Origin: Saprospira sp. CCB-QB6
GTDB taxonomy: Bacteria > Bacteroidota > Bacteroidia > Chitinophagales > Saprospiraceae
Direction of reading: 5' to 3'
Assembly (NCBI RefSeq): GCF_028464065.1
Contig: NZ_CP116808.1
Location: 3,253,501 to 3,317,500, forward strand
DNA: 64,000 bases
In this document: one piece after another, positions 1 to 64,000 of the stretch
Layout of the letters: the number at the start of each line of letters is the position of its first letter
Position numbering within the stretch: the stretch's first letter is position 1
Notes under the pieces: model-generated
Told to the model about the DNA's origin: nothing
Databases searched by the model: none
The model's input: the letters and a program-made list of their open reading frames with translations, nothing else
Translations under genes and position numbers: made by a program

Positions 1-111
1 AAAAAGCGACTTTCCCCTATCGCTTTAAGCGGATGCTCCTATAATTTGAAATTTTTTATAGCTGATAACAAAAGACTTAGCTAGAATCTTGACTTTGCTG
101 TTTAAAAAAGA

Positions 112-143
112 TTTGGCAAAGCTAAAAAGCCGCCTTATATTTG
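112..143 (+). promoter_or_regulatory. Bacteroidota-type promoter of the SRP RNA
   Basis: A TTTG box at 112–115 is followed after 20 nt by TATATTTG at 136–143. This matches the known Bacteroidota consensus TTTG–N19-21–TAnnTTTG exactly. The RNA it would drive begins about five bases downstream, as expected for this promoter type. Confidence 0.75.
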
Positions 144-147
144 CAGC

Positions 148-241
148 GGAGCCAAGAGACACGGGCAGCTCCTACTGAACTCCCCCAGGTCGGAAACGAA
201 GCAAGGGTAGGTGGTTGAGCGCTTGGTGTAGATCGGGCTCC
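148..241 (+). ncRNA. ffs: Signal recognition particle RNA, small bacterial (4.5S) type
   Basis: The RNA binds Ffh and forms the SRP that targets nascent membrane and secreted proteins to the translocon. The diagnostic apical loop is visible around 185–208: CAGGTCGGAAACGAAGCAAGG, with the GGAA-type tetraloop and asymmetric loop bound by the Ffh M domain. The ends pair (GGAGCC at 148–153 with GGCTCC at 236–241), giving one hairpin of about 94 nt, the usual length for a 4.5S RNA without an Alu domain. A consensus promoter lies immediately upstream and a terminator downstream. The protein partner, ffh, is on the minus strand at 37.1–38.4 kb. Confidence 0.9.
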
Positions 242-275
242 TTTTTTATGAGAATCATCAATAGACTATATATAA

Positions 276-308
276 AGCCAGTTTTCTGCAAAGAGGACTG
301 GCTTTTTC
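276..308 (+). terminator. Intrinsic terminator after the SRP RNA
   Basis: AGCCAGT pairs with ACTGGCT across a short loop and is followed by TTTTTC. It lies 35 bases beyond the mature SRP RNA end. Confidence 0.7.
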
Positions 309-375
309 TTTTGGGGCTATGGCGCCTAGGCCGAATTTGGTCCAATAGCCGTAGGCGGAAGAGCGCAGCAGGCCT

Positions 376-538
376 AAAGGCCTGCCTTTGGGCGCCCGCA
401 GGGCGCCTTGCATTGGCTGAGCGATGCGCAGCAGTGGCCCAAAGGGCCAGACCCAGCGGGCAAAGCCCGCGCAGGGCCGAGCGAGCAGCGAGCTGCGGAG
501 CGTAGCGACCCTAGGCCGAAGGCCGTAGGGGCAGCCCC
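376..538 (-). repeat. Hairpin-mosaic element, copy 1
   Basis: Read on the minus strand it starts with a T-rich tract and GGGGCTG and ends with CAGCC, so the outer helix is GGCTG/CAGCC. The inner helix is GCAG/CTGC. Variable hairpins include GCGGGC/GCCCGC and GGCCC/GGGCC. The flanking stretch 309–375 is also GC-rich but does not match the core. It lies between the SRP RNA terminator and the TetR gene. Confidence 0.75.
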
Positions 539-616
539 AAAAAAAGAAAAATAATTGCGCAAAACTTGGTAACTTTAGGGCGGAAAAAAAGTTTTTTAGC
601 ACCTACGCCAGAAAAT

Positions 617-1255
617 ATGGGACGAAAACCAGTCAAAAAAGAACGAATTGATGATCCTAGCCTAAAAGCTAGTTGGATCGAACAACTATCTACTGTTTAT
701 TTGCGCAATGGATTGACCAAATTTACAATGGATGACATTGCCGCTAAATTGGGCATTAGCAAGGCCACCTTATACAAATATTTTGCTTCTAGGGCAGAGA
801 TTTTGGATGCCGTTGTCCGCCTTCGGATTACGGAAATAGAAGCTTTTGAGGACCAATTGAGCGATGCGCAGATTACCTTTAGCGAGCGCTATTTTGAGGT
901 CATTAAGAAAGCCTCGGTCATGTTGGCCGAAATGTCGAACCAATTTTTGATTGATAGCCGACAGCTGTATCCTGAGCTTTGGGCTAAAATGCGTGATTTT
1001 CAGGATCGGGCCTTATTTGTGGTAGAAGCCTTTTACCGCAAAGGTATCGAGGCAGGTATCATGAATGATATCAATCCGCGTTTGTTGGCGTTGACCGATA
1101 AGATGTTTATTCGTTCTGTAGCCGATGAAGCTTTTTTGCAAGAGTATGATATCTCTTTGCAAGAGGCCTTTGATAATTATTTTTTGATGAAAAGTCGAGG
1201 CATTTTTACGCAAAAGTATTTGCAGAAAAATGCAGAGACCGAAGAAGAACAATAA
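617..1255 (+). CDS. TetR/AcrR-family transcriptional regulator
   Basis: A 212-residue DNA-binding repressor-type protein. The N-terminal helix-turn-helix is clear at about residues 27–60, with FTMDDIAAKLGISKATLYKY as the TetR signature. The rest is helical and divergent, as expected for a ligand-binding and dimerisation domain, so the ligand cannot be read from sequence. The ATG at 617 (MGRKPVKKER) is preferred to a TTG at 566 because the extra residues run back into the repeat-rich spacer. The stop lies 7 bases before the start of the reductase gene, so the two are probably co-transcribed and the regulator may control that operon. Confidence 0.85.
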   Translation: MGRKPVKKERIDDPSLKASWIEQLSTVYLRNGLTKFTMDDIAAKLGISKATLYKYFASRAEILDAVVRLRITEIEAFEDQLSDAQITFSERYFEVIKKASVMLAEMSNQFLIDSRQLYPELWAKMRDFQDRALFVVEAFYRKGIEAGIMNDINPRLLALTDKMFIRSVADEAFLQEYDISLQEAFDNYFLMKSRGIFTQKYLQKNAETEEEQ

Positions 1256-1262
1256 GTCCAAT

Positions 1263-2366
1263 ATGAATGCAGCGCATCAGTTTTACACCCTTTCGGTAAA
1301 AGAAGTAGTTTCGCTTTCGGCCGATACGGTAAAGCTTGTTTTTGCAGTTCCCGAAGCGCTCAAGGAGCAGTTTAGTTATATTTCGGGCCAATATTTAACC
1401 TTGCGTTTTCAGTTGAATGGGCAAGAAGAGCGTCGAGCCTACTCGCTTTGTTCTAGTCCTGTTTTGGACCAAGATTTAGCGGTGGCAGTGAAAAGAGTGC
1501 CTCAGGGTTTGGTCTCTAATCACATCAACGATCAGGTCAAGGCGGGGGATCAGCTAGAAGTAATGCCCCCCGAAGGGCATTTTGTGGCCCAACCTCAGGC
1601 CGATGAGAAAAAAGACTATTTTTTGTTTGGCGGAGGAAGTGGATTGACGCCCTTATTATCCATCTTAAAGTCGATCATTGAGCTAGCGCCTAAAAGTCGG
1701 GTTTTCCTCTATTATCAAAATAGAACCGAAGAGAGCATCTTGTTTCGGGAGGAGCTAGATCGCTTAGAAAAACGTTATGCGGGACAGCTGTTGGTACAGC
1801 ATATCCTCAGTCAACCCAAAACGGAGAGTTCAGGCGGCTTTATGGGCTTATTTGCCAAGAAAAGCCGCAATTGGAAGGGAGAAGTTGGGCGTATAGATGC
1901 CAAAAAAGCGAGTCGATTCATCAAAGAACATCAGGCCGCTGATGGTCGCCCTGTAGAGCTTTATCTTTGTGGACCAGCGGGTTTGATGGATGCGGCCCAG
2001 AAGGCGGCTCAAAACCTAGGTTTAGAGCAAGTTCATCGCGAGTGGTTCAATGCGGATGAAACGCCCAAAAATGAGGTGAAGGCACAGGCCAATGCCAAGG
2101 TCTATGCTCGCATTGATGGGGAAGACTTTGAGGTGGTTTTGCAAAAGAAAGAATCTATCTTGGATGGTTTGCGTAGGGTAGGGGCCGATGCGCCTTTTTC
2201 TTGCATGGCGGGAACTTGTTCGAGCTGCATGGCCAAGGTAGAAGAGGGCAGCGTAGAAATGGAACGCTGTCTGGCTTTAGACGAAGAAGAGATTGCTGAG
2301 GGATTTGTGCTTAGCTGCCAATCGAAGCCGACTAGTCCCATTGTTCGAATAAACTTTGATGTGTAA
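1263..2366 (+). CDS. Ferredoxin–NAD(P)H reductase family protein with C-terminal 2Fe-2S domain (PaaE/HmpX-like)
   Basis: A 367-residue electron-transfer flavoprotein. The order is an FAD-binding barrel (about residues 5–105, with RAYSLCSSP as the FAD motif), an NAD(P)-binding fold (about 115–260, GGGSGLTPLLSI and LCGPAGLM), and a plant-type ferredoxin domain. The cluster ligands are C-x4-C-x2-C in SCMAGTCSSC plus a distal Cys in VLSCQSKP. This arrangement is that of PaaE, the reductase of phenylacetyl-CoA epoxidase, and of related reductases. No other paa genes are nearby, so the partner oxygenase is unknown. ATG 1263 is chosen over ATG 1230, which would overlap the TetR gene. Confidence 0.85.
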   Translation: MNAAHQFYTLSVKEVVSLSADTVKLVFAVPEALKEQFSYISGQYLTLRFQLNGQEERRAYSLCSSPVLDQDLAVAVKRVPQGLVSNHINDQVKAGDQLEVMPPEGHFVAQPQADEKKDYFLFGGGSGLTPLLSILKSIIELAPKSRVFLYYQNRTEESILFREELDRLEKRYAGQLLVQHILSQPKTESSGGFMGLFAKKSRNWKGEVGRIDAKKASRFIKEHQAADGRPVELYLCGPAGLMDAAQKAAQNLGLEQVHREWFNADETPKNEVKAQANAKVYARIDGEDFEVVLQKKESILDGLRRVGADAPFSCMAGTCSSCMAKVEEGSVEMERCLALDEEEIAEGFVLSCQSKPTSPIVRINFDV

Positions 2367-2369
2367 TTT

Positions 2370-3440
2370 ATGGCTAGCCCCAAAGAAATTATCCGAGATT
2401 TTAAACAGGGCCAAATAGCGCCTGTCTACTTTTTGCATGGCGAGGAGGAGTTTTATATTGATGAGATTGCCGACTTTATAGAGGCCAATGCCCTTACCGA
2501 AGATCAAAAAGCCTTTAATCAGACGGTTTTATATGGGAAGGATACGGACTTCAAGCAGGTGTTAGATGCCGCTCGCCGCTACCCTATGCTCGCAGAGCGG
2601 CAGTTGGTGGTCCTTAAAGAGGCCCAGACGATGCGCAGTTTGGACCAATTGGAGAGCTATATCAAAAATCCCTTGCCCACTACGCTTTTGCTTATTTTGC
2701 ATAAGCACAAAAAGCTCGATAGCCGCAAAAAACTAGGCAAAAGCCTCAAAGCAGCCGAAAAAGCGGGCAAGGCGGTCCTCTTCGAAAGCAAAAAGCCCTA
2801 TGAAAATGAGCTGCCTGGCTGGATCCGCCATTACCTTAAAGATAAAGGCGCGCAAATTGAGGAGGAGGCCGGCCTATTACTGGCCGAATATCTAGGAAAT
2901 GATTTGGGCAAGATTGCCAATGAGCTCGAAAAGCTGCTCATTAACCACCCTAAGGGGCAGTTGATCGGCAAAGCAGAAATTGAGAAAAACATCGGCATCA
3001 GCAAAGATTATAATGTCTTTGAACTACAATCGGCCTTGGCCCAAAGGGAAGCCCTCAAGGCGCAACGGATTGTCAAATACTACCAAGCAAACCCCAAAGC
3101 AGGCCCCTTGCCCATGCTTACGGGGGTGCTCTACAACTTTTTTAGTAAAGCTTATATTTGTCGCTTTCTCTCCAACTTAGATGATGTGAGTATTGCCGAG
3201 GCTATTGGACAAAGAGCTTATGGCCGCCCAGGCCAAAAAACAAAGCGCTTTGCCGATTATCGCCAAGCGCTCAAACATTACTCCCTGCCTCAGTTAGAGG
3301 CCATTATTGCCCTGCTCAAAATCTATGATCTTCGCTCGAAAGGGGTGGGCTGGCCTCAGGTGGGCGACATCTTTAATGAGCAGACGGAATCGGGACAGCT
3401 ATTACAGGAAATGGTGTCTAGAATTTTAGCGCTAGACTAA
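2370..3440 (+). CDS. holA: DNA polymerase III delta subunit
   Basis: A 356-residue clamp-loader subunit that opens the beta sliding clamp. The N-terminal segment PVYFLHGEEEFYIDEIADFI replaces a functional Walker A motif, as in HolA proteins. The middle AAA+ lid (EYLGNDLGKIANELEKL) and the C-terminal collar domain are typical. Length and domain order are normal. The start lies 3 bases after the reductase stop, so it probably belongs to the same transcript. No clear terminator follows; a stretch of about 85 bp without features leads to the next gene. Confidence 0.92.
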   Translation: MASPKEIIRDFKQGQIAPVYFLHGEEEFYIDEIADFIEANALTEDQKAFNQTVLYGKDTDFKQVLDAARRYPMLAERQLVVLKEAQTMRSLDQLESYIKNPLPTTLLLILHKHKKLDSRKKLGKSLKAAEKAGKAVLFESKKPYENELPGWIRHYLKDKGAQIEEEAGLLLAEYLGNDLGKIANELEKLLINHPKGQLIGKAEIEKNIGISKDYNVFELQSALAQREALKAQRIVKYYQANPKAGPLPMLTGVLYNFFSKAYICRFLSNLDDVSIAEAIGQRAYGRPGQKTKRFADYRQALKHYSLPQLEAIIALLKIYDLRSKGVGWPQVGDIFNEQTESGQLLQEMVSRILALD

Positions 3441-3525
3441 AATTTAGTTGCAGTTCTAACTAGAAGTCTATAGCTTCGTTTCCTTTGATGGTCTCCCCTG
3501 ATTTTAATATTTAACCCTTCCAATC

Positions 3526-4221
3526 ATGCAAGAAAAAATTCAAGAACTTCAAGCCCTTTGCGAAGCCTACTTTCAAGCGCATCCCGAAGCCGAAAAGACC
3601 AAAATTCAACTGCTTTATATTGCAGAAGATGAGGAGGGCGAATTGATCGAAGATGAACATAATGGCCTCTCGTATTATGCTGGAGAGCCCCCTTATATCG
3701 AGGATTGGCCCTATATGGAGGACACGCCCATGCAACATATGCTGACTCTCGATCTTCGGGCCTTACCGCAACTCAATAAGCAGTTTATTAGCCTTTTTGT
3801 GGCCGAACCCTTTGAGAACGAAGCCTACGAGCCCTACAATCCCGATACCTTTCTCTATTACCATTCTGGCCAAGTTCGAGATGAGGAACAGGATGCACCC
3901 ATTGAACCCGTAGACGAACAGCGGCCCATTGCGATGTTCCCCATTGAGGTCCCCACAGCGGCTTTCCTCAACGAGGAAGAGGTCGAAGAAGCCGAGGACT
4001 GGGATGGCGAAGATTTTGAACTGAGCGAAGAACTCAACGCCATTCAATTGGCTATTTTTAACTGCTCTTATATCGGCGGAAAGCCTATCTGGCTACAAAG
4101 TAAAGATTATGAAGGCCCCTTTATCGGGCAGTTTGATATGGAGCTGGTGCCAGAAATTAACCTGGGCGATTCCGGCATCATGTATATCTTTGAAGAGACC
4201 GCCTTTTGGCAATGTTACTAA
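3526..4221 (+). CDS. DUF1963/YwqG-like protein
   Basis: A 231-residue acidic soluble protein with no signal peptide. The C-terminal third contains YIGGKPIWLQ, FIGQFDMELV and GDSGIMYIFEETAFWQCY. These resemble the conserved blocks of the YwqG/DUF1963 family (GG-P-W, Q-D, and G-x-Y-F). The middle is rich in Glu and Asp (about residues 115–170). Members of this family have no established biochemical role. It stands alone, followed by a strong terminator. Confidence 0.6.
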   Translation: MQEKIQELQALCEAYFQAHPEAEKTKIQLLYIAEDEEGELIEDEHNGLSYYAGEPPYIEDWPYMEDTPMQHMLTLDLRALPQLNKQFISLFVAEPFENEAYEPYNPDTFLYYHSGQVRDEEQDAPIEPVDEQRPIAMFPIEVPTAAFLNEEEVEEAEDWDGEDFELSEELNAIQLAIFNCSYIGGKPIWLQSKDYEGPFIGQFDMELVPEINLGDSGIMYIFEETAFWQCY

Positions 4222-4229
4222 ATAATTCT

Positions 4230-4267
4230 CGCCAGCTTTTCTTTTAGAAGGGCTGGCTTTTTCTTTT
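4230..4267 (+). terminator. Intrinsic terminator
   Basis: GCCAGC pairs with GCTGGC around a 15-base spacer and is followed by TTTTTCTTTTT. The T-tract runs straight into hairpin-mosaic copy 2. Confidence 0.8.
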
Positions 4268-4269
4268 TA

Positions 4270-4436
4270 GGGGCTGCCCCGCCCTTCGGGCGGGTCGGGC
4301 TGTCTCGCAGCTCGCTGATCGCTCGGCCCTGCGCCGCCAAGGGCGGCTGGGTCTGGCCCTGCGGGCCACTGCTGTCCATCCCTCAGCCAAGTCGCTACGC
4401 TCCTTTGCGGCGGCTTGGCCGCCTGTTCCATCCAAA
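4270..4436 (+). repeat. Hairpin-mosaic element, copy 2
   Basis: A good reference copy. The outer helix is GGCTG (4272–4276) with CAGCC (4384–4388); the inner helix is GCAG (4307–4310) with CTGC (4369–4372). Variable hairpins are GCCC/GGGC, GCCGCC/GGCGGC and GGCCC/GGGCC. A GC-rich tail with CGGCGGCTTGGCCGCCTG follows. Confidence 0.85.
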
Positions 4437-4511
4437 AGGACCAAAATTAAATGCGGTAAAAAGCTTTAATCCTATTACTTTTGTGCGGAACTTTAAAGCT
4501 GCTCTAAAGAA

Positions 4512-4519
4512 TAGCTTTG
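4512..4519 (+). promoter_or_regulatory. Candidate promoter -7 box for the threonylcarbamoyl-AMP synthase gene
   Basis: TAGCTTTG fits the TAnnTTTG box and lies 47 bases before the start codon. A second match, TACTTTTG, lies at 4476–4483. Neither has a clear TTTG box at the expected distance, so which one is used is uncertain. Confidence 0.35.
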
Positions 4520-4566
4520 CGCCTTTGGCAGAAGAACCAAATTCAAGACCTCATTATAACTACAAA

Positions 4567-5130
4567 ATGAAAGACGAAAAAGCAGCAATCTTAGCCTGTT
4601 TGCAAGAGGGCGGCAGCCTGCTCTATCCCACAGATACCATCTGGGGCCTAGGTTGCGATGCCCATAATGTAGCGGCTGTAGAACAGTTATACGCCCTCAA
4701 GCGTCGTCCCGCAGAAAAATCATTAATCTTGCTGGTCTCCGATATCGAGATGCTCAAACAGTATGTTTTTCCCGTGCCCCCCAAAGCCGCTAAGCTGATT
4801 AGCTTTCATGAACGCCCACTGACCATTATTTACGATAAACCCAAGAACCTCCCCAAAGAACTCTTAGCTGCGGATGGAAGCATAGCAATCCGCGTTTGTC
4901 AATCGGCTTTTTGTCAAGATTTTATCCGTGATTTTGGCCGAGCGGTAGTTTCTACCTCCGCCAATTATAGCGGCCAGGCTAGTCCCGCCCACTTTGGCGA
5001 AATCGATCCCAATTTATTAGCAGAAGTAGACTATGTCTGCGAATATGGCCGAAGCAATCGCAAAAAAGTAGAACCCTCTACTATCGTCCGTATTGGCCCC
5101 AAGGAAGAATTGGAGTTTATTCGACCCTAA
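4567..5130 (+). CDS. L-threonylcarbamoyladenylate synthase (TsaC/Sua5/YrdC family)
   Basis: A 187-residue enzyme that makes threonylcarbamoyl-AMP from threonine, bicarbonate and ATP, the first step of the tRNA t6A37 modification. Visible family motifs are LLYPTDTIWGLGCDA near the N-terminus, LKRRPAEKSLILLVSD (the KxR..K.. segment) and the STSANYSGQ motif near residue 138. It is a single YrdC domain without the Sua5 C-terminal extension. ATG 4567 is chosen because an upstream in-frame extension to 4405 would translate the hairpin-mosaic repeat. Confidence 0.88.
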   Translation: MKDEKAAILACLQEGGSLLYPTDTIWGLGCDAHNVAAVEQLYALKRRPAEKSLILLVSDIEMLKQYVFPVPPKAAKLISFHERPLTIIYDKPKNLPKELLAADGSIAIRVCQSAFCQDFIRDFGRAVVSTSANYSGQASPAHFGEIDPNLLAEVDYVCEYGRSNRKKVEPSTIVRIGPKEELEFIRP

Positions 5131-5161
5131 TTGGGGGAGGTACTTAATTTTGCTATCTTTG
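5131..5161 (+). promoter_or_regulatory. Candidate promoter for the CCA-adding enzyme gene
   Basis: TATCTTTG at 5154–5161 matches the Bacteroidota -7 box exactly. A TTGG at 5131–5134 sits 19 bases upstream in the -33 position. The predicted leader to ATG 5202 is about 35 nt. Confidence 0.5.
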
Positions 5162-5201
5162 CGGCTTCTAATCTATTTGAAAACATAGCTTGCACCTTCC
5201 T

Positions 5202-6632
5202 ATGCAATTTGAGATGACGGCCCAAGAGGAGGCCCTGTTTAAAACCATTGCCCAATCCGCTAAGGCCTTGGGCTTTCCTACTTATGTTATTGGCGGTTAT
5301 GTCCGCGACCGTTTATTGGGCCGCTCTAGCAAAGGGAAAGACCTCGATTTGGTTTGTGTAGGTAGTGGTATCGAGTTGGCAAAAGCCATTGCCAAAAGCC
5401 TCAAACCACAACCCAAAGTGGTCACTTATGCCCGCTTTGGTACAGCCGCCTTACATCATAAAAACTGGGAAATCGAATTGGTCGGCGCTCGCAAAGAGTC
5501 TTACCGACCCGAATCTCGCAAACCCATTGTAGAAAATGGTACCTTAGAAGATGACCAAAATCGCCGAGATTTTACCATCAACGCCCTAGCTATTTCCCTC
5601 AATGAAGCCGATTTTGGCCAGTTGCTAGATCCCTTTGGCGGCCTAGCCGATCTAGAAAAAAAATGTATCCGCACTCCACTGGCTCCAGAAACTACCTTTT
5701 CCGATGACCCGCTCCGAATGATGCGCGCCATCCGCTTTGCTAGCCAGTTGGGCTTCGAGATCGAAGAGAAAACCTTTGCCGCTATTCAGTCAGAGCGGGA
5801 ACGTATTCACATTATCTCGCAAGAGCGCATCAGCACCGAGCTGAATAAAATTATGCTCTCGCCCAAGCCTTCTTTGGGCCTTGGCCTACTCTTTAAGTCG
5901 GGCTTACTAGAACTGATTTTCCCTGAGCTTTATGCGATGCATGGGGTAGAAGAAAAAGAAGGCATTCGCCACAAAGATAATTTTTGGCACACCCTACAGG
6001 TGGTCGATAATATGGCCCAAAAAAGCGATGATCTCTGGATGCGCTGGTCGGCCCTTTTGCACGATATTGCCAAGCCCCTGACCAAACGCTACTTTAAGGG
6101 CCAAGGTTGGAGCTTTCACGGACATGAGGCCGTGGGCGGCAAATTGGTCCCCAAAATCTTTAAGCGCTTTAAGTTGCCGCTAGACCAAAAAATGAAGAAG
6201 GTTCAGAAAATCGTGAGCATGCACCAACGCCCTATTCTGCTCACTCAAGACCGAGAAAATATTACGGATTCTGCCATCCGCCGCCTTTTGTTTGAGGCTG
6301 GAGAAGACCTAGAAGACCTGCTCTTGATGTGCGAGGCCGATAGCACTACGGCTAACCCTAAAAAATTGGCCCGCTATGCCGATAATCTGCTGTTCTTGCG
6401 CCAACGTCTGCAGGAGGTAGAAGAAAAGGACCATCTCCGCCAATGGCAACCCCCAATTTCTGGAGAGGAAATTATGGAGACCTTCCAAATCAAACCCTCT
6501 AGACCCGTGGGCCAACTCAAAAATGCCATCCGAGAAGCTATTTTAGATGGCCTAATTCCCAATGAATATGAGGCCGCCCGCAATTTTATGCTGGAACAGG
6601 CTGCGACTATGGGCCTATACCCCAAAAATTAG
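5202..6632 (+). CDS. cca: CCA tRNA nucleotidyltransferase with HD domain
   Basis: A 476-residue class II nucleotidyltransferase that adds or repairs the 3' CCA end of tRNAs. The N-terminal catalytic domain shows VIGGYVRDRLLG and the DLDLVCVG metal motif, then RRDFTINALA, DPFGGLADL and the neck motif DPLRMMRAIRFASQLGF. An HD phosphohydrolase domain follows (LLHDIAKPLTKRY, FHGHEAVGG). The ATG at 5202 (MQFEM) is preferred to the upstream TTG; ATG 5214 is also possible. It is followed 6 bases later by the WW-rich repeat protein, so the two may be co-transcribed. Confidence 0.9.
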   Translation: MQFEMTAQEEALFKTIAQSAKALGFPTYVIGGYVRDRLLGRSSKGKDLDLVCVGSGIELAKAIAKSLKPQPKVVTYARFGTAALHHKNWEIELVGARKESYRPESRKPIVENGTLEDDQNRRDFTINALAISLNEADFGQLLDPFGGLADLEKKCIRTPLAPETTFSDDPLRMMRAIRFASQLGFEIEEKTFAAIQSERERIHIISQERISTELNKIMLSPKPSLGLGLLFKSGLLELIFPELYAMHGVEEKEGIRHKDNFWHTLQVVDNMAQKSDDLWMRWSALLHDIAKPLTKRYFKGQGWSFHGHEAVGGKLVPKIFKRFKLPLDQKMKKVQKIVSMHQRPILLTQDRENITDSAIRRLLFEAGEDLEDLLLMCEADSTTANPKKLARYADNLLFLRQRLQEVEEKDHLRQWQPPISGEEIMETFQIKPSRPVGQLKNAIREAILDGLIPNEYEAARNFMLEQAATMGLYPKN

Positions 6633-6638
6633 TATGCT

Positions 6639-7100
6639 ATGAATAATCTCCAAGTCAAACATTTTTCTGCCTATACTCGACTAGAAGACAAGGATATCCG
6701 TACCGTGGTGGTTCTTGAAGATGAGTCGATCTGGTGGCATGCCCCTGGCTATCCCTGGCAACCTTCGTCCAATGATGGCCTGCCTAAGGATTATAAAATT
6801 GCCCATTTTGTGGCCTATAGCCGCTCGCCTAGAGATGGTAGCCGCTATGTGGCGGTCCTTGAAGACCAATCGATTTGGTGGTTTGTCCCTGGCCACCCTT
6901 GGCAACCCTCTTCCCATAAAGGCCTACCCGATAATTACCAAATTGCCGATTTTCAGGCCTTTATGCAGGATAGCCAAACGGTTTATATGCTCCGCCTGAC
7001 TGACCAAACCATCTGGATCTTCACTCCCGAAAGCAGTTGGCAGCCGCTTCCCCTCAATGGTTTACCCCTGAAGGTGGAACCCAAGAATTTGCAGCAATAA
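6639..7100 (+). CDS. Three-repeat Trp-rich protein of unknown function
   Basis: A 153-residue soluble protein made almost wholly of three tandem copies of a unit of about 48 residues. Each unit has F-x-A-Y/F, then V-x-x-L-E-D-x-S-I-W-W, then P-G-x-P-W-Q-P-S-S, then G-L-P-x-x-Y-x-I. Copies one and two are close; copy three is diverged (LRLTDQTIWIFTPESSWQPL). The pattern suggests a small beta-propeller or similar beta-repeat fold, but that is inference. There is no signal peptide. I do not recognise a named family. Confidence 0.7.
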   Translation: MNNLQVKHFSAYTRLEDKDIRTVVVLEDESIWWHAPGYPWQPSSNDGLPKDYKIAHFVAYSRSPRDGSRYVAVLEDQSIWWFVPGHPWQPSSHKGLPDNYQIADFQAFMQDSQTVYMLRLTDQTIWIFTPESSWQPLPLNGLPLKVEPKNLQQ

Positions 7101-7104
7101 CTAT

Positions 7105-7132
7105 AAAGCCTCCATTTTAGGAGGCTTTTTTG
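7105..7132 (+). terminator. Intrinsic terminator
   Basis: GCCTCC pairs with GGAGGC across ATTTTA and is followed by TTTTTT. It closes the cca operon. Confidence 0.85.
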
Positions 7133-8034
7133 TGCTTTATCTAAGCTGTTTTGGGGCGGCCGCCACTATGCTGCGGGGCTAAATTTAATGAGGGTTTCAA
7201 CCCTCATCTATATACTATTGCGAAGCAAGACCATTGTTGCGGTGGGTTTTAACCTACCGAAACGGTCCTCCGCAGCGCTGGGCCTTTTGGCCTTCGGCCA
7301 TCTTGGCCGAGATATAGGCTAGAGGATACAGGACCCTAGGGCCAAGGCCCTAGGCTAAGGTATTGGTCGCCCCCTACGTCGAGGGGGCTTTTTGTGCTTC
7401 GGTCAATGGTTATTGTGGGGGATAGCCATAAGGGCAGAGAAAAAGCGAACAAGGACTTTAGTCCGTCAGTTCGCTCCGTCAACAACCCTGGGCTTCAGCC
7501 CAGGGCAGTAAGAATAGAAGTTGTTAAACAAGCTTAAGGGTATAGTGAGCGTATTGTCCCATGGGCTGAAGCCCATGGTTGCGGGTCTATGCAAACTAGC
7601 GGGCTAAAGCCCTTGTTTGCTTGTATTAGCATTCGTTATGGGCCGATGGTTTTAACCATCGGCTCATTTTTATTGCAGTCAGTGTGGCCTCTTTTGTTGC
7701 TGTAGGTTTCAACCTACAGACCCATATAGCCCAATAGCTGTAAAGATGATAATAAATGAGGAGATACAGGACCTTAGGAGACAAAATCTCTATCATTTAG
7801 CCCTGTGGGTTGAAACCCACAGCAAAAAGGGCATCCATTCTAGCCCTAATAAAATGAGCTGAAGGTTAAAACCTTCAGCCCATAACTAGAGGAGGGGGAA
7901 TTGACTAAGGGAAGGTAGATAAAAGGCCAAAAGATTTAAGTTAATGCGGCTTTTAAGCTGTATTCCATAAAAATATTGCGGAGCAATACCAACGGTTGCC
8001 TGGCTGTAGGTTTCAACCTACAGGCCCATATAGC

Positions 8035-8182
8035 AGGCGGCACAGCCGCCGCAAAGGAGCGAAGCGACTGGCCTAGCGATGCGGAGGGGTGGCCGCAGGC
8101 CAGACCAAGGCGGCAAAGCCGCCGCAGGGCCGAGCGAACAGCGAGCCCCAAAGCGTAGCGCCTGCCGCAGGCAGGAGGCCCC
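8035..8182 (-). repeat. Hairpin-mosaic element, copy 3
   Basis: On the minus strand the outer helix is GGCCT/AGGCC and the inner helix is GGGG/CCCC. Variable hairpins are CCTGCC/GGCAGG and GGCGGC/GCCGCC. An eight-base T-tract precedes GGGG. Confidence 0.8.
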
Positions 8183-8323
8183 AAAAAAAACGCCCTACTG
8201 ATTATAGAGAAAAAGGCCTAGATCCTGCTTTATCGTGAGGCTGAAAAAAGCCCAAGGGGCTTTGGGCTAGCAATTTTTGTTAAAAACCTATATATTGCTT
8301 TTCGTAAAGATTCAATCAAACCG

Positions 8324-8336
8324 TTAAAGCTATAGT
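8324..8336 (+). promoter_or_regulatory. 13-base motif repeated before mod and before res
   Basis: TTAAAGCTATAGT occurs here, four bases before the mod start codon, and identically at 9994–10006, about 50 bases before res. It could be an operator or transcription signal shared by the two genes. The function is unknown. Confidence 0.4.
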
Positions 8337-8339
8337 AGA

Positions 8340-9971
8340 ATGCCTACATTAAATTGGATAGGAAAGGAAAAGGTGCTTACGCATCATTTGGATGTTCCTT
8401 ATCGTCCCCTTTCCCTTTCTTATACTTATGGTGCAGCCCAAAGTGCTAATAAGATTATTCATGGCGATAATTTGCTGGCCCTAAAGTCTTTGTTGCCCGC
8501 CTATGAAGGCAAAATTAAGTGCATCTATATTGACCCCCCTTATAATACCGGAAACGAAGGCTGGGTCTATAATGATAATGTGAAAGACCCTAAGATCCAA
8601 AAGTGGTTGGGCGAGGTGGTCGGTAAAGAAAGTGAAGACCTGAGCCGACATGATAAATGGCTCTGTATGATGTATCCTCGACTAAAACTATTGCATAAGT
8701 TGCTGGCAGAGGATGGGGCTATCTTTATCTCTATTGATGATAATGAACAAGCACATCTGAAATTGCTCATGGATGAGATTTTTGGGGAAGGTAATTTTGT
8801 TGAAAAATTTGCTTGGTATAAAACATACTCTCCATCAAATTTATCACATAAGAGTAAGAAGTGCTTAGAATATATCTTGTGTTATGAGAAAAGAAGAAAC
8901 AATAATCGATATAGAGGCCTTCTAAAGGTAAATAAGGCAGATAACCCATTGATAAAGAGTAGTAATAATGTTAAGGAGCTGCGTTTCCCTAAAGACGCTG
9001 TTACAAGCTCAATGACTAAAGATTTTCTTTTTAAGCGAGGAGCTTATGGGACAACTGTTACATCCGTTTTATTAAAAGAGGATGTTTGGTTCAGGGATGG
9101 ACAATTTGAATCAGATCTAATTTTAGAGTCTAAATTTATATGGACACAAGAAAAATTGAATGAAGAAATTAGAAATGGGACTAAAATTATTTTTAAAACA
9201 AAAAGTCTAGCACCTAGATATGATAAAGCGTCATATAAACCAGAAGTGCCACGTAACCTGGTAGATAAAAATGATTTTGTTGGTACTACAGAAGAAGGAG
9301 GAGTACTGCTTAAAAATATTTTTGGAAAAAATGTTTTCAGTTATCCCAAGCCGCCTTCTTTAATAAAGTATATAGTGAACTTTTTATCAGACCCCGACTC
9401 CATCATCTTAGATTCTTTTGCGGGTTCTGGGACAACGGCCCAGGCGGTATTAGAATTAAACAAAGAAGATGGGGGGAATCGTCAGTTTATTTTGATAGAG
9501 ATGGAGGAATATGCGGAGCGGATCACGGCGGAGCGGGTACGCAGAGTGATAGATGGATATGGAGCGGGGGCTAAAGCCGTAGCGGGTCTGGGAGGAGACT
9601 TTGGGTTTTATCATTTGGGGCCGAGCATATTTAAGGAGAGCAATCCCAACTTTTTGAATGAGGATTTGGAGGAAGAGGAATTGCGGAAGTATATATTTTA
9701 TACGGAGACGGGCTCTTTGAAAGGCTATCGGGAAAGGGGAGCGGAGGCCCCCTACTTTATGGGGACTTATGAAGATCGGGACTATTTCTTTTTTTATGAG
9801 AAAGAAGAGAGTTGTCATTTGACCTATAAGTTTTTGGAGCAGATAGAGTTGTCATCAGATGAGATAAGGGGAGTTGTAATTTATGCTGACTTAAGCTTGA
9901 TTGGGGATGAATTTTTAGCATCGGGGAAGATTATTTTTAAGAAGATTCCGAGAGATATAGCTAGAATATAG
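8340..9971 (+). CDS. mod: Type III restriction–modification DNA methyltransferase (Mod subunit)
   Basis: A 543-residue adenine-N6 methyltransferase that sets both protection and sequence specificity of a Type III R–M enzyme. Motif IV DPPYNTG is near residue 65 and the AdoMet-binding FAGSGTTAQAVLELN near residue 360. This beta-class order (catalytic motif first) is that of Mod proteins. The segment between them, about residues 155–340 (roughly 8.80–9.36 kb), is the target-recognition region and is clearly more AT-rich than the flanking halves, suggesting exchange of that domain. The res gene follows on the same strand. The sequence TTAAAGCTATAGT stands just before the start codon. Confidence 0.92.
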   Translation: MPTLNWIGKEKVLTHHLDVPYRPLSLSYTYGAAQSANKIIHGDNLLALKSLLPAYEGKIKCIYIDPPYNTGNEGWVYNDNVKDPKIQKWLGEVVGKESEDLSRHDKWLCMMYPRLKLLHKLLAEDGAIFISIDDNEQAHLKLLMDEIFGEGNFVEKFAWYKTYSPSNLSHKSKKCLEYILCYEKRRNNNRYRGLLKVNKADNPLIKSSNNVKELRFPKDAVTSSMTKDFLFKRGAYGTTVTSVLLKEDVWFRDGQFESDLILESKFIWTQEKLNEEIRNGTKIIFKTKSLAPRYDKASYKPEVPRNLVDKNDFVGTTEEGGVLLKNIFGKNVFSYPKPPSLIKYIVNFLSDPDSIILDSFAGSGTTAQAVLELNKEDGGNRQFILIEMEEYAERITAERVRRVIDGYGAGAKAVAGLGGDFGFYHLGPSIFKESNPNFLNEDLEEEELRKYIFYTETGSLKGYRERGAEAPYFMGTYEDRDYFFFYEKEESCHLTYKFLEQIELSSDEIRGVVIYADLSLIGDEFLASGKIIFKKIPRDIARI

Positions 9972-10054
9972 GGAGGCGGAGTGAAAGCAAGCCTTAAAGC
10001 TATAGTGAGAAGAGACATATTATATAGACAGTGCATTAACAGACAAGAGCAAAG

Positions 10055-12775
10055 ATGGAATTAAAGGAATACCAACAGGAAGTCATTCAAGACCTAAGAC
10101 GATTTATTAAATGCTGGGAGCAAAAAAAGGATTTAAAATCGGCATTTAAGTTTTTCTGGGAGTCTCAGGGCGTTCAGATGAAGAGCGAGAATATAGTAGA
10201 TGGGATGCAGGCCTACAAGCCGAACTTGGGTGCGGAGATTCCGCATGTATGTATAAAGGTGCCTACGGCTGGGGGGAAGACTTTTTTAGCTTGTAATGCT
10301 TTGGGGGAAATAGCGGAAGCTTTGCCAGCTACGCAGGCTAACCTTGTATTGTGGTTAGTGCCCTCCAATACAATTTTAGAGCAAACGCTAAAGAACTTAA
10401 AGGATCCGGAGCATCCTTATCGGCGGAGATTGAACGTATTATTTAATAATAGAGTCGCTGTTTATAGCAAGGATCAGGTTTTGCAGGGAGCGAGCTTTAA
10501 TGTGGGCTCGGTACGAGAGCAGTTAAATATCTTGGTGATGAGTTTTGACAGCTTTCGGTCCAGAAAGAAAGTGGATCGTCTCATTTATAGGGAGAATGGA
10601 GCCTTGGCTCCTTTCATAGATGTATTGAACAATACGGATTTTCTTTTAGAGGATGAAAATGTGGATAAATATTCATTGATGAACGTCATCCGCAGTCTTC
10701 GTCCTATTTGTATTATAGATGAAAGCCATCGGGCGGAAAGTGATTTGAGTGTAGAAATGTTGCAGAACATGTACCCCTCATTTGTATTGGACTTGACTGC
10801 TACGCCTAGAACGAATAGCAATTTAATCAGTGTAATATCGGCCAGTCGTTTGAAAGACGAGCAGATGATTAAGTTGCCAGTAATTGTCTATAATCATAAT
10901 AAGCCGCAGGATGTAATCAGTTCGGCTTTAGACATGCGTCATAACTTAGAAGTAACGGCTAGGGAGCAGGCAGATGAGTACATTCGGCCAATTGTTCTTT
11001 TTCAGGCAGAGCCAAAGACAAAAAAGGATAGTGAAACTTTTCAGAAGATCAAGGCGAAGCTAATTGCCAAGGGGGTTCCTGCAGAGCAGATTGCCATTAA
11101 AACGGCATATATCAATGAATTAAAGTCTGTGGACCTCATGTCTAGAGATTGCGAAATTCGCTATATCATTACAGTAAATGCATTGAAGGAGGGTTGGGAT
11201 TGTCCTTTTGCCTATATTTTGGCTACGATTGCTAGTAAGTCCTCAAAAACAGATGTAGAGCAGATCTTGGGGCGTGTCTTGCGTCTACCTTATACAAGAG
11301 AGCAAAAGAACCCCTTGCTCAATATGGCATATGTCTTTACCTCTTCAAGTAATTTTACGGCCACCTTAGATAATATTATAGAGGGCTTGAATAAGGCGGG
11401 GTTTTCGGATGCCAAGGAACGCTCTGAAATAATCGTTTTAGATGAGCAAGAAGAAGTTGTAGAGGGGGTACAGGGTACAATTGATGAGGAGTTAGTAAGA
11501 GGAGCGATTAGTCAGTTCTTAGATGAGGGGGAATTAGATGCTATTCTAGAAAGTAATGCGCCTATTCGAGCCGAATTACAAACTGCAGATCCTGCCCAAA
11601 AAGAGAAGATTAGATCGGCTTTATTGGATAAGTTGACAGAGAAAGCATTAGCAGTACATCAGCAAGATCAGCATAAGCGAATTGCCGAGCGAGAAGAAGA
11701 CCCATTTCTAAGTAAACAAGAGAGCAGAATGAAAAAAATGATCAATACCACTTCTATTAAGGAAGATTATCGTTCTTATGTGGAGGGCATTCAGTTGCCG
11801 CAATTTTTTCAAGAGGCGCCTAAGAAATTAGAGCAGTTATTTTCGAGGGGTAAGGAAGAAACAGGCTATCTACTCTTTGATAAAGAATCATTGAAGGAAG
11901 ACTTTAAGCTGGCCAAGGCGAGTGTAGACATTAACTTTAATCCTTCAGATAAAGAGATTTATGAAATTGATATCCAAGAGGGAGAGAACAGTCGGGAAGG
12001 TAATGTAAAGTATAGTCGATTTAGTTCTGACAAGGCCTCGAGGTTTTTAGACTACTTAAATTCGCAAAGCAATAGGGATAAGAAACTAGAGCGGACAGCT
12101 GAGGCAATAGTTAGTTCAATGGGGAAGATGCCACCATATTCAGATCAGGATTTAAAGAAATATGTCTTGAGAGTTTTTGAGGCTGGCGAATTTAAAGATC
12201 AGGAGATCTATGACTTGGCGACTAATATGCAGGCGATTAAGATTATTAAAAATCACATTGATCGTTGTGGGACTTCTTTTGCTCAGGATGAATTTTACAA
12301 AAGGCTAGCGAGTAGAAAGGTGATAATTCGGCCTTCTTATCAGTTTACCTTAACCAATACTTATATTGCTAAAGGAGCGTCTAATCTAGCCAAGGGATTG
12401 TATACCAAAGAAGAAGAGGGGAATAAATTTGAGAATGAGGTAATAGATCGAGTTGCGGCCTTAGATAATGTTGTGTTTTGGCATCGCATACCTAGTCGTA
12501 AAGGATTCTGCATCAATGGCCCAATTAACCATTATCCCGATTTTTTAATCTACACAAAAAATAAAGGGATTATCCTTGTAGAAACCAAGGGAGGGCATTT
12601 ATCTGCTACTGAAGATACCAAAGAGAAAGCTCGTTTGGGAGGCCAGTGGGCAAGTCAAGCCAATGCTTTAGGAGATGGGTTTCAGTATAATTACTGTATG
12701 GTATTTAGAGAAAATACGGCTATCGATGGGTCTTATACAGTAACGGATTTGATAGCGCTTTTGGCTGAGTTGTAG
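10055..12775 (+). CDS. res: Type III restriction endonuclease (Res subunit)
   Basis: A 906-residue helicase-nuclease that works with Mod to cleave DNA with unmethylated inversely oriented sites. Superfamily 2 motifs are visible: Walker A VPTAGGKT near residue 69, the DESH motif II (IIDESHRAES) near 221, DLTATPR motif III, and LKEGWDCPFAYIL with ILGRVLRLPY for motifs V and VI. The C-terminal nuclease domain has a PD-(D/E)xK pattern, PDFLIY then VETKGGH near residues 828–845. It is full length with no frameshift. The stop is followed 7 bases later by hairpin-mosaic copy 4. Confidence 0.92.
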   Translation: MELKEYQQEVIQDLRRFIKCWEQKKDLKSAFKFFWESQGVQMKSENIVDGMQAYKPNLGAEIPHVCIKVPTAGGKTFLACNALGEIAEALPATQANLVLWLVPSNTILEQTLKNLKDPEHPYRRRLNVLFNNRVAVYSKDQVLQGASFNVGSVREQLNILVMSFDSFRSRKKVDRLIYRENGALAPFIDVLNNTDFLLEDENVDKYSLMNVIRSLRPICIIDESHRAESDLSVEMLQNMYPSFVLDLTATPRTNSNLISVISASRLKDEQMIKLPVIVYNHNKPQDVISSALDMRHNLEVTAREQADEYIRPIVLFQAEPKTKKDSETFQKIKAKLIAKGVPAEQIAIKTAYINELKSVDLMSRDCEIRYIITVNALKEGWDCPFAYILATIASKSSKTDVEQILGRVLRLPYTREQKNPLLNMAYVFTSSSNFTATLDNIIEGLNKAGFSDAKERSEIIVLDEQEEVVEGVQGTIDEELVRGAISQFLDEGELDAILESNAPIRAELQTADPAQKEKIRSALLDKLTEKALAVHQQDQHKRIAEREEDPFLSKQESRMKKMINTTSIKEDYRSYVEGIQLPQFFQEAPKKLEQLFSRGKEETGYLLFDKESLKEDFKLAKASVDINFNPSDKEIYEIDIQEGENSREGNVKYSRFSSDKASRFLDYLNSQSNRDKKLERTAEAIVSSMGKMPPYSDQDLKKYVLRVFEAGEFKDQEIYDLATNMQAIKIIKNHIDRCGTSFAQDEFYKRLASRKVIIRPSYQFTLTNTYIAKGASNLAKGLYTKEEEGNKFENEVIDRVAALDNVVFWHRIPSRKGFCINGPINHYPDFLIYTKNKGIILVETKGGHLSATEDTKEKARLGGQWASQANALGDGFQYNYCMVFRENTAIDGSYTVTDLIALLAEL

Positions 12776-12781
12776 TTTTTT

Positions 12782-12930
12782 GGGGCCCGCGGCCAGCTTG
12801 CTGGCCGCCGCTATGCTGCGGGGCTCACAGGTCTGTTCGGCCCTTCGGCGGCTGTGCCGCCTCGGTCTGGCCTTCGGCCACCCCTTCGCAGCGCTGGGCC
12901 GTTTGCCCTTCGGCCATGGGGCCGAGATAT
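12782..12930 (+). repeat. Hairpin-mosaic element, copy 4
   Basis: It begins 7 bases after the res stop codon. The outer helix is GGCCC/GGGCC and the inner helix is GGGG/CCCC, extended as GCTGCGGGG against CCCCTTCGCAGC. The first variable hairpin is GGCCAGC/GCTGGCC. Confidence 0.85.
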
Positions 12931-13627
12931 ATGATGCCCCTAGGGCCAAGGCCCTAGGCTAAGGTATTGGTCGCCCCCTCCGTCGAGGGGGCTTTTTTGT
13001 GCTTCGGTTTATGGTTGTTTTAGGGAATGGCCATAAGGGCAGAGAAAAAGCGAACAAGGACTTTAGTCCGTCAGTTCGCTCAGTCAACAACCCTGGGCTT
13101 CAGCCCAGGGCAGTAAGAATAGAAGTTGCTAAACAAGCTTAAGAGTATAGTGAGCGTATTTTCGAGACTGTTCAGGATTTTGTGTATTCAGGATTTTGTG
13201 TATTAGAATAAAATTTGGGCCTTTAGCTTGTTAGGATTTGGCCAATAGTCGCCTAGGGACAAGCCCCTAGGCTAATCCAATGGAGTCTGCCCTCTTTGAG
13301 GGCCTCAACTGTTGATATACAAGGCCTTGTTTAGTTGTTATTGCAGAGAAGAACCTTATCCAAAGGCCCTCTTTAGAGGGCTGTCTGAAAAAGCTAGCCT
13401 AGGGGCTTGTCCCTAGGCGCAGAGAAGGGCGCACACAAAATTTTAAACAGTCTCGTATTTTCCCATGGGCTGAAGCCCATGGTTGCGGGTCTATGCAAAC
13501 TATCGGGCTAAAGCCCTTGTTTGCTATAAATGATATGGGCCGATGGTTTTAACCGTCGGCCCATTTTTATTGCAGTTCGTGTGGCCTCTTTTGTTGCTGT
13601 AGGTTTTAACCTACAGGCCCAGATAGC
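12931..13627. repeat. Right non-coding cassette flanking the Type III R–M genes
   Basis: Same-orientation copy of the left cassette, with the terminator-like hairpin (12974–12998) and hairpins at 13091–13110, 13463–13482, 13539–13560 and 13597–13616. A MITE interrupts it at 13164–13454. No gene is supported. The rest of the gap up to 13983 holds hairpin-mosaic copy 5 and about 200 bp of AT-rich sequence in which I see nothing else. Confidence 0.8.
13156..13462. mobile_element. MITE with inverted ends and 8-bp target duplication
   Basis: The element itself spans 13164–13454 (291 bp). Its left end starts GAGACTGTTCAGGATTTTGTG; the right end, reverse-complemented, reads GAGACTGTTTAAAATTTTGTG. 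Each end abuts the same 8 bases, GTATTTTC (13156–13163 and 13455–13462). The homologous uninterrupted site in the left cassette (about 7551–7558) reads GTATTGTC once. It has no open reading frame for a transposase, so it is a non-autonomous element. The 8-bp duplication and GAGACTGT ends resemble those of IS256-family elements; the family assignment is inference. Confidence 0.85.
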
Positions 13628-13777
13628 AGGCGGCGCAGCCGCCGCAAAGGAGCGAAGCGACTGGCCTAGCGATGCGGCGGGGTGGCCGTAAGGCCAGACC
13701 GAGCCAGCGAAGCTGGCGAAGGGCCGAGCAGACCTGCGAGCCCCAAAGCGTAGCGCCTGCCGCAGGCAGGAGGCCCC
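13627..13777 (-). repeat. Hairpin-mosaic element, copy 5
   Basis: Paralogue of copy 3 in the duplicated cassette. Outer helix GGCCT/AGGCC, inner helix GGGG/CCCC. The middle hairpin is GCCAGC/GCTGGC here but GGCGGC/GCCGCC in copy 3, so even recent duplicates have swapped this stem. Confidence 0.8.
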
Positions 13778-13983
13778 AAAAAAACATTCTCCTCTAGATA
13801 GGCTTTCAGGCGGCAGCGTCTAGAGTTTTTGCCCTTCAATATTAGGTATTCGCTTAAAAAAAGCTAATTTAAAGGCCTTAAGACTTCTTAACACAATGGG
13901 AACTTTTGTTAAGAGAGAAGCTTTAGGCTAGATGTCTATTTATTTAAGCAGGTTCATGAACCCCTAGATTTAATTATTTCCCT

Positions 13984-14718
13984 ATGATGGAGCTTATCCA
14001 GGCGGCCTTATCGGCCTCCAATCTTCTTTGGACCGTTTTGTTTGTCTTGGTCGTTTTGTATTGGTTATCTGTTGTTTTGGGCGCTCTAGATATAGAGAGC
14101 TTTGATATGGACCTAGATGCCGATGTGGATGTGGATGTGGATGTAGATGTAGATGCAGACATTGATGTTGATGCCGATGTGGATGTGGACGCAGATGTAG
14201 ACGCGGATGTAGATGCCGATGCCGACACAGAGGTTGCTGCTGGGGCGCAGGTTTCTTGGTGGATTGGTACGCTTCGCTTTTTCAATTTGGGCAAACTGCC
14301 CTTTATGATTCTCTTTTCCCTATTTATTTTGAGTGCTTGGAGCATTTCGGTTTTATTGAACCATGAGGGAAGCTTTTACAATCCAGAGAATACAATTACA
14401 CTGGCCCTCATTTCTATCTTGCCCAATATTTTGGTCAGTGCCTTAATCATGAAAATTTTGTCATCGCCTTTGGTGCCTATTTTTGCCAAGTTAGATACTT
14501 CGGTAAAGGCGATAGACTATAAAGGAAAAGTAGGGACCGTACTTACAGAGATTGCCCCAAATAGTGTGGGCCAAATTAAAGTCTTTGTGAATGATTCGGT
14601 CTCTACGGTATCGGCCAAAAGCATAGAAAAGCAAATCAAGAAGGGCCAAAAGGTGCTCATTGTAGATGAGCTCAAGCAGGAAAACTGCTTTGTGGTGGTC
14701 CCTGCCGATGAACATTAA
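13984..14718 (+). CDS. NfeD/YqiJ-like membrane protein with OB-fold domain and Asp-Val repeat
   Basis: A 244-residue membrane protein. A transmembrane helix (about residues 14–34) is followed by about 45 residues of Asp alternating with Val or Ala, then two more hydrophobic helices (about 98–118 and 134–158), and a C-terminal domain (about 170–240) with GKVGTVLTEI and GQKVLIVDEL typical of NfeD/YqiJ OB folds. Such proteins are usually encoded beside flotillins and are thought to act with them in membrane microdomains; here the flotillin is three genes downstream. The Asp-rich repeat is encoded by degenerate GATGTN hexamers and is probably length-variable. Confidence 0.75.
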   Translation: MMELIQAALSASNLLWTVLFVLVVLYWLSVVLGALDIESFDMDLDADVDVDVDVDVDADIDVDADVDVDADVDADVDADADTEVAAGAQVSWWIGTLRFFNLGKLPFMILFSLFILSAWSISVLLNHEGSFYNPENTITLALISILPNILVSALIMKILSSPLVPIFAKLDTSVKAIDYKGKVGTVLTEIAPNSVGQIKVFVNDSVSTVSAKSIEKQIKKGQKVLIVDELKQENCFVVVPADEH

Positions 14719-14791
14719 GTAGGGCCAATAGCCCGAAGTCCAAAAAATTGCCAAAATACCTACATTATACCTATCTAATTATTGTCAAATT

Positions 14792-16300
14792 ATGTCCGTA
14801 GAACTAAATTTAGATCAGCTATCGGAGCTGACTCCCGCAGATTATGTAAAGGCCCTAAAAGCCAAAGCCAATTGGAAAAAAGCTCAGGCGGTCTTGGTCT
14901 TAGCCGATTATAAACTAGGGGCCAAAAAAATTAGCTTGATGCTTCCGTTTAAGAAGGAAGCGGAGATGCAAAAGGCCATAAAAAGAGTAAAGCAGGAGAA
15001 AATCCACTTGATGAAAAAGACGGGAGGCGGAAGTTTTGCTTTGGAACAAACGGAAGAGGGCCTCAAAGCCAAAATTGAGTTGAAAAAAGGAGGCTTGAGT
15101 CCCGAAATGATGCAACAGAAGTTGGCTCCCGTATTGGCCAAGGCTAAAATGGAGCTAGCGGTAGCTGTTGCTGCCGAGGCCCTAGCTGCCGCTTCGGAAG
15201 AAGTGCCTGCCGCTGCTACTGCTGCAGCCGCTGTAGCTGAAGCTGCGCCAGCACAAAAACACGAATTAGATATTAGCGCTCAGGCACCCAAAGAGCAGGC
15301 GGTCAAGCTACTCGATACTTTTGATCAGTTATTGGACCGATTGAAAAATGCCCAAAGCGATATCTTTGGCAAGCTCAAAAGCCGAGAACATACAGAAGAA
15401 GATACGGCAGAGGTTTTTGCCCTCAAGGGACTCTGTGAGCAGTTTGAGACCTATTACGAACAGGCGCAGGATGCGGTAAAAGCAAAGCTGGATAGCCGCT
15501 ATGCCAAGCTCAAGGATTATAAGGGCAAGGTGGACAAAGTGTATGAATTTACCCGTTCTAATCCCCCCGTTCGAGATGACCAAAACTATAAATACGATGA
15601 GGTCGTCGCCGATATTTTCAAGAAAGGCTGGTCCGATACCAATAGTGTAGACCCCAATGATGTGCAACAGGGCTATCTAGGCGATTGCTACTTTTTGGCC
15701 GCCGTGGCTAGTTTGGCTAAAACGGATCCTGGGGCCATCAAAAAGCTGATTAAAGACAATGGCGATGGGACCTATGACGTGACCTTGCACGTCTATAAAT
15801 ATTGGATTTCTTGGAATCGCAGCCCCGTAACGGTTAAAGTAAAACCTGAATTTCCCGTAGATGAAAATGGAAATCCCGCTTATGCTCGTCTAGGCGACCA
15901 AGAGCTTTGGGTGATGCTACTCGAAAAAGCTTATGCGCAATATCAGGGCAGTTATCAGGATATTCATGGCGGCTATGTAGAAAAAGCCATGGGCCTACTA
16001 ACGGGAGAAGATGGAGATGTCTATAAAATGAAAAGCTATTCGGCTAAGGAAATCGAAGAGATGATTACCGAAGCCTTAGAAGATAAGCGGATGGTTGCGG
16101 CCGATACCAAGGGCAATGACGACAGCCAGCAAACCAAGCTCAAAGATGGGCAGCGAGTTGTGCACGGTCATTCTTATGCGGTGATGGGTGTTAGTGGAGG
16201 TAAGATTAAGCTGCGCAACCCTTGGGGCTACTATCATCTCGAAATTGATTTTGATACGCTAAAAGAGTATTTCTATGACTTTAGCATCGGTGATAAATAG
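14792..16300 (+). CDS. Calpain-family (C2) cysteine protease
   Basis: A 502-residue protein with no signal peptide. Residues 1–120 are Lys-rich and helical, 120–155 are an Ala-rich linker, and the C-terminal half is a calpain catalytic core. The triad is readable: Cys at about 299 in GYLGDCYFLAA, His at about 460 in HGHSYAVMG, and Asn at about 476 in LRNPWG. Calpains are calcium-regulated intracellular proteases, uncommon in bacteria. It lies between an OB-fold membrane protein and a flotillin, all on the same strand, and its last 26 bases overlap the next gene. Its substrate is unknown. Confidence 0.88.
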   Translation: MSVELNLDQLSELTPADYVKALKAKANWKKAQAVLVLADYKLGAKKISLMLPFKKEAEMQKAIKRVKQEKIHLMKKTGGGSFALEQTEEGLKAKIELKKGGLSPEMMQQKLAPVLAKAKMELAVAVAAEALAAASEEVPAAATAAAAVAEAAPAQKHELDISAQAPKEQAVKLLDTFDQLLDRLKNAQSDIFGKLKSREHTEEDTAEVFALKGLCEQFETYYEQAQDAVKAKLDSRYAKLKDYKGKVDKVYEFTRSNPPVRDDQNYKYDEVVADIFKKGWSDTNSVDPNDVQQGYLGDCYFLAAVASLAKTDPGAIKKLIKDNGDGTYDVTLHVYKYWISWNRSPVTVKVKPEFPVDENGNPAYARLGDQELWVMLLEKAYAQYQGSYQDIHGGYVEKAMGLLTGEDGDVYKMKSYSAKEIEEMITEALEDKRMVAADTKGNDDSQQTKLKDGQRVVHGHSYAVMGVSGGKIKLRNPWGYYHLEIDFDTLKEYFYDFSIGDK

Positions 16301-16616
16301 ATTATTTTTTTTGAGCATTGGCCTGTTGTTTTGTATGCAGGCCTGCGCTCAAGATTCCAAAACAGAAAAAATGACAAAAGAATATATTATTGAACAGGGT
16401 GTGCCTGCTCCTTTGGGCAGCGCCACGGTTTCTGCGGCTACCGTAAATGCCGAAATGGCCGTCTTGCTCTACTTTCAAGAGGAACAGGAGTTTGAATTAG
16501 AAGTCGGCGATGAGTTCGAGATTCAGGGCAAAAAATACCAGCTCAAATCCCTACATCCTGATGGCAAAAGCCGCAAATTTCCTTACCTTGTACTGATAGA
16601 AGTAGGTCAAGAATAG
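16275..16616 (+). CDS. Small predicted lipoprotein overlapping the calpain gene
   Basis: A 113-residue protein with an N-terminal hydrophobic signal and a Cys at the likely lipidation site (FCMQACAQ, about residue 24). The mature part is a compact domain of about 85 residues ending with FPYLVLIEVG, with no family I recognise. It overlaps the calpain stop codon by 26 bases in another frame, implying translational coupling. It could be a partner or inhibitor of the protease, but there is no direct evidence. Confidence 0.65.
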   Translation: MTLASVINRLFFLSIGLLFCMQACAQDSKTEKMTKEYIIEQGVPAPLGSATVSAATVNAEMAVLLYFQEEQEFELEVGDEFEIQGKKYQLKSLHPDGKSRKFPYLVLIEVGQE

Positions 16617-16694
16617 CTCTGAACTACTCCAACGGGCCCCTTGAATGCCCAGATAACCCCAAATTTTACTCAACATCTCTAAAACATTTTGCTC

Positions 16695-18836
16695 ATGTTA
16701 CTCGTAGCCTTGCAAATTGGGCTCATCGTTGGTGCAGTGATTCTGCTCATCTTGATTGGCTCTCTTATTCTTTTTGCCCGTTGCCACCGAAAGGTCCCCC
16801 AGGGACGCGCACTAATTAAAACCGGCTTTGGTGGTACTAAGGTCGTTTATGATAGTGGAATGTTAGTCATTCCCGTTTTGCACAAAGTAGAAGAAATGGA
16901 TATCTCGATCAAAACGATTGAGGTAGGCCGTACAGGTAGCGAAGGTTTGATCTGTCAAGATAACCTCCGTGCCGATATCAAAGTAGTATTCTTTGTTCGA
17001 GTCAATAAAAACAAACAGTCTATTCTTGAAGTAGCTCAAGCCATTGGTTGCTCTCGTGCTTCTAAGCAGGAAACGCTCAACAGCCTTTTTGATGCTAAAT
17101 TCTCTGAGGCCCTAAAAACAGTAGGTAAGCAGTTTGACTTGATTGATCTCTACACGGAGCGCAACAAGTTTAAGAACAAGATTCTGGAAACCATTGGCAC
17201 CGACCTCAACGGCTATGTTTTGGATGACTGTGCTATTGACTACCTTGAGCAAACGCCTATCACAGCCCTAAAGCAGGATAATATCCTTGACTCTGAGGGG
17301 ATCAAGAAGATTGAAGAATTGACTTCAATCCAAATTGAAAAGACCAACTTTATCCGCCGCGAAAGAGAGAAAACCATCAAGCAACAAGATGTAGAAGCTC
17401 GTGAAGCCATCTTGCAACTTGAGCTCCAACAGGCAGAAAAAGAAGAGCGCCAAAAAAGAGCCTTGACCATTTTGCAGGCCGAGCAAAATAATGAGGCCGA
17501 ACAATTGGTGATTGCCAAAAACTTGGAAACCGAACTCAAGCGCAAAGAAGCGCACCGCCAAGAGGGCATTGCCGAGGAAAATAAGGAGCGGGAAATCATT
17601 GTGGCCCGCAAAAATAAGGAACGCACCGAGGCTGTAGAAAACGAACGCATCGAGATCGACCGCCTTTTGGAGGTAGAGAAAAAAGAACGTTCGGTAGGAG
17701 AGGCCCGGATCGAAAAGGAAAAGGTCCTAGAAGCCAAAAAACGCGATATTCAAGCGATTATCAAAGAGCGTAAGGCCGAAGAGAAAAAGACGATCGAAGA
17801 AGATCAAAAGATCCAAGATACGATCCAGTTGGCGGAAGCAGAGCGCGAACGCCAAGTGGCCATGATTAACGTACAAAAGACCACTGAGGCCCAAAAAGTA
17901 GAGGAAACTCGCCGTGCGGAAGCCGAAAAAGCGGTGGCGGAAATCAAGGCTCAACAAATTATTATTGAGGCCGATGCTAAAAAAGCCGCTCAGCAGAAGG
18001 AAGCCGAAGCGCGCAAAATTGCCGCTGAAGCCAAAGCCGCTGAAGAAGCCACTGTTGGTTTGGCCGAGGCAGAAGTGATGCAAGCCCGTGCCGAAGCCAC
18101 CGAACTTGAAGGTAGCGTAGAGGCTCGCTTGATTGAACAAAAAGCCCTAGCCGAAGCCAAAGCGATTGAGGCCAAAGCCGAAGCAACTCGCAAACAAGGT
18201 TTGGCCGAGGCTGAAGTTAACCGTGAAAAAGGAACTGTTGAGGCCCAACTCATCTCGCAAAAAGGTACCTCTGAAGCTAGCGTGATTGAATTGCGCCTAG
18301 CTGCCGAAGCCAAAGGTTTGGCCGCCAAAGCCGAGGCCATGAAGGCCCTAGACGGCGTAGGTCGCGAGCATGAAGAATACAAACTCCGTCTGGAGCAAGA
18401 GCGCCAAATCGCTTTGGCCGAAATCGAAGCTCGTCGCGCCATTGCCGAGGCGCAAGCTCGCCTCCTAGGCCAGTCTTTGAGCAACGCCCGCATCGATATC
18501 GTGGGTGGCGAAACGCAATTCTTCGATTCTTTGCTCAACTCTATCAACAAGGGCAAATCTGTAGATCGCTTGATCGACAGCTCGCAGCATTTGCAAGATT
18601 TTAAGGGTGCACTTTTGGGCAATGGCGTAGAACAAGGCCTATTGAGCCGCCTACGGGAGTTTGCCCAGGAGTACAATATCGGTAGCGATACCCTCCGTGA
18701 CCTAACCATTTCTGCGCTTTTGTCTCAGTTGTATGGCAAGGTAAGTGGCAACCAAAAAGACCTTATCCGCAGCATGATGGACCAAGTGAGTAGCTTGGGC
18801 ATCAACAACCAATCTGCTGCCGACTTGCTAGGCTAA
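16695..18836 (+). CDS. Flotillin / band 7 (SPFH) protein, YqiK type
   Basis: A 713-residue membrane-anchored scaffold. An N-terminal hydrophobic helix (about residues 1–28) is followed by the SPFH/band 7 domain (about 35–200, with GRALIKTGFGG and LICQDNLRADIKVVFFVRV), a very long Glu/Ala/Lys coiled coil (about 210–560), and a C-terminal flotillin domain. Flotillins form large oligomers at ordered membrane regions. The ATG at 16695 is chosen over a TTG six bases upstream. The NfeD-like protein, calpain, lipoprotein, flotillin and AAA+ ATPase are collinear, suggesting one functional unit. Confidence 0.88.
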   Translation: MLLVALQIGLIVGAVILLILIGSLILFARCHRKVPQGRALIKTGFGGTKVVYDSGMLVIPVLHKVEEMDISIKTIEVGRTGSEGLICQDNLRADIKVVFFVRVNKNKQSILEVAQAIGCSRASKQETLNSLFDAKFSEALKTVGKQFDLIDLYTERNKFKNKILETIGTDLNGYVLDDCAIDYLEQTPITALKQDNILDSEGIKKIEELTSIQIEKTNFIRREREKTIKQQDVEAREAILQLELQQAEKEERQKRALTILQAEQNNEAEQLVIAKNLETELKRKEAHRQEGIAEENKEREIIVARKNKERTEAVENERIEIDRLLEVEKKERSVGEARIEKEKVLEAKKRDIQAIIKERKAEEKKTIEEDQKIQDTIQLAEAERERQVAMINVQKTTEAQKVEETRRAEAEKAVAEIKAQQIIIEADAKKAAQQKEAEARKIAAEAKAAEEATVGLAEAEVMQARAEATELEGSVEARLIEQKALAEAKAIEAKAEATRKQGLAEAEVNREKGTVEAQLISQKGTSEASVIELRLAAEAKGLAAKAEAMKALDGVGREHEEYKLRLEQERQIALAEIEARRAIAEAQARLLGQSLSNARIDIVGGETQFFDSLLNSINKGKSVDRLIDSSQHLQDFKGALLGNGVEQGLLSRLREFAQEYNIGSDTLRDLTISALLSQLYGKVSGNQKDLIRSMMDQVSSLGINNQSAADLLG

Positions 18837-18845
18837 TTCTGATTT

Positions 18846-19008
18846 GGGGCCTCCCGCAGCCCTTTAAAGTGGGGCTGCGGGCGCTACGGTCCGCAGCTCG
18901 CAGGTCTGCTCGGCCCTTCAGCGCTAAAGCGCTTCGGTCTGGCCCTGCGGGCCACTGCTCCCCATCGCTAGTCCGTTCGGCCCAAGGGCCGGGCGGCTGC
19001 GCCGCCCC
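18846..19008 (+). repeat. Hairpin-mosaic element, copy 6
   Basis: It starts 9 bases after the flotillin stop. The inner helix is GCAG/CTGC; the outer is GGCCT against AGTCC, with one mismatch. The first hairpin is GCAGCCC/GGGGCTGC. It faces copy 7 across a shared terminator. Confidence 0.75.
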
Positions 19009-19022
19009 AATCAAAACTGCAA

Positions 19023-19063
19023 AAAAAACGCTTAGTGGACCAAGAGGACGGCTAGGCGTTTTT
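19023..19063. terminator. Bidirectional terminator-like hairpin
   Basis: AAAAAACGC and GCGTTTTTT flank an imperfect stem (CGCTTAGTGGAC against GACGGCTAGGCG). It lies between two facing hairpin-mosaic copies. Confidence 0.6.
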
Positions 19064-19086
19064 TCATTTCATTTTGGTCCTTGAGT

Positions 19087-19240
19087 AGGCGGCCTAGCCG
19101 CCGCAGAGGCGCGCAGCGCCTGGCTGAGGGATGGAAAGGGGGGCGGCGAAGCCGCAGACCCAGCGGGCGCAGCCCGCGCAGGGCCGAGCGAATAGCGAGC
19201 CCCGACACAGCCCGACCCGCCCGCAGGGCGGGGCAGCCCC
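19087..19240 (-). repeat. Hairpin-mosaic element, copy 7
   Basis: Outer helix GGCTG/CAGCC combined with inner helix GGGG/CCCC, a combination different from copy 2, so the two helices vary independently. Middle hairpin GCGGGC/GCCCGC. Confidence 0.8.
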
Positions 19241-19262
19241 AAGAAAATCTCCAAAAAAAATT

Positions 19263-22200
19263 ATGGCAAAGGAAAATATAGCCCCAGAACTAGAAGAGGA
19301 GCAAAATAGCCAACTCGAAAGCGGTACCTATGAGGTCATTAAGGGCCGATTGAACCGCTATGGAAAAGAGTTGCGAGGCCGCCTAGATGAGCTGAATGTG
19401 GCTCGGAAAGAGGTCTTTGGCGCTATTGAGCTAGAACTCAAAGGGAATTCTCGCATCAATACCGAAAATAATTGTGTGGCCCGCGACATTATTGCGGTGG
19501 GCGACTTCTGTATTTTTGGTTATAATGTGCAAATGGGCCTTCGGTCCGAAATTAAGCTAGAAGATATTTTTAGCGCCTATCAATTTAATGGCGACCGCTT
19601 TGAGGAAACGGAGTTGAGCGCTCTGTTTGAGGGCCAAAATCGCCAGTTTTTAACCGACTTTAGCAACTTATTCCGCTATTATAAGGATGCGGTTTTTGCC
19701 AAATTCGCCATTGAGCAGAATAGTCCATTTTTCTATATGGTCTTTCAGCTTAGTGAGGATGTGAACGACAGCAAAATGTTTAAGTGGGAGGTTCGAGATG
19801 GGCAATTGCTCTATTTCAACCAACCAGGCGAGCATCGCTATAAATTTCCGGCTCAGCATGAGTTTGAGTGGAAAAAAGTGAGTCGGGAAATGTATCGTTA
19901 TGGCGATCATCCGCATATTTCCATTTTGGATCGTGTGTTTGTAGAAACCGTGGGTGGCGATTTGACCATCAAGGTAGAAGACAATACGGCTGATGGGCAG
20001 GGAATTTATCGGGAAGAGGTGGTTCAAAAGGACCAAAAACTAGAAGATGCAGACATCCAATTTGCCGATTTGGGCAATTTGATTGTCTTGCGCATGGCCC
20101 CTTATTTAGAAGATGCCCGTTATTTTGTCTTTAATGAAAAGCTACAAGCTGTAGAGCGAATTGACACCTTAGAACATTCGGGAATTTTGCTGCCGGGCAG
20201 CCAAGGGCTCATCTTTGCCAATGGTTTTTATCTGCAAACTGGCGACTACAAAGTCTTTGATAAGGCGGGCGGTAGTGGCTATAAGTTTGAGCGCCGGGTG
20301 CAATCTCCCAATGGAGAAGACCATTTATTCAGCTTCTACAATCAGCAAAAAGGGACCTATATTTTGCTCTCTTATAATGTGATTGAGCAGCAGGTGGCCA
20401 CGCCTATTCATTGCCATGGTTACACCCTTTTCCCGAATGGAGAACTCTGTTATTTTAGAGCAGAAGAGAGTGCGACCAAGCACCATATGATTCAGATTTG
20501 GCAAACGCCTTATATTGAGGGCGACATCATCCCCTCTGAGCATACCGATAGCTTTTTGTACAAGGTGGGCAACCGCGATATTGTACGGGCCATGGCCGAA
20601 TGTCAAGAGCTACTGAGCTTATTGGGCAAGGATGAAACCTATAGCGATCTTTATTTTGATCTGACCAAAAAATCGAATGACATCCTTGATGCCTATTATT
20701 GGATCAAGGACCCTCAGGCTTTTGGGATCGATGCGCCCTTGGGCGAGATTCGTCAAGCGGCCAATGCCGCCATTGATGAGTTTGAGAAAGTGCAGGCCAT
20801 CAAAAAGGCGAGTAAAGAAAGTATTCAGGAAGTGGGGCAGCGGGCCAATACCTTATTTAAGGAGGTCGAGCAAGCCAGCTTTAATCAGATTGGCATCTTC
20901 GTCAACTTCTTATCTGAGTTACGGATTATCCGTGGGGAAATCATCTCGCTCAAGGACTTGCGTTATGCAGACCTCCCTTATATTGAAGGCTTAGAGGCCC
21001 AAGCTGCCGAAAAGCTAGAGCTTCTTTCTACCGAATGTGTGGCCTTTTTGCTGCGGCCCGATGCTTTGGAGCCCTATATGCAAAAAGTAGATGAGGCCAA
21101 AAAGGAAATTCCGGCGGTAGAAACTGCTCAGCAAGGAAAAAAACTAGAAGAGCGCATTGATGGCATTGGTAAAGAGCTAGAAATGTTGATCGAGATTGTG
21201 TCGAACCTCAAAATTGAAGATGCGACCCAAACCACTCGAATTATCGACAGCATTACCGATATTTTCTCCCTGCTCAATCAAATTAAAGCGGCCCTTCGTC
21301 GCCGCCTCAAAGAGCTCACTTCTGCCGAGGGCCAAGCTGAATTTGCGGCCCAGATGAAGCTGATCGACCAGTCGATCATCAACTATATTGACATCTCGGA
21401 TACGCCCAGCAAATGCGAGGAGTACCTGAGTAAATTGATGATTCAGGTAGAAGAGCTAGAAAGTAAATTTGCCGAATTTGATGAGTTTATCCTCAAGATT
21501 TCGGAAAAGCGGGAAGAGGTCTACAACGTATTTGAGACCAAAAAGCTCAGCTTGGTCGAGGCCATCAACCGTCGCTCATCGGCTTTGCAAACTGCAGCCG
21601 AGCGGATTTTGAATGGGGTGCGCAATCGGGCCAATAAATTAAAATCGGTGGTCGAGATTAACGGCTTTTTTGCCTCTGACCTCATGATTGATAAGCTGCG
21701 TGAAAGCATTGAGCAGCTTAGAGAATTGGGCGATAGCAATAAGGCGGGCGATCTACAAACCCAGCTCAAAACCATTCAGGAAGATGCTTTGCGTCAGCTT
21801 CGGGATAAGGAAGACCTTTTCCAGGGCGGGGGCAATGCCATCCGCTTTGGTCGCCATAGTTTTGCGGTCAATACCCAAACTCTAGACTTGACCATGGTGC
21901 CTCGTTCGGGCGGTATGTATTATCATTTGACGGGAACGGGCTTCTTTCAGGAAGTTGAGGACCCAGAATTTTTAGCCACTAAATCGGTTTGGGACCAAAG
22001 TTACCCTTCTGAAAATGCCAAGGTCTATCGAGCCGAATTTTTGGCTTATTTGGTGCTCAAAGAACTGGAAGCTGAGCAAAACTGGCTCAAAGAAGATGAA
22101 ATTTTGCCCTATGTGCAGAAGTTCATGGCGAGCCGCTACCAAGATGGCTACAACAAGGGAATTCACGATGAGGATGCGGCGCAGATATTGGGCAGTTTGC

Positions 22201-24227
22201 TCTATTTGCATCAGCATATCGATCATCTGTCTTTTGGTCCAGAAAGCCGAGTATTGGCGCAATTGTATTACCTCCGCCATTTGGAGGAAGAAGAGCGGCA
22301 GCTGTTGGACAAGCAGTTGCGTTCTGCTGGACAATTGCTCAAATTATTTCCCAAAAGCAAGGAATTTGACCGCTTACTGGAAGATTTGGAGGCGGATATT
22401 CAAGATTATTTGGCCCAAACGGCTTTGTTTGCTCCGCATTTGGCGGCTCAGGCCGCGCGCTACTTGCTAAAAGAGCGGGCCAAGCGCAACTATTTCTTGA
22501 TTTCGGGCCAAGCGCACGACCTCAAGCAGGCCTTTTTGGCCCTTTTAGAGGGGGAGGCTATGCAAAAGGATTTTGAACAGGCCATTCGAGAGCTGGATGA
22601 GTTTCCCAAACAGCAATTTGAGTTATTGCGGCAGTGGCTCAATGCCTTCTGCGATAGCCAAGAGCAGCCCAAAGCCTATTTGGATGAGGCCGCTTTGATT
22701 TTGTTATTGGGCCAATATCAGGAAAGTCAGGTCTTGCAGGTGAATACACAGCAAGAGCTGCTTGGCTTGCGGGGAGAGCATAACAGCATTGGCGAAAATG
22801 GGCGCTATTTCCTCGATTACAACCGCTTTATGGATAAAATGCAGGCCTATATGGCCCAAGATCTGCCTTTGTATGAGCGTTTTATTCAGATGAAAAAAGA
22901 TTTGACGCATCAGTTTAAGGAGCAGTTGCGATTGAGCGAGTTTAAGCCCAGAGTACTGTCTTCTTTTGTCCGAAATAAACTGATTGACCAGCTATATCTC
23001 CCCATTTTTGGCGATAACTTGGCCAAGCAAATCGGTACTTTGGGCGAGGGCAGCCGAACGGATCGCATGGGGATGTTGCTCCTCATTTCGCCTCCCGGTT
23101 ATGGTAAAACTACCTTGATGGAATATGTGGCCAACCGTCTGGGCTTAATCTTTATGAAGATTAACGGTCCAGCTATTGGACATGATGTGGTCTCTTTAGA
23201 TCCTTCAGAGGCCAAAAATGCGGGGGCACGCAAAGAGCTCGAAAAGCTCAACCTCTCTTTGGAAATGGGCGATAATGTGATGATTTATCTGGATGATATT
23301 CAGCACTGTCATCCCGAGTTTTTGCAGAAATTCATCTCTTTGACGGATGGACAGCGAAAAATTGAGGGGGTTTATCAGGGCCAAACCAAAACCTATGACT
23401 TGCGTGGTAAGCGGGTTTCGGTGGTCATGGCGGGTAACCCTTATACCGAAAGTGGGGATAAGTTCCGGATTCCCGATATGTTGGCCAACCGGGCCGATAT
23501 TTACAATTTGGGGGATATTATTGGAAAAACGCAGGATATTTTCGAGCTCAGTTATATTGAAAACTCCTTGACCTCCAATCCCGTTACCCAAAAGTTGGCG
23601 GCCAAATCTATTGATGATTTGTATCCCATTTTGGAGTTTGCCCAAACGGGCCGCAGAGAGGGCCTAGAGTTTCGGGCCAATCACTCGCCTCAGGAGCTTA
23701 ATGAATATGCGGCGGTTTTGAAAAAAATGCTGCGCATTCGAGACGTTATTCTCAAGGTCAACCAAGGCTATATCAAATCGGCGGCGATGCCCGATGCCTA
23801 TCGAACTGAGCCGCCCTTCCTTTTGCAGGGCTCGTATCGGAACATGAACAAATTGGCGGAAAAAGTGGTGGCCGTGATGAATGATGAGGAGATTGAAACC
23901 TTGTTGATCTCGCATTATAAAGGCGAATCACAAACCTTGACCACCAGCGCCGAGGCCAATATGCTCAAGCTCAAAGAGATGATGGGCCTACAAACTGAGG
24001 AGGAGCGAAAACGCTGGGAAGAGGTCAAAGCGGCTTATGTCAAAGACCGTTTGTTGCAGGGCGATGAGCAAAACCCCATGGTCCAAATGGTGGCGCAGCT
24101 CTCCAACTTTTCCGATCAACTTGGGAATATCCAGAAGGCTATTCTCAAGGGCATAGAGGAGGCGGCCAAACGGCCTGTAGAGGCGCCCAGCAAACGAACT
24201 GCTGGTCCTTCCTTTAAGAAACGCTAG
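19263..24227 (+). CDS. Giant AAA+ ATPase with long coiled-coil region (DUF3686 / 'DNA repair ATPase' type)
   Basis: A 1654-residue cytoplasmic protein. The N-terminal two thirds hold a beta-rich region (about residues 60–480) and long helical segments. An AAA+ module lies near the C-terminus: Walker A PPGYGKTT at about 1277, Walker B MIYLDDIQH at about 1340, and a sensor-type MAGNPYTESGDKF at about 1393. This layout resembles proteins annotated as DUF3686-containing DNA repair ATPases; a role in DNA repair is not established here. The ATG at 19263 is chosen because the open frame back to 19131 only translates hairpin-mosaic copy 7. It follows the flotillin, and such ATPases often neighbour flotillin genes in Bacteroidota. 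Confidence 0.75.
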   Translation: MAKENIAPELEEEQNSQLESGTYEVIKGRLNRYGKELRGRLDELNVARKEVFGAIELELKGNSRINTENNCVARDIIAVGDFCIFGYNVQMGLRSEIKLEDIFSAYQFNGDRFEETELSALFEGQNRQFLTDFSNLFRYYKDAVFAKFAIEQNSPFFYMVFQLSEDVNDSKMFKWEVRDGQLLYFNQPGEHRYKFPAQHEFEWKKVSREMYRYGDHPHISILDRVFVETVGGDLTIKVEDNTADGQGIYREEVVQKDQKLEDADIQFADLGNLIVLRMAPYLEDARYFVFNEKLQAVERIDTLEHSGILLPGSQGLIFANGFYLQTGDYKVFDKAGGSGYKFERRVQSPNGEDHLFSFYNQQKGTYILLSYNVIEQQVATPIHCHGYTLFPNGELCYFRAEESATKHHMIQIWQTPYIEGDIIPSEHTDSFLYKVGNRDIVRAMAECQELLSLLGKDETYSDLYFDLTKKSNDILDAYYWIKDPQAFGIDAPLGEIRQAANAAIDEFEKVQAIKKASKESIQEVGQRANTLFKEVEQASFNQIGIFVNFLSELRIIRGEIISLKDLRYADLPYIEGLEAQAAEKLELLSTECVAFLLRPDALEPYMQKVDEAKKEIPAVETAQQGKKLEERIDGIGKELEMLIEIVSNLKIEDATQTTRIIDSITDIFSLLNQIKAALRRRLKELTSAEGQAEFAAQMKLIDQSIINYIDISDTPSKCEEYLSKLMIQVEELESKFAEFDEFILKISEKREEVYNVFETKKLSLVEAINRRSSALQTAAERILNGVRNRANKLKSVVEINGFFASDLMIDKLRESIEQLRELGDSNKAGDLQTQLKTIQEDALRQLRDKEDLFQGGGNAIRFGRHSFAVNTQTLDLTMVPRSGGMYYHLTGTGFFQEVEDPEFLATKSVWDQSYPSENAKVYRAEFLAYLVLKELEAEQNWLKEDEILPYVQKFMASRYQDGYNKGIHDEDAAQILGSLLYLHQHIDHLSFGPESRVLAQLYYLRHLEEEERQLLDKQLRSAGQLLKLFPKSKEFDRLLEDLEADIQDYLAQTALFAPHLAAQAARYLLKERAKRNYFLISGQAHDLKQAFLALLEGEAMQKDFEQAIRELDEFPKQQFELLRQWLNAFCDSQEQPKAYLDEAALILLLGQYQESQVLQVNTQQELLGLRGEHNSIGENGRYFLDYNRFMDKMQAYMAQDLPLYERFIQMKKDLTHQFKEQLRLSEFKPRVLSSFVRNKLIDQLYLPIFGDNLAKQIGTLGEGSRTDRMGMLLLISPPGYGKTTLMEYVANRLGLIFMKINGPAIGHDVVSLDPSEAKNAGARKELEKLNLSLEMGDNVMIYLDDIQHCHPEFLQKFISLTDGQRKIEGVYQGQTKTYDLRGKRVSVVMAGNPYTESGDKFRIPDMLANRADIYNLGDIIGKTQDIFELSYIENSLTSNPVTQKLAAKSIDDLYPILEFAQTGRREGLEFRANHSPQELNEYAAVLKKMLRIRDVILKVNQGYIKSAAMPDAYRTEPPFLLQGSYRNMNKLAEKVVAVMNDEEIETLLISHYKGESQTLTTSAEANMLKLKEMMGLQTEEERKRWEEVKAAYVKDRLLQGDEQNPMVQMVAQLSNFSDQLGNIQKAILKGIEEAAKRPVEAPSKRTAGPSFKKR

Positions 24228-24233
24228 TACGAA

Positions 24234-24264
24234 AAAGACTTCCATTTTTGGGAGTCTTTTTTTT
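24234..24264 (+). terminator. Intrinsic terminator after the AAA+ ATPase gene
   Basis: GACTTCC pairs with GGGAGTC and is followed by an eight-T tract that runs directly into GGGGG of hairpin-mosaic copy 8. Confidence 0.8.
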
Positions 24265-24265
24265 G

Positions 24266-24413
24266 GGGGCTGCCCCAGCCTTTGGCTGGGTCGGGCTGTC
24301 TCGCAGCTCGCTGTTCGCTCGGCCCTTCAGCCGCCTTTGGCGGCTTCGGTCTGGCCTTCGGCCACTGCTGCCCATCCCTCAGCCTGCGGCGGCTTCGCCG
24401 CCTGCAAAACCGT
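24266..24413 (+). repeat. Hairpin-mosaic element, copy 8
   Basis: Outer helix GGCTG/CAGCC, inner GCAG/CTGC. The first hairpin is AGCC/GGCT where copy 2 has GCCC/GGGC. Between this and copy 9 (24414–24567) there is GC-rich sequence with no gene. Confidence 0.8.
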
Positions 24414-24567
24414 TTACTGCAGCCTAAAGGCCGCAGCCAATCTTGTTGGTCCTCATTTTTCTTGCCGCAGCGGCTTAAAAGCCCCTGCGTCTGATTTTTG
24501 TGGAGGGCGGCTGTTTTTAGGCCCAGCAGCTTTTGGACTGCAGGAATGGCCGAAGCGGAGGACTTCC

Positions 24568-24692
24568 ATTCGGCCTAGCGATGTGCAGCAGTGGCCGTCA
24601 GGCCAGACCGAAGCCCGAAGGGCTGAAGGGCCGAGCGAATAGCGAGCTGCGAAACGTAGCGCCGCAAGGCCGCAGGCCGCAGCGGAGGCCCC
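24568..24692 (-). repeat. Hairpin-mosaic element, copy 9
   Basis: Minus-strand copy facing copy 8. Outer helix GGCCT/AGGCC, inner GCAG/CTGC, middle hairpin AGCCC/GGGCT. Its T-tract is the tail of the adjacent minus-strand terminator. Confidence 0.8.
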
Positions 24693-24735
24693 AAAAAAAT
24701 ACCCCCCATCAGAAGATGCTGATGAGGGGTGAAAA
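24693..24735 (-). terminator. Intrinsic terminator of the alpha-2-macroglobulin gene
   Basis: On the minus strand, CCCCTCATCAG pairs with CTGATGGGGGG and is followed, after TA, by seven Ts. The T-tract abuts the GGGG of copy 9. Confidence 0.75.
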
Positions 24736-24752
24736 ATGCTAAAGGGCCTTGT

Positions 24753-27700
24753 TTATTTCACTTCTAGGCGGATACCTTGAGAATGTGAAGAAAATTCTGG
24801 CGCGTACATGCATTGAATGCTGCTAATTCCGTTGCTAAAGTCGCCTTTTTGGGCTACTCGAACAGGGTATTCAAAGACATAGGTTCCTTTGCTCAGATAA
24901 GAGAAAAAGAAGTGCGTAGCGGCATCTTTGGTGCTTTCGTAATAGCCTAAGCCACCTTGGTATTTGTATTGGCTGAGCACATTGGTGGGCTCGAAAGCGG
25001 CGGCTCTTTGGTCTTTGAGATGGACATATTCCATATCTCGGTCGACACGAAGTTCGATGCGGACCATGACCAAATCGCCTACTTCAAGGCCTTTTTCGGC
25101 GGTGATGGGCTGTAATTCTAGACCTCGATCGCCTTTTACTTGCTTAAAGAGCTGCTTTTTGAGTTGCAAAGGCGTTTCTTCAAAGCTTTCAATCTTATCG
25201 AGTTGCTCAAAATACTGCCAGTAGATAGCGCCCCAAGCTACAGAAGCATTGGGATTTTTGATTTCTACTTGGGCCATTTTCGGTTCAATCTCCTTGGCAG
25301 ACCAGCGCTTTTTGATGTAGCCAGTGCCAGGTTCGGGATTCAACGCTTGTTGGTCCAGTAGTTCTCCCCCCAATTTGATATCAATGGGTTGGCTATCGAC
25401 CAAATAGTTTTCTCCACGGGCCAAAAGGGCATAACAAGCGGCTGCGGTTGCCTTAGTGGTTTTCCAATGCGTCGTTTGCTTGGCTTTGAGCAACCAAGTT
25501 TTGAGTGCCTCCACCGTTTCTTGATCATTGGCCACCTCATCAAAGAGTTCGATCATCAAACAATGGCGTTCGATGGGCAATTCATACCAGAAATAGCCAT
25601 GTGGCGACTGCCAGTACATGCCCATTTCTTCCGATTTGAGGGCTCGTTCTTTCAAGGATTTGATAATGCTCTGTTGTACTTCGGGAAGGTTTTCGTCGCG
25701 GTGCAGGGCAAGGGCAATCATGCCTTGCATGTAAATCGACTTCTTGAGGGCGTAAGCCTGCATTTGTCCAGTATAATAGGCTCTAGCCTCTCTTAGGCGG
25801 CGGCTTTTCAACTCCACCTTAGGGAAAAAGCTGCGGGCATAGAAATAATGGATCACCATATAGTCCAGATGGTCCTTTTTGAGGTAAGCTTCTGGATCTT
25901 CTTGGCGTTTGGCCGTCGCTTGCAAGCGATCGTAATGATCGAGCAGTTGATTATCAATGTAACGAACTGCTTTGATAATCATATCTTGGCTCATGGGCTC
26001 ATTTTCTTGCGCCACGCCCATTACTTGCAAATGGCCCATGCCTTCTACAATATATTGGCTGATGTACCAGCTATCGCGGCCACCTGGGAACCAAGGGAAA
26101 CCGCCATTGCCGAGCTGGCGATCGGCCAGTTTGCGCAAGGCTTGTTTTTGTTCTTGGCCCATGCGATTGAGATCAAACAAAACGCCTAGATGCTTCTTTT
26201 GTTGGGCCTCTGATTGGGCCTGCAAAACCCAGGGGGTTTCTTCCAAAAGGGCATTTTTGAGTGCTTGGTTTTTGCTCAAATTGCTTTCTAGAGCTTTAGA
26301 GCCAGAGGCTTTCCATGCCTCAAACACCCGCTTAATTTTGGGATGTGAATTGGCCACATTAGAGGCCAAACTGTTGGCATAATAGCGAGAGAACAACTGC
26401 TCACTACATTCATGGGGGTATTCCATGAGGTAGGGGAGCGACTGCACCGCATACCAAGCCGGGTTAGGCGTAAACTCTAAAGTATAGCTATAGTGTTCGA
26501 GGGTATTCGATTTGCTGAGTTCTTGCATACGCTTAAACTCAAAGTTTTTATTGGTCTTGCCACGAACGGGCAAAGGCATGCTTTCGGTCACCAACATACG
26601 GTTGCTCAAAACAGGCAAGCTACTTTCCTCTCCATCGCTAAATTGTCCAGCTTTGGCGACAATTCGATGCACAACAGGAGTTGTCCAGTTGCTAGGAATC
26701 TCCAATTTCCAGCTTAGGGCCGTAGCGCCTTTGGCTTTTAGGCTAAAGCTTTGGCGATTGTTTTTATTGGCCCATTCGGTATCAATGGCTTGCATGCTAT
26801 AGGCATCAAAAAGCAACAATTGGGCTTCGCCTTCTAGCGGATCGTCTACCAAAGAGTTGATCTTGGCCGAAAACTCCATTTTATCGCCTTGGCGGAAGAA
26901 GCGGGGGGCATTAGGAACGACCATAAGGTCCTTTTGCGTCTGTACAAGCGCTTCTTTTAATCCTACTTTGAGGTCTTGGGTATGCGCCAAAAGCATCAAA
27001 TGCCAGCGAGTAAGGGCTTCATTCATTGTAAAGGATAAAATGACATTTCCTTCTTTGTCGGTGCGCAGTTGTGGGAAGAAAAAGACGGTTTCATTGAGGT
27101 TGGTGCGGACCTTTACGTCTCCTAAATCTTCTGCATCTTTATCGCTGGCTTCTTTAGACGCTTCAGCTAGCCCACTATCGGCAAGAGGGGGGGCAGGGGC
27201 AACAGCTTCCTTCTTTTCTGCTGCTCCAGCAAGCTGCATATCCTCCATCATAGGCTCTTCTTCCATAACGACATTGTCTGATTCTGTAACACTTAGTGTT
27301 CTAGAACGAGACTTATACATTCTTCTAGGGCTAAAGCCCCAATCATAGAAAGAAAAGCCCTGCCAGTTGAGGCTACTCCATTTGTGGCTAGGGTAGCTAT
27401 AAGAGAGGTTCCAGTCGTAGGCTACTACTAGGTTAGCTTGTTCTACATACATACAGTCGGTGGACCAGTTAGCCGTGCCATAATAAGCCCCATATAGCGA
27501 CAAATTCCAATCATGTCCAGCCAAGGCATCTAATGAAGCATCATAGAGCGAGGCCACTAATTCCGCTTCTACTGCGGCCTTATCGGGACCTGTAATCTTG
27601 AGCTCCCAGCGTTCTTCTTGGCCAGGCTGTAGCTTATCTCTAAAGGTAGAGAGTTCTATGTTTAGCTCTTTGTTCGTATGTGGAACATAAACATTGATGC

Positions 27701-30700
27701 GTTGGCTAAAGCTGCGGTTATAGCGCAGGCCGATTAGGCGGAAATAGAGGTTCCCCCGATCATCTTCCTGAACGGTATAGCTCTGTTTATTCCATTTTTC
27801 GCCTAGTTGCAACCAACTTCTTTCGCTAACGCCTTTCCCTTTTTGATCGCGCTCAAAGAGTACAGGGAAATCTGTAGCTGAAGTTAGAGCAAATTCAATC
27901 GTTTCGCCAGGTTCTACTGTGAAGCTTGTTTGGTTGGCAAAGAGGAGCTCTTGTACATTTGCTTTTTTAGTTTGGCTATTAAACAAACGGAACTCTCGTT
28001 CTAGCTTGATTTCTTGGCCATACTTATCGGTAGTTTTTATAGTCAGGCGATAGTAGCCTGCGGGCCACTTCTTGAGCAATTTCTGCAGATCAATTTCTTT
28101 TTGTTCTGCGGTGTTGATGCTGTTTTTTCCCTGAGTTTTAATGACGGCCCAAGTTCGGCTTTGGTCCTCTTGCTTATAGGCAATATGTGGAAAAGCCGCT
28201 TTGAACTCTTGCTCTCCCAAGCTATAATAATCGGGCTGCTCCCATTGGCGTTTAACATAAATGTTTTGGGGCTCTTCTAGGCGCTCCCAGCTCAATTCGA
28301 GCAGAGCGGGCTCAAAGCCTCCATTGAGGTTGCGGCTATTGAGTTTTAGCTTGCCCAGCTTTTGTCCTTGGTCCAATTCGCTTTCCAAGTTAACAGAAAG
28401 GTCTAGGGCGATAGCACCTACCCGAACAGTGGTTTGGCTAGAACGGGTCTCGCCATTGATGTCGGTCACATCCACATAAATGGTATAGTTAAAGACGGGC
28501 TGCTTATCTAAGCTGATGCTTTTGTCTGGAACGGCCTCAAATTCAATTTTGGCCACTCCTTTCTCATCCGTTACGCCTTCTCCTTTGGTAATTTCTTGGC
28601 TTTGGCCCGACCAGGGGTTCCAGCCCCAATAACGCCAATAGGGGAAGCGCACTTCTCGCACTACTCGATAGCTGAATTTGGCCTCACTAATAGCAGGGCC
28701 CGCCAAGGCTTCTGCCTGAGCAAAGACAGCCACTTGATCATTGAGCTTATAGGCTTCTTGCTGAGGCAAGAAGTTTACCTCAAATTTGGGCCGCTTGTAT
28801 TCTTCTACCAAGATACTATGCTCACTATAATAGCCTTGCTCCAAAACTCGAATACTCATTTCTCCCATCAAGCCTGTTGTCGGAGCAGTGAAACTGCCTT
28901 GCAAACTACCATATTCATTGGTCTTGAGTCTTAGCTCTTCTAGCTTTTGCTCATTGACATCAAAAAAGGCAACCTTATATTCTTTATTCTTGAGGAGTTC
29001 ATAGCTTTCTCCTTTGCGGTATAAGACAATCCCCTTAAAATAAATCGTTTGCCCAGGGCGATAAATGGCCCGATCGCTAAAAAAGCGAGTTTCTTCCCGC
29101 CCATTTTCTCTAGGCGCATCATAATCGTAATTATAAAAGCTGCTTTCTGGCAAAAGAAAGTCTTTCCCTTTCTCTACCCGAATGCTATAGCTGTAGTAAT
29201 CGTCATCTTTCTTGAGCTCCTTGCTTAGCGCATAGCCCATTTCATCCGTAAGTACCGACTTAAGGCGCTTCCAGTTGTATCTATGTTGTCGCTCTCTAAA
29301 TTCTACTTTTACTCCTTTTTGAGGTTCTCCCGTCCAACGATTGATGACAATAAACTCATCTTGCTCCTTTTCTTGCCGCTGAATGAGACCCAAATTGGTA
29401 AATTGAACAACGGCTATCGTATGGGCATTTTTAGCATAGCTAAAGTCCGCATTAGCCGAAAACTGAAGGACATAAATACCAGGATCAGCCTGCGCCGGAA
29501 TCATTAACTCGGTCCCATGCCACTGAAAATCTCCAGAGTCAATTAACTGATGAGACTGGCTATATAGAGGATCTCTTTTGGCCAAAAAGTCTATTTGCCC
29601 CTGATCTGCATAGCGAGTGTCCAGAAAATGCTCTAGCTCCGACTCACTCAACTTGATGAGGCGCAAATGTACCTGACTCAAGTTTTTATAATCCAAACGA
29701 ATGAGGCCCGCCTGATTCAAGGGTAAATACCGCTCAATCTCCATAGATAAGCCCTTTTGCGCCAACTCTACTTTTAAGGTTTGTGCTTGCTTGGCCCCAA
29801 AACTCTTGGGGTAATCCTCAATGATGGCTGTTGCAATAGAATCTGCCACTTTTAAGGCCCAACGCGCCTTGGGATCTGGCCGACTAGGCGAATAAACCCG
29901 CCCTATTTGCTTATAATAAGTCGCTTTGGCAAAAATAACTTCGGCCACAGCATCCTGCCCCTCATATTTCTCTTCTAAGGCCGTTAAGGCTGCCAAATAA
30001 AGCTGCTGCTTATCCTTATTAATAGATTGTGAATAAGTCCACTTCAAGCGACGCAACTCAAACTGTAACAGGACCAAAGGCGACTTCCGCTCTAGCGATC
30101 TGGCCACAATTTTCTGATAAAGTTTAAGCGTCTGCCATTTATGCGAAAAGCTATCTCGGCTCTCAATTTTTTGCTCAACAAACTCTTGCCCAATGGCAAA
30201 AAACGCAGGCGATTCTACATAAAACTGATAAGCGGGCTGACTCAAATAGCTGTTCTCATTCTCAAAGAAGTTCAGGGCTCTTTGGGCCAATAGTTCATAA
30301 AGCGTAGGCTGCAAATCCGCATCAAAATCTGTCCGAGACAAAATGGGCGCAAATTGCCCCAACTCCAATTCTAAGGCCGCCGGATTCGATAAAGAAGCCC
30401 AATACAAAGCAAATGCCTGCTCCGTAATTCGCTCAATATCCCAAGTCCGAATGTCCTTGAGCTCCAAATCATTCACCTTGCTCCGATCCGAAAACTTATA
30501 ATAATGATTGTTCAAATACTCATGATAAAGCTGAGCTACCATAGACTGCAAGAGCGCTTTTTCACTGCCCTCGGCCTTTTGCATCTCTTCTTCCAAGCGA
30601 TAAATGGACTTCACTAAACCGTCCTCTTCCAAACTGCCCTGAAACTTGTTGTAATACAACAAGCCCTTGACATAATGCGCCGCTCTAGCCGGTCCAGCCT

Positions 30701-30869
30701 CTGCTTTTCGAATAATTTGCAGCAAACTGTCCGTCTTTTTAAGGGCCGATTCCGGCAAGCCCTGCCTATCTAAAGAATCAATCTCTAGCCAGGCTTTTTC
30801 ATAGTTCTGGGAAAACATCTGGGTACTAATTAAAAGGCTAAATAATAGCCATAATGGGTATCGTTTCAT
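24753..30869 (-). CDS. Bacterial alpha-2-macroglobulin-family protein
   Basis: A 2038-residue envelope protein with a signal peptide (hydrophobic residues 5–20, then FSQ). The centre contains the MG domains typical of the family (FSDRAIYRPGQTIYFKG; VEEYKRPKFEV) and an alpha-2-macroglobulin core near 1250–1350. A CxEQ thioester-type motif occurs as HECSEQ near residue 1488, followed by the helical thioester domain. Bacterial members are thought to trap attacking proteases in the periplasm, often with a penicillin-binding protein 1C gene beside them; none is adjacent here. A disordered, Ala/Glu-rich insert with SRSRTLSVTESDNVVMEEE lies at about 1180–1250. Confidence 0.88.
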   Translation of the reverse strand: MKRYPLWLLFSLLISTQMFSQNYEKAWLEIDSLDRQGLPESALKKTDSLLQIIRKAEAGPARAAHYVKGLLYYNKFQGSLEEDGLVKSIYRLEEEMQKAEGSEKALLQSMVAQLYHEYLNNHYYKFSDRSKVNDLELKDIRTWDIERITEQAFALYWASLSNPAALELELGQFAPILSRTDFDADLQPTLYELLAQRALNFFENENSYLSQPAYQFYVESPAFFAIGQEFVEQKIESRDSFSHKWQTLKLYQKIVARSLERKSPLVLLQFELRRLKWTYSQSINKDKQQLYLAALTALEEKYEGQDAVAEVIFAKATYYKQIGRVYSPSRPDPKARWALKVADSIATAIIEDYPKSFGAKQAQTLKVELAQKGLSMEIERYLPLNQAGLIRLDYKNLSQVHLRLIKLSESELEHFLDTRYADQGQIDFLAKRDPLYSQSHQLIDSGDFQWHGTELMIPAQADPGIYVLQFSANADFSYAKNAHTIAVVQFTNLGLIQRQEKEQDEFIVINRWTGEPQKGVKVEFRERQHRYNWKRLKSVLTDEMGYALSKELKKDDDYYSYSIRVEKGKDFLLPESSFYNYDYDAPRENGREETRFFSDRAIYRPGQTIYFKGIVLYRKGESYELLKNKEYKVAFFDVNEQKLEELRLKTNEYGSLQGSFTAPTTGLMGEMSIRVLEQGYYSEHSILVEEYKRPKFEVNFLPQQEAYKLNDQVAVFAQAEALAGPAISEAKFSYRVVREVRFPYWRYWGWNPWSGQSQEITKGEGVTDEKGVAKIEFEAVPDKSISLDKQPVFNYTIYVDVTDINGETRSSQTTVRVGAIALDLSVNLESELDQGQKLGKLKLNSRNLNGGFEPALLELSWERLEEPQNIYVKRQWEQPDYYSLGEQEFKAAFPHIAYKQEDQSRTWAVIKTQGKNSINTAEQKEIDLQKLLKKWPAGYYRLTIKTTDKYGQEIKLEREFRLFNSQTKKANVQELLFANQTSFTVEPGETIEFALTSATDFPVLFERDQKGKGVSERSWLQLGEKWNKQSYTVQEDDRGNLYFRLIGLRYNRSFSQRINVYVPHTNKELNIELSTFRDKLQPGQEERWELKITGPDKAAVEAELVASLYDASLDALAGHDWNLSLYGAYYGTANWSTDCMYVEQANLVVAYDWNLSYSYPSHKWSSLNWQGFSFYDWGFSPRRMYKSRSRTLSVTESDNVVMEEEPMMEDMQLAGAAEKKEAVAPAPPLADSGLAEASKEASDKDAEDLGDVKVRTNLNETVFFFPQLRTDKEGNVILSFTMNEALTRWHLMLLAHTQDLKVGLKEALVQTQKDLMVVPNAPRFFRQGDKMEFSAKINSLVDDPLEGEAQLLLFDAYSMQAIDTEWANKNNRQSFSLKAKGATALSWKLEIPSNWTTPVVHRIVAKAGQFSDGEESSLPVLSNRMLVTESMPLPVRGKTNKNFEFKRMQELSKSNTLEHYSYTLEFTPNPAWYAVQSLPYLMEYPHECSEQLFSRYYANSLASNVANSHPKIKRVFEAWKASGSKALESNLSKNQALKNALLEETPWVLQAQSEAQQKKHLGVLFDLNRMGQEQKQALRKLADRQLGNGGFPWFPGGRDSWYISQYIVEGMGHLQVMGVAQENEPMSQDMIIKAVRYIDNQLLDHYDRLQATAKRQEDPEAYLKKDHLDYMVIHYFYARSFFPKVELKSRRLREARAYYTGQMQAYALKKSIYMQGMIALALHRDENLPEVQQSIIKSLKERALKSEEMGMYWQSPHGYFWYELPIERHCLMIELFDEVANDQETVEALKTWLLKAKQTTHWKTTKATAAACYALLARGENYLVDSQPIDIKLGGELLDQQALNPEPGTGYIKKRWSAKEIEPKMAQVEIKNPNASVAWGAIYWQYFEQLDKIESFEETPLQLKKQLFKQVKGDRGLELQPITAEKGLEVGDLVMVRIELRVDRDMEYVHLKDQRAAAFEPTNVLSQYKYQGGLGYYESTKDAATHFFFSYLSKGTYVFEYPVRVAQKGDFSNGISSIQCMYAPEFSSHSQGIRLEVK

Positions 30870-30980
30870 TGACTTTGTTTTAATGAAAGAAGATAAGGGG
30901 GATTGCCTAGAAGATGCAACTTTTTTCCCAATAGTTGCCCTCCTTTTTCCTCTTTTGTTTTCTTTAAGAGTTGTTGTTTT

Positions 30981-31174
30981 GGGGCCTCCGCTGCGGCCTG
31001 CGGCCTTGCGGCGGTTACTCCCTTTGGTCGTCGAACTGCGCCCTAAAGGGCTTGTTGTCGCTTTGGGGCTCGCTATTCGCTCGGCCCTTCAGGCTACACT
31101 TCGTTTCGCCTTCGGTCTGGCCCTGTGGGCCACCCCGCCGCATCGCTAGGCCTGCGGCCCTTCGGGCCTGTAGG
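30981..31174 (+). repeat. Hairpin-mosaic element, copy 10
   Basis: Outer helix GGCCT (30983–30987) with AGGCC (31148–31152); inner GGGG (31065–31068) with CCCC (31133–31136). The first variable region is unusually long, with CCCTAAAGGG inside. The following 31175–31381 holds AT-rich DNA with two TAAACAACTGTTTA-like palindromes and no gene. Confidence 0.8.
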
Positions 31175-31381
31175 ATGGATATTATAAACCTACAGCTTGG
31201 CCCTACAGAATCTTAAGCAAAAAATACAACCGTCTCCAATATTTCGCTGCTAAGCGAGCTTAGCTCCCCACAGGAAGGGCCTAAACAACTGTTTAGGGTC
31301 AAATGTATTTTGCATAAGGGGTTTAAACAACTGTTTAAGCTAAGAATTTAGAGCTGTTGAGTATCTTTTAAGCAGTTTTAT

Positions 31382-31518
31382 GGCCCAGCGATGCGGAGGG
31401 GTGGCCGCAGGCCAGACCGAAGGCGAAACGAAGTGAAGCCTGAAGGGCCGAGCAGAACTGCGAGCCCCGAAGCGTAGCGGCGGCCGACCTAGCCGAAGGC
31501 TAGCCGGCCGCGGGCCCC
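31382..31518 (-). repeat. Hairpin-mosaic element, copy 11
   Basis: Minus strand, facing copy 10. Outer GGCCC/GGGCC, inner GGGG/CCCC, first hairpin CTAGCC/GGCTAG. It starts directly at the T-tract of the amidase terminator. Confidence 0.8.
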
Positions 31519-31556
31519 AAAAAAAAGGAAGAACGATTAAAATCGTCCTTCCTTAG
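31519..31556 (-). terminator. Intrinsic terminator of the amidase gene
   Basis: On the minus strand, AAGGAAGGACGAT pairs with ATCGTTCTTCCTT and is followed by Ts leading into GGGGCCCGCGG. Confidence 0.8.
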
Positions 31557-31568
31557 AGAATGCAGTAG

Positions 31569-32489
31569 TTATTTAAATAGTCGATACACTTTTTGGAGAA
31601 CGTCTGTAAGTTCTGCCTGCGGAAAAGTATCGAATTTGCCGTATTCAAAGTTGGTGTGGGTACAAAGTTTTCGGCGGAGGGCCATGGCTTCCCAGCTTAG
31701 TTCAAACCAGTCGTTCATGGGGCCATCTTGGCCATAATTGATCTTTAGTTTTTGGCCCAAAACCACTAAAAGCCGATAGAGGGCATCGAGTTGGGCGGGG
31801 CTGTATTTGTGCCAATAGGTATAGGTTCGGAAAGGCTGCGGCAAGACGGCCACCTCATTGGCAGGGACCTCAATTTTGCCGCCCAAGGCATAGTAGCGGC
31901 CATTTTTCTTCTCCAGAATGCCCCAGCTACAAAGCTCAATGCCCACATAAGATTGATTGACCAAGATATTGTGCTCATTGGAAAAGCCCATGCGTTTGGT
32001 CAGAATATGATGCGCCCAAGCGTCGATTGGGAGGCATTGTACAATTTTCCCATCGCTTTCGGCATTGCCCGAGGCGCCCCCGCGGCCAATAACGAAATGG
32101 GTACCTACGGGGCCTCGGCGGTCGGCTTTCCAGACCTCCACCACCCGTTCGGGCCGTCCCCCAGAGACCGTATGATGCAAGCAAACGCCAATTTTTTTGC
32201 TGCTGCTTTGGATATATTCGCCGGGGCCCAAATCTAGATATTGGTCGACAATAGGGGCAAAAGCTTGGTTATTTTGATTGATTTGCTCATTAATTTTGGC
32301 CCAGGTTTTTGGTCCAACAATGCCATCGGCCCAAAGGCCTTCCTTCTGCTGAAATTTTTTGACGGCCTGTTCGGTCACGGCGCCAAAGAGGCCATCGGCT
32401 ACCAAAGGGTAGCCCAATTGATTGAGTTGTTGTTGCAGGGTTTTTACGGCCTGCCCTTGGTCATTTCTTTTGATTGTGGGATTGCTCAT
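31569..32489 (-). CDS. N-acetylmuramoyl-L-alanine amidase with peptidoglycan-binding domain
   Basis: A 306-residue peptidoglycan hydrolase. Residues 1–65 form a PG_binding_1 domain (DQGQAVKTLQQQLNQLGY, DGLFGAVTEQAVKKFQ). A PGRP/amidase_2-type zinc domain follows (GVCLHHTVSGG, THFVIGRGG, IVQCLPIDAWAHH, and NQSYVGIELC). The start MSNPTIKRND at 32489 is chosen; an in-frame ATG at 32540 adds 17 residues that do not form a convincing signal peptide. Without a signal it may act inside the cell or leave by another route. Confidence 0.82.
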   Translation of the reverse strand: MSNPTIKRNDQGQAVKTLQQQLNQLGYPLVADGLFGAVTEQAVKKFQQKEGLWADGIVGPKTWAKINEQINQNNQAFAPIVDQYLDLGPGEYIQSSSKKIGVCLHHTVSGGRPERVVEVWKADRRGPVGTHFVIGRGGASGNAESDGKIVQCLPIDAWAHHILTKRMGFSNEHNILVNQSYVGIELCSWGILEKKNGRYYALGGKIEVPANEVAVLPQPFRTYTYWHKYSPAQLDALYRLLVVLGQKLKINYGQDGPMNDWFELSWEAMALRRKLCTHTNFEYGKFDTFPQAELTDVLQKVYRLFK

Positions 32490-32589
32490 TGGGAGAGGTT
32501 TGATGCTGAGGAAAAGTAGTTTCTCTGTGGAGCACATCAACTTTTTGGCCTAGTTGGTCTTGGGTTAAAAAAAGTCTGGGGCTAAAAAA

Positions 32590-32622
32590 CAAAAAAGCCC
32601 AGCTAGAAGGCTGAGCTTTTTG
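32590..32622 (-). terminator. Intrinsic terminator of dsbD
   Basis: On the minus strand, AAGCTCAGCC pairs with GCTGGGCTT and is followed by TTTTGTTTTTT. It lies 16 bases after the dsbD stop. Confidence 0.7.
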
Positions 32623-32637
32623 GGTAGGTTCCTAAAA

Positions 32638-35196
32638 TTATTTCAGTTCCCCTTTGTTCCAAAGTGCATAATTGCTTAATCCGCACTCCAAAAATTCTTG
32701 ATATTTATCTTCGTTGAAAACGGCACCTACAGGGGTATTGAGGATGGTTTCATCGGGGGCCATCAGCACATATAATGGCTGAGATATTTGGCCAAAGTTG
32801 AGGCGCTCGAAGGCGGCCCATTTATTACCGATATTCCGAATCTTTTGGCCATCGGGAGCGATAAGGGTTTTTTCTAATTTTGTGCGGTCATCTACATAGA
32901 GAGAAATGAGCACATATTCTTCATTCAGAATTTTATTGATTTCGGGTTGAATCCAGATTTGATCTTCCATCTTACGGCAGTTTTCACAGCCATAGCCCGT
33001 AAAGTCAATCATGATGGGCAGCTTCTGCTCTCTGGCATAAGCCAAACCTTCCTCATAATCGTGAAAGCAGTTTTGTAGGCCAGCGGGGCAGTCGCAGGGG
33101 TGGAAATAAGAGTAGCAAGCGGGGGGAGCCAAACCACTCATAATGGGAGGCGTGGCATAGGTGCCCGTTTTTTCATCTACGGTAAAGCCTAGGGCAAAAT
33201 AAGTGGCCAAGGCAATGCTAAACAAGCCCAAGCCTTTGCGAGGAAGGCTAATTTTAGCGCCTTTCATATCGTGTGGGAAGCGGATGAGGCCCAAAAGGTA
33301 AATCCCCATAGCAAAAGCCACGACTACATAAATTGCTAAGAAGGTTTCATATTTGAGGAGCTCCCAGTGCATGGTCATATCGGCCTTAGAAAGGAATTTA
33401 AAGGCCAAGGCGACCTCAATAAAACCTAAAACTACCTTTACTACATTCATCCAGCCACCAGAGCGAGGCAAAGAATTGAGCCAACCTGGAAAGGCCGAGA
33501 AGAGCGCAAAAGGAAGGGCCAAAGCAGAAGAAAAACCAAGCATCCCCACGGCAGGGGCCAATTGGCCACCCTCTGCGGCTTGCACCAAAAGCGTCCCGAT
33601 AATAGGACCGGTACAAGAGAAAGACACCAAAGAAAGCGTAAAGGCCATAAAGAAAATGCCTAGCAAACCACCACGATCGGCCGCTCTATCTGTTTCATTC
33701 GACCAAGAAGAGGGGAGGGTGATTTCATAGTAGCCAAAGAAAGAAATGGCAAAAGCAATGAAAAGGATGAAAAAGCTAAGGTTGGGAATCCAGTGGGTAG
33801 ATAACCAGTTTAGGGCATTCTCTCCAAATACAATGGTAACAAACATCCCCAAAGCTACATAGATACCAATGATAGAAAGGCCGTAAATGGTCGCATTGCG
33901 AATCCCTTCTGCCTTAGATTGGCTGCGCTTGGTAAAGAAAGAAACCGTAAGTGGAATCATTGGGAAAACGCAGGGCGTCAATAAGGCAAACAATCCCCCA
34001 ATAAAGCCAAAGAAGAAAATCATCCAAAGGCTGAGGTTGGCACTTTCTACCTCTGTTCCACAGTTTCCACGAGCTTCCGCTGCTTTTAGGCTGCTGCGAA
34101 TATCGGGGCGATCAATGCCCGTCAATACTTTATTCGGATCGAGTTTGGGCGTAGTTGCTGCCGCGGCCTTAAAAAAGCTAAATTCCAAATCAGTAGGGGG
34201 TAAGCATTGCTCCTTATCACAGATCATATAGGTCAAAAAGCCTTCTAGGGCTTTGCTGCTGTCCAAGATTTCTACTCGCTGGCGAATCTCTAGTTGGTTT
34301 TTGTATTTGGTCAGCTTCATATCAAAAAGCGGATCAAAACCAGAGACCTTATTCTTAGGATCATTGGTGCTTTCTGTTGGCCCAGAAAGTAGCTTGAAAT
34401 GATCGCCTTCTACAAAGTTGAGTTTTGTAGCTACGGGACCATCTTCTCCCTCCAAAAACTGTGAGTAAGTATGCCAGCCTTCGCTCATTTCTGCTCTAAA
34501 GATGAGCTCATAGCTGTTCCCTTCAATCAAGCGCTTTTCATAGCTCCAACGAATGGGTTGTCCTTCTACTGCGCTGCTTTTAGGCGCTGTTTCTTCCTCT
34601 ACGGTCAGTTCTTCTTTGGGCGTTTCAGCAGGTGGATCTAGCTGAGCCGTTGTATTGGAAGCATTCTTCCCTTTGGGCGACAGTTGTCCAGATTTTCCAT
34701 CTTCAGGAGACTCTTGGGCCGACTTGGGCTGAGGTAAAGCCGCCAAATCAATATCAAACTCATAGTTTGTTGGAGGCAAACAACTTTGGTCATTACAAGT
34801 CATGTACTCCAGATACCCCACCAAGTGCTGCCGCTTATTGGGGGTGGCCACTGTTTTCAAAATCTGCAAGTCATTCTTATATTTAGTCACTTGCATCTCG
34901 AAAATCTCATCAAAACCCGATTTCTTATTTCCTGCATCACTCGTACTTTCACTCGCTTTCCCCACAGGCGTAAACTCTCCCTCCTCAATGGTGACAGAGG
35001 TTGCGACTGGCCCATCTGCTGAGGGCAAGAAGAGAGAATAGACATACCAGCCTTTTTCAATTTTGGCCTTAAAGGTAATACTGTATTGCCCATTGCCTAA
35101 AGCCTTGGCTTCATGTTGCCAATGAACAGGCGATTGGGCTTGCAAGCTGCCCAAAAGCGCAAAAAGAGGGAAAAAGAGTAAAAGGGTCCTAAACAT
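32638..35196 (-). CDS. dsbD: Thiol:disulfide interchange protein DsbD with duplicated N-terminal domain
   Basis: An 852-residue inner-membrane protein that carries reducing power from cytoplasmic thioredoxin to periplasmic thiols. A signal peptide is followed by two tandem DsbD-alpha-like domains (about residues 20–155 and 215–345). Each ends with a Cys pair, TCNDQSC and ICDKEQC, then LPPT. Eight or so membrane helices follow with the conserved Cys in LLTPCVFPMIPL and SFSCTGPIIG. A thioredoxin domain closes the protein with GYGCENC near residue 737. Family members usually have one alpha domain, so the duplication is unusual. Confidence 0.88.
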   Translation of the reverse strand: MFRTLLLFFPLFALLGSLQAQSPVHWQHEAKALGNGQYSITFKAKIEKGWYVYSLFLPSADGPVATSVTIEEGEFTPVGKASESTSDAGNKKSGFDEIFEMQVTKYKNDLQILKTVATPNKRQHLVGYLEYMTCNDQSCLPPTNYEFDIDLAALPQPKSAQESPEDGKSGQLSPKGKNASNTTAQLDPPAETPKEELTVEEETAPKSSAVEGQPIRWSYEKRLIEGNSYELIFRAEMSEGWHTYSQFLEGEDGPVATKLNFVEGDHFKLLSGPTESTNDPKNKVSGFDPLFDMKLTKYKNQLEIRQRVEILDSSKALEGFLTYMICDKEQCLPPTDLEFSFFKAAAATTPKLDPNKVLTGIDRPDIRSSLKAAEARGNCGTEVESANLSLWMIFFFGFIGGLFALLTPCVFPMIPLTVSFFTKRSQSKAEGIRNATIYGLSIIGIYVALGMFVTIVFGENALNWLSTHWIPNLSFFILFIAFAISFFGYYEITLPSSWSNETDRAADRGGLLGIFFMAFTLSLVSFSCTGPIIGTLLVQAAEGGQLAPAVGMLGFSSALALPFALFSAFPGWLNSLPRSGGWMNVVKVVLGFIEVALAFKFLSKADMTMHWELLKYETFLAIYVVVAFAMGIYLLGLIRFPHDMKGAKISLPRKGLGLFSIALATYFALGFTVDEKTGTYATPPIMSGLAPPACYSYFHPCDCPAGLQNCFHDYEEGLAYAREQKLPIMIDFTGYGCENCRKMEDQIWIQPEINKILNEEYVLISLYVDDRTKLEKTLIAPDGQKIRNIGNKWAAFERLNFGQISQPLYVLMAPDETILNTPVGAVFNEDKYQEFLECGLSNYALWNKGELK

Positions 35197-35287
35197 AGTG
35201 ATGGATATAAGAAAATACTGTGAAATGCTTGTTTCTAAAGGGTGTTATCTAGAGGTAAACAGCCTTGCCAATCTCATTGGCTTTCGA

Positions 35288-35295
35288 CAAAGCTA
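35288..35295 (-). promoter_or_regulatory. Candidate -7 box upstream of dsbD
   Basis: TAGCTTTG on the minus strand matches TAnnTTTG and lies about 90 bases before the dsbD start. A TTTG occurs upstream but at 28 bases rather than about 20, so support is partial. Confidence 0.35.
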
Positions 35296-35378
35296 AAAAA
35301 TATATCGCTTAATGGGCGTTAATCAAAGGTTAAGCAGAACTTTAGAGAGTTGTAAAATTGTGACAATGAGTTTTTTTT

Positions 35379-35540
35379 GGGGCTGCCCCGCCCTTCGGGC
35401 GGGTCGCTACGCTTCGGGGCTCGCAGTTCTGCTCGGCCCTTCAGGCTTCACTTCGTTTCGCCTTCGGTCTGGCCTGCGGCCACCCGTCGGGCAGCTCAGC
35501 CGCGGCGCTTTGCGCCTTTGCGGCGGCTTCGCCGCCTGTC
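35379..35540 (+). repeat. Hairpin-mosaic element, copy 12
   Basis: Outer GGCTG/CAGCC; inner GGGG opposite ACCC, a three-pair version. Both flanking genes are on the minus strand, so this copy is oriented against them. Confidence 0.75.
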
Positions 35541-35554
35541 CTCTCCAAAATGCC

Positions 35555-36703
35555 TTATAGCTTTTGCAATTGCTGGGCCGCTGCGGCTAAGGTCTCATCG
35601 GTTTTGGCAAAACAAAAACGGACCACCTTATTATCGGGCTGCTCTTGGCTATAAAATGGAGAAAGCGGAATGACCGCCACACCCTTTTCTATAGTCAACC
35701 AACGGGCAAAATCGACATCGCTCAAATTAGAGATTTGGCTATAATCTCCCAACTGAAAATAACTGCCTCCAGAGGGCACAAATTGAAAGGGCGTATCTTT
35801 CATGAGGTCCAAAAAGAGATCGCGCTTAGCCTGAAAGAAGGCGGGGAGCTCCAAATAAGTGCTGGGATCTTCTAAGTATTCGGCTATGGCGTATTGCACA
35901 GCTGTATTGGCCGAAAAGACATTGAATTGATGGACCATTCTAAATTCTCGCATGAGCGGAGCAGCCCCCACCACATAACCCAATTTCCAGCCCGTGGTAT
36001 GCAAGGTTTTGCCAAAAGAATAAGTGGCCAAGGTCCGATCTCGCAAAGCAGGATAGGAGAGGGCCGATAAATGCTTTTGCCCATCAAAAACAATATGCTC
36101 ATAGACCTCATCACTCAATAGAATGATATTGGTTGGCGCCAAAAGATCGCTTAAGGCCTGCATATCTTCTGCGCTGAAGCAACGTCCAATGGGGTTGTGT
36201 GGACTGTTAATGATTAACATCCGCGTTTTGTCCGTAATCAGTTGGCCCAATTGTACCCAATCTATGGCCCAATTGGGTGCTTTTAAGGCATAGGGTACCG
36301 CCTTAGCCCCCGCCAACTCAATGGCAGGCACATAACAATCATAGGCGGGCTCAATAATGATAACCTCATCGCCTAGACCAACAAAGGCCATAATAGAGGA
36401 AAAGATGGCTTCTGTAGCTCCCGCTGTAATGGTAATTTCTGTGGCTGGATCATAACTGGCCCCATAAAGGGACTCCATTTTTTGAGACAAACGCTGATTG
36501 AGCTCTGGCACTCCCGCCATGGGCGCATACTGGTTTTTGTCGGCCAACATATATTTATGGACCAAATCAATCAATCTGCGATCTGTTGGATAATTGGGAA
36601 AACCCTGCGATAAGTTGATGGCCTGATGCTTTTGCGCCAAGGCCGACATGACCGAGAAAATGGTGGTTTCTGCCGCAGGAAATTTAGATTGGAATTGGAT
36701 CAT
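35555..36703 (-). CDS. Class I/II PLP-dependent aminotransferase (methionine/kynurenine aminotransferase-like)
   Basis: A 382-residue aminotransferase. Motifs: NLSQGFPNYPTD near the N-terminus, GATEAIFSSIMAF, NSPHNPIGRCF, SDEVYEHIVFDG, and the PLP lysine in YSFGKTLHTTGWKLGYVVG. This set is closest to the YbdL/KYAT branch, which acts on methionine and aromatic amino acids, but the substrate is inference. The ATG at 36703 (MIQFQSKFP) is chosen; the longer frame to 36937 translates hairpin-mosaic copy 13. Confidence 0.85.
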   Translation of the reverse strand: MIQFQSKFPAAETTIFSVMSALAQKHQAINLSQGFPNYPTDRRLIDLVHKYMLADKNQYAPMAGVPELNQRLSQKMESLYGASYDPATEITITAGATEAIFSSIMAFVGLGDEVIIIEPAYDCYVPAIELAGAKAVPYALKAPNWAIDWVQLGQLITDKTRMLIINSPHNPIGRCFSAEDMQALSDLLAPTNIILLSDEVYEHIVFDGQKHLSALSYPALRDRTLATYSFGKTLHTTGWKLGYVVGAAPLMREFRMVHQFNVFSANTAVQYAIAEYLEDPSTYLELPAFFQAKRDLFLDLMKDTPFQFVPSGGSYFQLGDYSQISNLSDVDFARWLTIEKGVAVIPLSPFYSQEQPDNKVVRFCFAKTDETLAAAAQQLQKL

Positions 36704-36743
36704 CTTGTTTAAACTAAGGTATGGAATGGAAATGGGCCATTTA

Positions 36744-36958
36744 GGCGGCGCAGCCGCCCTTGGCTGAGGGGCTGTAGCAGGGCCGCCGAAGGCGGCAGAC
36801 CCAGCGGGCACCGCCCGCGCAGGGCCGAGCAGACCTGCGAGCTGCGCAATGGCCCGACCCGAGCGAGAACTCATGAGGGTTTTAACCCTCATTTTGTATA
36901 GCTTCGCAAAGCGAAACCGCTTTGCGCTGGGTTTCAACCCGGCGGAAGGGGCAGCCCC
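36744..36958 (-). repeat. Hairpin-mosaic element, copy 13, with inserted short hairpins
   Basis: Outer GGCTG/CAGCC and inner GCAG/CTGC on the minus strand. The first variable arm is expanded by about 80 bases (36868–36947) and contains ATGAGGG/CCCTCAT and GCTGGG/CCCGGC hairpins of the GGTTTYAACC type plus an AAAGCG/CGCTTT stem. The rest of the core is intact. Confidence 0.75.
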
Positions 36959-37003
36959 AAATAAAGGTCCCGAAAATAATAAGTTCTCTTTGCATTAACA
37001 AAA

Positions 37004-37033
37004 AAAAGGAGCCACCCAAAGGCAGCTCCTAAT
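37004..37033 (-). terminator. Intrinsic terminator of ffh
   Basis: On the minus strand, AGGAGCTGCC pairs with GGTGGCTCCT and is followed by seven Ts. Confidence 0.8.
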
Positions 37034-37056
37034 ATAATATTATTATATGCTCTGAT

Positions 37057-38397
37057 CTAGCGGAATCCTCTAGGGATGTTGGGCATGCGCATATTGCCTG
37101 CGCCTTGCATTTTGCTCATCTGGAACATCATCTTACGCATTTGCTCAAACTGACGCAAGAACTGATTGATTTCCTCTACGCGGTTGCCGCTCCCTTTGGC
37201 AATCCGCTTTTTGCGGCTACCATTGATCACACCAGGATTTCCCCGCTCTTCAGGAGTCATAGAAAGAATGATGGCCTCAATTTTATTAAAGGCATTGTCG
37301 TCAATATCAATGTCCTTGGCAATTTTGCCCATACCAGGAATCATCCCGATCAAGCTCTTGAGGTTACCCATCTTGCGAATTTGGGCCAACTGCTTGAGAA
37401 AGTCGTTAAAGTCAAACTGATTCTTACGAATCTTCTTCTCTAGGCGCTTGGCTTCCTTCTCATCAAAGTCCTCTTGGGCCTTTTCTACCAATGAAATGAT
37501 ATCTCCCATGCCCAAAATACGCTGGGCCATACGATCGGGGTGGAAAATGTCCAAGGTGTCCATTTTCTCTCCCATAGAGATAAACTTGATGGGCTTACCT
37601 ACAGTGTATTTGATCGAAAGAGCAGCACCACCACGAGTATCCCCGTCCAATTTGGTCAAAACTACCCCATCGTAATTGATGCGATCGTTAAAGGCCTTTG
37701 CAGTGTTTACGGCATCTTGTCCAGTCATTGAATCTACTACAAATAGCGTTTCTGTTGGCTGGATCGCTTCTTTTACAGCAGCAATCTCCGTCATCATCTC
37801 CTCATCTACGGCCAAACGACCCGCAGTATCGACGATCACGACATCATATTTTCCTTTTTTGGCCTCGGCAATACCGTTTAGCGCAATCTCTACGGGGTTT
37901 TTGTTGTCCATCTCTTTGTAGATGTCAACACCCACCTGCTCGGCAACAACCGCCAACTGATTGATGGCCGCAGGACGATAAACGTCACAAGCAATCACCA
38001 TCACTTTTTTGCTGCGTTTGTTCTTCAAGTGGCGAGAAAGCTTACCCGTAAAGGTCGTTTTACCAGAACCTTGTAGACCAGCAATCAAAACAATACCCGG
38101 ATTGGCCTTGATGTTAATCCCTACAGATTGTCCACCCATCAATTCGACCAACTCATCCTGAACGATTTTAACCATCAAATCACCAGGACGCACCGATTTC
38201 AATACATTGCGTTTTCCTAGGGCTTCATCTTTTACCTTGTCCGTAAAAGATTTGGCAATCTTGTAGTTTACATCGGCATCAACCAATGCACGGCGAATCG
38301 CTTTAACGGAGGTGGCCACATTGATTTCGGTCAACTTACCGTCACCCGAAAGGTTCTTAAAGGCCGCATCTAAATTATCTTGTAAATTGCTAAACAT
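37057..38397 (-). CDS. ffh: Signal recognition particle GTPase
   Basis: A 446-residue SRP54-type protein that binds signal sequences and the SRP RNA. The N-terminal four-helix bundle is followed by the G domain (G1 GLQGSGKTT near residue 105, DTAGRL G3, TKLDGD G4) and a Met-rich M domain with the RNA-binding segment GSRKKRIAKGSG and C-terminal MRKMMFQMSKMQG. Length is normal. The matching SRP RNA is at the left end of the window. Confidence 0.95.
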   Translation of the reverse strand: MFSNLQDNLDAAFKNLSGDGKLTEINVATSVKAIRRALVDADVNYKIAKSFTDKVKDEALGKRNVLKSVRPGDLMVKIVQDELVELMGGQSVGINIKANPGIVLIAGLQGSGKTTFTGKLSRHLKNKRSKKVMVIACDVYRPAAINQLAVVAEQVGVDIYKEMDNKNPVEIALNGIAEAKKGKYDVVIVDTAGRLAVDEEMMTEIAAVKEAIQPTETLFVVDSMTGQDAVNTAKAFNDRINYDGVVLTKLDGDTRGGAALSIKYTVGKPIKFISMGEKMDTLDIFHPDRMAQRILGMGDIISLVEKAQEDFDEKEAKRLEKKIRKNQFDFNDFLKQLAQIRKMGNLKSLIGMIPGMGKIAKDIDIDDNAFNKIEAIILSMTPEERGNPGVINGSRKKRIAKGSGNRVEEINQFLRQFEQMRKMMFQMSKMQGAGNMRMPNIPRGFR

Positions 38398-38456
38398 AAA
38401 TATAGAGATCTAATTCTTCTTAGTTGAGATGGAGAGATGATTGGGGTTTAGAGGGG

Positions 38457-38464
38457 CAAATATA
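38457..38464 (-). promoter_or_regulatory. Candidate -7 box of the ffh promoter
   Basis: TATATTTG on the minus strand is an exact TAnnTTTG match, 60 bases before the ffh start. The -33 region is only AT-rich. Confidence 0.5.
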
Positions 38465-38495
38465 GGCATTTTTTATAGTTTTTTTAAATTTTTTT

Positions 38496-38637
38496 GGGGC
38501 TGCCCCGCCCTTCGGGCGGGTCGGGCCATTGCGCAGCTCGCAGGCCTGCTCGGCCCTTCAGCCTTCGGCCTCGGTCTGCCGCCTTCGGCGGCCCTGCTTC
38601 AGCCCCTCAGCCTGCGGGCGCTTCGCGCCCTGTTCCA
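38496..38637 (+). repeat. Hairpin-mosaic element, copy 14
   Basis: Outer GGCTG/CAGCC, inner GCAG/CTGC. The third hairpin is GCCGCC/GGCGGC where most copies have GGCC/GGCC. It is oriented against both flanking minus-strand genes. Confidence 0.8.
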
Positions 38638-38653
38638 TCCAAACCCCCAGCTT

Positions 38654-41600
38654 TTAGTAAATAATGGTGGCAAAACCCTTGAGCTCTTTCCTAAAGCCTC
38701 GGGCTCCCGAAATCTGGACCTGTACGACATAAACGCCCGCTTGGCATTTGCGCCCATTGTTGTGTATGCGCCCATTCCATTCGGCTCTGGGGTCTGCCGT
38801 CCGAAATACTTCCTCGCCCCAACGGTTGTAAATCCGCATATCAAATTGCTCGATAAAGTCTAAGTAACCCTCGCCCCGATAGCCATCGTTTTTGCCATCA
38901 TTGTTGGGCGTAAAGGCATTGGGTAAGAAGTAAGTAATTTGTGGACTAATATCCACTACCGCCTGAGCCGTATCTGGACAACCATTGCGATGATAAACCA
39001 CTTGCTGGACCAAATATAAGCCCGTATCTGCATAATTATGTATGGGGTTTTGCTGCAATACTTGCTGCCCATCGCCAAAGTCCCAAGACCAAAGATTAGC
39101 CCGCATCGACTGATCTGTAAATTGTATCTCTGGGTTCTGAAAGGAAATCTGTCCGCCATTTAATGCCGCAAACTCAAAGCCCGCAACGGGCTCTTCCAAG
39201 ATGTCTATCTGGGCCGAAAAGCTGTCTATACAGCCCGCAGGAGAATTGACCCGCAAAGACAAAGGGTAACTGCCAAAATTGCTATAACTTAAATCAGGCT
39301 GAGCGGCATTGCTCTGGCGGCCATCGCCCAAATCCCAATTATAGGTATAGCCCTCAATAGGGTAGGGGTAGCCCTCAGGCATAGGCACTGTAGATGGGCC
39401 ACAAAGTCGAAGCGGCCGCAAATCTACAGGAAAGATGGGCTGTGGCCGCCAATAGACACTATCTGTTGTTTGGTCCTGACAACCATTCTCGTCTTCTACT
39501 TCTAATTGGACAATATAATAACCTGTATCGGGGTAGTTGTAGAAATGGTCCACTAAAGGGTCCGTACTGCTATTGCCATCTCCAAAACTCCAAAAACTTT
39601 GGGTTAAGATGCCTTGATTACTAGGGACCGAGAGGTTGCGAAAACGCATAGCCCCAATTTCACAAGCATCATAACGACTATCAAAACGAGCCTCCGGCAA
39701 ACCATTCGCCTGAATGGTATCATAGAAGGTTTGCTCACAACCCGAAGCCGTGCGGACTAATAAGCTGGCAATATACCGCCCTCCATTTTGATAGATATAA
39801 CTGGTGTCAAAAGCCGTTGTGCTATTCCCATCGCCAAAGGACCAAAGGAAGCTATAACCCGGATAATCATTTAATATATTATTATCAAAGTTAATTGTTA
39901 AGGGCACGCAGGCCTCTGCCGAATGACTATTGACCGGGAATACAGGGGCAGGATAATAAGGCATGAGCTGTATACTCGTATCTCTACAAGCATTTACATC
40001 CTCTACGATCAATTGAATGTAATAGCTGTCTCTAGGTGGATAGTTAATAACAGTATCCTGATGAGTAGATAAAACAGCGGTTTCTCCATTGCCAAAGTCC
40101 CACTCCCAAAGGCGAAGGCTATCTCCCGCTAGGTTAGTCGTTGATTCTTGGCTAAAGAATACCCCCGTATATTCGCAAGAGTCAAAACTATAACTAAACT
40201 GAGCATTGGGGTTCTCATGCACTACAATTGTATCGTAAAAATCGCCGGTACAACCCGTAGGAGAAAGGATGTATAAATGGACCAAATACTCTCCAGGCTG
40301 TTGATAGAGGTAAGAGGGACTGGCTGCGGTATCTGTTCCCCCATCCCCAAAGTTCCATTGGGTGCTATACCCATTTATCGGATAGGAGTTATTGATGAAG
40401 TCTACATTTAAAGGCTCACAACCCACACTATCACTGACATCTACGGCCACAATGGGCGCAGGATGCCAAGCTACTGTTTGGACAATAGTATCTCGGCAGC
40501 TGTTGGTATCTTCTACAATGAGTTGGACCTCAAAATCGCCCGCCAAATTATATAAATGGCTGGTGTCTTGGGCCGATAAAATGTTCCCATCATCAAAGTC
40601 CCATTGCCAAAACTGTAGGGGCGTGCCCGAAGGGTTGGTCTGGGCCTGCTCATCAAAACTGACGGCCCCAATGACACAAGGATCAAAACTACTGCTAAAC
40701 TGGGCCGTTGGTAGCTCAAAAATGTCTACAGTATCTAAAAAACTATCCGTGCAGCCTAAAGGCGAAGTAATTACTAGCTCTATCGGATAAACACCCGCCT
40801 GCGTATAAATATGGCTAGGGCTGGCCGCCGTATCCGAAGCCCCATCCCCAAAGTCCCAAATGGTACTATAGCCATTGATGGGATAAGAGTTATTTATGAA
40901 GCTAATGATAGAAGGCCGACAACCACTATTATCCGTTAAGGTTACATCAATAACGGGCTTGGGATACCATTGAATGCTATCCGAAATCGTATCTGTACAA
41001 CCATTGATGTCTGTAACCGCTAGCTGAACAGGATAGGTCCCCGCCAAAGCATACAAATGACTACTATTTTGGGTCGTTTCTAGGGTTCCATCCATAAAGT
41101 CCCAACTCCAAGCAACAATGGCGTCGCCCTGGCTATTGGGGCTAGATAGATCAAAGAAATCGACGGCCTCATATTCACAACTATCATAGGTATAGCTATA
41201 AGCAGCGGTAGGCCCCTCATAAACTTCTATAAGTTGCGCTTGTAGGTCCTGACTGACACAGCCCCAAGGCGAAACATGGGTCAAACTAACATCATATTGG
41301 CCTGGATTGGGGTAGGCATGTCCCACTGTTGGACTAAGCGTAGAACTATCGCCATCCCCAAAGTCCCAAATGGTCTGATAAGCTGGCGTAAAGGGGTGAG
41401 AACTATGCGTAAAAGTTGCATAATGCGGCTCACAACCATTCGGGTCGTCTACAGTAAATTGAGGAATGGCCGGCGGGTACCAATCTACTGGAAATGCAAT
41501 CTGTTCCTCGCATCCATTACTATCCGTAACCGTTAAATTGACCTGATATTGGCCCGCATTGGGAAATAGATGGTTGGGATTCTGCAAATTACTGCTCGTC

Positions 41601-42922
41601 CCATCCCCAAAATCCCAATCCCATTGGGCAATGCCCCCTGGCCCGCCAATGGTTGTCGAGTCGACAAACTGTAAAGGCGGAACGCTTGGGTTACAAGAGT
41701 CAATGACAACGGCCCAATTGGGGAAAATTGGCGGATAAACCTCTACGGTAATATAAGCCGTATCCGTACAACCTACTTGACCTGGGTTGGCCACCAACCA
41801 ACCATTATAAACATCAGGACCAGGAAAAACAATAGTGGGACTTACCAAAGAAGAACTAGCCGCTGTCCCATTGTTAAGGTCAAAACGCCACTCATAAGAA
41901 GTGATTAGGGTCTGTGGGGTAGCTGTACTTTGATTGACAAACTGAAAAACATTATTGTCACATTGATTGACTAAAAAACCCTGCCCATCTGCAGTAACAG
42001 AATCGGCAAAAATAGCCGCATTGACATTAGAAAAACAGGGCGCGACATTAAATTGGAAGTCCCGCAAAGTAGTACTCAATAGGTTCCCATTTGCATCAAA
42101 TTCTGAGACGCAAACCCCTACTACATATTGGCCCAATTGTGTGGGCGTCCCCGTAAGCAAGCCTGTATTAGGGTCAATACTCAATGCCGGGTTGGCCGGC
42201 ATGGGATTACTAGCCGATAAGCCCGCAGAAAAAGGAACATTAACATAGGGCGGAGCTGCTGGGGGAACAGGCGCTGGATCTGCAGAAGAACCTCCAGTAG
42301 AAGGAGTGCAAAAGGAATAACGCAAAGTATGTCCGTTCTGATCTGTAGCCGAATGATCAAAAATTAGGGGTTGGTTGGCACAAATAACAATAGGCGGATA
42401 ATTATTAAAAACAGGACTGCTATTGCAGGCCAACATAGCCGCTCCAGATAAGAAAACGCTATAAGTCGCTCCCACAGAACCCGGCTGTATCAAGTTATTG
42501 ATGGTGTTGTTTCGACAACAACGCTGATAAGAAATATAGTAGCCCCCAGCATCATAAGGAAGGTTGAGTGTTGTGGTATAAACGCCCTCTTCTACAGCTA
42601 CACTTCCTGGTGCAACAGACATACAAGGGTTGGTAAGGTCAATTGGAGCCGTGGTTATACTCGGGCTACTCAAACTGAGACTCTGATATAATAAGTTATT
42701 ACTCCCCCTGAAAATACCAAGGCTAGCAGGATTATCAAAGCCCGCCTGGCCGTTAATCGCATCCCGATAAACCTTGAGGGTAATGCGAATGTTCATCATT
42801 TGGGTGCTGTTATTAAAGCCCAAACACTCATAACTAATGACCCCACCCACAATATGGGTGGCCTTGCTCAATGGGCCAAATAAGAGGAGAAAACAAAGGA
42901 GAAATAGAGGAGTAAATTTCAT
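38654..42922 (-). CDS. Multi-PKD-domain secreted protein with T9SS C-terminal sorting domain
   Basis: A 1422-residue surface or secreted protein. A signal peptide (residues 1–22) is followed by about 270 residues without PKD motifs, then about 11–12 PKD-type beta-sandwich repeats, each marked by W-x-F-G-D-G variants. Repeats alternate between two types, so the real unit is a pair of about 180 residues. The last 90 residues (FLPNAFTPNNDGKNDGY, IYNRWGEEVFRT, GVYVVQV) are the gliding-motility-associated C-terminal (CHU_C, type B sorting) domain, so export by the type IX system is likely. Its adhesive or matrix role is inference. Confidence 0.88.
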   Translation of the reverse strand: MKFTPLFLLCFLLLFGPLSKATHIVGGVISYECLGFNNSTQMMNIRITLKVYRDAINGQAGFDNPASLGIFRGSNNLLYQSLSLSSPSITTAPIDLTNPCMSVAPGSVAVEEGVYTTTLNLPYDAGGYYISYQRCCRNNTINNLIQPGSVGATYSVFLSGAAMLACNSSPVFNNYPPIVICANQPLIFDHSATDQNGHTLRYSFCTPSTGGSSADPAPVPPAAPPYVNVPFSAGLSASNPMPANPALSIDPNTGLLTGTPTQLGQYVVGVCVSEFDANGNLLSTTLRDFQFNVAPCFSNVNAAIFADSVTADGQGFLVNQCDNNVFQFVNQSTATPQTLITSYEWRFDLNNGTAASSSLVSPTIVFPGPDVYNGWLVANPGQVGCTDTAYITVEVYPPIFPNWAVVIDSCNPSVPPLQFVDSTTIGGPGGIAQWDWDFGDGTSSNLQNPNHLFPNAGQYQVNLTVTDSNGCEEQIAFPVDWYPPAIPQFTVDDPNGCEPHYATFTHSSHPFTPAYQTIWDFGDGDSSTLSPTVGHAYPNPGQYDVSLTHVSPWGCVSQDLQAQLIEVYEGPTAAYSYTYDSCEYEAVDFFDLSSPNSQGDAIVAWSWDFMDGTLETTQNSSHLYALAGTYPVQLAVTDINGCTDTISDSIQWYPKPVIDVTLTDNSGCRPSIISFINNSYPINGYSTIWDFGDGASDTAASPSHIYTQAGVYPIELVITSPLGCTDSFLDTVDIFELPTAQFSSSFDPCVIGAVSFDEQAQTNPSGTPLQFWQWDFDDGNILSAQDTSHLYNLAGDFEVQLIVEDTNSCRDTIVQTVAWHPAPIVAVDVSDSVGCEPLNVDFINNSYPINGYSTQWNFGDGGTDTAASPSYLYQQPGEYLVHLYILSPTGCTGDFYDTIVVHENPNAQFSYSFDSCEYTGVFFSQESTTNLAGDSLRLWEWDFGNGETAVLSTHQDTVINYPPRDSYYIQLIVEDVNACRDTSIQLMPYYPAPVFPVNSHSAEACVPLTINFDNNILNDYPGYSFLWSFGDGNSTTAFDTSYIYQNGGRYIASLLVRTASGCEQTFYDTIQANGLPEARFDSRYDACEIGAMRFRNLSVPSNQGILTQSFWSFGDGNSSTDPLVDHFYNYPDTGYYIVQLEVEDENGCQDQTTDSVYWRPQPIFPVDLRPLRLCGPSTVPMPEGYPYPIEGYTYNWDLGDGRQSNAAQPDLSYSNFGSYPLSLRVNSPAGCIDSFSAQIDILEEPVAGFEFAALNGGQISFQNPEIQFTDQSMRANLWSWDFGDGQQVLQQNPIHNYADTGLYLVQQVVYHRNGCPDTAQAVVDISPQITYFLPNAFTPNNDGKNDGYRGEGYLDFIEQFDMRIYNRWGEEVFRTADPRAEWNGRIHNNGRKCQAGVYVVQVQISGARGFRKELKGFATIIY

Positions 42923-42989
42923 TGATTTTATTTTTTAGGCTGAACCCAAAAGATCGTTTTAATGGATTCAATAAATGGGGAGGAGTTTT

Positions 42990-43146
42990 GGGGCGGCCCC
43001 TTCGGCCCTAGGGGCCTTCGGGTCGGGCTGTGCGGGGGCTCGCTGCCCGCTCGGCCCATCGCTTTTTTTCGCTTTGCTCAAAAAAGCTCGGTCTGGCCTG
43101 CGGCCACCCCCTGCCATCCCTCAGCCGAGGCGCTCTGGGCGGAGAT
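42990..43146 (+). repeat. Hairpin-mosaic element, copy 15
   Basis: Inner helix GGGG/CCCC; the outer helix is weaker (GGC/GCC). The middle hairpin is GCTTTTTT/AAAAAAGC, an AT-rich stem in place of the usual GC-rich one but still complementary. Confidence 0.75.
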
Positions 43147-43195
43147 AGCTCTCTACAAGGGGGCAGGCCAGCTTGGCCGAAGCAGAGCGGGTCCA

Positions 43196-43319
43196 TTTGG
43201 CCTAGCGATGTGCAGCAGTGGCCCGCAGGGCCAGACCGAGCCAGCGAAGCTGGCGAAGGGCCGAGCGAATAGCGAGCTGCGGAACGTAGCGCCGACGAGC
43301 GAAGCGAGGCGGAGGCCCC
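43196..43319 (-). repeat. Hairpin-mosaic element, copy 16
   Basis: Faces copy 15. Outer GGCCT/AGGCC, inner GCAG/CTGC, middle hairpin GCCAGC/GCTGGC. Confidence 0.8.
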
Positions 43320-43382
43320 AAAACATCAGCAAACTTTGCTCCTTATATAGAGCAGATTATTTTGAGGGCTCAAGGCACTATT

Positions 43383-44789
43383 CTAAAGTACTTTATACGG
43401 ATTGAGAATGCCTTTGGGGTCGAAACTCGCCTTAATATTTTTGAGTAGCTGCAGGGCGCTGGGCGCAAAAGCAATGTCCATATAAGGCCGCTGCACCAAA
43501 CCGATGCCGTGCTCTCCAGAAATGGTGCCACCCAAACTAGTGGTCAGCTCAAAGATTTCTCGGATGCCTTTGGGCAGCTCATTTTGCCAAGCGTCTTCGC
43601 TCAATTGGCCCTTAATAATATTAACGTGTAAATTGCCATCGCCGGCATGGCCGTAGCAGATGGAGCTAAAGCCATATTTTGCGCCAATCTCTTTTACGCC
43701 ACGCAAAAGTTGGGGCAATTTGGCCCGAGGGACCACCGTGTCTTCCTCCTTATATATAGAGTGACTTTTTACGGCCTGCCCAACATTGCGACGGCTTTGC
43801 CAAATTTGCCGCTGCTGCTCTTCATTGTCGGCAAAAAGCAGCTCTATGCAATCAAATTGGTCCAAGACCTCCTGTATTTTCTCGCAATCAGCATAAAGGG
43901 GGTCTAGATAATGTCCATCTACCTCAATAATGAGTTGGGCCGCCGTTTCTTCTGGAACGGGCAAGGGGCTGCCGCCCATGTACTCAATGGCCCGATCTAT
44001 AGCCGCCCGCTCCATAAATTCTAGGGCCGAAGGGGTAATCCCCGCCCGAAAAATAGCGGAAACCGCTGCGCAAGCTCCTTCTGCTGAGCGAAATGGGGCC
44101 AACATCAACAAGCGTTTTGTGGGCAAGGGAATCAGGCGAAGCACCGCCCGCACCACAATGCCCAAACAACCCTCACTGCCTACGATTAACTGGGTCAAAT
44201 TAAAACCCGTCGAGTTTTTGAGGGTGTTGGCTCCGGTCCAAATGACAGAACCATCGGCTAAGACAACTTGTAGATTGAGCACATAGTCCTTAACCACCCC
44301 ATATTTTAGGGCGCGGGGGCCGCCCGCATTGGTCGCAATATTTCCTCCTATAAAGGACCAGCCTCTGCTGGCTGGATCGGGCGGATAATAGAGGCCTTTT
44401 TCGGCTAGGGTATTTTGTAGCTCTTCGGTAATGACGCCAGCCTCTACCGTAACTTGCAAATTCTCCTCGTCAATCTCTACAATCTGATTGAAGTTTTCCA
44501 TGCTCAGCAAAAGGCCGCCAGCCACAGGCAGGGCGCCACCCGCTAGGCCAGTTCCAGCTCCTCTGGGCGTAATGGGAATCTCATTTTCCCAGCAATAACG
44601 CACAATAGCCTGTACTTCTTCGAGTCGGGCGGGTTTCAATAGGATTTCGGCCAGAAAACAAAGGTCTTCGGTATGATCCTGTCCATATTGGGCCAAGACT
44701 TCTTGGGCACTTGCTGCATTTTCGGGGGCCACAAACTGGGCTAAGGCCTCTTTTTCAGCCTCCGAAAGGATTCTTCTCTTGATGCTCAT
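43383..44789 (-). CDS. FAD-linked oxidase, GlcD / D-lactate dehydrogenase family
   Basis: A 468-residue flavoenzyme that oxidises 2-hydroxy acids such as glycolate or D-lactate. The PP-loop FAD domain has ITPRGAGTGLAGGALP and GAVITEE-like segments, then VGSEGCLGIV. The C-terminal substrate domain contains CYGHAGDGNLHVNI and the SGEHGIGLVQRPY signature with the active-site His. Neither the GlcE/GlcF partners nor a lactate permease is adjacent, so the substrate is not settled. Confidence 0.87.
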   Translation of the reverse strand: MSIKRRILSEAEKEALAQFVAPENAASAQEVLAQYGQDHTEDLCFLAEILLKPARLEEVQAIVRYCWENEIPITPRGAGTGLAGGALPVAGGLLLSMENFNQIVEIDEENLQVTVEAGVITEELQNTLAEKGLYYPPDPASRGWSFIGGNIATNAGGPRALKYGVVKDYVLNLQVVLADGSVIWTGANTLKNSTGFNLTQLIVGSEGCLGIVVRAVLRLIPLPTKRLLMLAPFRSAEGACAAVSAIFRAGITPSALEFMERAAIDRAIEYMGGSPLPVPEETAAQLIIEVDGHYLDPLYADCEKIQEVLDQFDCIELLFADNEEQQRQIWQSRRNVGQAVKSHSIYKEEDTVVPRAKLPQLLRGVKEIGAKYGFSSICYGHAGDGNLHVNIIKGQLSEDAWQNELPKGIREIFELTTSLGGTISGEHGIGLVQRPYMDIAFAPSALQLLKNIKASFDPKGILNPYKVL

Positions 44790-44915
44790 GTTTATACAGC
44801 TTTATATTATATGTATGATTAACGCAAAGAAAGAGATTATTGTTAAGTGGGTCAAGTTTAATCAACTTCCTAAGGCTTTGTTAAGAGTTTATCTGCTCTA
44901 CTTATTTGGAATGTA

Positions 44916-45243
44916 GCCACGGAGGCTTACGGACATCTCGGATTAGCTCCGTGGCCGCCACGGAGGCTTACGGACATCTCGGATTAGCTCCGTGGCCACC
45001 ACGGAGGTCTACGGACATCTCAGATTGGCTCCGTGGCCACCACGGAGGCTTACGGACATCTCAGATTGGCTCCGTGGCCACCACGGAGGTCTACGGACAT
45101 CTCAGATTGGCTCCGTGGCCACCACGGAGGCTTACGGACATCTCGGATTGGCTCCGTGGCCACCACGGAGGCTTACGGACATCTCGGATTGGCTCCGTGG
45201 CCACCACGGAGGCTTACGGACATCTCAGATTAGCTCCGTGGTG
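44916..45243. repeat. Eight tandem 41-bp hairpin units
   Basis: Each unit starts CCACGGAG, runs through TACGGACATCTC, and ends CTCCGTGG, so every unit can fold on itself. Units differ at a few sites (GCTT/GTCT, TCGG/TCAG, ATTAG/ATTGG) in a mosaic pattern. A reverse half-unit, GCCACGGAGCC, follows at 45244. The 41-bp period is not a multiple of three and all frames are open, so it is not coding. The rest of the 44790–45443 gap holds nothing else apart from a candidate promoter. Confidence 0.9.
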
Positions 45244-45369
45244 GCCACGGAGCCAATCCATCCGAACAATAAGGTCCCGTGGCTCCTTGCACTAACCGAT
45301 TAACGCCCAACTAACAAAGGCTTAACATTAAATTAGGCCTTCAGATTTTAGTCCTCCTTCTTAAGGGCT

Positions 45370-45377
45370 TAGCTTTG
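45370..45377 (+). promoter_or_regulatory. Candidate -7 box upstream of argH
   Basis: TAGCTTTG matches TAnnTTTG and lies 66 bases before the argH start, with a TTTT tract 20 bases upstream in the -33 position. Confidence 0.35.
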
Positions 45378-45443
45378 TGCCAATTTAGGACAAAGTAGGC
45401 AAGCAATAGCTTACTATTTAGAACAACAGATAATATCCCTCTT

Positions 45444-46781
45444 ATGAAGCTTTGGCAGAAAGATGGCGTGGCGGTGTCTAAGGAAATTGAGCGTTTTACG
45501 ATTGGCAAGGACCGAGAACTGGACCTCCTTTTGGCCAAACATGATGTTCGTGGAACATTAGCACATATTCAGATGCTGGAAAGCATCGATCTTCTAGGCA
45601 GCCAAGAGCTGCCTATTTTGCAGGCGGAACTCCGTAAAATACATGCAGAGATTGAGGCGGGGAATTTTGAGATTGAAGAGGGGATTGAGGATGTGCATTC
45701 TCAGGTAGAGCTTTTATTGAGTCGAAGATTGGGCGATTTGGGCAAGAAGATTCATTCGGGCCGTTCGCGCAATGACCAAGTGTTGTTGGATCTCAAGTTG
45801 TTCATTAGAGATGAGATTCAGAAATTGGTGGAACTCGTGGTTCCGCTTTTTCATACCTTATTACAGCAGAGTGAAAAATACAAAGAGGTCTTGTTGCCAG
45901 GCTATACGCATTATCAGGTAGCCATGCCTTCTTCTTTTGGGCTTTGGTTTGCGGCCTATGCGGAGAGTTTGGTCGATGATCTTTTAGTTTTACAGGCGGC
46001 CTTTAAGGTAGCAAATAAAAACCCTTTGGGATCAGCTGCGGGTTATGGTTCTTCTTTCCCTTTGAATCGTCAGATGACCACTGATTTGCTGGGTTTTGAT
46101 AGTTTGAACTACAATGTGGTCTATGCCCAGATGGGGCGGGGCAAAACCGAGCGTTTGGTAGCCGAAGCTTTGGCCTCCATTGCGGGGACTTTAGCCAAGT
46201 TGGCGCAGGATGTTTGCCTTTATATTAGTCAGAACTTTGGCTTCATTAGCTTTCCGACTAGCCTGACCACAGGCTCGAGCATTATGCCGCACAAAAAGAA
46301 TCCCGATGTCTTTGAGTTGATTCGGGCCAAGTGCAATAAAATCATGGCCTTGCCCAATGAGATCATGTTAATCACGGCCAATCTGGCTTCGGGCTATCAT
46401 CGAGATCTACAAATCATCAAAGAGAGCTTCTTGCCGGTATTTGCAGAGATCAAAGATTGTGTAGCGATCACGGATTATAGTTTACAGCAGATAAAGGTCA
46501 AGCAAAACATTTTGGACCAAGAGAAGTATCGCTATCTCTTTTCAGTAGAAGTGGTCAATCAGATGGTTTTGGAGGGAATGACCTTCCGCGATGCCTATAA
46601 AAAGATTGGGGAAGATATTGAGGCGGGGCAATTTGAGCCGAGTCGAGATATTCAGCATCAGCATGAGGGCAGCATTGGTAATTTGTGTAATGATAAAATT
46701 GAGGCCTTGATGCAGTCTACGCTCAAGGGCTTTTCATTCGATAAAATTGAGGCGGCATTGGCGGCCTTACTTAGCGATTAA
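45444..46781 (+). CDS. argH: Argininosuccinate lyase
   Basis: A 445-residue enzyme that splits argininosuccinate to arginine and fumarate, the last step of arginine synthesis. Family motifs: HSGRSRNDQV near residue 107, PGYTHYQVAMPSS near 150, and the fumarase/lyase signature GSSIMPHKKNPD near 279 with the catalytic Ser. Length is normal. It is not next to other arg genes and ends at a strong terminator. Confidence 0.93.
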   Translation: MKLWQKDGVAVSKEIERFTIGKDRELDLLLAKHDVRGTLAHIQMLESIDLLGSQELPILQAELRKIHAEIEAGNFEIEEGIEDVHSQVELLLSRRLGDLGKKIHSGRSRNDQVLLDLKLFIRDEIQKLVELVVPLFHTLLQQSEKYKEVLLPGYTHYQVAMPSSFGLWFAAYAESLVDDLLVLQAAFKVANKNPLGSAAGYGSSFPLNRQMTTDLLGFDSLNYNVVYAQMGRGKTERLVAEALASIAGTLAKLAQDVCLYISQNFGFISFPTSLTTGSSIMPHKKNPDVFELIRAKCNKIMALPNEIMLITANLASGYHRDLQIIKESFLPVFAEIKDCVAITDYSLQQIKVKQNILDQEKYRYLFSVEVVNQMVLEGMTFRDAYKKIGEDIEAGQFEPSRDIQHQHEGSIGNLCNDKIEALMQSTLKGFSFDKIEAALAALLSD

Positions 46782-46789
46782 CTTTATAT

Positions 46790-46822
46790 GGAGTTGGCGG
46801 AAACGTCAGCTCCTTTTTTTTT
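46790..46822 (+). terminator. Intrinsic terminator of argH
   Basis: GGAGTTGGCG pairs with CGTCAGCTCC across GAAA and is followed by nine Ts. Confidence 0.9.
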
Positions 46823-46852
46823 GTCAAATTTCTTCAAATAACAGCAACAGTT

Positions 46853-47815
46853 ATGAATCCTAAGCAACTGGTTCAGGAAAAAATCAAAACATTAGGCGGA
46901 TGGGTAAACACGCATGCGCATCTCGATCGGGCCTATACCCTTACGCCCGATAATTTCCAGTACAGTTATTCTTATCTCAAAGAAAAATGGCATTTGGTCG
47001 ATGAGATGAAGCAGGCCGCCACGGTAGATGATATTTACCGCAGAATGTCGCAGGCCGTAGAGCTTTTTATTGAGCAGGGCGCACAGGCCATCGGAACCTT
47101 TATTGATGTTGATGATAAGATTGAGGATAAGGCCATCAAGGCGGCCATGAAGATTAGAGAGAATTATAAAAACGACTTAGAGATTCGTTTTGCCAATCAG
47201 GTGCTCAAGGGCGTAATTGATCCCAAGGCGCGCAAATGGTTTGACATGTCGGTAGACTTTGTGGATATCATTGGCGGTTTGCCAGCCAAAGATGCGGGCA
47301 AAGAAGAGGAGCATTTAGATATTTTGTTGTCTACGGCCAAAGATAAGGGCAAACTCGTGCATGTGCATGTCGATCAGTTTAATACGGATGAAGAAAAGGA
47401 GACCGAACAGCTAGCGCATAAAACCATAGAGCATGGGATGCAGGGTAAGGTATCGGCCATCCATTGTATTTCCTTGGCGGCTCATCCACGTCAGTATCGG
47501 GAGCAGGTGTACGACTTGCTCAAGAAGGCGGAGGTACACATTATTTCTTGTCCCACGGCTTGGATTGACCACAATCGCACAGAGCGTTTGGCCCCCAGCC
47601 ACAACTCCATCACCCCCGTAGACGAGATGGTTCCGGCGGGACTCAATGTTGCTTTTGGCACAGACAATATTTGCGATATCTACAAGCCTTTTTCTGATGG
47701 CGACCTTTGGACCGAAATGCGGGTCATGTTAGAGGCTTGTCACTTTTATAATGTAGAGGAGTTGGCCAAGATTGCCACCGTAAACGGCCTTAAAGCTTTA
47801 GGCATCGAGAACTAA
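46853..47815 (+). CDS. Metal-dependent amidohydrolase, cytosine-deaminase-like
   Basis: A 320-residue TIM-barrel hydrolase. Metal ligands are readable: NTHAHLDRA (HxH near residues 21–23), HVHVDQF near 170, HCISLAAHP near 205, and the catalytic Asp in FGTDNICD near 280. This set matches the CodA/amidohydrolase branch that deaminates cytosine or other cyclic amidines. The protein is shorter than E. coli CodA and the substrate cannot be assigned. Confidence 0.75.
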   Translation: MNPKQLVQEKIKTLGGWVNTHAHLDRAYTLTPDNFQYSYSYLKEKWHLVDEMKQAATVDDIYRRMSQAVELFIEQGAQAIGTFIDVDDKIEDKAIKAAMKIRENYKNDLEIRFANQVLKGVIDPKARKWFDMSVDFVDIIGGLPAKDAGKEEEHLDILLSTAKDKGKLVHVHVDQFNTDEEKETEQLAHKTIEHGMQGKVSAIHCISLAAHPRQYREQVYDLLKKAEVHIISCPTAWIDHNRTERLAPSHNSITPVDEMVPAGLNVAFGTDNICDIYKPFSDGDLWTEMRVMLEACHFYNVEELAKIATVNGLKALGIEN

Positions 47816-47844
47816 AGACTAGTTATCTTCAGCCACCCAATTAG

Positions 47845-47878
47845 AAAAGCCGTCTCTGTTTAGGAGGCGGCTTTTGCT
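47845..47878 (+). terminator. Intrinsic terminator
   Basis: AAAAGCCG pairs with CGGCTTTT around TCTCTGTTTAGGAGG, which itself can pair partly. Confidence 0.65.
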
Positions 47879-47900
47879 ATTATTCTTGATCTTATTATTT

Positions 47901-48037
47901 TGGGGCCCGCGGCCGTCTCGGCTATCGCCTCGCTTCGCTCGTCGGCGCTACGTTCCGCAGCTCGCTATTCGCTCGGCCCTTCGCCAGCTTCGCTGGCTCG
48001 GTCTGGCCTGCGGCCACTGCTGCACATCGCTAGGCCA
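47901..48037 (+). repeat. Hairpin-mosaic element, copy 17
   Basis: Inner GCAG/CTGC, outer GGCC/GGCC, middle hairpin GCCAGC/GCTGGC. It ends exactly where CRISPR leader copy 1 begins; copy 19 has the same relation to leader copy 2. Confidence 0.75.
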
Positions 48038-48242
48038 GCAGACTAAATCTGTCGACCTCGCCTAAAAAGAGGGAAGAGAGCGGGAATATATTATAGTTAA
48101 GTGCTAACTATTTGTTTTACAGTGGTTTGTAAATCTGTCGATCTCCAGGGGTTTTCCGCCTATTGGAGGTCGATAGATTTTGTCTGCTAAAAAAGAGCTG
48201 GAAAGGCCCATTTTTAGTAGGGATTTATTACCTTAGCCACGG
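48038..48242 (+). promoter_or_regulatory. CRISPR leader, copy 1
   Basis: About 205 bp, nearly identical to 51090–51295. Its first 150 bp are bounded by inverted repeats: AGACTAAATCTGTCGACCTC at the left and, reverse-complemented, AGACAAAATCTATCGACCTC at the right, with a further AAATCTGTCGA inside. It ends directly at the first CRISPR repeat, as leaders do. Confidence 0.75.
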
Positions 48243-48404
48243 CCTTTAATTGCACCTTTACGGAATTGAAACTAAAACAAAAAAAGCGGGTCGGCTTTGT
48301 ATTCTTTACCTTTAATTGCACCTTTACGGAATTGAAACGCTGGCTGCTACGTAGGTTTATTGGCTGGTCCTTTTCCTTTAATTGCACCTTTGCAGAATTG
48401 AAAA
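48243..48404 (+). CRISPR. CRISPR array 1: three repeats, two spacers
   Basis: Repeats of 30 bp start CCTTTAATTGCACC and end GGAATTGAAAC, at 48243–48272, 48309–48338 and 48375–48404. Both spacers are 36 bp. The last repeat is degenerate (GCAG for ACGG, terminal A for C), marking the trailer end. The ATTGAAAC 3' end is typical of type I repeats and gives plus-strand orientation. Confidence 0.9.
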
Positions 48405-48443
48405 TGGAGACTTATCATCTTCAACTACAGCTTTACAGCATGA

Positions 48444-48477
48444 GAAAGCCCCAGAGCCATAGCGCTTTGGGGCTTTT
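48444..48477 (+). terminator. Terminator after CRISPR array 1
   Basis: AAAGCCCCA pairs with TGGGGCTTT, followed by TTT. It would end the array transcript before cas6. Confidence 0.7.
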
Positions 48478-48503
48478 TGTTGGTTTAAGGCAAGAGGGGG
48501 ATT

Positions 48504-48636
48504 GGCCCAGCGCTGCGCAGCCGTGGCGCAAAGCGCCAGACCAAGGCGGCTTTGCCGCCGCAGGGCCGAGCAGCCCTGCGAGCGGCGCAGCATAGCGGCG
48601 GCCGACCGAGGCGAAGCCGAGTCGGCCGCGGGCCCC
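48504..48636 (-). repeat. Hairpin-mosaic element, copy 18
   Basis: Outer GGCCC/GGGCC. The inner helix is GCCG/CGGC (plus-strand 48520–48523 and 48583–48586), a third compensated variant besides GCAG/CTGC and GGGG/CCCC. From 48640 to 48881 the sequence is AT-rich with no gene. Confidence 0.8.
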
Positions 48637-48748
48637 AAGAAAAAATAAAAAAGAATAATAATAAGTTGCAATTCAGTTATTGGATTATTATTATTGTTAC
48701 ACCTAATCTAAAAGACATAAAAATAAAATACAAAGCTTTTTGCCATAC

Positions 48749-48756
48749 TATATTTG
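48749..48756 (+). promoter_or_regulatory. Candidate -7 box upstream of cas6
   Basis: TATATTTG is an exact TAnnTTTG match in AT-rich DNA, 126 bases before the cas6 start. No -33 box is evident. Confidence 0.35.
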
Positions 48757-48881
48757 GTTTGTAGGCTTCGGTTTTTGAAAGAAAAACTGATTTTTTTTGT
48801 TTTTATGGTCAACTGTCTAGATAGAATGGATAGTAAGGCGCTAGATTTGGGCAATTCTTTAAACCAATAAAACAAGGATGT

Positions 48882-49556
48882 ATGAGAATCTACTTGAGCT
48901 GTAGTGCGGCCAAACAAGCGGTTCCTTTTGGGCATTTGCCTGCTGTCGTTGGGGCTGTTCATAAATGGTTGGGCCCTAATAATGATTGGCATGGAGGGCA
49001 GGCTCTTTTTTCCTTTTCTAGTTTGGAAGGTGGGCGATTGAGTCGAGACAGAAAAAGCTTAGACTTTGGAAATGGGGCCAACTGGTTTATCTCTTTTTAT
49101 GAGGAGGGACAGGCCGAACGCTTTATTGCGGGGGTGCAAGAGAATCAAGAGTTTATTAGTGGAATGCGGGTGCGGGAAATGAGCATGCAGCCTTGTCCAG
49201 ACTTTGAGGATGGGACACATAAGTTTTGGATGGCGAGTCCCCTGTTATTGAAACAAGCTCGTCCTCAAGCCAAGGGCTATACTTTTTTAACCTATGAGCA
49301 GGAGGAGGCAGATGCGCTTTTGACAGAAAAGTTTCAGGCCAAGTTGGCTGCTTTGGGCTTGGCTGATCAGGAGGTAAAGCTCCGTTTTTTACGAGATCAT
49401 GAACAGGCTAAAGTGCGCTTACTGAAGTATAAGGGCATAGCGAATAAGGGCAGTTTGTGTCCCGTAGAGATAAAAGGCTCGGCAGAAGCCCTGCGTTTGG
49501 CTTGGTTGACAGGCTTGGGGAATAGCACGGGAATTGGATTTGGCGCTTTAAAATAG
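48882..49556 (+). CDS. cas6: CRISPR-associated endoribonuclease Cas6
   Basis: A 224-residue RAMP-fold RNase that cuts CRISPR precursor RNA within the repeat. The N-terminus MRIYLSCSAAKQAVPF and VHKWLG segment are typical, and the C-terminal glycine-rich loop is clear in GLGNSTGIGFGALK. It appears full length and intact, unlike every other cas gene here. The start codon ATG 48882 gives the expected N-terminus. A broken large-subunit fragment begins 6 bases after its stop. Confidence 0.9.
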   Translation: MRIYLSCSAAKQAVPFGHLPAVVGAVHKWLGPNNDWHGGQALFSFSSLEGGRLSRDRKSLDFGNGANWFISFYEEGQAERFIAGVQENQEFISGMRVREMSMQPCPDFEDGTHKFWMASPLLLKQARPQAKGYTFLTYEQEEADALLTEKFQAKLAALGLADQEVKLRFLRDHEQAKVRLLKYKGIANKGSLCPVEIKGSAEALRLAWLTGLGNSTGIGFGALK

Positions 49557-49561
49557 GGGAG

Positions 49562-49860
49562 ATGGTACAAGAAATAATTGAGTTTATGGATAAGCTGCCA
49601 GCGGCTATTTTGGCTAGAGGGCAGCGCTTGAGAGCGGGCATTCACTTTCTGATTAATATTGATGCCGAGCAGCAAATTTCTTTGGATTTAAAGGAGCACC
49701 AATGGCAATATATTCATGCTAAGGCCTCCTCTGCTGCTGAAGGCTGGGAGAAATTGGCCGAGCGACAGGAGCATGCTTGGATGGTAGATGCGAATAAGTG
49801 TATAGATAAAGCCTTAAAAGGTGTTAAGGGCTCTAAAGACTGTTTTGGGCCCCAGAAGAA
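49562..49860 (+). pseudogene. N-terminal fragment of a Cas8-type large subunit (by position and pattern)
   Basis: About 100 residues start with MVQEIIEFMDKLPAAILARG, then RAGIHFLINIDAEQQISLDL, resembling the start of Cas8b-type large subunits. In type I-B loci the large subunit follows cas6, as here. The frame then runs into DNA that encodes, in another frame, the C-terminal half of Cas3, and stops at 49897. The junction lies near 49850–49865. The rest of cas8, cas7, cas5 and the front of cas3 are missing, consistent with one deletion. The Cas8 identity is less sure than the Cas3 one. Confidence 0.6.
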
Positions 49861-50690
49861 AGGCGATTATTCACTATTTAAAAAATCCAGATTATAGAAA
49901 TCAACGGATTTTAGTGGTCAGTACTCAAGTTGTAGAGGCGGGAGTAGATATCGATATGGATATTGGTTTCAAAAATCAGTCGCTGCTAGATAGTGACGAG
50001 CAATTGGCGGGAAGGATCAACCGCAACTTAAAAAAGGAAGGCGCCGAACTCTACTTGTTTAAGCATAATGAGCCCAGGCTGCTTTATGCTAGTGATTTGC
50101 GCTACAAAATGACTAAGGATCTTGCCCAAGAGGATTATCGTCGAATACTAGAGCAAAAGGATTTTGATTTTTTGTATCAAAAGGTTCTGCTTGCTTTGAA
50201 TGAGTGGAATAAGGGGCTGCTAAATAAAAATCTAGCGAGTTATTTGCTCCATTTACAGCATTTGGACTATCAGAAGGCGCAAGAAGATTTTCAGTTGATT
50301 AGCCAGAAGAATATTAGTGTTTATGTTCCTTTGGTCCTGCCATTTAATGATTTGGGACAAGCAAATTTTAGTGCAGATCAACTATTGTTTTTAGAGCGCT
50401 TTTGTCCGGCAGCTATCGGTCCAGAAGGAGTAGATGCGGCTGAAGTATTTGCTGTTTATTTGGCATTGATATTAAATCCAGGAGAGCAGTATATACAGCA
50501 GCAAATTTTGCTCAAGCAATTGCAGGCCATTATGGCCAAATTTGTTTTCTCTGTATTTGATAGTCCTGCTTTGAGAAGGCAGTTAGCGCCTTTTATTGAT
50601 CCAGAAAAATCGGAATACGGTTATCTCTATTTATTGAATTGGGAGAGTCTGTATAGTGTAGAAGATGGCTTAAATGAGCAGCAGTTTTAG
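49861..50690 (+). pseudogene. cas3: C-terminal fragment of Cas3 helicase
   Basis: The frame reads NPDYRNQRILVVSTQVVEAGVDIDMDIGF and then DSDEQLAGRINRN, which are helicase motifs V and VI of Cas3. The remaining 200 residues match a Cas3 C-terminal domain in length and character. The HD nuclease, Walker A and DExH parts are absent. The open frame back to 49821 has no proper Cas3 start. It directly continues from the Cas8 fragment in a different frame, so the product of the fusion would be non-functional. Confidence 0.8.
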
Positions 50691-50710
50691 GCTAGTGAAC
50701 AGCAATTTTT

Positions 50711-50818
50711 ATGAGCAAGAAAAAAATAGCCCCCTTTTTATATCAATCTTATGTGGTTTGTCCTAGGCAGGCTTGGTTACATGCTAAAGGGGGGCAGATG
50801 GAGCATAATTCGGCTTAA
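50711..50818 (+). pseudogene. cas4: N-terminal fragment of Cas4
   Basis: A 35-codon frame, MSKKKIAPFLYQSYVVCPRQ then AWLHAKGGQMEHNSA, matches the start of Cas4 with the first iron-sulfur Cys in the CPRxAW motif. It ends abruptly after MEHNS, where Cas4 normally continues to the GRLIHE-like region. From about 50811 the DNA encodes the end of Cas2 in another frame. The rest of cas4, all of cas1 and the front of cas2 are gone. Confidence 0.8.
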
Positions 50819-50954
50819 GCAGTTGTTGGCCGAGGCCAAGGAAATAATGGATGAAGATTATGATAGCCTCATTATTTTCAAGAGCCGTTCTGATCGATGG
50901 GTAGAAAAAGAGGTCATTGGTCGGGAACAGAATGATTTGGATTGTTTTCTTTAG
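50811..50954 (+). pseudogene. cas2: C-terminal fragment of Cas2
   Basis: The frame RLKQLLAEAKEIMDEDYDSL then IIFKSRSDRWVEKEVIGREQ and NDLDCFL matches the C-terminal half of Cas2, including the D-S-x-I-I-F strand and the E-V-I-G tail. There is no start codon of its own in a Cas2 context. Its stop codon overlaps the first G of hairpin-mosaic copy 19. Confidence 0.75.
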
Positions 50955-51087
50955 GGGCCCGCGGCCAGCTCGGCTTCGCCTCGGTTGGCCGCCGCTATGC
51001 TGCGGGGCTCACAGGGCTGTTCGGCCCTGCAGCCGCCAAAGGCGGCTTTGGTCTGGCGCTTCGCGCCACCCCTGCGCAGCGCTGGGC
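50954..51087 (+). repeat. Hairpin-mosaic element, copy 19
   Basis: Outer GGCCC/GGGCC, inner GGGG/CCCC, first arm GCGGCCA/TTGGCCGC. The local helix ACA/TGT (ACAGGGCTGT) replaces GCA/TGC of other copies. It abuts CRISPR leader copy 2. Confidence 0.8.
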
Positions 51088-51089
51088 CA

Positions 51090-51295
51090 GTAGACTAAAT
51101 CTGTCGACCTCGCCTAAAAAGAGGGAAGAGAGCGGGAATATATTATAATAAATTGATAACTACTTGTTTTATAGTGGTTTGTAAATATGTCGATCCCCAG
51201 GGGTTTTCCGCCTATTGGAGGTCGACAGATTTTGTCTGCTAAAAAAGAGCTGGAAAGGCCCATTTTTAGTAGGGATTTATTACTTTAGCCCACGG
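51090..51295 (+). promoter_or_regulatory. CRISPR leader, copy 2
   Basis: Near-identical to the leader of array 1, with a few substitutions and the same inverted-repeat ends (AGACTAAATCTGTCGACCTC and AGACAAAATCTGTCGACCTC). It leads into the longer array. Confidence 0.8.
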
Positions 51296-52122
51296 CCTTT
51301 AATTGCACCTTTACGGAATTGAAACTGACCACCTATCTTAGCCATTTTTAATGTAGGCAGACCTTTAATTGCACCTTTACGGAATTGAAACTATTCGCCT
51401 GTGGTTACATTAACTAAGGTTGGTAAGTCCTTTAATTGCACCTTTACGGAATTGAAACACAACCTTTAACAGTTGTTCACGGCAATATGTTGGACCTTTA
51501 ATTGCACCTTTACGGAATTGAAACATACGGAAACTTGAGAGGCGGCGACTACTCAAGTGTCCTTTAATTGCACCTTTGCGGAATTGAAACTTATAGGCCA
51601 AAAGGCCGACCGCAGCCACAATGCCAGCCTTTAATTGCACCTTTATGGAATTGAAACATGTGGATTGGCACACGGAATCCGTTTCGCTTTCGACCTTTAA
51701 TTGCACCTTTGCGGAATTGAAACTTTGCTTACCGACATTGATGCCGCCTAGCAACTGGAACCTTTAATTGCACCTTTACGGAATTGAAACTGGTCTGGCT
51801 CCATTGGTACGCCGTACTCGTCACGTTCCTTTAATTGCACCTTTACGGAATTGAAACGTGGGTGCCGCTGCCGTCCATCTGTATTTCGATGCCCTTTAAT
51901 TGCACCTTTACGGAATTGAAACGTTTTGCCGCTTACCGTTTCGGCCACTCCGATAGTTCCTTTAATTGCACCTTTACGGAATTGAAACATTTTTGGGCAA
52001 AAGCAATTCTTTGATGCGAGCCAAACCTTTAATTGCACCTTTACGGAATTGAAACACAAAAAAACGGGCAAAAACTGATACTAGAATAAGTACCTTTAAT
52101 TGCACCTTTACAGGATTAAATT
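51296..52122 (+). CRISPR. CRISPR array 2: thirteen repeats, twelve spacers
   Basis: Same 30-bp repeat as array 1, starting CCTTTAATTGCACC and ending GGAATTGAAAC. Repeat starts: 51296, 51362, 51429, 51495, 51561, 51628, 51694, 51761, 51828, 51893, 51959, 52026 and 52093. Spacers are 35–37 bp and all differ. Repeats 5 and 7 have GCGG and repeat 6 ATGG in place of ACGG. The last repeat is degenerate at its 3' end (CAGGATTAAATT), as expected at the trailer. Minus-strand frames through the array are artefacts. Confidence 0.95.
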
Positions 52123-52173
52123 TTTGGGAGTTTCAGGGGCAGGTGGTTTTCTGCTATGGGCTGGTTGTAGTCT

Positions 52174-52300
52174 GAGCAAAGAGCGGGCTAAAGCACTTCT
52201 TTGCTATAAATGATATGGGCCGATGGTTTCAACCTTCGGCTCATTTTTATTGCGTTTAGTATGGCCTCTTTTGTTGCTGTGGGTTTCAACCCACAGGTAT
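52174..52300. repeat. Third copy of the hairpin module seen beside the R–M genes
   Basis: Matches about 7600–7720 and 13500–13617. Hairpin 52219–52240 is GCCGATGG/CCTTCGGC and hairpin 52277–52296 is CTGTGGG/CCCACAG; in the other two copies the second stem is CTGTAGG/CCTACAG, a compensated change. No gene lies in 52123–52560. Confidence 0.8.
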
Positions 52301-52314
52301 ATATATTCATCCTA

Positions 52315-52461
52315 CAGGCCCGAAGGGCCGCTGGCTGAGGGATGGAAAGCAGGGCGGCGCAGCCGCAGACCCAGCAAAAAAGCGAAGCTTTTTTTGCGCA
52401 GGGCCGAGCAGACCTGCGAGCTGCGACACAGCCCGACCCGCCCGCAGGGCGGGGCAGCCCC
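52315..52461 (-). repeat. Hairpin-mosaic element, copy 20
   Basis: Outer GGCTG/CAGCC, inner GCAG/CTGC. The middle hairpin is AAAAAAAGC/GCTTTTTT and the third GCGGC/GCCGC. Preceded on the minus strand by seven Ts. Confidence 0.8.
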
Positions 52462-52560
52462 AAAAAAATGAACAAACTGCCTTTGTAACTTTTCTTTGTG
52501 CAAACATTAACTAAGACAAGCAATCAATTCATGATTGTAAGTTAGTTAACCACCTTTTGT

Positions 52561-52998
52561 ATGAAGTACTTAGTTTTCATTTTGAGTGTATGCTGGTCTT
52601 CTAGCTGTTTTTCTCAAGAAATTGATCTTCGGGAAATCGTAACCAAATTGTTAGAACATAAGGAGGTTCAAGCGTATTTGAAAATTAATGAATCCCCAAC
52701 CATACCTATACGGATATTTGATATGTCAGATGTTTTAGCTGACACGACTATTTTCATTCAAAAAAAAGTGGTTATTGTAACAGCTAAACCAAATGGGTTG
52801 ATTAACCTGAATATGGGATATTTTAAAGAAGTATTTTTATCAGCTAAGTTTGAAGAAATAGATGAAAATATAAGCCTTATGGAAGGGACATTTATTAGCT
52901 ATGGCTGCCAACCTCTGAGCCTGAAATCTTTTTCCATAGTTTATAAAGAGAGGAGTTCAGAGATTGAGCTTGAGTGTTGTGGAGATGCAAGTTGGTAG
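52561..52998 (+). CDS. Small secreted protein of unknown function
   Basis: A 145-residue protein with a signal peptide (hydrophobic residues 3–17, then CFSQ). The mature part has IDLREIVTKLLEHKEVQAYL and a C-terminal ELECCGDASW. No family is recognised. The gene is more AT-rich than its neighbours, sits alone between the CRISPR region and clpP, and is followed by a terminator, so recent acquisition is possible. Confidence 0.65.
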   Translation: MKYLVFILSVCWSSSCFSQEIDLREIVTKLLEHKEVQAYLKINESPTIPIRIFDMSDVLADTTIFIQKKVVIVTAKPNGLINLNMGYFKEVFLSAKFEEIDENISLMEGTFISYGCQPLSLKSFSIVYKERSSEIELECCGDASW

Positions 52999-53011
52999 TC
53001 TAGATGAAAGT

Positions 53012-53050
53012 AACTAGGCCAAAAAAATAAGCCTCACTGCCTAGTTTTTG
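53012..53050 (+). terminator. Intrinsic terminator
   Basis: AACTAGGC pairs with GCCTAGTT and is followed by TTTG; the long A-rich loop makes it moderate in strength. Confidence 0.6.
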
Positions 53051-53200
53051 CCCTTCTTCCTAGCAAAACTGACGATTTGTCAGAAAAAAAGCCTTGGCAC
53101 AACTTTAATGTTGCAAGATTGTATATAAAAATGTAGTTTAAGCGCCTAAAAGGGCTAAACCGCAACCCCATACAAATCCTTCAGTAAAAAATCGCTTTTT

Positions 53201-53905
53201 ATGTTTGATCAAAATGAATTTAAGAAGTACGCTGTCAAGCATCTTAATATGGACAGCCTACACCTAGAACAATACGCACAGCAATCTACTCGCGGCATGA
53301 TGCCTCGCATCCCTCAAATTGGCAACTTTACGCCCAATGTGATTGAGGAGCGCCAAATGAATGTAGCTGCTGTAGACGTTTTCTCTCGCCTGATGATGGA
53401 CCGCATTATCTTTCTTGGGGTGGGCATCAACGATTATGTAGCCAATGTGGTGCAAGCGCAGTTGCTTTTCTTGGAGTCTACCGACCCCAAAAGAGATGTG
53501 CAGATTTTTGTCAATAGCCCCGGTGGTTCTGTAATTGCAGGTCTAGGGATTTATGACACTATGCAGTATATCGCTCCCGATGTAGCCACAATTTGTACTG
53601 GTTTGGCGGCCTCTATGGGCGCTGTACTTTTGGCTGCTGGAGAAAAAGGAAAACGTAGCTGTTTGCCTCACTCTAGAGTGATGATTCACCAGCCTTTGGG
53701 CGGTATGCAAGGCCAAGTTTCTGATATGGAAATCTCTTACAAATTGATCAAAGAGTTGCAAAAAGAACTCTATGATATTTTGGCTAGCCATACTGGCCAA
53801 CCTTATGATATTATTGAAAAAGACTGTGACCGTGACAACTGGATGCGCGCCAATGCCGCTAAAGAATACGGTCTAGTGGATGAAGTACTCAGCCGCCAAA
53901 AATAA
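53201..53905 (+). CDS. clpP: ATP-dependent Clp protease proteolytic subunit
   Basis: A 234-residue serine protease that forms the double-ring chamber fed by ClpX. The catalytic Ser is in GLAASMGAVLL (near residue 138), the His in SRVMIHQPLGG (near 163), and the Asp is expected near 212 in the IEKDCDRDNWM segment. An N-terminal propeptide-like extension of about 30 residues precedes the core, as often in Bacteroidota. A terminator-like hairpin separates it from clpX. Confidence 0.95.
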   Translation: MFDQNEFKKYAVKHLNMDSLHLEQYAQQSTRGMMPRIPQIGNFTPNVIEERQMNVAAVDVFSRLMMDRIIFLGVGINDYVANVVQAQLLFLESTDPKRDVQIFVNSPGGSVIAGLGIYDTMQYIAPDVATICTGLAASMGAVLLAAGEKGKRSCLPHSRVMIHQPLGGMQGQVSDMEISYKLIKELQKELYDILASHTGQPYDIIEKDCDRDNWMRANAAKEYGLVDEVLSRQK

Positions 53906-53924
53906 GGGCTAATCAACTGCCCAA

Positions 53925-53970
53925 TCGTTCAGCCCCTTGATGCCCTAGGCCTCAAGGGCTGAACCTTTTT
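53925..53970 (+). terminator. Terminator-like hairpin between clpP and clpX
   Basis: GTTCAGCCCCTTGA pairs with TCAAGGGCTGAAC across TGCCCTAGGCC and is followed by TTTTT. It may attenuate rather than stop read-through into clpX. Confidence 0.75.
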
Positions 53971-54017
53971 AAGTGAGTGCCTAGCCAACAGGCAGGCTAA
54001 ATAATGAACCAACAAGA

Positions 54018-55277
54018 ATGTCTAAAAAACAAAAAGAACCCCACTGCTCTTTTTGCCAACGCCCCAAGTCTGAGGCCCAAATGCTGATCGCTGGCATCGA
54101 AGGCTATATCTGTGAGTTTTGTGTAGAGCAAGCCCATGCCATCATTAGCGAAGAACTGTTGCAGCCCGAAGGCGAGGCGTTTGATGCAGAAGCCCTGCCC
54201 GAACTGGTCCGCCCAATGGAGATTAAGGCGCATCTAGACCAATACGTGATTGGCCAAGAACAAAGTAAAAAGATTCTGGCCGTTGCCGTTTATAACCACT
54301 ATAAGCGCATCCGCGAAGAAGCTAAACACCAAAAGAAAATCCAAGAAGAGGAGATCGTAGAGGTCGAAAAATCAAATGTGATTATGGTTGGCCGCACCGG
54401 AACGGGAAAAACCCTGCTGGCTAAAACGATCGCCAAAATGCTTAATGTCCCCTTCACTATCGTCGATGCTACTGTTTTCACTCAAGCTGGCTATGTAGGC
54501 GAAGATGTGGAAAGTATGCTGACCCGCCTCTTGCAAGCTTGCGACTATGATGTGGCCGCCGCCGAAAGAGGAATCGTCTATATCGACGAAATTGATAAAA
54601 TTGCCCGCAAAGGCGATAACCCTTCTATCACCAGAGATGTTTCTGGCGAAGGCGTGCAGCAATCACTGCTCAAAATGCTCGAAGGTACCGATGTTTTGGT
54701 TCCCCCTCAAGGTGGCCGCAAACATCCTGAACAAAAAATGGTGAAACTCAATACCAAAAATATTCTCTTTATCTGTGGCGGCGCCTTTGCCGGCGTAGAA
54801 AAAAATATCGCCCGCAGAATCAATAGCCAAGTGATTGGCTTTGCCAAGGAAGAGGAGGAAAGAGTGGACCGCGAAGATTTGTTGCAGTACGTTAGCCATC
54901 ATGACCTCAAGTCTTTTGGCCTCATTCCCGAACTACTCGGCCGAATGCCCGTTCTCACTTATCTCAACCCCCTCGATCGCGCTACTTTACGCTCTATTCT
55001 CACAGAGCCCAAAAATGCCCTGATCAGACAATATAAACGCCTATTCGAACTGGAAGGCATCCGCTTTGAAGTGGAGGAAGCTGCCCTAGATTTTATCGTG
55101 GACAAAACCCTCGATTACAATCTGGGCGCCCGTGGCCTCCGCTCTATCTGCGAAGCTATTATGACCGACGCCATGTTCGAATTGCCCTCGCAAGAGGTGG
55201 ATGAGTTTATCCTTACGCTCGATTATGCCAAGGAAAAACTCAGCAAACGCAAGCTAGCTAGTATGAGCGCCGCCTAA
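54018..55277 (+). CDS. clpX: ATP-dependent Clp protease ATP-binding subunit
   Basis: A 419-residue AAA+ unfoldase. The N-terminal zinc-binding domain has CSFCQRPK and CEFCVEQ. The AAA+ core follows, with Walker [14 protein letters not shown] near residue 124 (Arg where Pro is usual), Walker [10 protein letters not shown], the pore loop region GYVGEDVES, and sensor 2 LGARGLRSI. Downstream of clpP on the same strand, as in most bacteria. Confidence 0.95.
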
Positions 55278-55300
55278 TTCTAGCCGCCGCTAAATAATTT

Positions 55301-55338
55301 AGAGATGAGTTTCTTCCTGTAGAGGCTCATCTCTTTTT
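55301..55338 (+). terminator. Intrinsic terminator of clpX
   Basis: GAGATGAG pairs with CTCATCTC and is followed by seven Ts. Hairpin-mosaic copy 21 starts 12 bases later. Confidence 0.85.
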
Positions 55339-55350
55339 TTACTATTTTTT

Positions 55351-55543
55351 GGGGCCTCCCGCCTTCGGCGGGCGGTTACTCCCTTTGGTCGTCGAACTGC
55401 GAACTAAAGTTCTTGTTGTCGTTCGGCAGCTCGCTATTCGCTCGGCCCTGCGCAAAAACAAGCTTCGCTTTTTTGCTGGGTCTGCGGCTGCGCCGCACTG
55501 CTTTCCATCCCTAGGCCAGTCGCTTCGCTCCTATGCGGGCCTT
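55351..55543 (+). repeat. Hairpin-mosaic element, copy 21
   Basis: Outer GGCCT/AGGCC, inner GCAG/CTGC. First hairpin CCCGCC/GGCGGG, plus an extra arm AACTGCGAACTAAAGTTCTTGT-like that resembles the one in copy 10. The middle hairpin GCAAAAA/TTTTTTGC is AT-rich. Confidence 0.8.
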
Positions 55544-55635
55544 CGGCCCTGCTAAACGCAAAAGATAGGGCCAGTTAAATGAGTTCAAGAACTTCTTTAT
55601 TATCTTTAAGCCTCCTCATTACTTAATTTCGTTTT

Positions 55636-57168
55636 ATGTCTACTTTTCAACGTTTTGCCTTAGTTATTTTAGACGGTTGGGGCTTAGGTCCAGACCCGCA
55701 ACGCAGCGCCTTGGCCCAAGCGAATACGCCTTTCATTAATAGCTTGTTGCGCAATTATCCCAATAGCCAATTGACTACTTTTGGCCAGGCTGTTGGCTTG
55801 CCCGAAGGCCAAATGGGCAATTCAGAAGTGGGACATATTCACTTGGGCGCAGGCCGTGTGGTTTATCAAGAACTCACAAGAATCAATAAAGAAATTGTAG
55901 ATGGCCATTTCTTTGAGCAAAAACAACTCAAAGCTGCCATGCAAGCTAGCAAAGCCTCTAAATTGCATTTAGTGGGCCTCCTTTCGGATGGTGGCGTGCA
56001 TGCGCATATCGATCACCTCAAAGCGCTCTCCCAAATGGCCAAGGAAGAAGGACTCGAAAAGGTCTATATTCACGCGATTACCGATGGCCGAGATACCGCT
56101 CCCGATGGTGGCAAACAATATATCCAAGATTTAGAAGAGAGCATTGCCCAACACCCTAGCCAAATTGCTTCTGTTATTGGCCGCTATTATGCTATGGATC
56201 GAGATCAGCGCTGGGAACGGACCAAAAAGGCTTATGCCCTCTGGACCCAAGGCCAAGGTCAGGGAGTCCGTTCCGCTCAAGAAGCCATTGAAAAGAGTTA
56301 TGCCGCTGGCCAAAGCGATGAGTTTGTCGAAGCTTATTATATGCAAGATGAACAAGGCCAACCCTTAGCCCAAATTGAAGAGGGAGATGTAGTTATTTTC
56401 TATAATTTCCGCACCGACCGCCCCCGCCAAATTTGCCGCGCCTTGGTAGAAGAGGCCTTTCCAAATGAAGGAATGCAGCCCCTAGATATTAGTCTGTATA
56501 CCATGACACGCTATGACGAAAGTTTTCAGCATACTCAAGTCATTTATGAAAAGCAAGATCTTAGTCAAACCTTAGGCGAATGCCTAGCCCAAGCTGGCAA
56601 AAGCCAAATCCGCATTGCCGAAACCGAAAAGTATCCGCATGTCACTTTCTTTTTTAATGGGGGGCGAGAAGAACCCTATCCCAAAGAAAGACGGATTATT
56701 ATCCCTTCGCCTAAAGTGGCTACCTACGATTTGCAGCCAGAAATGAGTGCTTATCCACTCACGCATCGCATTATTGAGGAGCTAAAAGACCAAGAACCCG
56801 ATTTCCTTTGTCTCAATTATGCCAATGCTGATATGGTAGGCCATACTGGCGTTTTTGACGCCGCTATTAAAGCCGCCGAAGCCGTAGATGAATGTCTACA
56901 AAAGTTGGTGCACCAGCTCATCCAACAAAATTACGGGATGATTATTCTGGCTGATCATGGGAATTCTGATTACATGATTAACGATGACGGCAGCCCACAT
57001 ACGGCCCATACCACTAATCCTGTCCCCTGTATTTTTGTGGCCAAGGATGTCGATAACTACCAAATCAAAGATGGAAGCTTGGCCGATATTGCCCCCACTA
57101 TTTTACAGGCAATGAACTTGCCCGTTCCCGAGCTCATGCAGGGCCAAAACTTGTTGAAAAACGATTAG
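55636..57168 (+). CDS. gpmI: 2,3-bisphosphoglycerate-independent phosphoglycerate mutase
   Basis: A 510-residue manganese enzyme of glycolysis that converts 3- to 2-phosphoglycerate. The alkaline-phosphatase-type metal motif LVILDGWGLG is at the N-terminus, the phosphoserine in MGNSEVGHIHLGAG near residue 62, and the second metal set in NYANADMVGHTG and LADHGNSDYM. Full length. Six bases separate it from ftsX. Confidence 0.95.
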   Translation: MSTFQRFALVILDGWGLGPDPQRSALAQANTPFINSLLRNYPNSQLTTFGQAVGLPEGQMGNSEVGHIHLGAGRVVYQELTRINKEIVDGHFFEQKQLKAAMQASKASKLHLVGLLSDGGVHAHIDHLKALSQMAKEEGLEKVYIHAITDGRDTAPDGGKQYIQDLEESIAQHPSQIASVIGRYYAMDRDQRWERTKKAYALWTQGQGQGVRSAQEAIEKSYAAGQSDEFVEAYYMQDEQGQPLAQIEEGDVVIFYNFRTDRPRQICRALVEEAFPNEGMQPLDISLYTMTRYDESFQHTQVIYEKQDLSQTLGECLAQAGKSQIRIAETEKYPHVTFFFNGGREEPYPKERRIIIPSPKVATYDLQPEMSAYPLTHRIIEELKDQEPDFLCLNYANADMVGHTGVFDAAIKAAEAVDECLQKLVHQLIQQNYGMIILADHGNSDYMINDDGSPHTAHTTNPVPCIFVAKDVDNYQIKDGSLADIAPTILQAMNLPVPELMQGQNLLKND

Positions 57169-57173
57169 AAGAA

Positions 57174-58061
57174 ATGCCTTTAGCTGCCGCCAAAAAAGAA
57201 CAAAGTTTATATCCCCAAAAGGGCCGCCACAATAGCTACGCCTTTTTGGCCCTTAGTCTGCTACTCTATTTGTTGGGGGGGCTGCTTTTGCTATCTACCT
57301 ATGGCCAATCGAGTCTCAAACAACTGCGTGAAAGCATTCCCTTTTATATAGAGTTGGCCGATGGAGCTAATGAAGCTGAGGTTTTCCGCTTCCAAAAGGA
57401 GCTAGCCAGTCAAGATTACCTCAAAGAAGGGAGTCTACAATATATTTCTAAAGAAGAAGCCTTAGAAGAGATGTTGGCCGATGGCAACCTCAAAGAGGAA
57501 GATATTTTGGTCCTTGGCGAAAACCTTTTGCCCAATGCCATCAGCTTTCAAATGAAGAGCGAAGCTTTGGGCCAATATGCCCAACAGCTAGAAGCCTTGG
57601 AAAAAGAAGACTTTGTGGTAGAGGTGAGCTACGCTCAAACGCCTTTGTTGGGCGGAGATGACTGGCTGAGCCGCTTGAGTTGGCTGAGTGGCATTTTTGT
57701 TCTTTTTTTCATTTTGCTGGCCCTAACGCTTTTGCGACATCATCTGCGTTTGCAGTTGCTCAGCAATAGAGAACAAATTGAATTGCTGCAAATTGTTGGA
57801 GCCAATCCCGACTTTTTGCGCCGTCCTTTTTTGCAAAAAAGTATTTATAATGGCTTATATTGCGGGGCCTTGGCCAGCCTTGCCCTCTTATTGAGCATTT
57901 GGGCCTTGGGATTTTGGCCCTACCTCAGTTTTAGCGCCTTGTTGACCAATAGCTGCTTGCTTTTGGTCTTTGGGCTGAGCATTTCTTGGCTAAGCAATTG
58001 GTATAGCTTAAAAAAATATTTGGCCCAACCACTTTCGTATTGGAGTCAAGAACAAAAATAA
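57174..58061 (+). CDS. ftsX: Cell division protein FtsX
   Basis: A 295-residue integral membrane protein that, with FtsE, couples division to peptidoglycan hydrolysis. A first helix (about residues 24–44) is followed by an extracytoplasmic domain (about 50–160) and three more helices (about 172–195, 220–245, 255–280), the FtsX topology. ftsE is not adjacent. It is followed after 4 bases by the DUF3098 gene, a neighbourhood common in Bacteroidota. Confidence 0.88.
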   Translation: MPLAAAKKEQSLYPQKGRHNSYAFLALSLLLYLLGGLLLLSTYGQSSLKQLRESIPFYIELADGANEAEVFRFQKELASQDYLKEGSLQYISKEEALEEMLADGNLKEEDILVLGENLLPNAISFQMKSEALGQYAQQLEALEKEDFVVEVSYAQTPLLGGDDWLSRLSWLSGIFVLFFILLALTLLRHHLRLQLLSNREQIELLQIVGANPDFLRRPFLQKSIYNGLYCGALASLALLLSIWALGFWPYLSFSALLTNSCLLLVFGLSISWLSNWYSLKKYLAQPLSYWSQEQK

Positions 58062-58065
58062 TAGC

Positions 58066-58380
58066 ATGAGTAGAAGAACTAGAAAAGAGCAGCCCGAGCT
58101 GCTATACGGCAAAAAGCATTATGTAATTATGGGCGCGGCCGTTTTGTTGGTCATCATCGGCTTTTTCCTAATGTCTGGGGGAGGAATGGAAGACCCCAAT
58201 GTTTGGAAACCTGAAGAAATTTATAGCTTCCGTCGGATTACCTTGGCCCCTTTTGTGGTCCTTTTAGGCCTAGGCGTATTTGCTTATGCCCTCTTTTTCC
58301 AAACGCCAGAAGATAAGGAAGCAGAAAGCGCTTATCAAGAAAAAAATCAGCCTCAAGAAGAAGCGCCTGAAACGATTTAA
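58066..58380 (+). CDS. DUF3098 family membrane protein
   Basis: A 104-residue protein with two transmembrane helices (about residues 20–39 and 62–82). The segment between them, GGGMEDPNVWKPEEIYSFRRI, carries the family's characteristic motif, and FRRITLAPFVVLLG leads into helix two. The charged C-terminus is low-complexity. Function is unknown; its usual place between ftsX and uppP suggests an envelope role. Confidence 0.85.
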   Translation: MSRRTRKEQPELLYGKKHYVIMGAAVLLVIIGFFLMSGGGMEDPNVWKPEEIYSFRRITLAPFVVLLGLGVFAYALFFQTPEDKEAESAYQEKNQPQEEAPETI

Positions 58381-58412
58381 TTTTCGTTCATTTTTTTTGA
58401 GTTTAAGAATTT

Positions 58413-58545
58413 GGGGCCCGCGGCCGGCTAGGCTTTGCCTAGCTCGGCCGCCGCTATGCTGCGGGGCTCACAGGTCTGTTCGGCCCTTCAGCCGCCTATG
58501 GCGGCTTCGGTCTGGCCTTCGGCCACCCCTTCGCAGCGCTGGGCC
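58413..58545 (+). repeat. Hairpin-mosaic element, copy 22
   Basis: Outer GGCCC/GGGCC, inner GGGG/CCCC; first arm GCGGCCG/CGGCCGC around CTAGGC/GCCTAG. It interrupts the DUF3098–uppP spacer. From 58546 to 58712 there is GC-rich sequence with a palindromic GGGATTCC/GGAATCCC stem and no gene. Confidence 0.85.
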
Positions 58546-58712
58546 GCTCAACTGTCTTTTCTCTTTTGGCCCTTTTCTTCGGCGGCAGGGCTTTTCCCTT
58601 TAAGCGGTATTCGTCGCTGCGCTCCTCATGCGTAGATAGTTCCCGCCCACCCACCCCTCTACGGGATTCCTTAAGGAATCCCTTCGGGGCGCTTGGGCAT
58701 TTTCTGCTCCTA

Positions 58713-58858
58713 GAGGCCCGAAGGGCCCTCGGCTGAGGGATGGAAAGCAGGGCGGCGCAGCCGCAGACCCAGCAAAAAAGCGAAGCTTTTTTTGCGCAGG
58801 GCCGAGCGAACAGCGAGCTGCGACACAGCCCGACCCGACCAAAGGGAGGGGCAGCCCC
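58713..58858 (-). repeat. Hairpin-mosaic element, copy 23
   Basis: Faces copy 22. Outer GGCTG/CAGCC, inner GCAG/CTGC, middle hairpin AAAAAAAGC/GCTTTTTT. Closely similar to copy 20 at 52.3 kb. Confidence 0.8.
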
Positions 58859-58908
58859 AAAACAAATATAAAAACAGATCCGCAGCAGACAAAGCGGCAA
58901 AAAAAGTC

Positions 58909-59703
58909 ATGGAAAACTACATTTACAATATCATTTTAGGGATTGTTCAGGGATTGACAGAATACCTACCCGTGAGTAGTAGCGGCCATATTGAATTGGC
59001 CAAATATTTTTTGGGGTATACACCTAAAGATAGCCTAACCTTGTCGGTAGTATTGCATGTGGCCACCGTCATTAGTACTTTGATTGTGCTTTGGAAAGAA
59101 GTGGCGAGAGTACTCAAGGGGTTGTTTCAGTTTGCTTGGAATGAGGAGCTGCGGTTTTCGCTCAAAGTGGTTATTTCTATGCTGCCAGCGGCTTTAATCG
59201 GGTTGTTATTTGATGAGCAAATCGAGCAACTTTTTGAGGGGCAGATTATTTTGGTGGGTTTCATGCTTTGGCTAACGGGAGCTTTACTCTTTTTGGCTGA
59301 TCGGGCAAAAATGACCAATAAAAAAGTGAGTTATTGGGATGCCTTTTTGATTGGTTTATCGCAGGCGGTGGCGCTATTGCCTGGGGTATCGCGTTCGGGT
59401 TCTACGATTTCGACTTCTGTATTGCTCAAAATTGATAAAGAAGAAGCGGCTCGTTTTTCCTTCCTCATGGTCATTCCCTTGATTTTGGGTAAGCTGGCTA
59501 AAGATTTGCTTAGTGGAGATTTGGAGTTGAATTCTGCGGAGAGTTTGCCCTTATTGGCGGGCTTTTTTGCGGCTTTAATCGTGGGTGTTTTTGCTTGTAG
59601 CTGGATGCTCAATTTGGTTAAAAAAGGGAAGTTGCTCTATTTTTCTATTTATTGCTTTGTAGTGGGGGGGCTGGCTATAGCCGCCAAGCTCTTGATGGGC
59701 TAG
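58909..59703 (+). CDS. uppP: Undecaprenyl-diphosphatase
   Basis: A 264-residue membrane phosphatase that recycles the undecaprenyl carrier for cell-wall synthesis and gives bacitracin tolerance. Conserved motifs are GIVQGLTEYLPVSSSGH at the N-terminus and LLPGVSRSGSTIST near residue 158, with seven or eight membrane helices. The ATG at 58909 (MENYIYN) is chosen; the open frame back to 58792 only translates copy 23. Confidence 0.92.
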   Translation: MENYIYNIILGIVQGLTEYLPVSSSGHIELAKYFLGYTPKDSLTLSVVLHVATVISTLIVLWKEVARVLKGLFQFAWNEELRFSLKVVISMLPAALIGLLFDEQIEQLFEGQIILVGFMLWLTGALLFLADRAKMTNKKVSYWDAFLIGLSQAVALLPGVSRSGSTISTSVLLKIDKEEAARFSFLMVIPLILGKLAKDLLSGDLELNSAESLPLLAGFFAALIVGVFACSWMLNLVKKGKLLYFSIYCFVVGGLAIAAKLLMG

Positions 59704-59737
59704 TTGGACCAAAACAAAGCGAAGATGAGGTTTGCTT

Positions 59738-60331
59738 ATGTCCACAAAGATATTGATATCCATTGCGTTATTTTTTTCGACCAACCTATTATGGGGGCAA
59801 GATGGGCCAAAATTTTGGTTACCCAATGGTTCGTTTGAGGGGGCGCCCAGAGATGCGCTCAATCCGGAGGGTTGGGAAAGCAGCAGTTATAATTCTACTC
59901 CAGATATTTTGCCTGGTCCTTGGGGCGTTTATCAGCGGCCAACGGATGGGAATACTTTCATGGGGCTTATTTGTCGAGAAGACGGCACTTTTGAGTCGGT
60001 AGCGGCCAAGTTGCCCAAGGCCTTAAAGAAGGATAAATGTTATAAATTCGAGTTAGATCTTTCTCGTTCGCAGGCTTATGCGGGCTATACGGGAGCGGCT
60101 TGTTTTCGTTTGTGGGGGGCTCAAAATGCAGAAGAGCCCATGCAGCTTTTGGCCGTTTCGGAGCCAATTACGCATTATGAGTGGAAAACATATCAGTTTA
60201 ACTTCATCACTAAGGCCAAATATTCCTATATTATCATAGAATGTTATTACAAAACGCCTAGTTTGTTACCTTATCGGGGTAATCTATTGCTAGATCGCTT
60301 TTTGTATTTTGACTACTGTGAACGCGCCTAA
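59738..60331 (+). CDS. Secreted protein with galactose-binding-like (carbohydrate-binding) fold
   Basis: A 197-residue protein with a signal peptide (about residues 1–20, ending LLWGQ). The mature part begins FWLPNGSFEGAPRD then PEGWESS, and contains KCYKFELDLSRS and LLLDRFLYFD, a pattern of jelly-roll carbohydrate-binding modules found in Bacteroidota exported proteins. No T9SS sorting domain is visible. It abuts the VWA-like gene by 2 bases. Confidence 0.65.
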   Translation: MSTKILISIALFFSTNLLWGQDGPKFWLPNGSFEGAPRDALNPEGWESSSYNSTPDILPGPWGVYQRPTDGNTFMGLICREDGTFESVAAKLPKALKKDKCYKFELDLSRSQAYAGYTGAACFRLWGAQNAEEPMQLLAVSEPITHYEWKTYQFNFITKAKYSYIIIECYYKTPSLLPYRGNLLLDRFLYFDYCERA

Positions 60332-60333
60332 TT

Positions 60334-61596
60334 ATGTCCCAAAAAATACTTGATGAGCTCGCTAAAACGAGCATTCAACTTATGTTAAAAGAGGCCTTTT
60401 ATGGCCATTTTTTTTCTTCTTTGCTTAGAGATGTGAGCGAAGACACCCAGAGCATGGCTTTGCGTTTGGGGGGCAATCAGATGCTCAAGCTTTTGGTTCA
60501 TCCAACCTATTGGGAAGAGCAGTTAAAAGGGGCGACGCCCAAGCAGACTTCGGCCTTGCGTTATGGGGCAATCAAGCATCAGATTCTGCATATTGTATTT
60601 AAGCATATTTTGCGGGCCAAGGACTTTGGCAACAAGCAGTTATATGGTATTGCTGCTGATTTGGCCGTCAATCAATACATAGATTCGGACCAATTGGAAG
60701 AAGAAGCTATACGCTTAGAAGACTTCCCAGATTTTTCTCTAGAGCGTGGTCAAAGTTTAGATTACTATTACAAACGGCTATCTGACGAGCTAGAAGAGAT
60801 GATGAATGGGGGCGGCGGAGAAAATGAAAATGATGAATTTAATTCGGCCCAACAGAAGCTACAAGCGTTGTTAGAAGAAGAGCATCCTCATTTGGAGCAA
60901 CACGCTTTTTGGGATGATATTCAGCAACAGAGCCCTTCAGAGCAAAAAATTATTGAGGCTTTTGTCAATGATGCGATTCAAAATAGCTTAGAGCGCTTAA
61001 AGACGAGAAATTATACAAATTTGCCAGCCCAATTGCAGGAGTATTTGGACCAATTGATGAAGAGTTTGCAACCTGCAATCAATTGGCGGAGAACCTTGCG
61101 GCTCTTTGCGGCCAGTAGTAGCCGAACCCGCATCAGAAATACGATCAAAAAGCCTTCAAAGCGTTATGGGACTAGCCCTGGAATTAAAATCCAACGCAAA
61201 CAAAAAATTGGCGTAGCCTTAGATAGTTCGGGCTCTGTAAATCAGGAAGAGCTACAACTATTTTTTAGTGAGCTCTATCATATTTGGAAACAAGGGGCCG
61301 AAATTATGGTAGTAGAATGTGATGTTGATATTCAGCGGAGCTACCCCTATAAAGGCAAAACTCCAGAGCTTATACATGGCCGTGGCGGCACTCGTTTTGA
61401 CGCTCCCATCAAATGGGCCAATGAAGAATATCGCCCAGATGCCTTAATTTATTTTACGGATGGTTTTGCACCTAGTCCCGAACTCCGCTGCCGAGTTCCG
61501 CTCCTTTGGATGATTACGCCTAACGGTTTAGCAAGTGAAAACTGGGAGGCTTTGCCTGGCCGAAAAGTTAAAATGCAAAGCAAAGGCAGTCTCTAA
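60334..61596 (+). CDS. VWA-like putative metallopeptidase (DUF2201 type)
   Basis: A 420-residue cytoplasmic protein. The N-terminal half resembles the metallopeptidase-like DUF2201_N domain, but the usual HExxH appears as HQILH near residue 90, in KHQILHIVFKHILR, so the general base is replaced by Gln. The C-terminal half has a VWA-like fold with GVALDSSGSVNQEE (MIDAS DxSxS) and ALIYFTDGFA. Such proteins are normally paired with a MoxR-type AAA+ ATPase; none is adjacent here. Confidence 0.75.
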   Translation: MSQKILDELAKTSIQLMLKEAFYGHFFSSLLRDVSEDTQSMALRLGGNQMLKLLVHPTYWEEQLKGATPKQTSALRYGAIKHQILHIVFKHILRAKDFGNKQLYGIAADLAVNQYIDSDQLEEEAIRLEDFPDFSLERGQSLDYYYKRLSDELEEMMNGGGGENENDEFNSAQQKLQALLEEEHPHLEQHAFWDDIQQQSPSEQKIIEAFVNDAIQNSLERLKTRNYTNLPAQLQEYLDQLMKSLQPAINWRRTLRLFAASSSRTRIRNTIKKPSKRYGTSPGIKIQRKQKIGVALDSSGSVNQEELQLFFSELYHIWKQGAEIMVVECDVDIQRSYPYKGKTPELIHGRGGTRFDAPIKWANEEYRPDALIYFTDGFAPSPELRCRVPLLWMITPNGLASENWEALPGRKVKMQSKGSL

Positions 61597-61663
61597 TTTT
61601 TTTTGTATCATTGAGCAGATAGGCCCAAAATAGGTCTATCATTATACACCCAATTTAGATCCT

Positions 61664-62068
61664 ATGAAACAAATTTACCTTTTGTGTTTTAGCTTGCTCC
61701 TAATGGCTTGCCAAGGCGATGCCCCCAAAGAAGAAACAGCAGCTTTAACCACAACTAAACTTACTGGCGAATGGCTCTGCGTAGCGGGAAGCATTGATGG
61801 CAATAGCGAAGATGTACTTTTTGTAGAAGATTCTACAAAGCAACAGGCAGGCGCCCGACTTAAGTTTTTGGCTGAAGAACAACTCGATTTTGCCCTTTTT
61901 GAGCAGTTTGGACTCAATAATCCTCAAGCCTACAAAATTGAAGATAAACAATTGGTTATTGGAGGCGGAGAACTTAAAATCGATGTGCTAGAAGCCAAAG
62001 ACAATGAACTGAAGCTGAAAATTCTCTTTCAAGAAAGAGATATTCGTATGCAGCTAAAAAAACAATAA
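61664..62068 (+). CDS. Small lipoprotein
   Basis: A 134-residue protein with a lipobox, LLLMACQG, at residues 12–19. The mature domain has LTGEWLCVAGSIDG and ends with DIRMQLKKQ, reminiscent of a lipocalin-like barrel, though this is inference. Its stop lies 10 bases from the convergent gene on the other strand. Confidence 0.7.
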   Translation: MKQIYLLCFSLLLMACQGDAPKEETAALTTTKLTGEWLCVAGSIDGNSEDVLFVEDSTKQQAGARLKFLAEEQLDFALFEQFGLNNPQAYKIEDKQLVIGGGELKIDVLEAKDNELKLKILFQERDIRMQLKKQ

Positions 62069-62078
62069 AGGCGTGGGC

Positions 62079-63104
62079 CTAACGGCACCAATCATAGAAA
62101 AAGTCTTTATATCGAATGCAAAGGGAGTCCGGAAAGGGCTCCTTTTCTCTTTGTGCCCGATAGGCCGCATCTAGCTTGATCGTAATATGATAAACCTCTA
62201 AAGAATTGATGCCTTCAAGCTCATAAAAACTATCCAGTCGGTGGACCAAACTATCAATGTCATGATGAAAAGGACTCTCCTTGATTTCTTCTTCGGTCAG
62301 TCCCTCTGCTAAAATATCCTGACTTTGGCCCGAGGGCATGATTAACATAAATCCACCAATTCCTACCGCCACGACAATCAACCCAATTACTCTTTGCTCG
62401 GCTACCAAACCCGCAGCCAAACCACCTAAAACACAAAGTAATAAAACAACCGAGATGACTTTGCGTGTAGTGGGGTGCATACTCCCTTGTCCTGTTCCCG
62501 CTTCTGGCTCCTCAAAGACAAAACCAATAACGGGAAGCGCTCGCAAAGTTTCCATCTCAAATTGTTTGGTAATAAAGGTTTCATCAGCTTTTTTGCCCTG
62601 AGTGACCACAAAAACAACAATGATAATCGGAATGAGAATTAAGCGCGGTATCCGCCCCTTATTGGTCCGAAACCAAATTAAACTAAAGGGAATCAAAATC
62701 CACAAAATCCGAATAATAGAATGCAAGCTATAAGAAGTGTCCGCCCCATTTAAATCGGCACTATTAAACATACAACGAAGCAACCACCAATAAGAAGAGG
62801 CCGTTAAGCCAATCCAGTTGCCCAAAAAACTAATACTCACTAAGGGCACCTGAAAGATCAAGGCCACCACATTCACAAAAATAAATAGAGCCGTGGGCAC
62901 CACAATAAACCAAATGAAAGAGCCGACAATCCCCCGCGTAATCGCAATGGCACGGTCTACCCCTCTCACCTCTAAGTAGTTGTTTAGACGAGAGATCAAA
63001 AAGAGTAAGACGATCAAGGCCACAAACAATCCCATCAAAAGAACAGGAGAGGTCAATAGCTGCTGAACGAGATCTAACCAAGATTTTAATAGTAACATGG
63101 GCAC
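62079..63104 (-). CDS. Multi-spanning membrane protein of unknown function
   Basis: A 341-residue protein with about six to eight hydrophobic helices (around residues 20–38, 58–82, 112–135, 150–170, 215–260). A hydrophilic C-terminal tail with HHDIDSLVHRLDSFYELEGI follows. No family motif is recognised. MPMLLLK has two possible starts six bases apart. Confidence 0.6.
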   Translation of the reverse strand: MPMLLLKSWLDLVQQLLTSPVLLMGLFVALIVLLFLISRLNNYLEVRGVDRAIAITRGIVGSFIWFIVVPTALFIFVNVVALIFQVPLVSISFLGNWIGLTASSYWWLLRCMFNSADLNGADTSYSLHSIIRILWILIPFSLIWFRTNKGRIPRLILIPIIIVVFVVTQGKKADETFITKQFEMETLRALPVIGFVFEEPEAGTGQGSMHPTTRKVISVVLLLCVLGGLAAGLVAEQRVIGLIVVAVGIGGFMLIMPSGQSQDILAEGLTEEEIKESPFHHDIDSLVHRLDSFYELEGINSLEVYHITIKLDAAYRAQREKEPFPDSLCIRYKDFFYDWCR

Positions 63105-63121
63105 TGCTTTGCCCTAAAAGT

Positions 63122-63152
63122 ACAAAAAAAAAGAGGCGATAGGCCTCTTTTC
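63122..63152 (-). terminator. Intrinsic terminator of msrA
   Basis: On the minus strand, AAAAGAGGCC pairs with GCCTCTTTT and continues into a T-run. Confidence 0.75.
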
Positions 63153-63161
63153 TTCGCTGAA

Positions 63162-63824
63162 CTACTTCTTCAACTCCTCTTTCAATTTCTCCTTGTAGTT
63201 TTTTCTAAACTTATTCACCTTCGGACTGATCACCGCCGAGCAATAAGGATTCTTATCCCCATTCAAATTATAATAATCCTGATGATAATCCTCTGCCGCA
63301 TAAAAACGATCAAAAGGCACAATTTCCGTAACAATAGGGTCCTCAAAGGCCGAGGCCATTTTCGCTTTTACCGCTTCGGCAACTTTCTTTTGCTCCTCCG
63401 AATGATAAAAAATGGCCGAGCGATATTGCGTTCCCACATCATTCCCCTGCCGATTGAGCGTCGTCGGATTATGCGTAAAGAAAAAGACTTCCAATAAGTC
63501 CGCAAAAGCCAATACCTCTGGGTCAAAAGTAATTTGTACCACCTCGGCATGCCCCGTTTCCCCCGTACAAACTGCCTTATAAGTCGGGTTTTCAACCTGC
63601 CCACCAGCATAGCCCGAAACTACTTTTTCTACCCCTTTTAGGTCCTGAAAAATAGCTTCTACACACCAAAAACAACCCGCGCCCAAAGTCGCTACTGCTA
63701 ATCCTTCCATAGATTCTACCGTTTTGTCGCTTGCGCCAACCACCGCTTGGCTGTTGGCTGGTCCACAAGCGTATTGACATAAAATTAGTACACTAACAGC
63801 CAATGAAAATAATGGTTTCCACAT
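63162..63824 (-). CDS. msrA: Peptide-methionine (S)-S-oxide reductase, lipoprotein form
   Basis: A 220-residue enzyme that repairs oxidised methionine. The catalytic motif GAGCFWCVEAIF is near residue 50, with GYAGG, TGHAEVV and EDYHQDYY also present. The N-terminus is a signal sequence ending in CQYACGPA, so the protein is probably a lipoprotein acting outside the cytoplasm. Length without the signal is normal for MsrA. Confidence 0.93.
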   Translation of the reverse strand: MWKPLFSLAVSVLILCQYACGPANSQAVVGASDKTVESMEGLAVATLGAGCFWCVEAIFQDLKGVEKVVSGYAGGQVENPTYKAVCTGETGHAEVVQITFDPEVLAFADLLEVFFFTHNPTTLNRQGNDVGTQYRSAIFYHSEEQKKVAEAVKAKMASAFEDPIVTEIVPFDRFYAAEDYHQDYYNLNGDKNPYCSAVISPKVNKFRKNYKEKLKEELKK

Positions 63825-63872
63825 AGTTCTTTTCTTTTTAAACGAGATATTTTATCCTCTGGATGTTTATTT

Positions 63873-64000
63873 GGGGCTGCCCCTCGCTACGCTCAGGTCG
63901 GGCTGTGTCGCAGCTCGCTATTCGCTCGGCCCTTCAGCGCTTTCAGCGCTTCGGTCTGGCGCTTCGCGCCACTGCTGTCCATCCCTCAGCCAGGCTGGGC
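63873..64000 (+). repeat. Hairpin-mosaic element, copy 24 (reaches window end)
   Basis: Outer GGCTG/CAGCC, inner GCAG/CTGC; first arm with CTCGCTACGCTC; middle hairpin AGCGC/GCGCT; third GGCGC/GCGCC. It lies upstream of the divergent msrA gene. Confidence 0.8.

Follow-up and report, generated by a model that had tools for sequence, protein, structure and literature searches.

The genome of the marine predator Saprospira sp. CCB-QB6 carries a high-copy family of structured elements of about 120 bp that mostly alternate in orientation, are evenly spaced and stay at fixed sites where their hairpins are replaced. Both arms of their helices change together, and copies facing each other over a block of genes resemble each other more than background pairs do. 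The best explanation, to which we give a probability of about 0.38, is that these elements are folded-DNA anchors, set in facing pairs that bound gene blocks of about 4 kb. We favor folded DNA that joins the ends of a block because the facing pairs are matched, regularly spaced and fixed in position, and because their hairpins are swapped. The main rival is an old mobile element that spread in pairs.

We analyzed a window of 64,000 nucleotides of the CCB-QB6 chromosome, which hosts 24 intact copies and one interrupted copy of a single family defined by the core pattern GCTCGGCCC...GGTCTGGC. An earlier sequence-only reading had counted about 24 copies, and this count holds; a covariance model also recovers all 24 intact ones. 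The size given there was 130 to 200 bp; 21 of the 24 units measure 113 to 137 bp, and the other three (167, 172 and 197 bp) all contain nested modules. The span singled out in that reading, 4270-4436, contains a copy at 4270-4388, which comes after a terminator-like hairpin and T-run (4231-4269) downstream of the open reading frame 3526-4221; the remainder, 4389-4436, is a neighboring hairpin outside the common unit. We rejected an intrinsic terminator as the identity of the element, since the T-run precedes the unit and some copies follow a separate terminator-like hairpin. Gene positions are longest-ORF calls, except on the annotated plasmid. The copies of the window, all found by both core pattern and covariance model apart from the interrupted one, are the following:

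415-538, minus strand, copy with outer type GGCTG/CAGCC
4270-4388, plus strand, copy named in the sequence-only reading
7153-7284, plus strand, interrupted copy, both ends kept, other palindromes replacing the inner domain
8070-8182, minus strand, copy with outer type GGCCT/AGGCC
12782-12900, plus strand, copy with outer type GGCCC/GGGCC
13663-13777, minus strand, copy with outer type GGCCT/AGGCC
18847-18974, plus strand, copy, start set by hand
19122-19240, minus strand, copy
24266-24384, plus strand, copy
24572-24692, minus strand, copy matched with that at 30981 across the block 24753-30869
30981-31152, plus strand, copy with nested TTACTCCC module
31382-31518, minus strand, copy
35379-35501, plus strand, copy
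36762-36958, minus strand, copy with nested palindromic module in hairpin H1
38496-38612, plus strand, copy
42990-43126, plus strand, copy
43199-43319, minus strand, copy
47902-48036, plus strand, copy, mosaic of two types
48504-48636, minus strand, copy
50954-51088, plus strand, copy
52333-52461, minus strand, copy
55351-55517, plus strand, copy with nested TTACTCCC module
58413-58545, plus strand, copy
58731-58858, minus strand, copy
63873-63991, plus strand, copy

Each unit begins with GGGGC and ends with GCC. Along the element strand, in 5' to 3' order, it is composed of an outer helix P1 (GGCNN/NNGCC), hairpin H1, the 4-bp inner helix P2, a small hairpin, the constant helix P3, which closes the variable hairpin H3, and finally hairpin H4. 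At least three T lie directly before the start in 128 of the 143 measurable copies of a 464-kb sample of CCB-QB6; this T-run/GGGGC boundary is less marked in the relative genome G041. The local helix said to switch between GCA/TGC and ACA/TGT has one of these two forms in 59 of the 150 copies of the same sample, and the remaining 91 instead have a GC/GC stem with a five-base loop (mismatched in one or two of them). The constancy of the constant blocks is partly by construction, because the copies were sought by those blocks, unlike the variable arms, which were left free in the search. With one mismatch allowed, the core pattern also gave a false match inside a gene (run position 18689 of CCB-QB6).

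The covariance model detected 242 copies in 696.5 kb of CCB-QB6, corresponding to approximately 1,450 copies per chromosome if they are evenly distributed. The sampled parts of three other Saprospira genomes (G001, G002 and G003) are equally rich. Match coordinates on the second contigs of G001 and G002 coincide with those on the plasmids of strains Lewin and WH. No match came from G004 and G005, two drafts assigned to the same genus, though other genera do match; either the element was lost there or the drafts are misplaced. In searches of samples with stricter filters, matches were found in at least 14 of 120 genomes of the same family (CCB-QB6 and G001 included), at least 4 of 198 in the order and at least 2 of 296 in the phylum. 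All of these belong to the same family, so that the search of other genomes suggested by the sequence-only reading returned relatives in this family only. The number of matches per genome in the family search was at least 41 in G041, at least 43 in G102, at least 14 in G014, at least 6 in G018, and at least 1 to 5 in the others. Phages gave no match, and among plasmids only two Saprospira records matched, NC_016936.1 and NZ_CP110855.1. These plasmids carry genes for purine synthesis (pur, gua) and phenylacetate (paa), and bear elements at about chromosomal density. A scan of the genome collection with the core pattern returned, among the matches listed, two S. grandis records and single exact matches in many unrelated genomes, which we took as chance.

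The stranger part of the family, which could not be seen by the sequence-only reading, is its alternating and evenly spaced layout. In CCB-QB6, orientation alternates between neighbors in 198 of 223 cases (binomial P-value 1.4e-34), with 25 breaks. The same is seen in G001 (32 out of 36), G002 (34 out of 40) and G003 (30 out of 40), as well as on the plasmids of strain Lewin (19 out of 20) and strain WH (21 out of 21), for a total of 40 out of 41; the only break, on the Lewin plasmid, is a weaker match of the model, and with the strict pattern alternation is unbroken on both plasmids. When close pairs were held fixed, 161 of 186 neighbors alternated, compared to a mean of 97.5 and a maximum of 120 in 5,000 shuffles. 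On the annotated Lewin plasmid, copies alternate even inside the pur and paa gene runs. Hand tallies that excluded matches with E > 0.01 gave 28 alternating neighbors out of 38 in G102, which belongs to another genus (P-value 0.005), and 18 out of 39 in G041, which is not above chance. The layout is not inherent to the element, because G041 has many copies without alternation. The element can therefore multiply without this layout, which must depend on an additional factor, be it selection or a partner protein.

Spacing is also more even than chance. The coefficient of variation (CV) of the spacing of occupied gaps was 0.49 and 0.43 in two runs. Random choice among all gaps gave 0.92 and 0.98, and drawing only gaps of at least 60 bp gave 0.78 and 0.80; in both controls none of 2,000 draws was as low as observed. 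The T-run sides face each other across gene blocks of about 4 kb: these T-facing intervals (n = 53) have a mean of 3.8 kb and a CV of 0.38, compared to a mean of 1.5 kb and a CV of 0.88 for the 54 intervals with facing GCC ends. The 15 intervals between like-oriented neighbors, over two runs, have means of 3.8 and 4.7 kb and CVs of 0.26 and 0.21.

The sequence-only reading had also claimed that the outer and inner pairings switch in concert, and this is borne out by the 150 copies of the 464-kb sample. Of the 142 copies measurable for P1, 126 pair perfectly, with types GGCTG/CAGCC, GGCCT/AGGCC, GGCCC/GGGCC and also GGCTT/AAGCC. P2 is perfectly paired in 129 of 148, whereas independent shuffling of its arms (2,000 shuffles) gave 38.5 on average and never more than 55; the P2 types are GCAG/CTGC, GGGG/CCCC, AGGG/CCCT, GTGG/CCAC, GCCG/CGGC and rarer ones. 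The two helices were said to combine freely, and they do combine broadly, albeit unevenly. The covariance model, a step proposed in that reading, describes the core from P2 to P2' and was built from 54 of the 150 copies, chosen by hairpin length. Among these aligned cores, 95.8% of the cells pair. Both sides are changed in 203 cells and one side in a single cell; shuffles gave 67.5 two-sided cells (sd 6.8), and slid controls no more than 43. In relatives, 47 distinct cores (from 55 matches), which were aligned to the model and hence are biased toward its structure, gave 125 two-sided cells compared to 32.9 shuffled.

We followed individual copies between genomes through 271 orthology queries over seven genome pairs, 162 of which were assessable. 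An element in the same orientation was found in 156, and 109 lacked anchors on both sides. Three further rows showed an opposite neighbor only, and there the model recovers the missed partner; the remaining three, apparently absent, derive from one false pattern match inside a gene. Among matched orthologous loci we found no true empty site against which a target-site duplication, as expected of a MITE, could be read, and one apparent absence is best explained by the interrupted copy at 7153-7284. Element positions are thus kept across four genomes at the testable sites, and the hairpins in them are replaced. Of the 156 orthologous pairs, 58 have the arms of H3 replaced wholesale, compared to 33 identical, 25 with a change in the loop only and one with a single compensated pair (39 were set aside). 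P2 is unchanged in 83 pairs and changed in both arms in 32, with 41 set aside; any one-arm change of P2 would fall among these 41, so we do not claim that there are none. Because H3 arms are replaced wholesale and P2 arms change on both sides at sites that are kept, whole hairpins have been exchanged at fixed positions. Exchange can also be nested, as at 43199, where either H1 alone or the whole P2 domain is replaced. Almost all covariation in this family is replacement of complete hairpin modules. Together with the 203 two-sided cells against one, wholesale replacement of H3 does not match the pair-by-pair change that selection on an RNA fold would leave. The original claim was that the fold is either selected or copied by a structure-dependent mechanism; the second option is a possible one, and the first, in the form of an RNA fold selected step by step, does not fit.

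To compare copies with their neighbors, we used a text-matching ratio, which is a crude measure of likeness. In CCB-QB6 it was 0.773 for 59 T-facing pairs across a block, compared to a background of 0.687 (P-value 2e-8). It was 0.715 for 30 opposite neighbors with GCC ends facing across a gene (P-value 0.41) and 0.630, below background, for 32 opposite neighbors within one gap (P-value 0.037). In the sister genomes the likeness of T-facing pairs was weaker and not significant (0.712 compared to 0.664, 32 pairs, P-value 0.11). In 35 of 140 cases the facing partner resembled a copy more closely than the orthologue of that copy did; for the neighbor on the other side, this was so in 13 of 134. 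For example, the G001 orthologues of the copies at 24572 and 30981 are identical to each other and each different from its CCB-QB6 counterpart. Facing is not the sole factor, because like-oriented intervals are equally regular and like-oriented neighbors are also somewhat alike (0.729, 15 pairs, P-value 0.012). Two same-orientation copies 2.7 kb apart in L034 (16689-16802 and approximately 19398-19511) appear identical and have identical 5' flanks, which is probably a local duplication.

A folded-DNA anchor could account for these observations as follows. The elements would fold as DNA into hairpins or cruciforms, and the strand that is read would probably be the one opposite the T-run. Two inverted elements with their T-run sides inward would bound one gene block, on chromosome and plasmid alike. 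A putative structure-reading protein would bind the folded element and bring the flanking copies together, which would turn each gene block into a small loop or a topological unit. Where hairpins break or are nicked, repair may copy another element, often the facing partner, and such copy repair would swap whole hairpins and leave both arms of a helix matched. What the sequences show is the copy number in the sample, the paired changes, the replacement of whole hairpins at fixed sites, the alternation, the even spacing and, in CCB-QB6, the likeness of facing pairs; protein, looping, repair route and any benefit to the cell are what we infer. In its full extent, with the Saprospira chromosome and plasmid tied into several hundred gene-block loops by anchor pairs that are read by shape and ruled by orientation, and whose hairpins are swapped by structure-dependent copying, the proposal is rather unlikely. 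As an analogy, the orientation-coded loop anchors of animal genomes would be a counterpart in logic and not in kinship.

A non-autonomous mobile element of the REP/MITE type that spread long ago as inverted pairs and is now fixed would explain much of the same pattern, although we consider it somewhat unlikely. Copying by fold-back, for instance primed between the T-run and an A-run across the gene block, would place copies pairwise, and pairwise insertion would yield both the alternation and the greater likeness of facing pairs; the hairpins would persist through copying or transposition and not because they benefit the cell. Such an origin fits the high copy number, the intergenic position, the T-run/GGGGC boundary, the patchy copy number over the family and the many non-alternating copies of G041. 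What stands against it is that no gain or loss is seen at matched orthologous sites, that simple spread is not expected to give even spacing, and that Y1 transposase genes do not accompany the element. Within about 1.5 kb on each side of the three Y1_Tnp loci of CCB-QB6, one copy occurs at two loci and two copies at none, and over 34 genomes the presence of Y1 genes does not track that of the element.

The family falls within the broad class of interspersed palindromic repeats, and resembles REPs, BIMEs and REPINs as high-copy intergenic palindromes with complementary changes. REPs are described as 20 to 40 bp long, mostly tagged on one side with GTAG or CGTC, and with frequent G·T pairs in their stems (PMC3733652). 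In contrast, the Saprospira unit is a multi-hairpin element of about 120 bp that ends in GGGGC...GCC without such a tag, and G·T is rare in it. In BIMEs, regularly spaced REPs alternate in orientation (PMC2817692), whereas the alternation in Saprospira spans kilobases across genes. We rejected membership in the RAYT/REP system on the basis of the missing tag, the unit length, the lack of a transposase flanked by two copies and the lack of Y1 tracking.

It is distinctly improbable that the repeats are inert and that recombination among them produced their order as a side effect. Once alternation exists, it would survive both inversions between opposite copies and deletions between like ones, and genes would be deleted between the nearest like-oriented copies. 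Around one block we did detect inverted matches between G001 and both G002 and G003, and on our reading of two inverted matches the rearranged flanks of this G001/G002 block fit recombination at the elements. The only other case is a 446-bp match between CCB-QB6 and G003, and block inversion as a general cause was rejected. Starting from random order, however, recombination alone does not produce alternation, and it does not produce even spacing either; like-oriented copies at next-nearest positions persist throughout, and inert inserts inside operons would be expected to have been lost.

Signs point to an element that acts as DNA rather than RNA. The sequence-only reading had proposed a structured RNA or DNA element, and of this the structured family with paired changes stands; mismatches, orientation, loops and folds favor DNA over RNA. 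A functional RNA fold is expected to tolerate G·U. In approximately 2,570 paired positions outside P3, we counted 12 G·T, 14 A·C and 53 other mismatches (the stem finder used for H3 favors Watson-Crick ends, which lowers all kinds equally), and RNA is disfavored because G·T is no commoner than A·C. Among the 138 copies with a gene on both sides, the gene next to the T side presents its 3' end in 75; in the other 63 that gene lies on the opposite strand and presents its 5' end. Orientation is therefore independent of transcription; it alternates even within runs of genes on the same strand. In 133 of 148 copies the H4 loop reads T(N)C or T(NN)C, and in 147 a C-G pair closes it; 38 of 70 H1 loops are of the same type, and G..A never occurs in either. 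On the opposite strand these become GNA or GNNA loops closed by C-G, which have been described as superstable DNA mini-hairpins (PMC4686876). When single-stranded DNA was folded and compared to shuffles, the opposite strand had the lower z-score in all six copies tried (for instance -3.47 compared to -1.58, with a small margin in some) and the lower energy in five of six. For H4 alone, with standard DNA parameters, the strands are equal in 134 of 148.

It is, on these data, highly doubtful that the family is a structured RNA, or an element of mRNA ends, with selection acting on the fold of each copy. The strong paired changes in the variable helices would suit such a reading, and several copies sit directly after stop codons. 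The constant helix P3 has an invariant G·T in the CCB-QB6 copies (in relatives, this position is G·U in 36, G·C in 4, other in 3 and a gap in 4), which may be an RNA wobble and counts against the DNA reading. Yet one-sided changes amount to a single cell, and RNA folding of eight copies formed the outer helix in three and gave a z-score below -1.3 in only one. We also rejected a known RNA family: Rfam returned no match at the gathering score over the 64-kb window, and the best of seven weak matches to 4200-4500 scored 19.1 against a threshold of 65, in agreement with the original remark that no named family was recognized.

Least probable of all is a role in self-recognition or DNA uptake like that of Haemophilus USS or Neisseria DUS, with transformation and recombination spreading the signals: USS and DUS have a comparably high copy number and a reported even spacing, and DNA uptake passes single-stranded DNA, which would favor hairpins, but the Saprospira elements are about 120 bp long, intergenic and alternating. 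The known signals are described in PMC1939737 as short and non-palindromic, with about 10% occurring as inverted repeats, without orientation bias and often inside genes (65% in H. influenzae, 35% in N. gonorrhoeae). The same source counts 1965 of them in one genome and refers to an earlier report of significant even spacing, taken to suggest a role in replication, repair or compaction, although in its author's view they are less even than compaction needs (PMC1939737).

Two further systems share some of these features with the Saprospira family. The attC sites of integrons keep a conserved structure with varying arm sequence, fold from one DNA strand and lie behind genes, all of which recall the present elements; these, however, have GGGGC...GCC boundaries without R-box ends and occupy fixed sites around core genes rather than cassettes. 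The double-hairpin elements and GC clusters of organelle genomes are likewise repeated palindromes with changing stems and are treated as mobile, but they belong to other genomes and we know of no alternating kilobase layout among them.

In the part of the literature covered, on repeats, palindromes, alternation and even spacing in Saprospira and other bacteria, this family is not described. Single traits have precedents at other scales, namely alternation within BIMEs and even spacing of uptake sequences. The combination of genome-wide alternation, even spacing, stable positions, conserved structure and swapped hairpins is not described in the literature covered. The layout differs from that of the bacterial repeat families compared here and hints at an unknown way of organizing or copying DNA. 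Two questions become testable with it: by what means bacterial chromosomes are divided at the level of individual operons, and how the paired arms of repeats can change together without intermediates. S. grandis and its plasmid form a compact system in which to map contacts and assay binding.

Other repeats accompany the family in the window. A nested module (GTTACTCCC..TTGGTCGTCGAACTGCG..hairpin..TTGTTGTCG) occurs in the 5' part of several copies, for example 30981-31152 and 55351-55517. A second palindrome family, with a GGTT..AACC core and varying outer arms (such as CTGTAGGTTGAAACCTACAG and TGAGGGTTAAAACCCTCA), in some places lies nested within the main element; its loci include 31152-31382, 7153-7284 and 36762-36958. 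The region 8182-12782, bounded by a facing element pair, hosts a gene pair that by eye resembles the DNA methylase and the helicase of a restriction-modification system, and the two flanking copies have no orthologous anchors in G001 and G002. Finally, two CRISPR-like arrays with the repeat CCTTTAATTGCACCTTTACGGAATTGAAAC lie at 48036-48504 and 51088-52333, and in both a shared leader-like stretch starts directly after the GCC end of an element.
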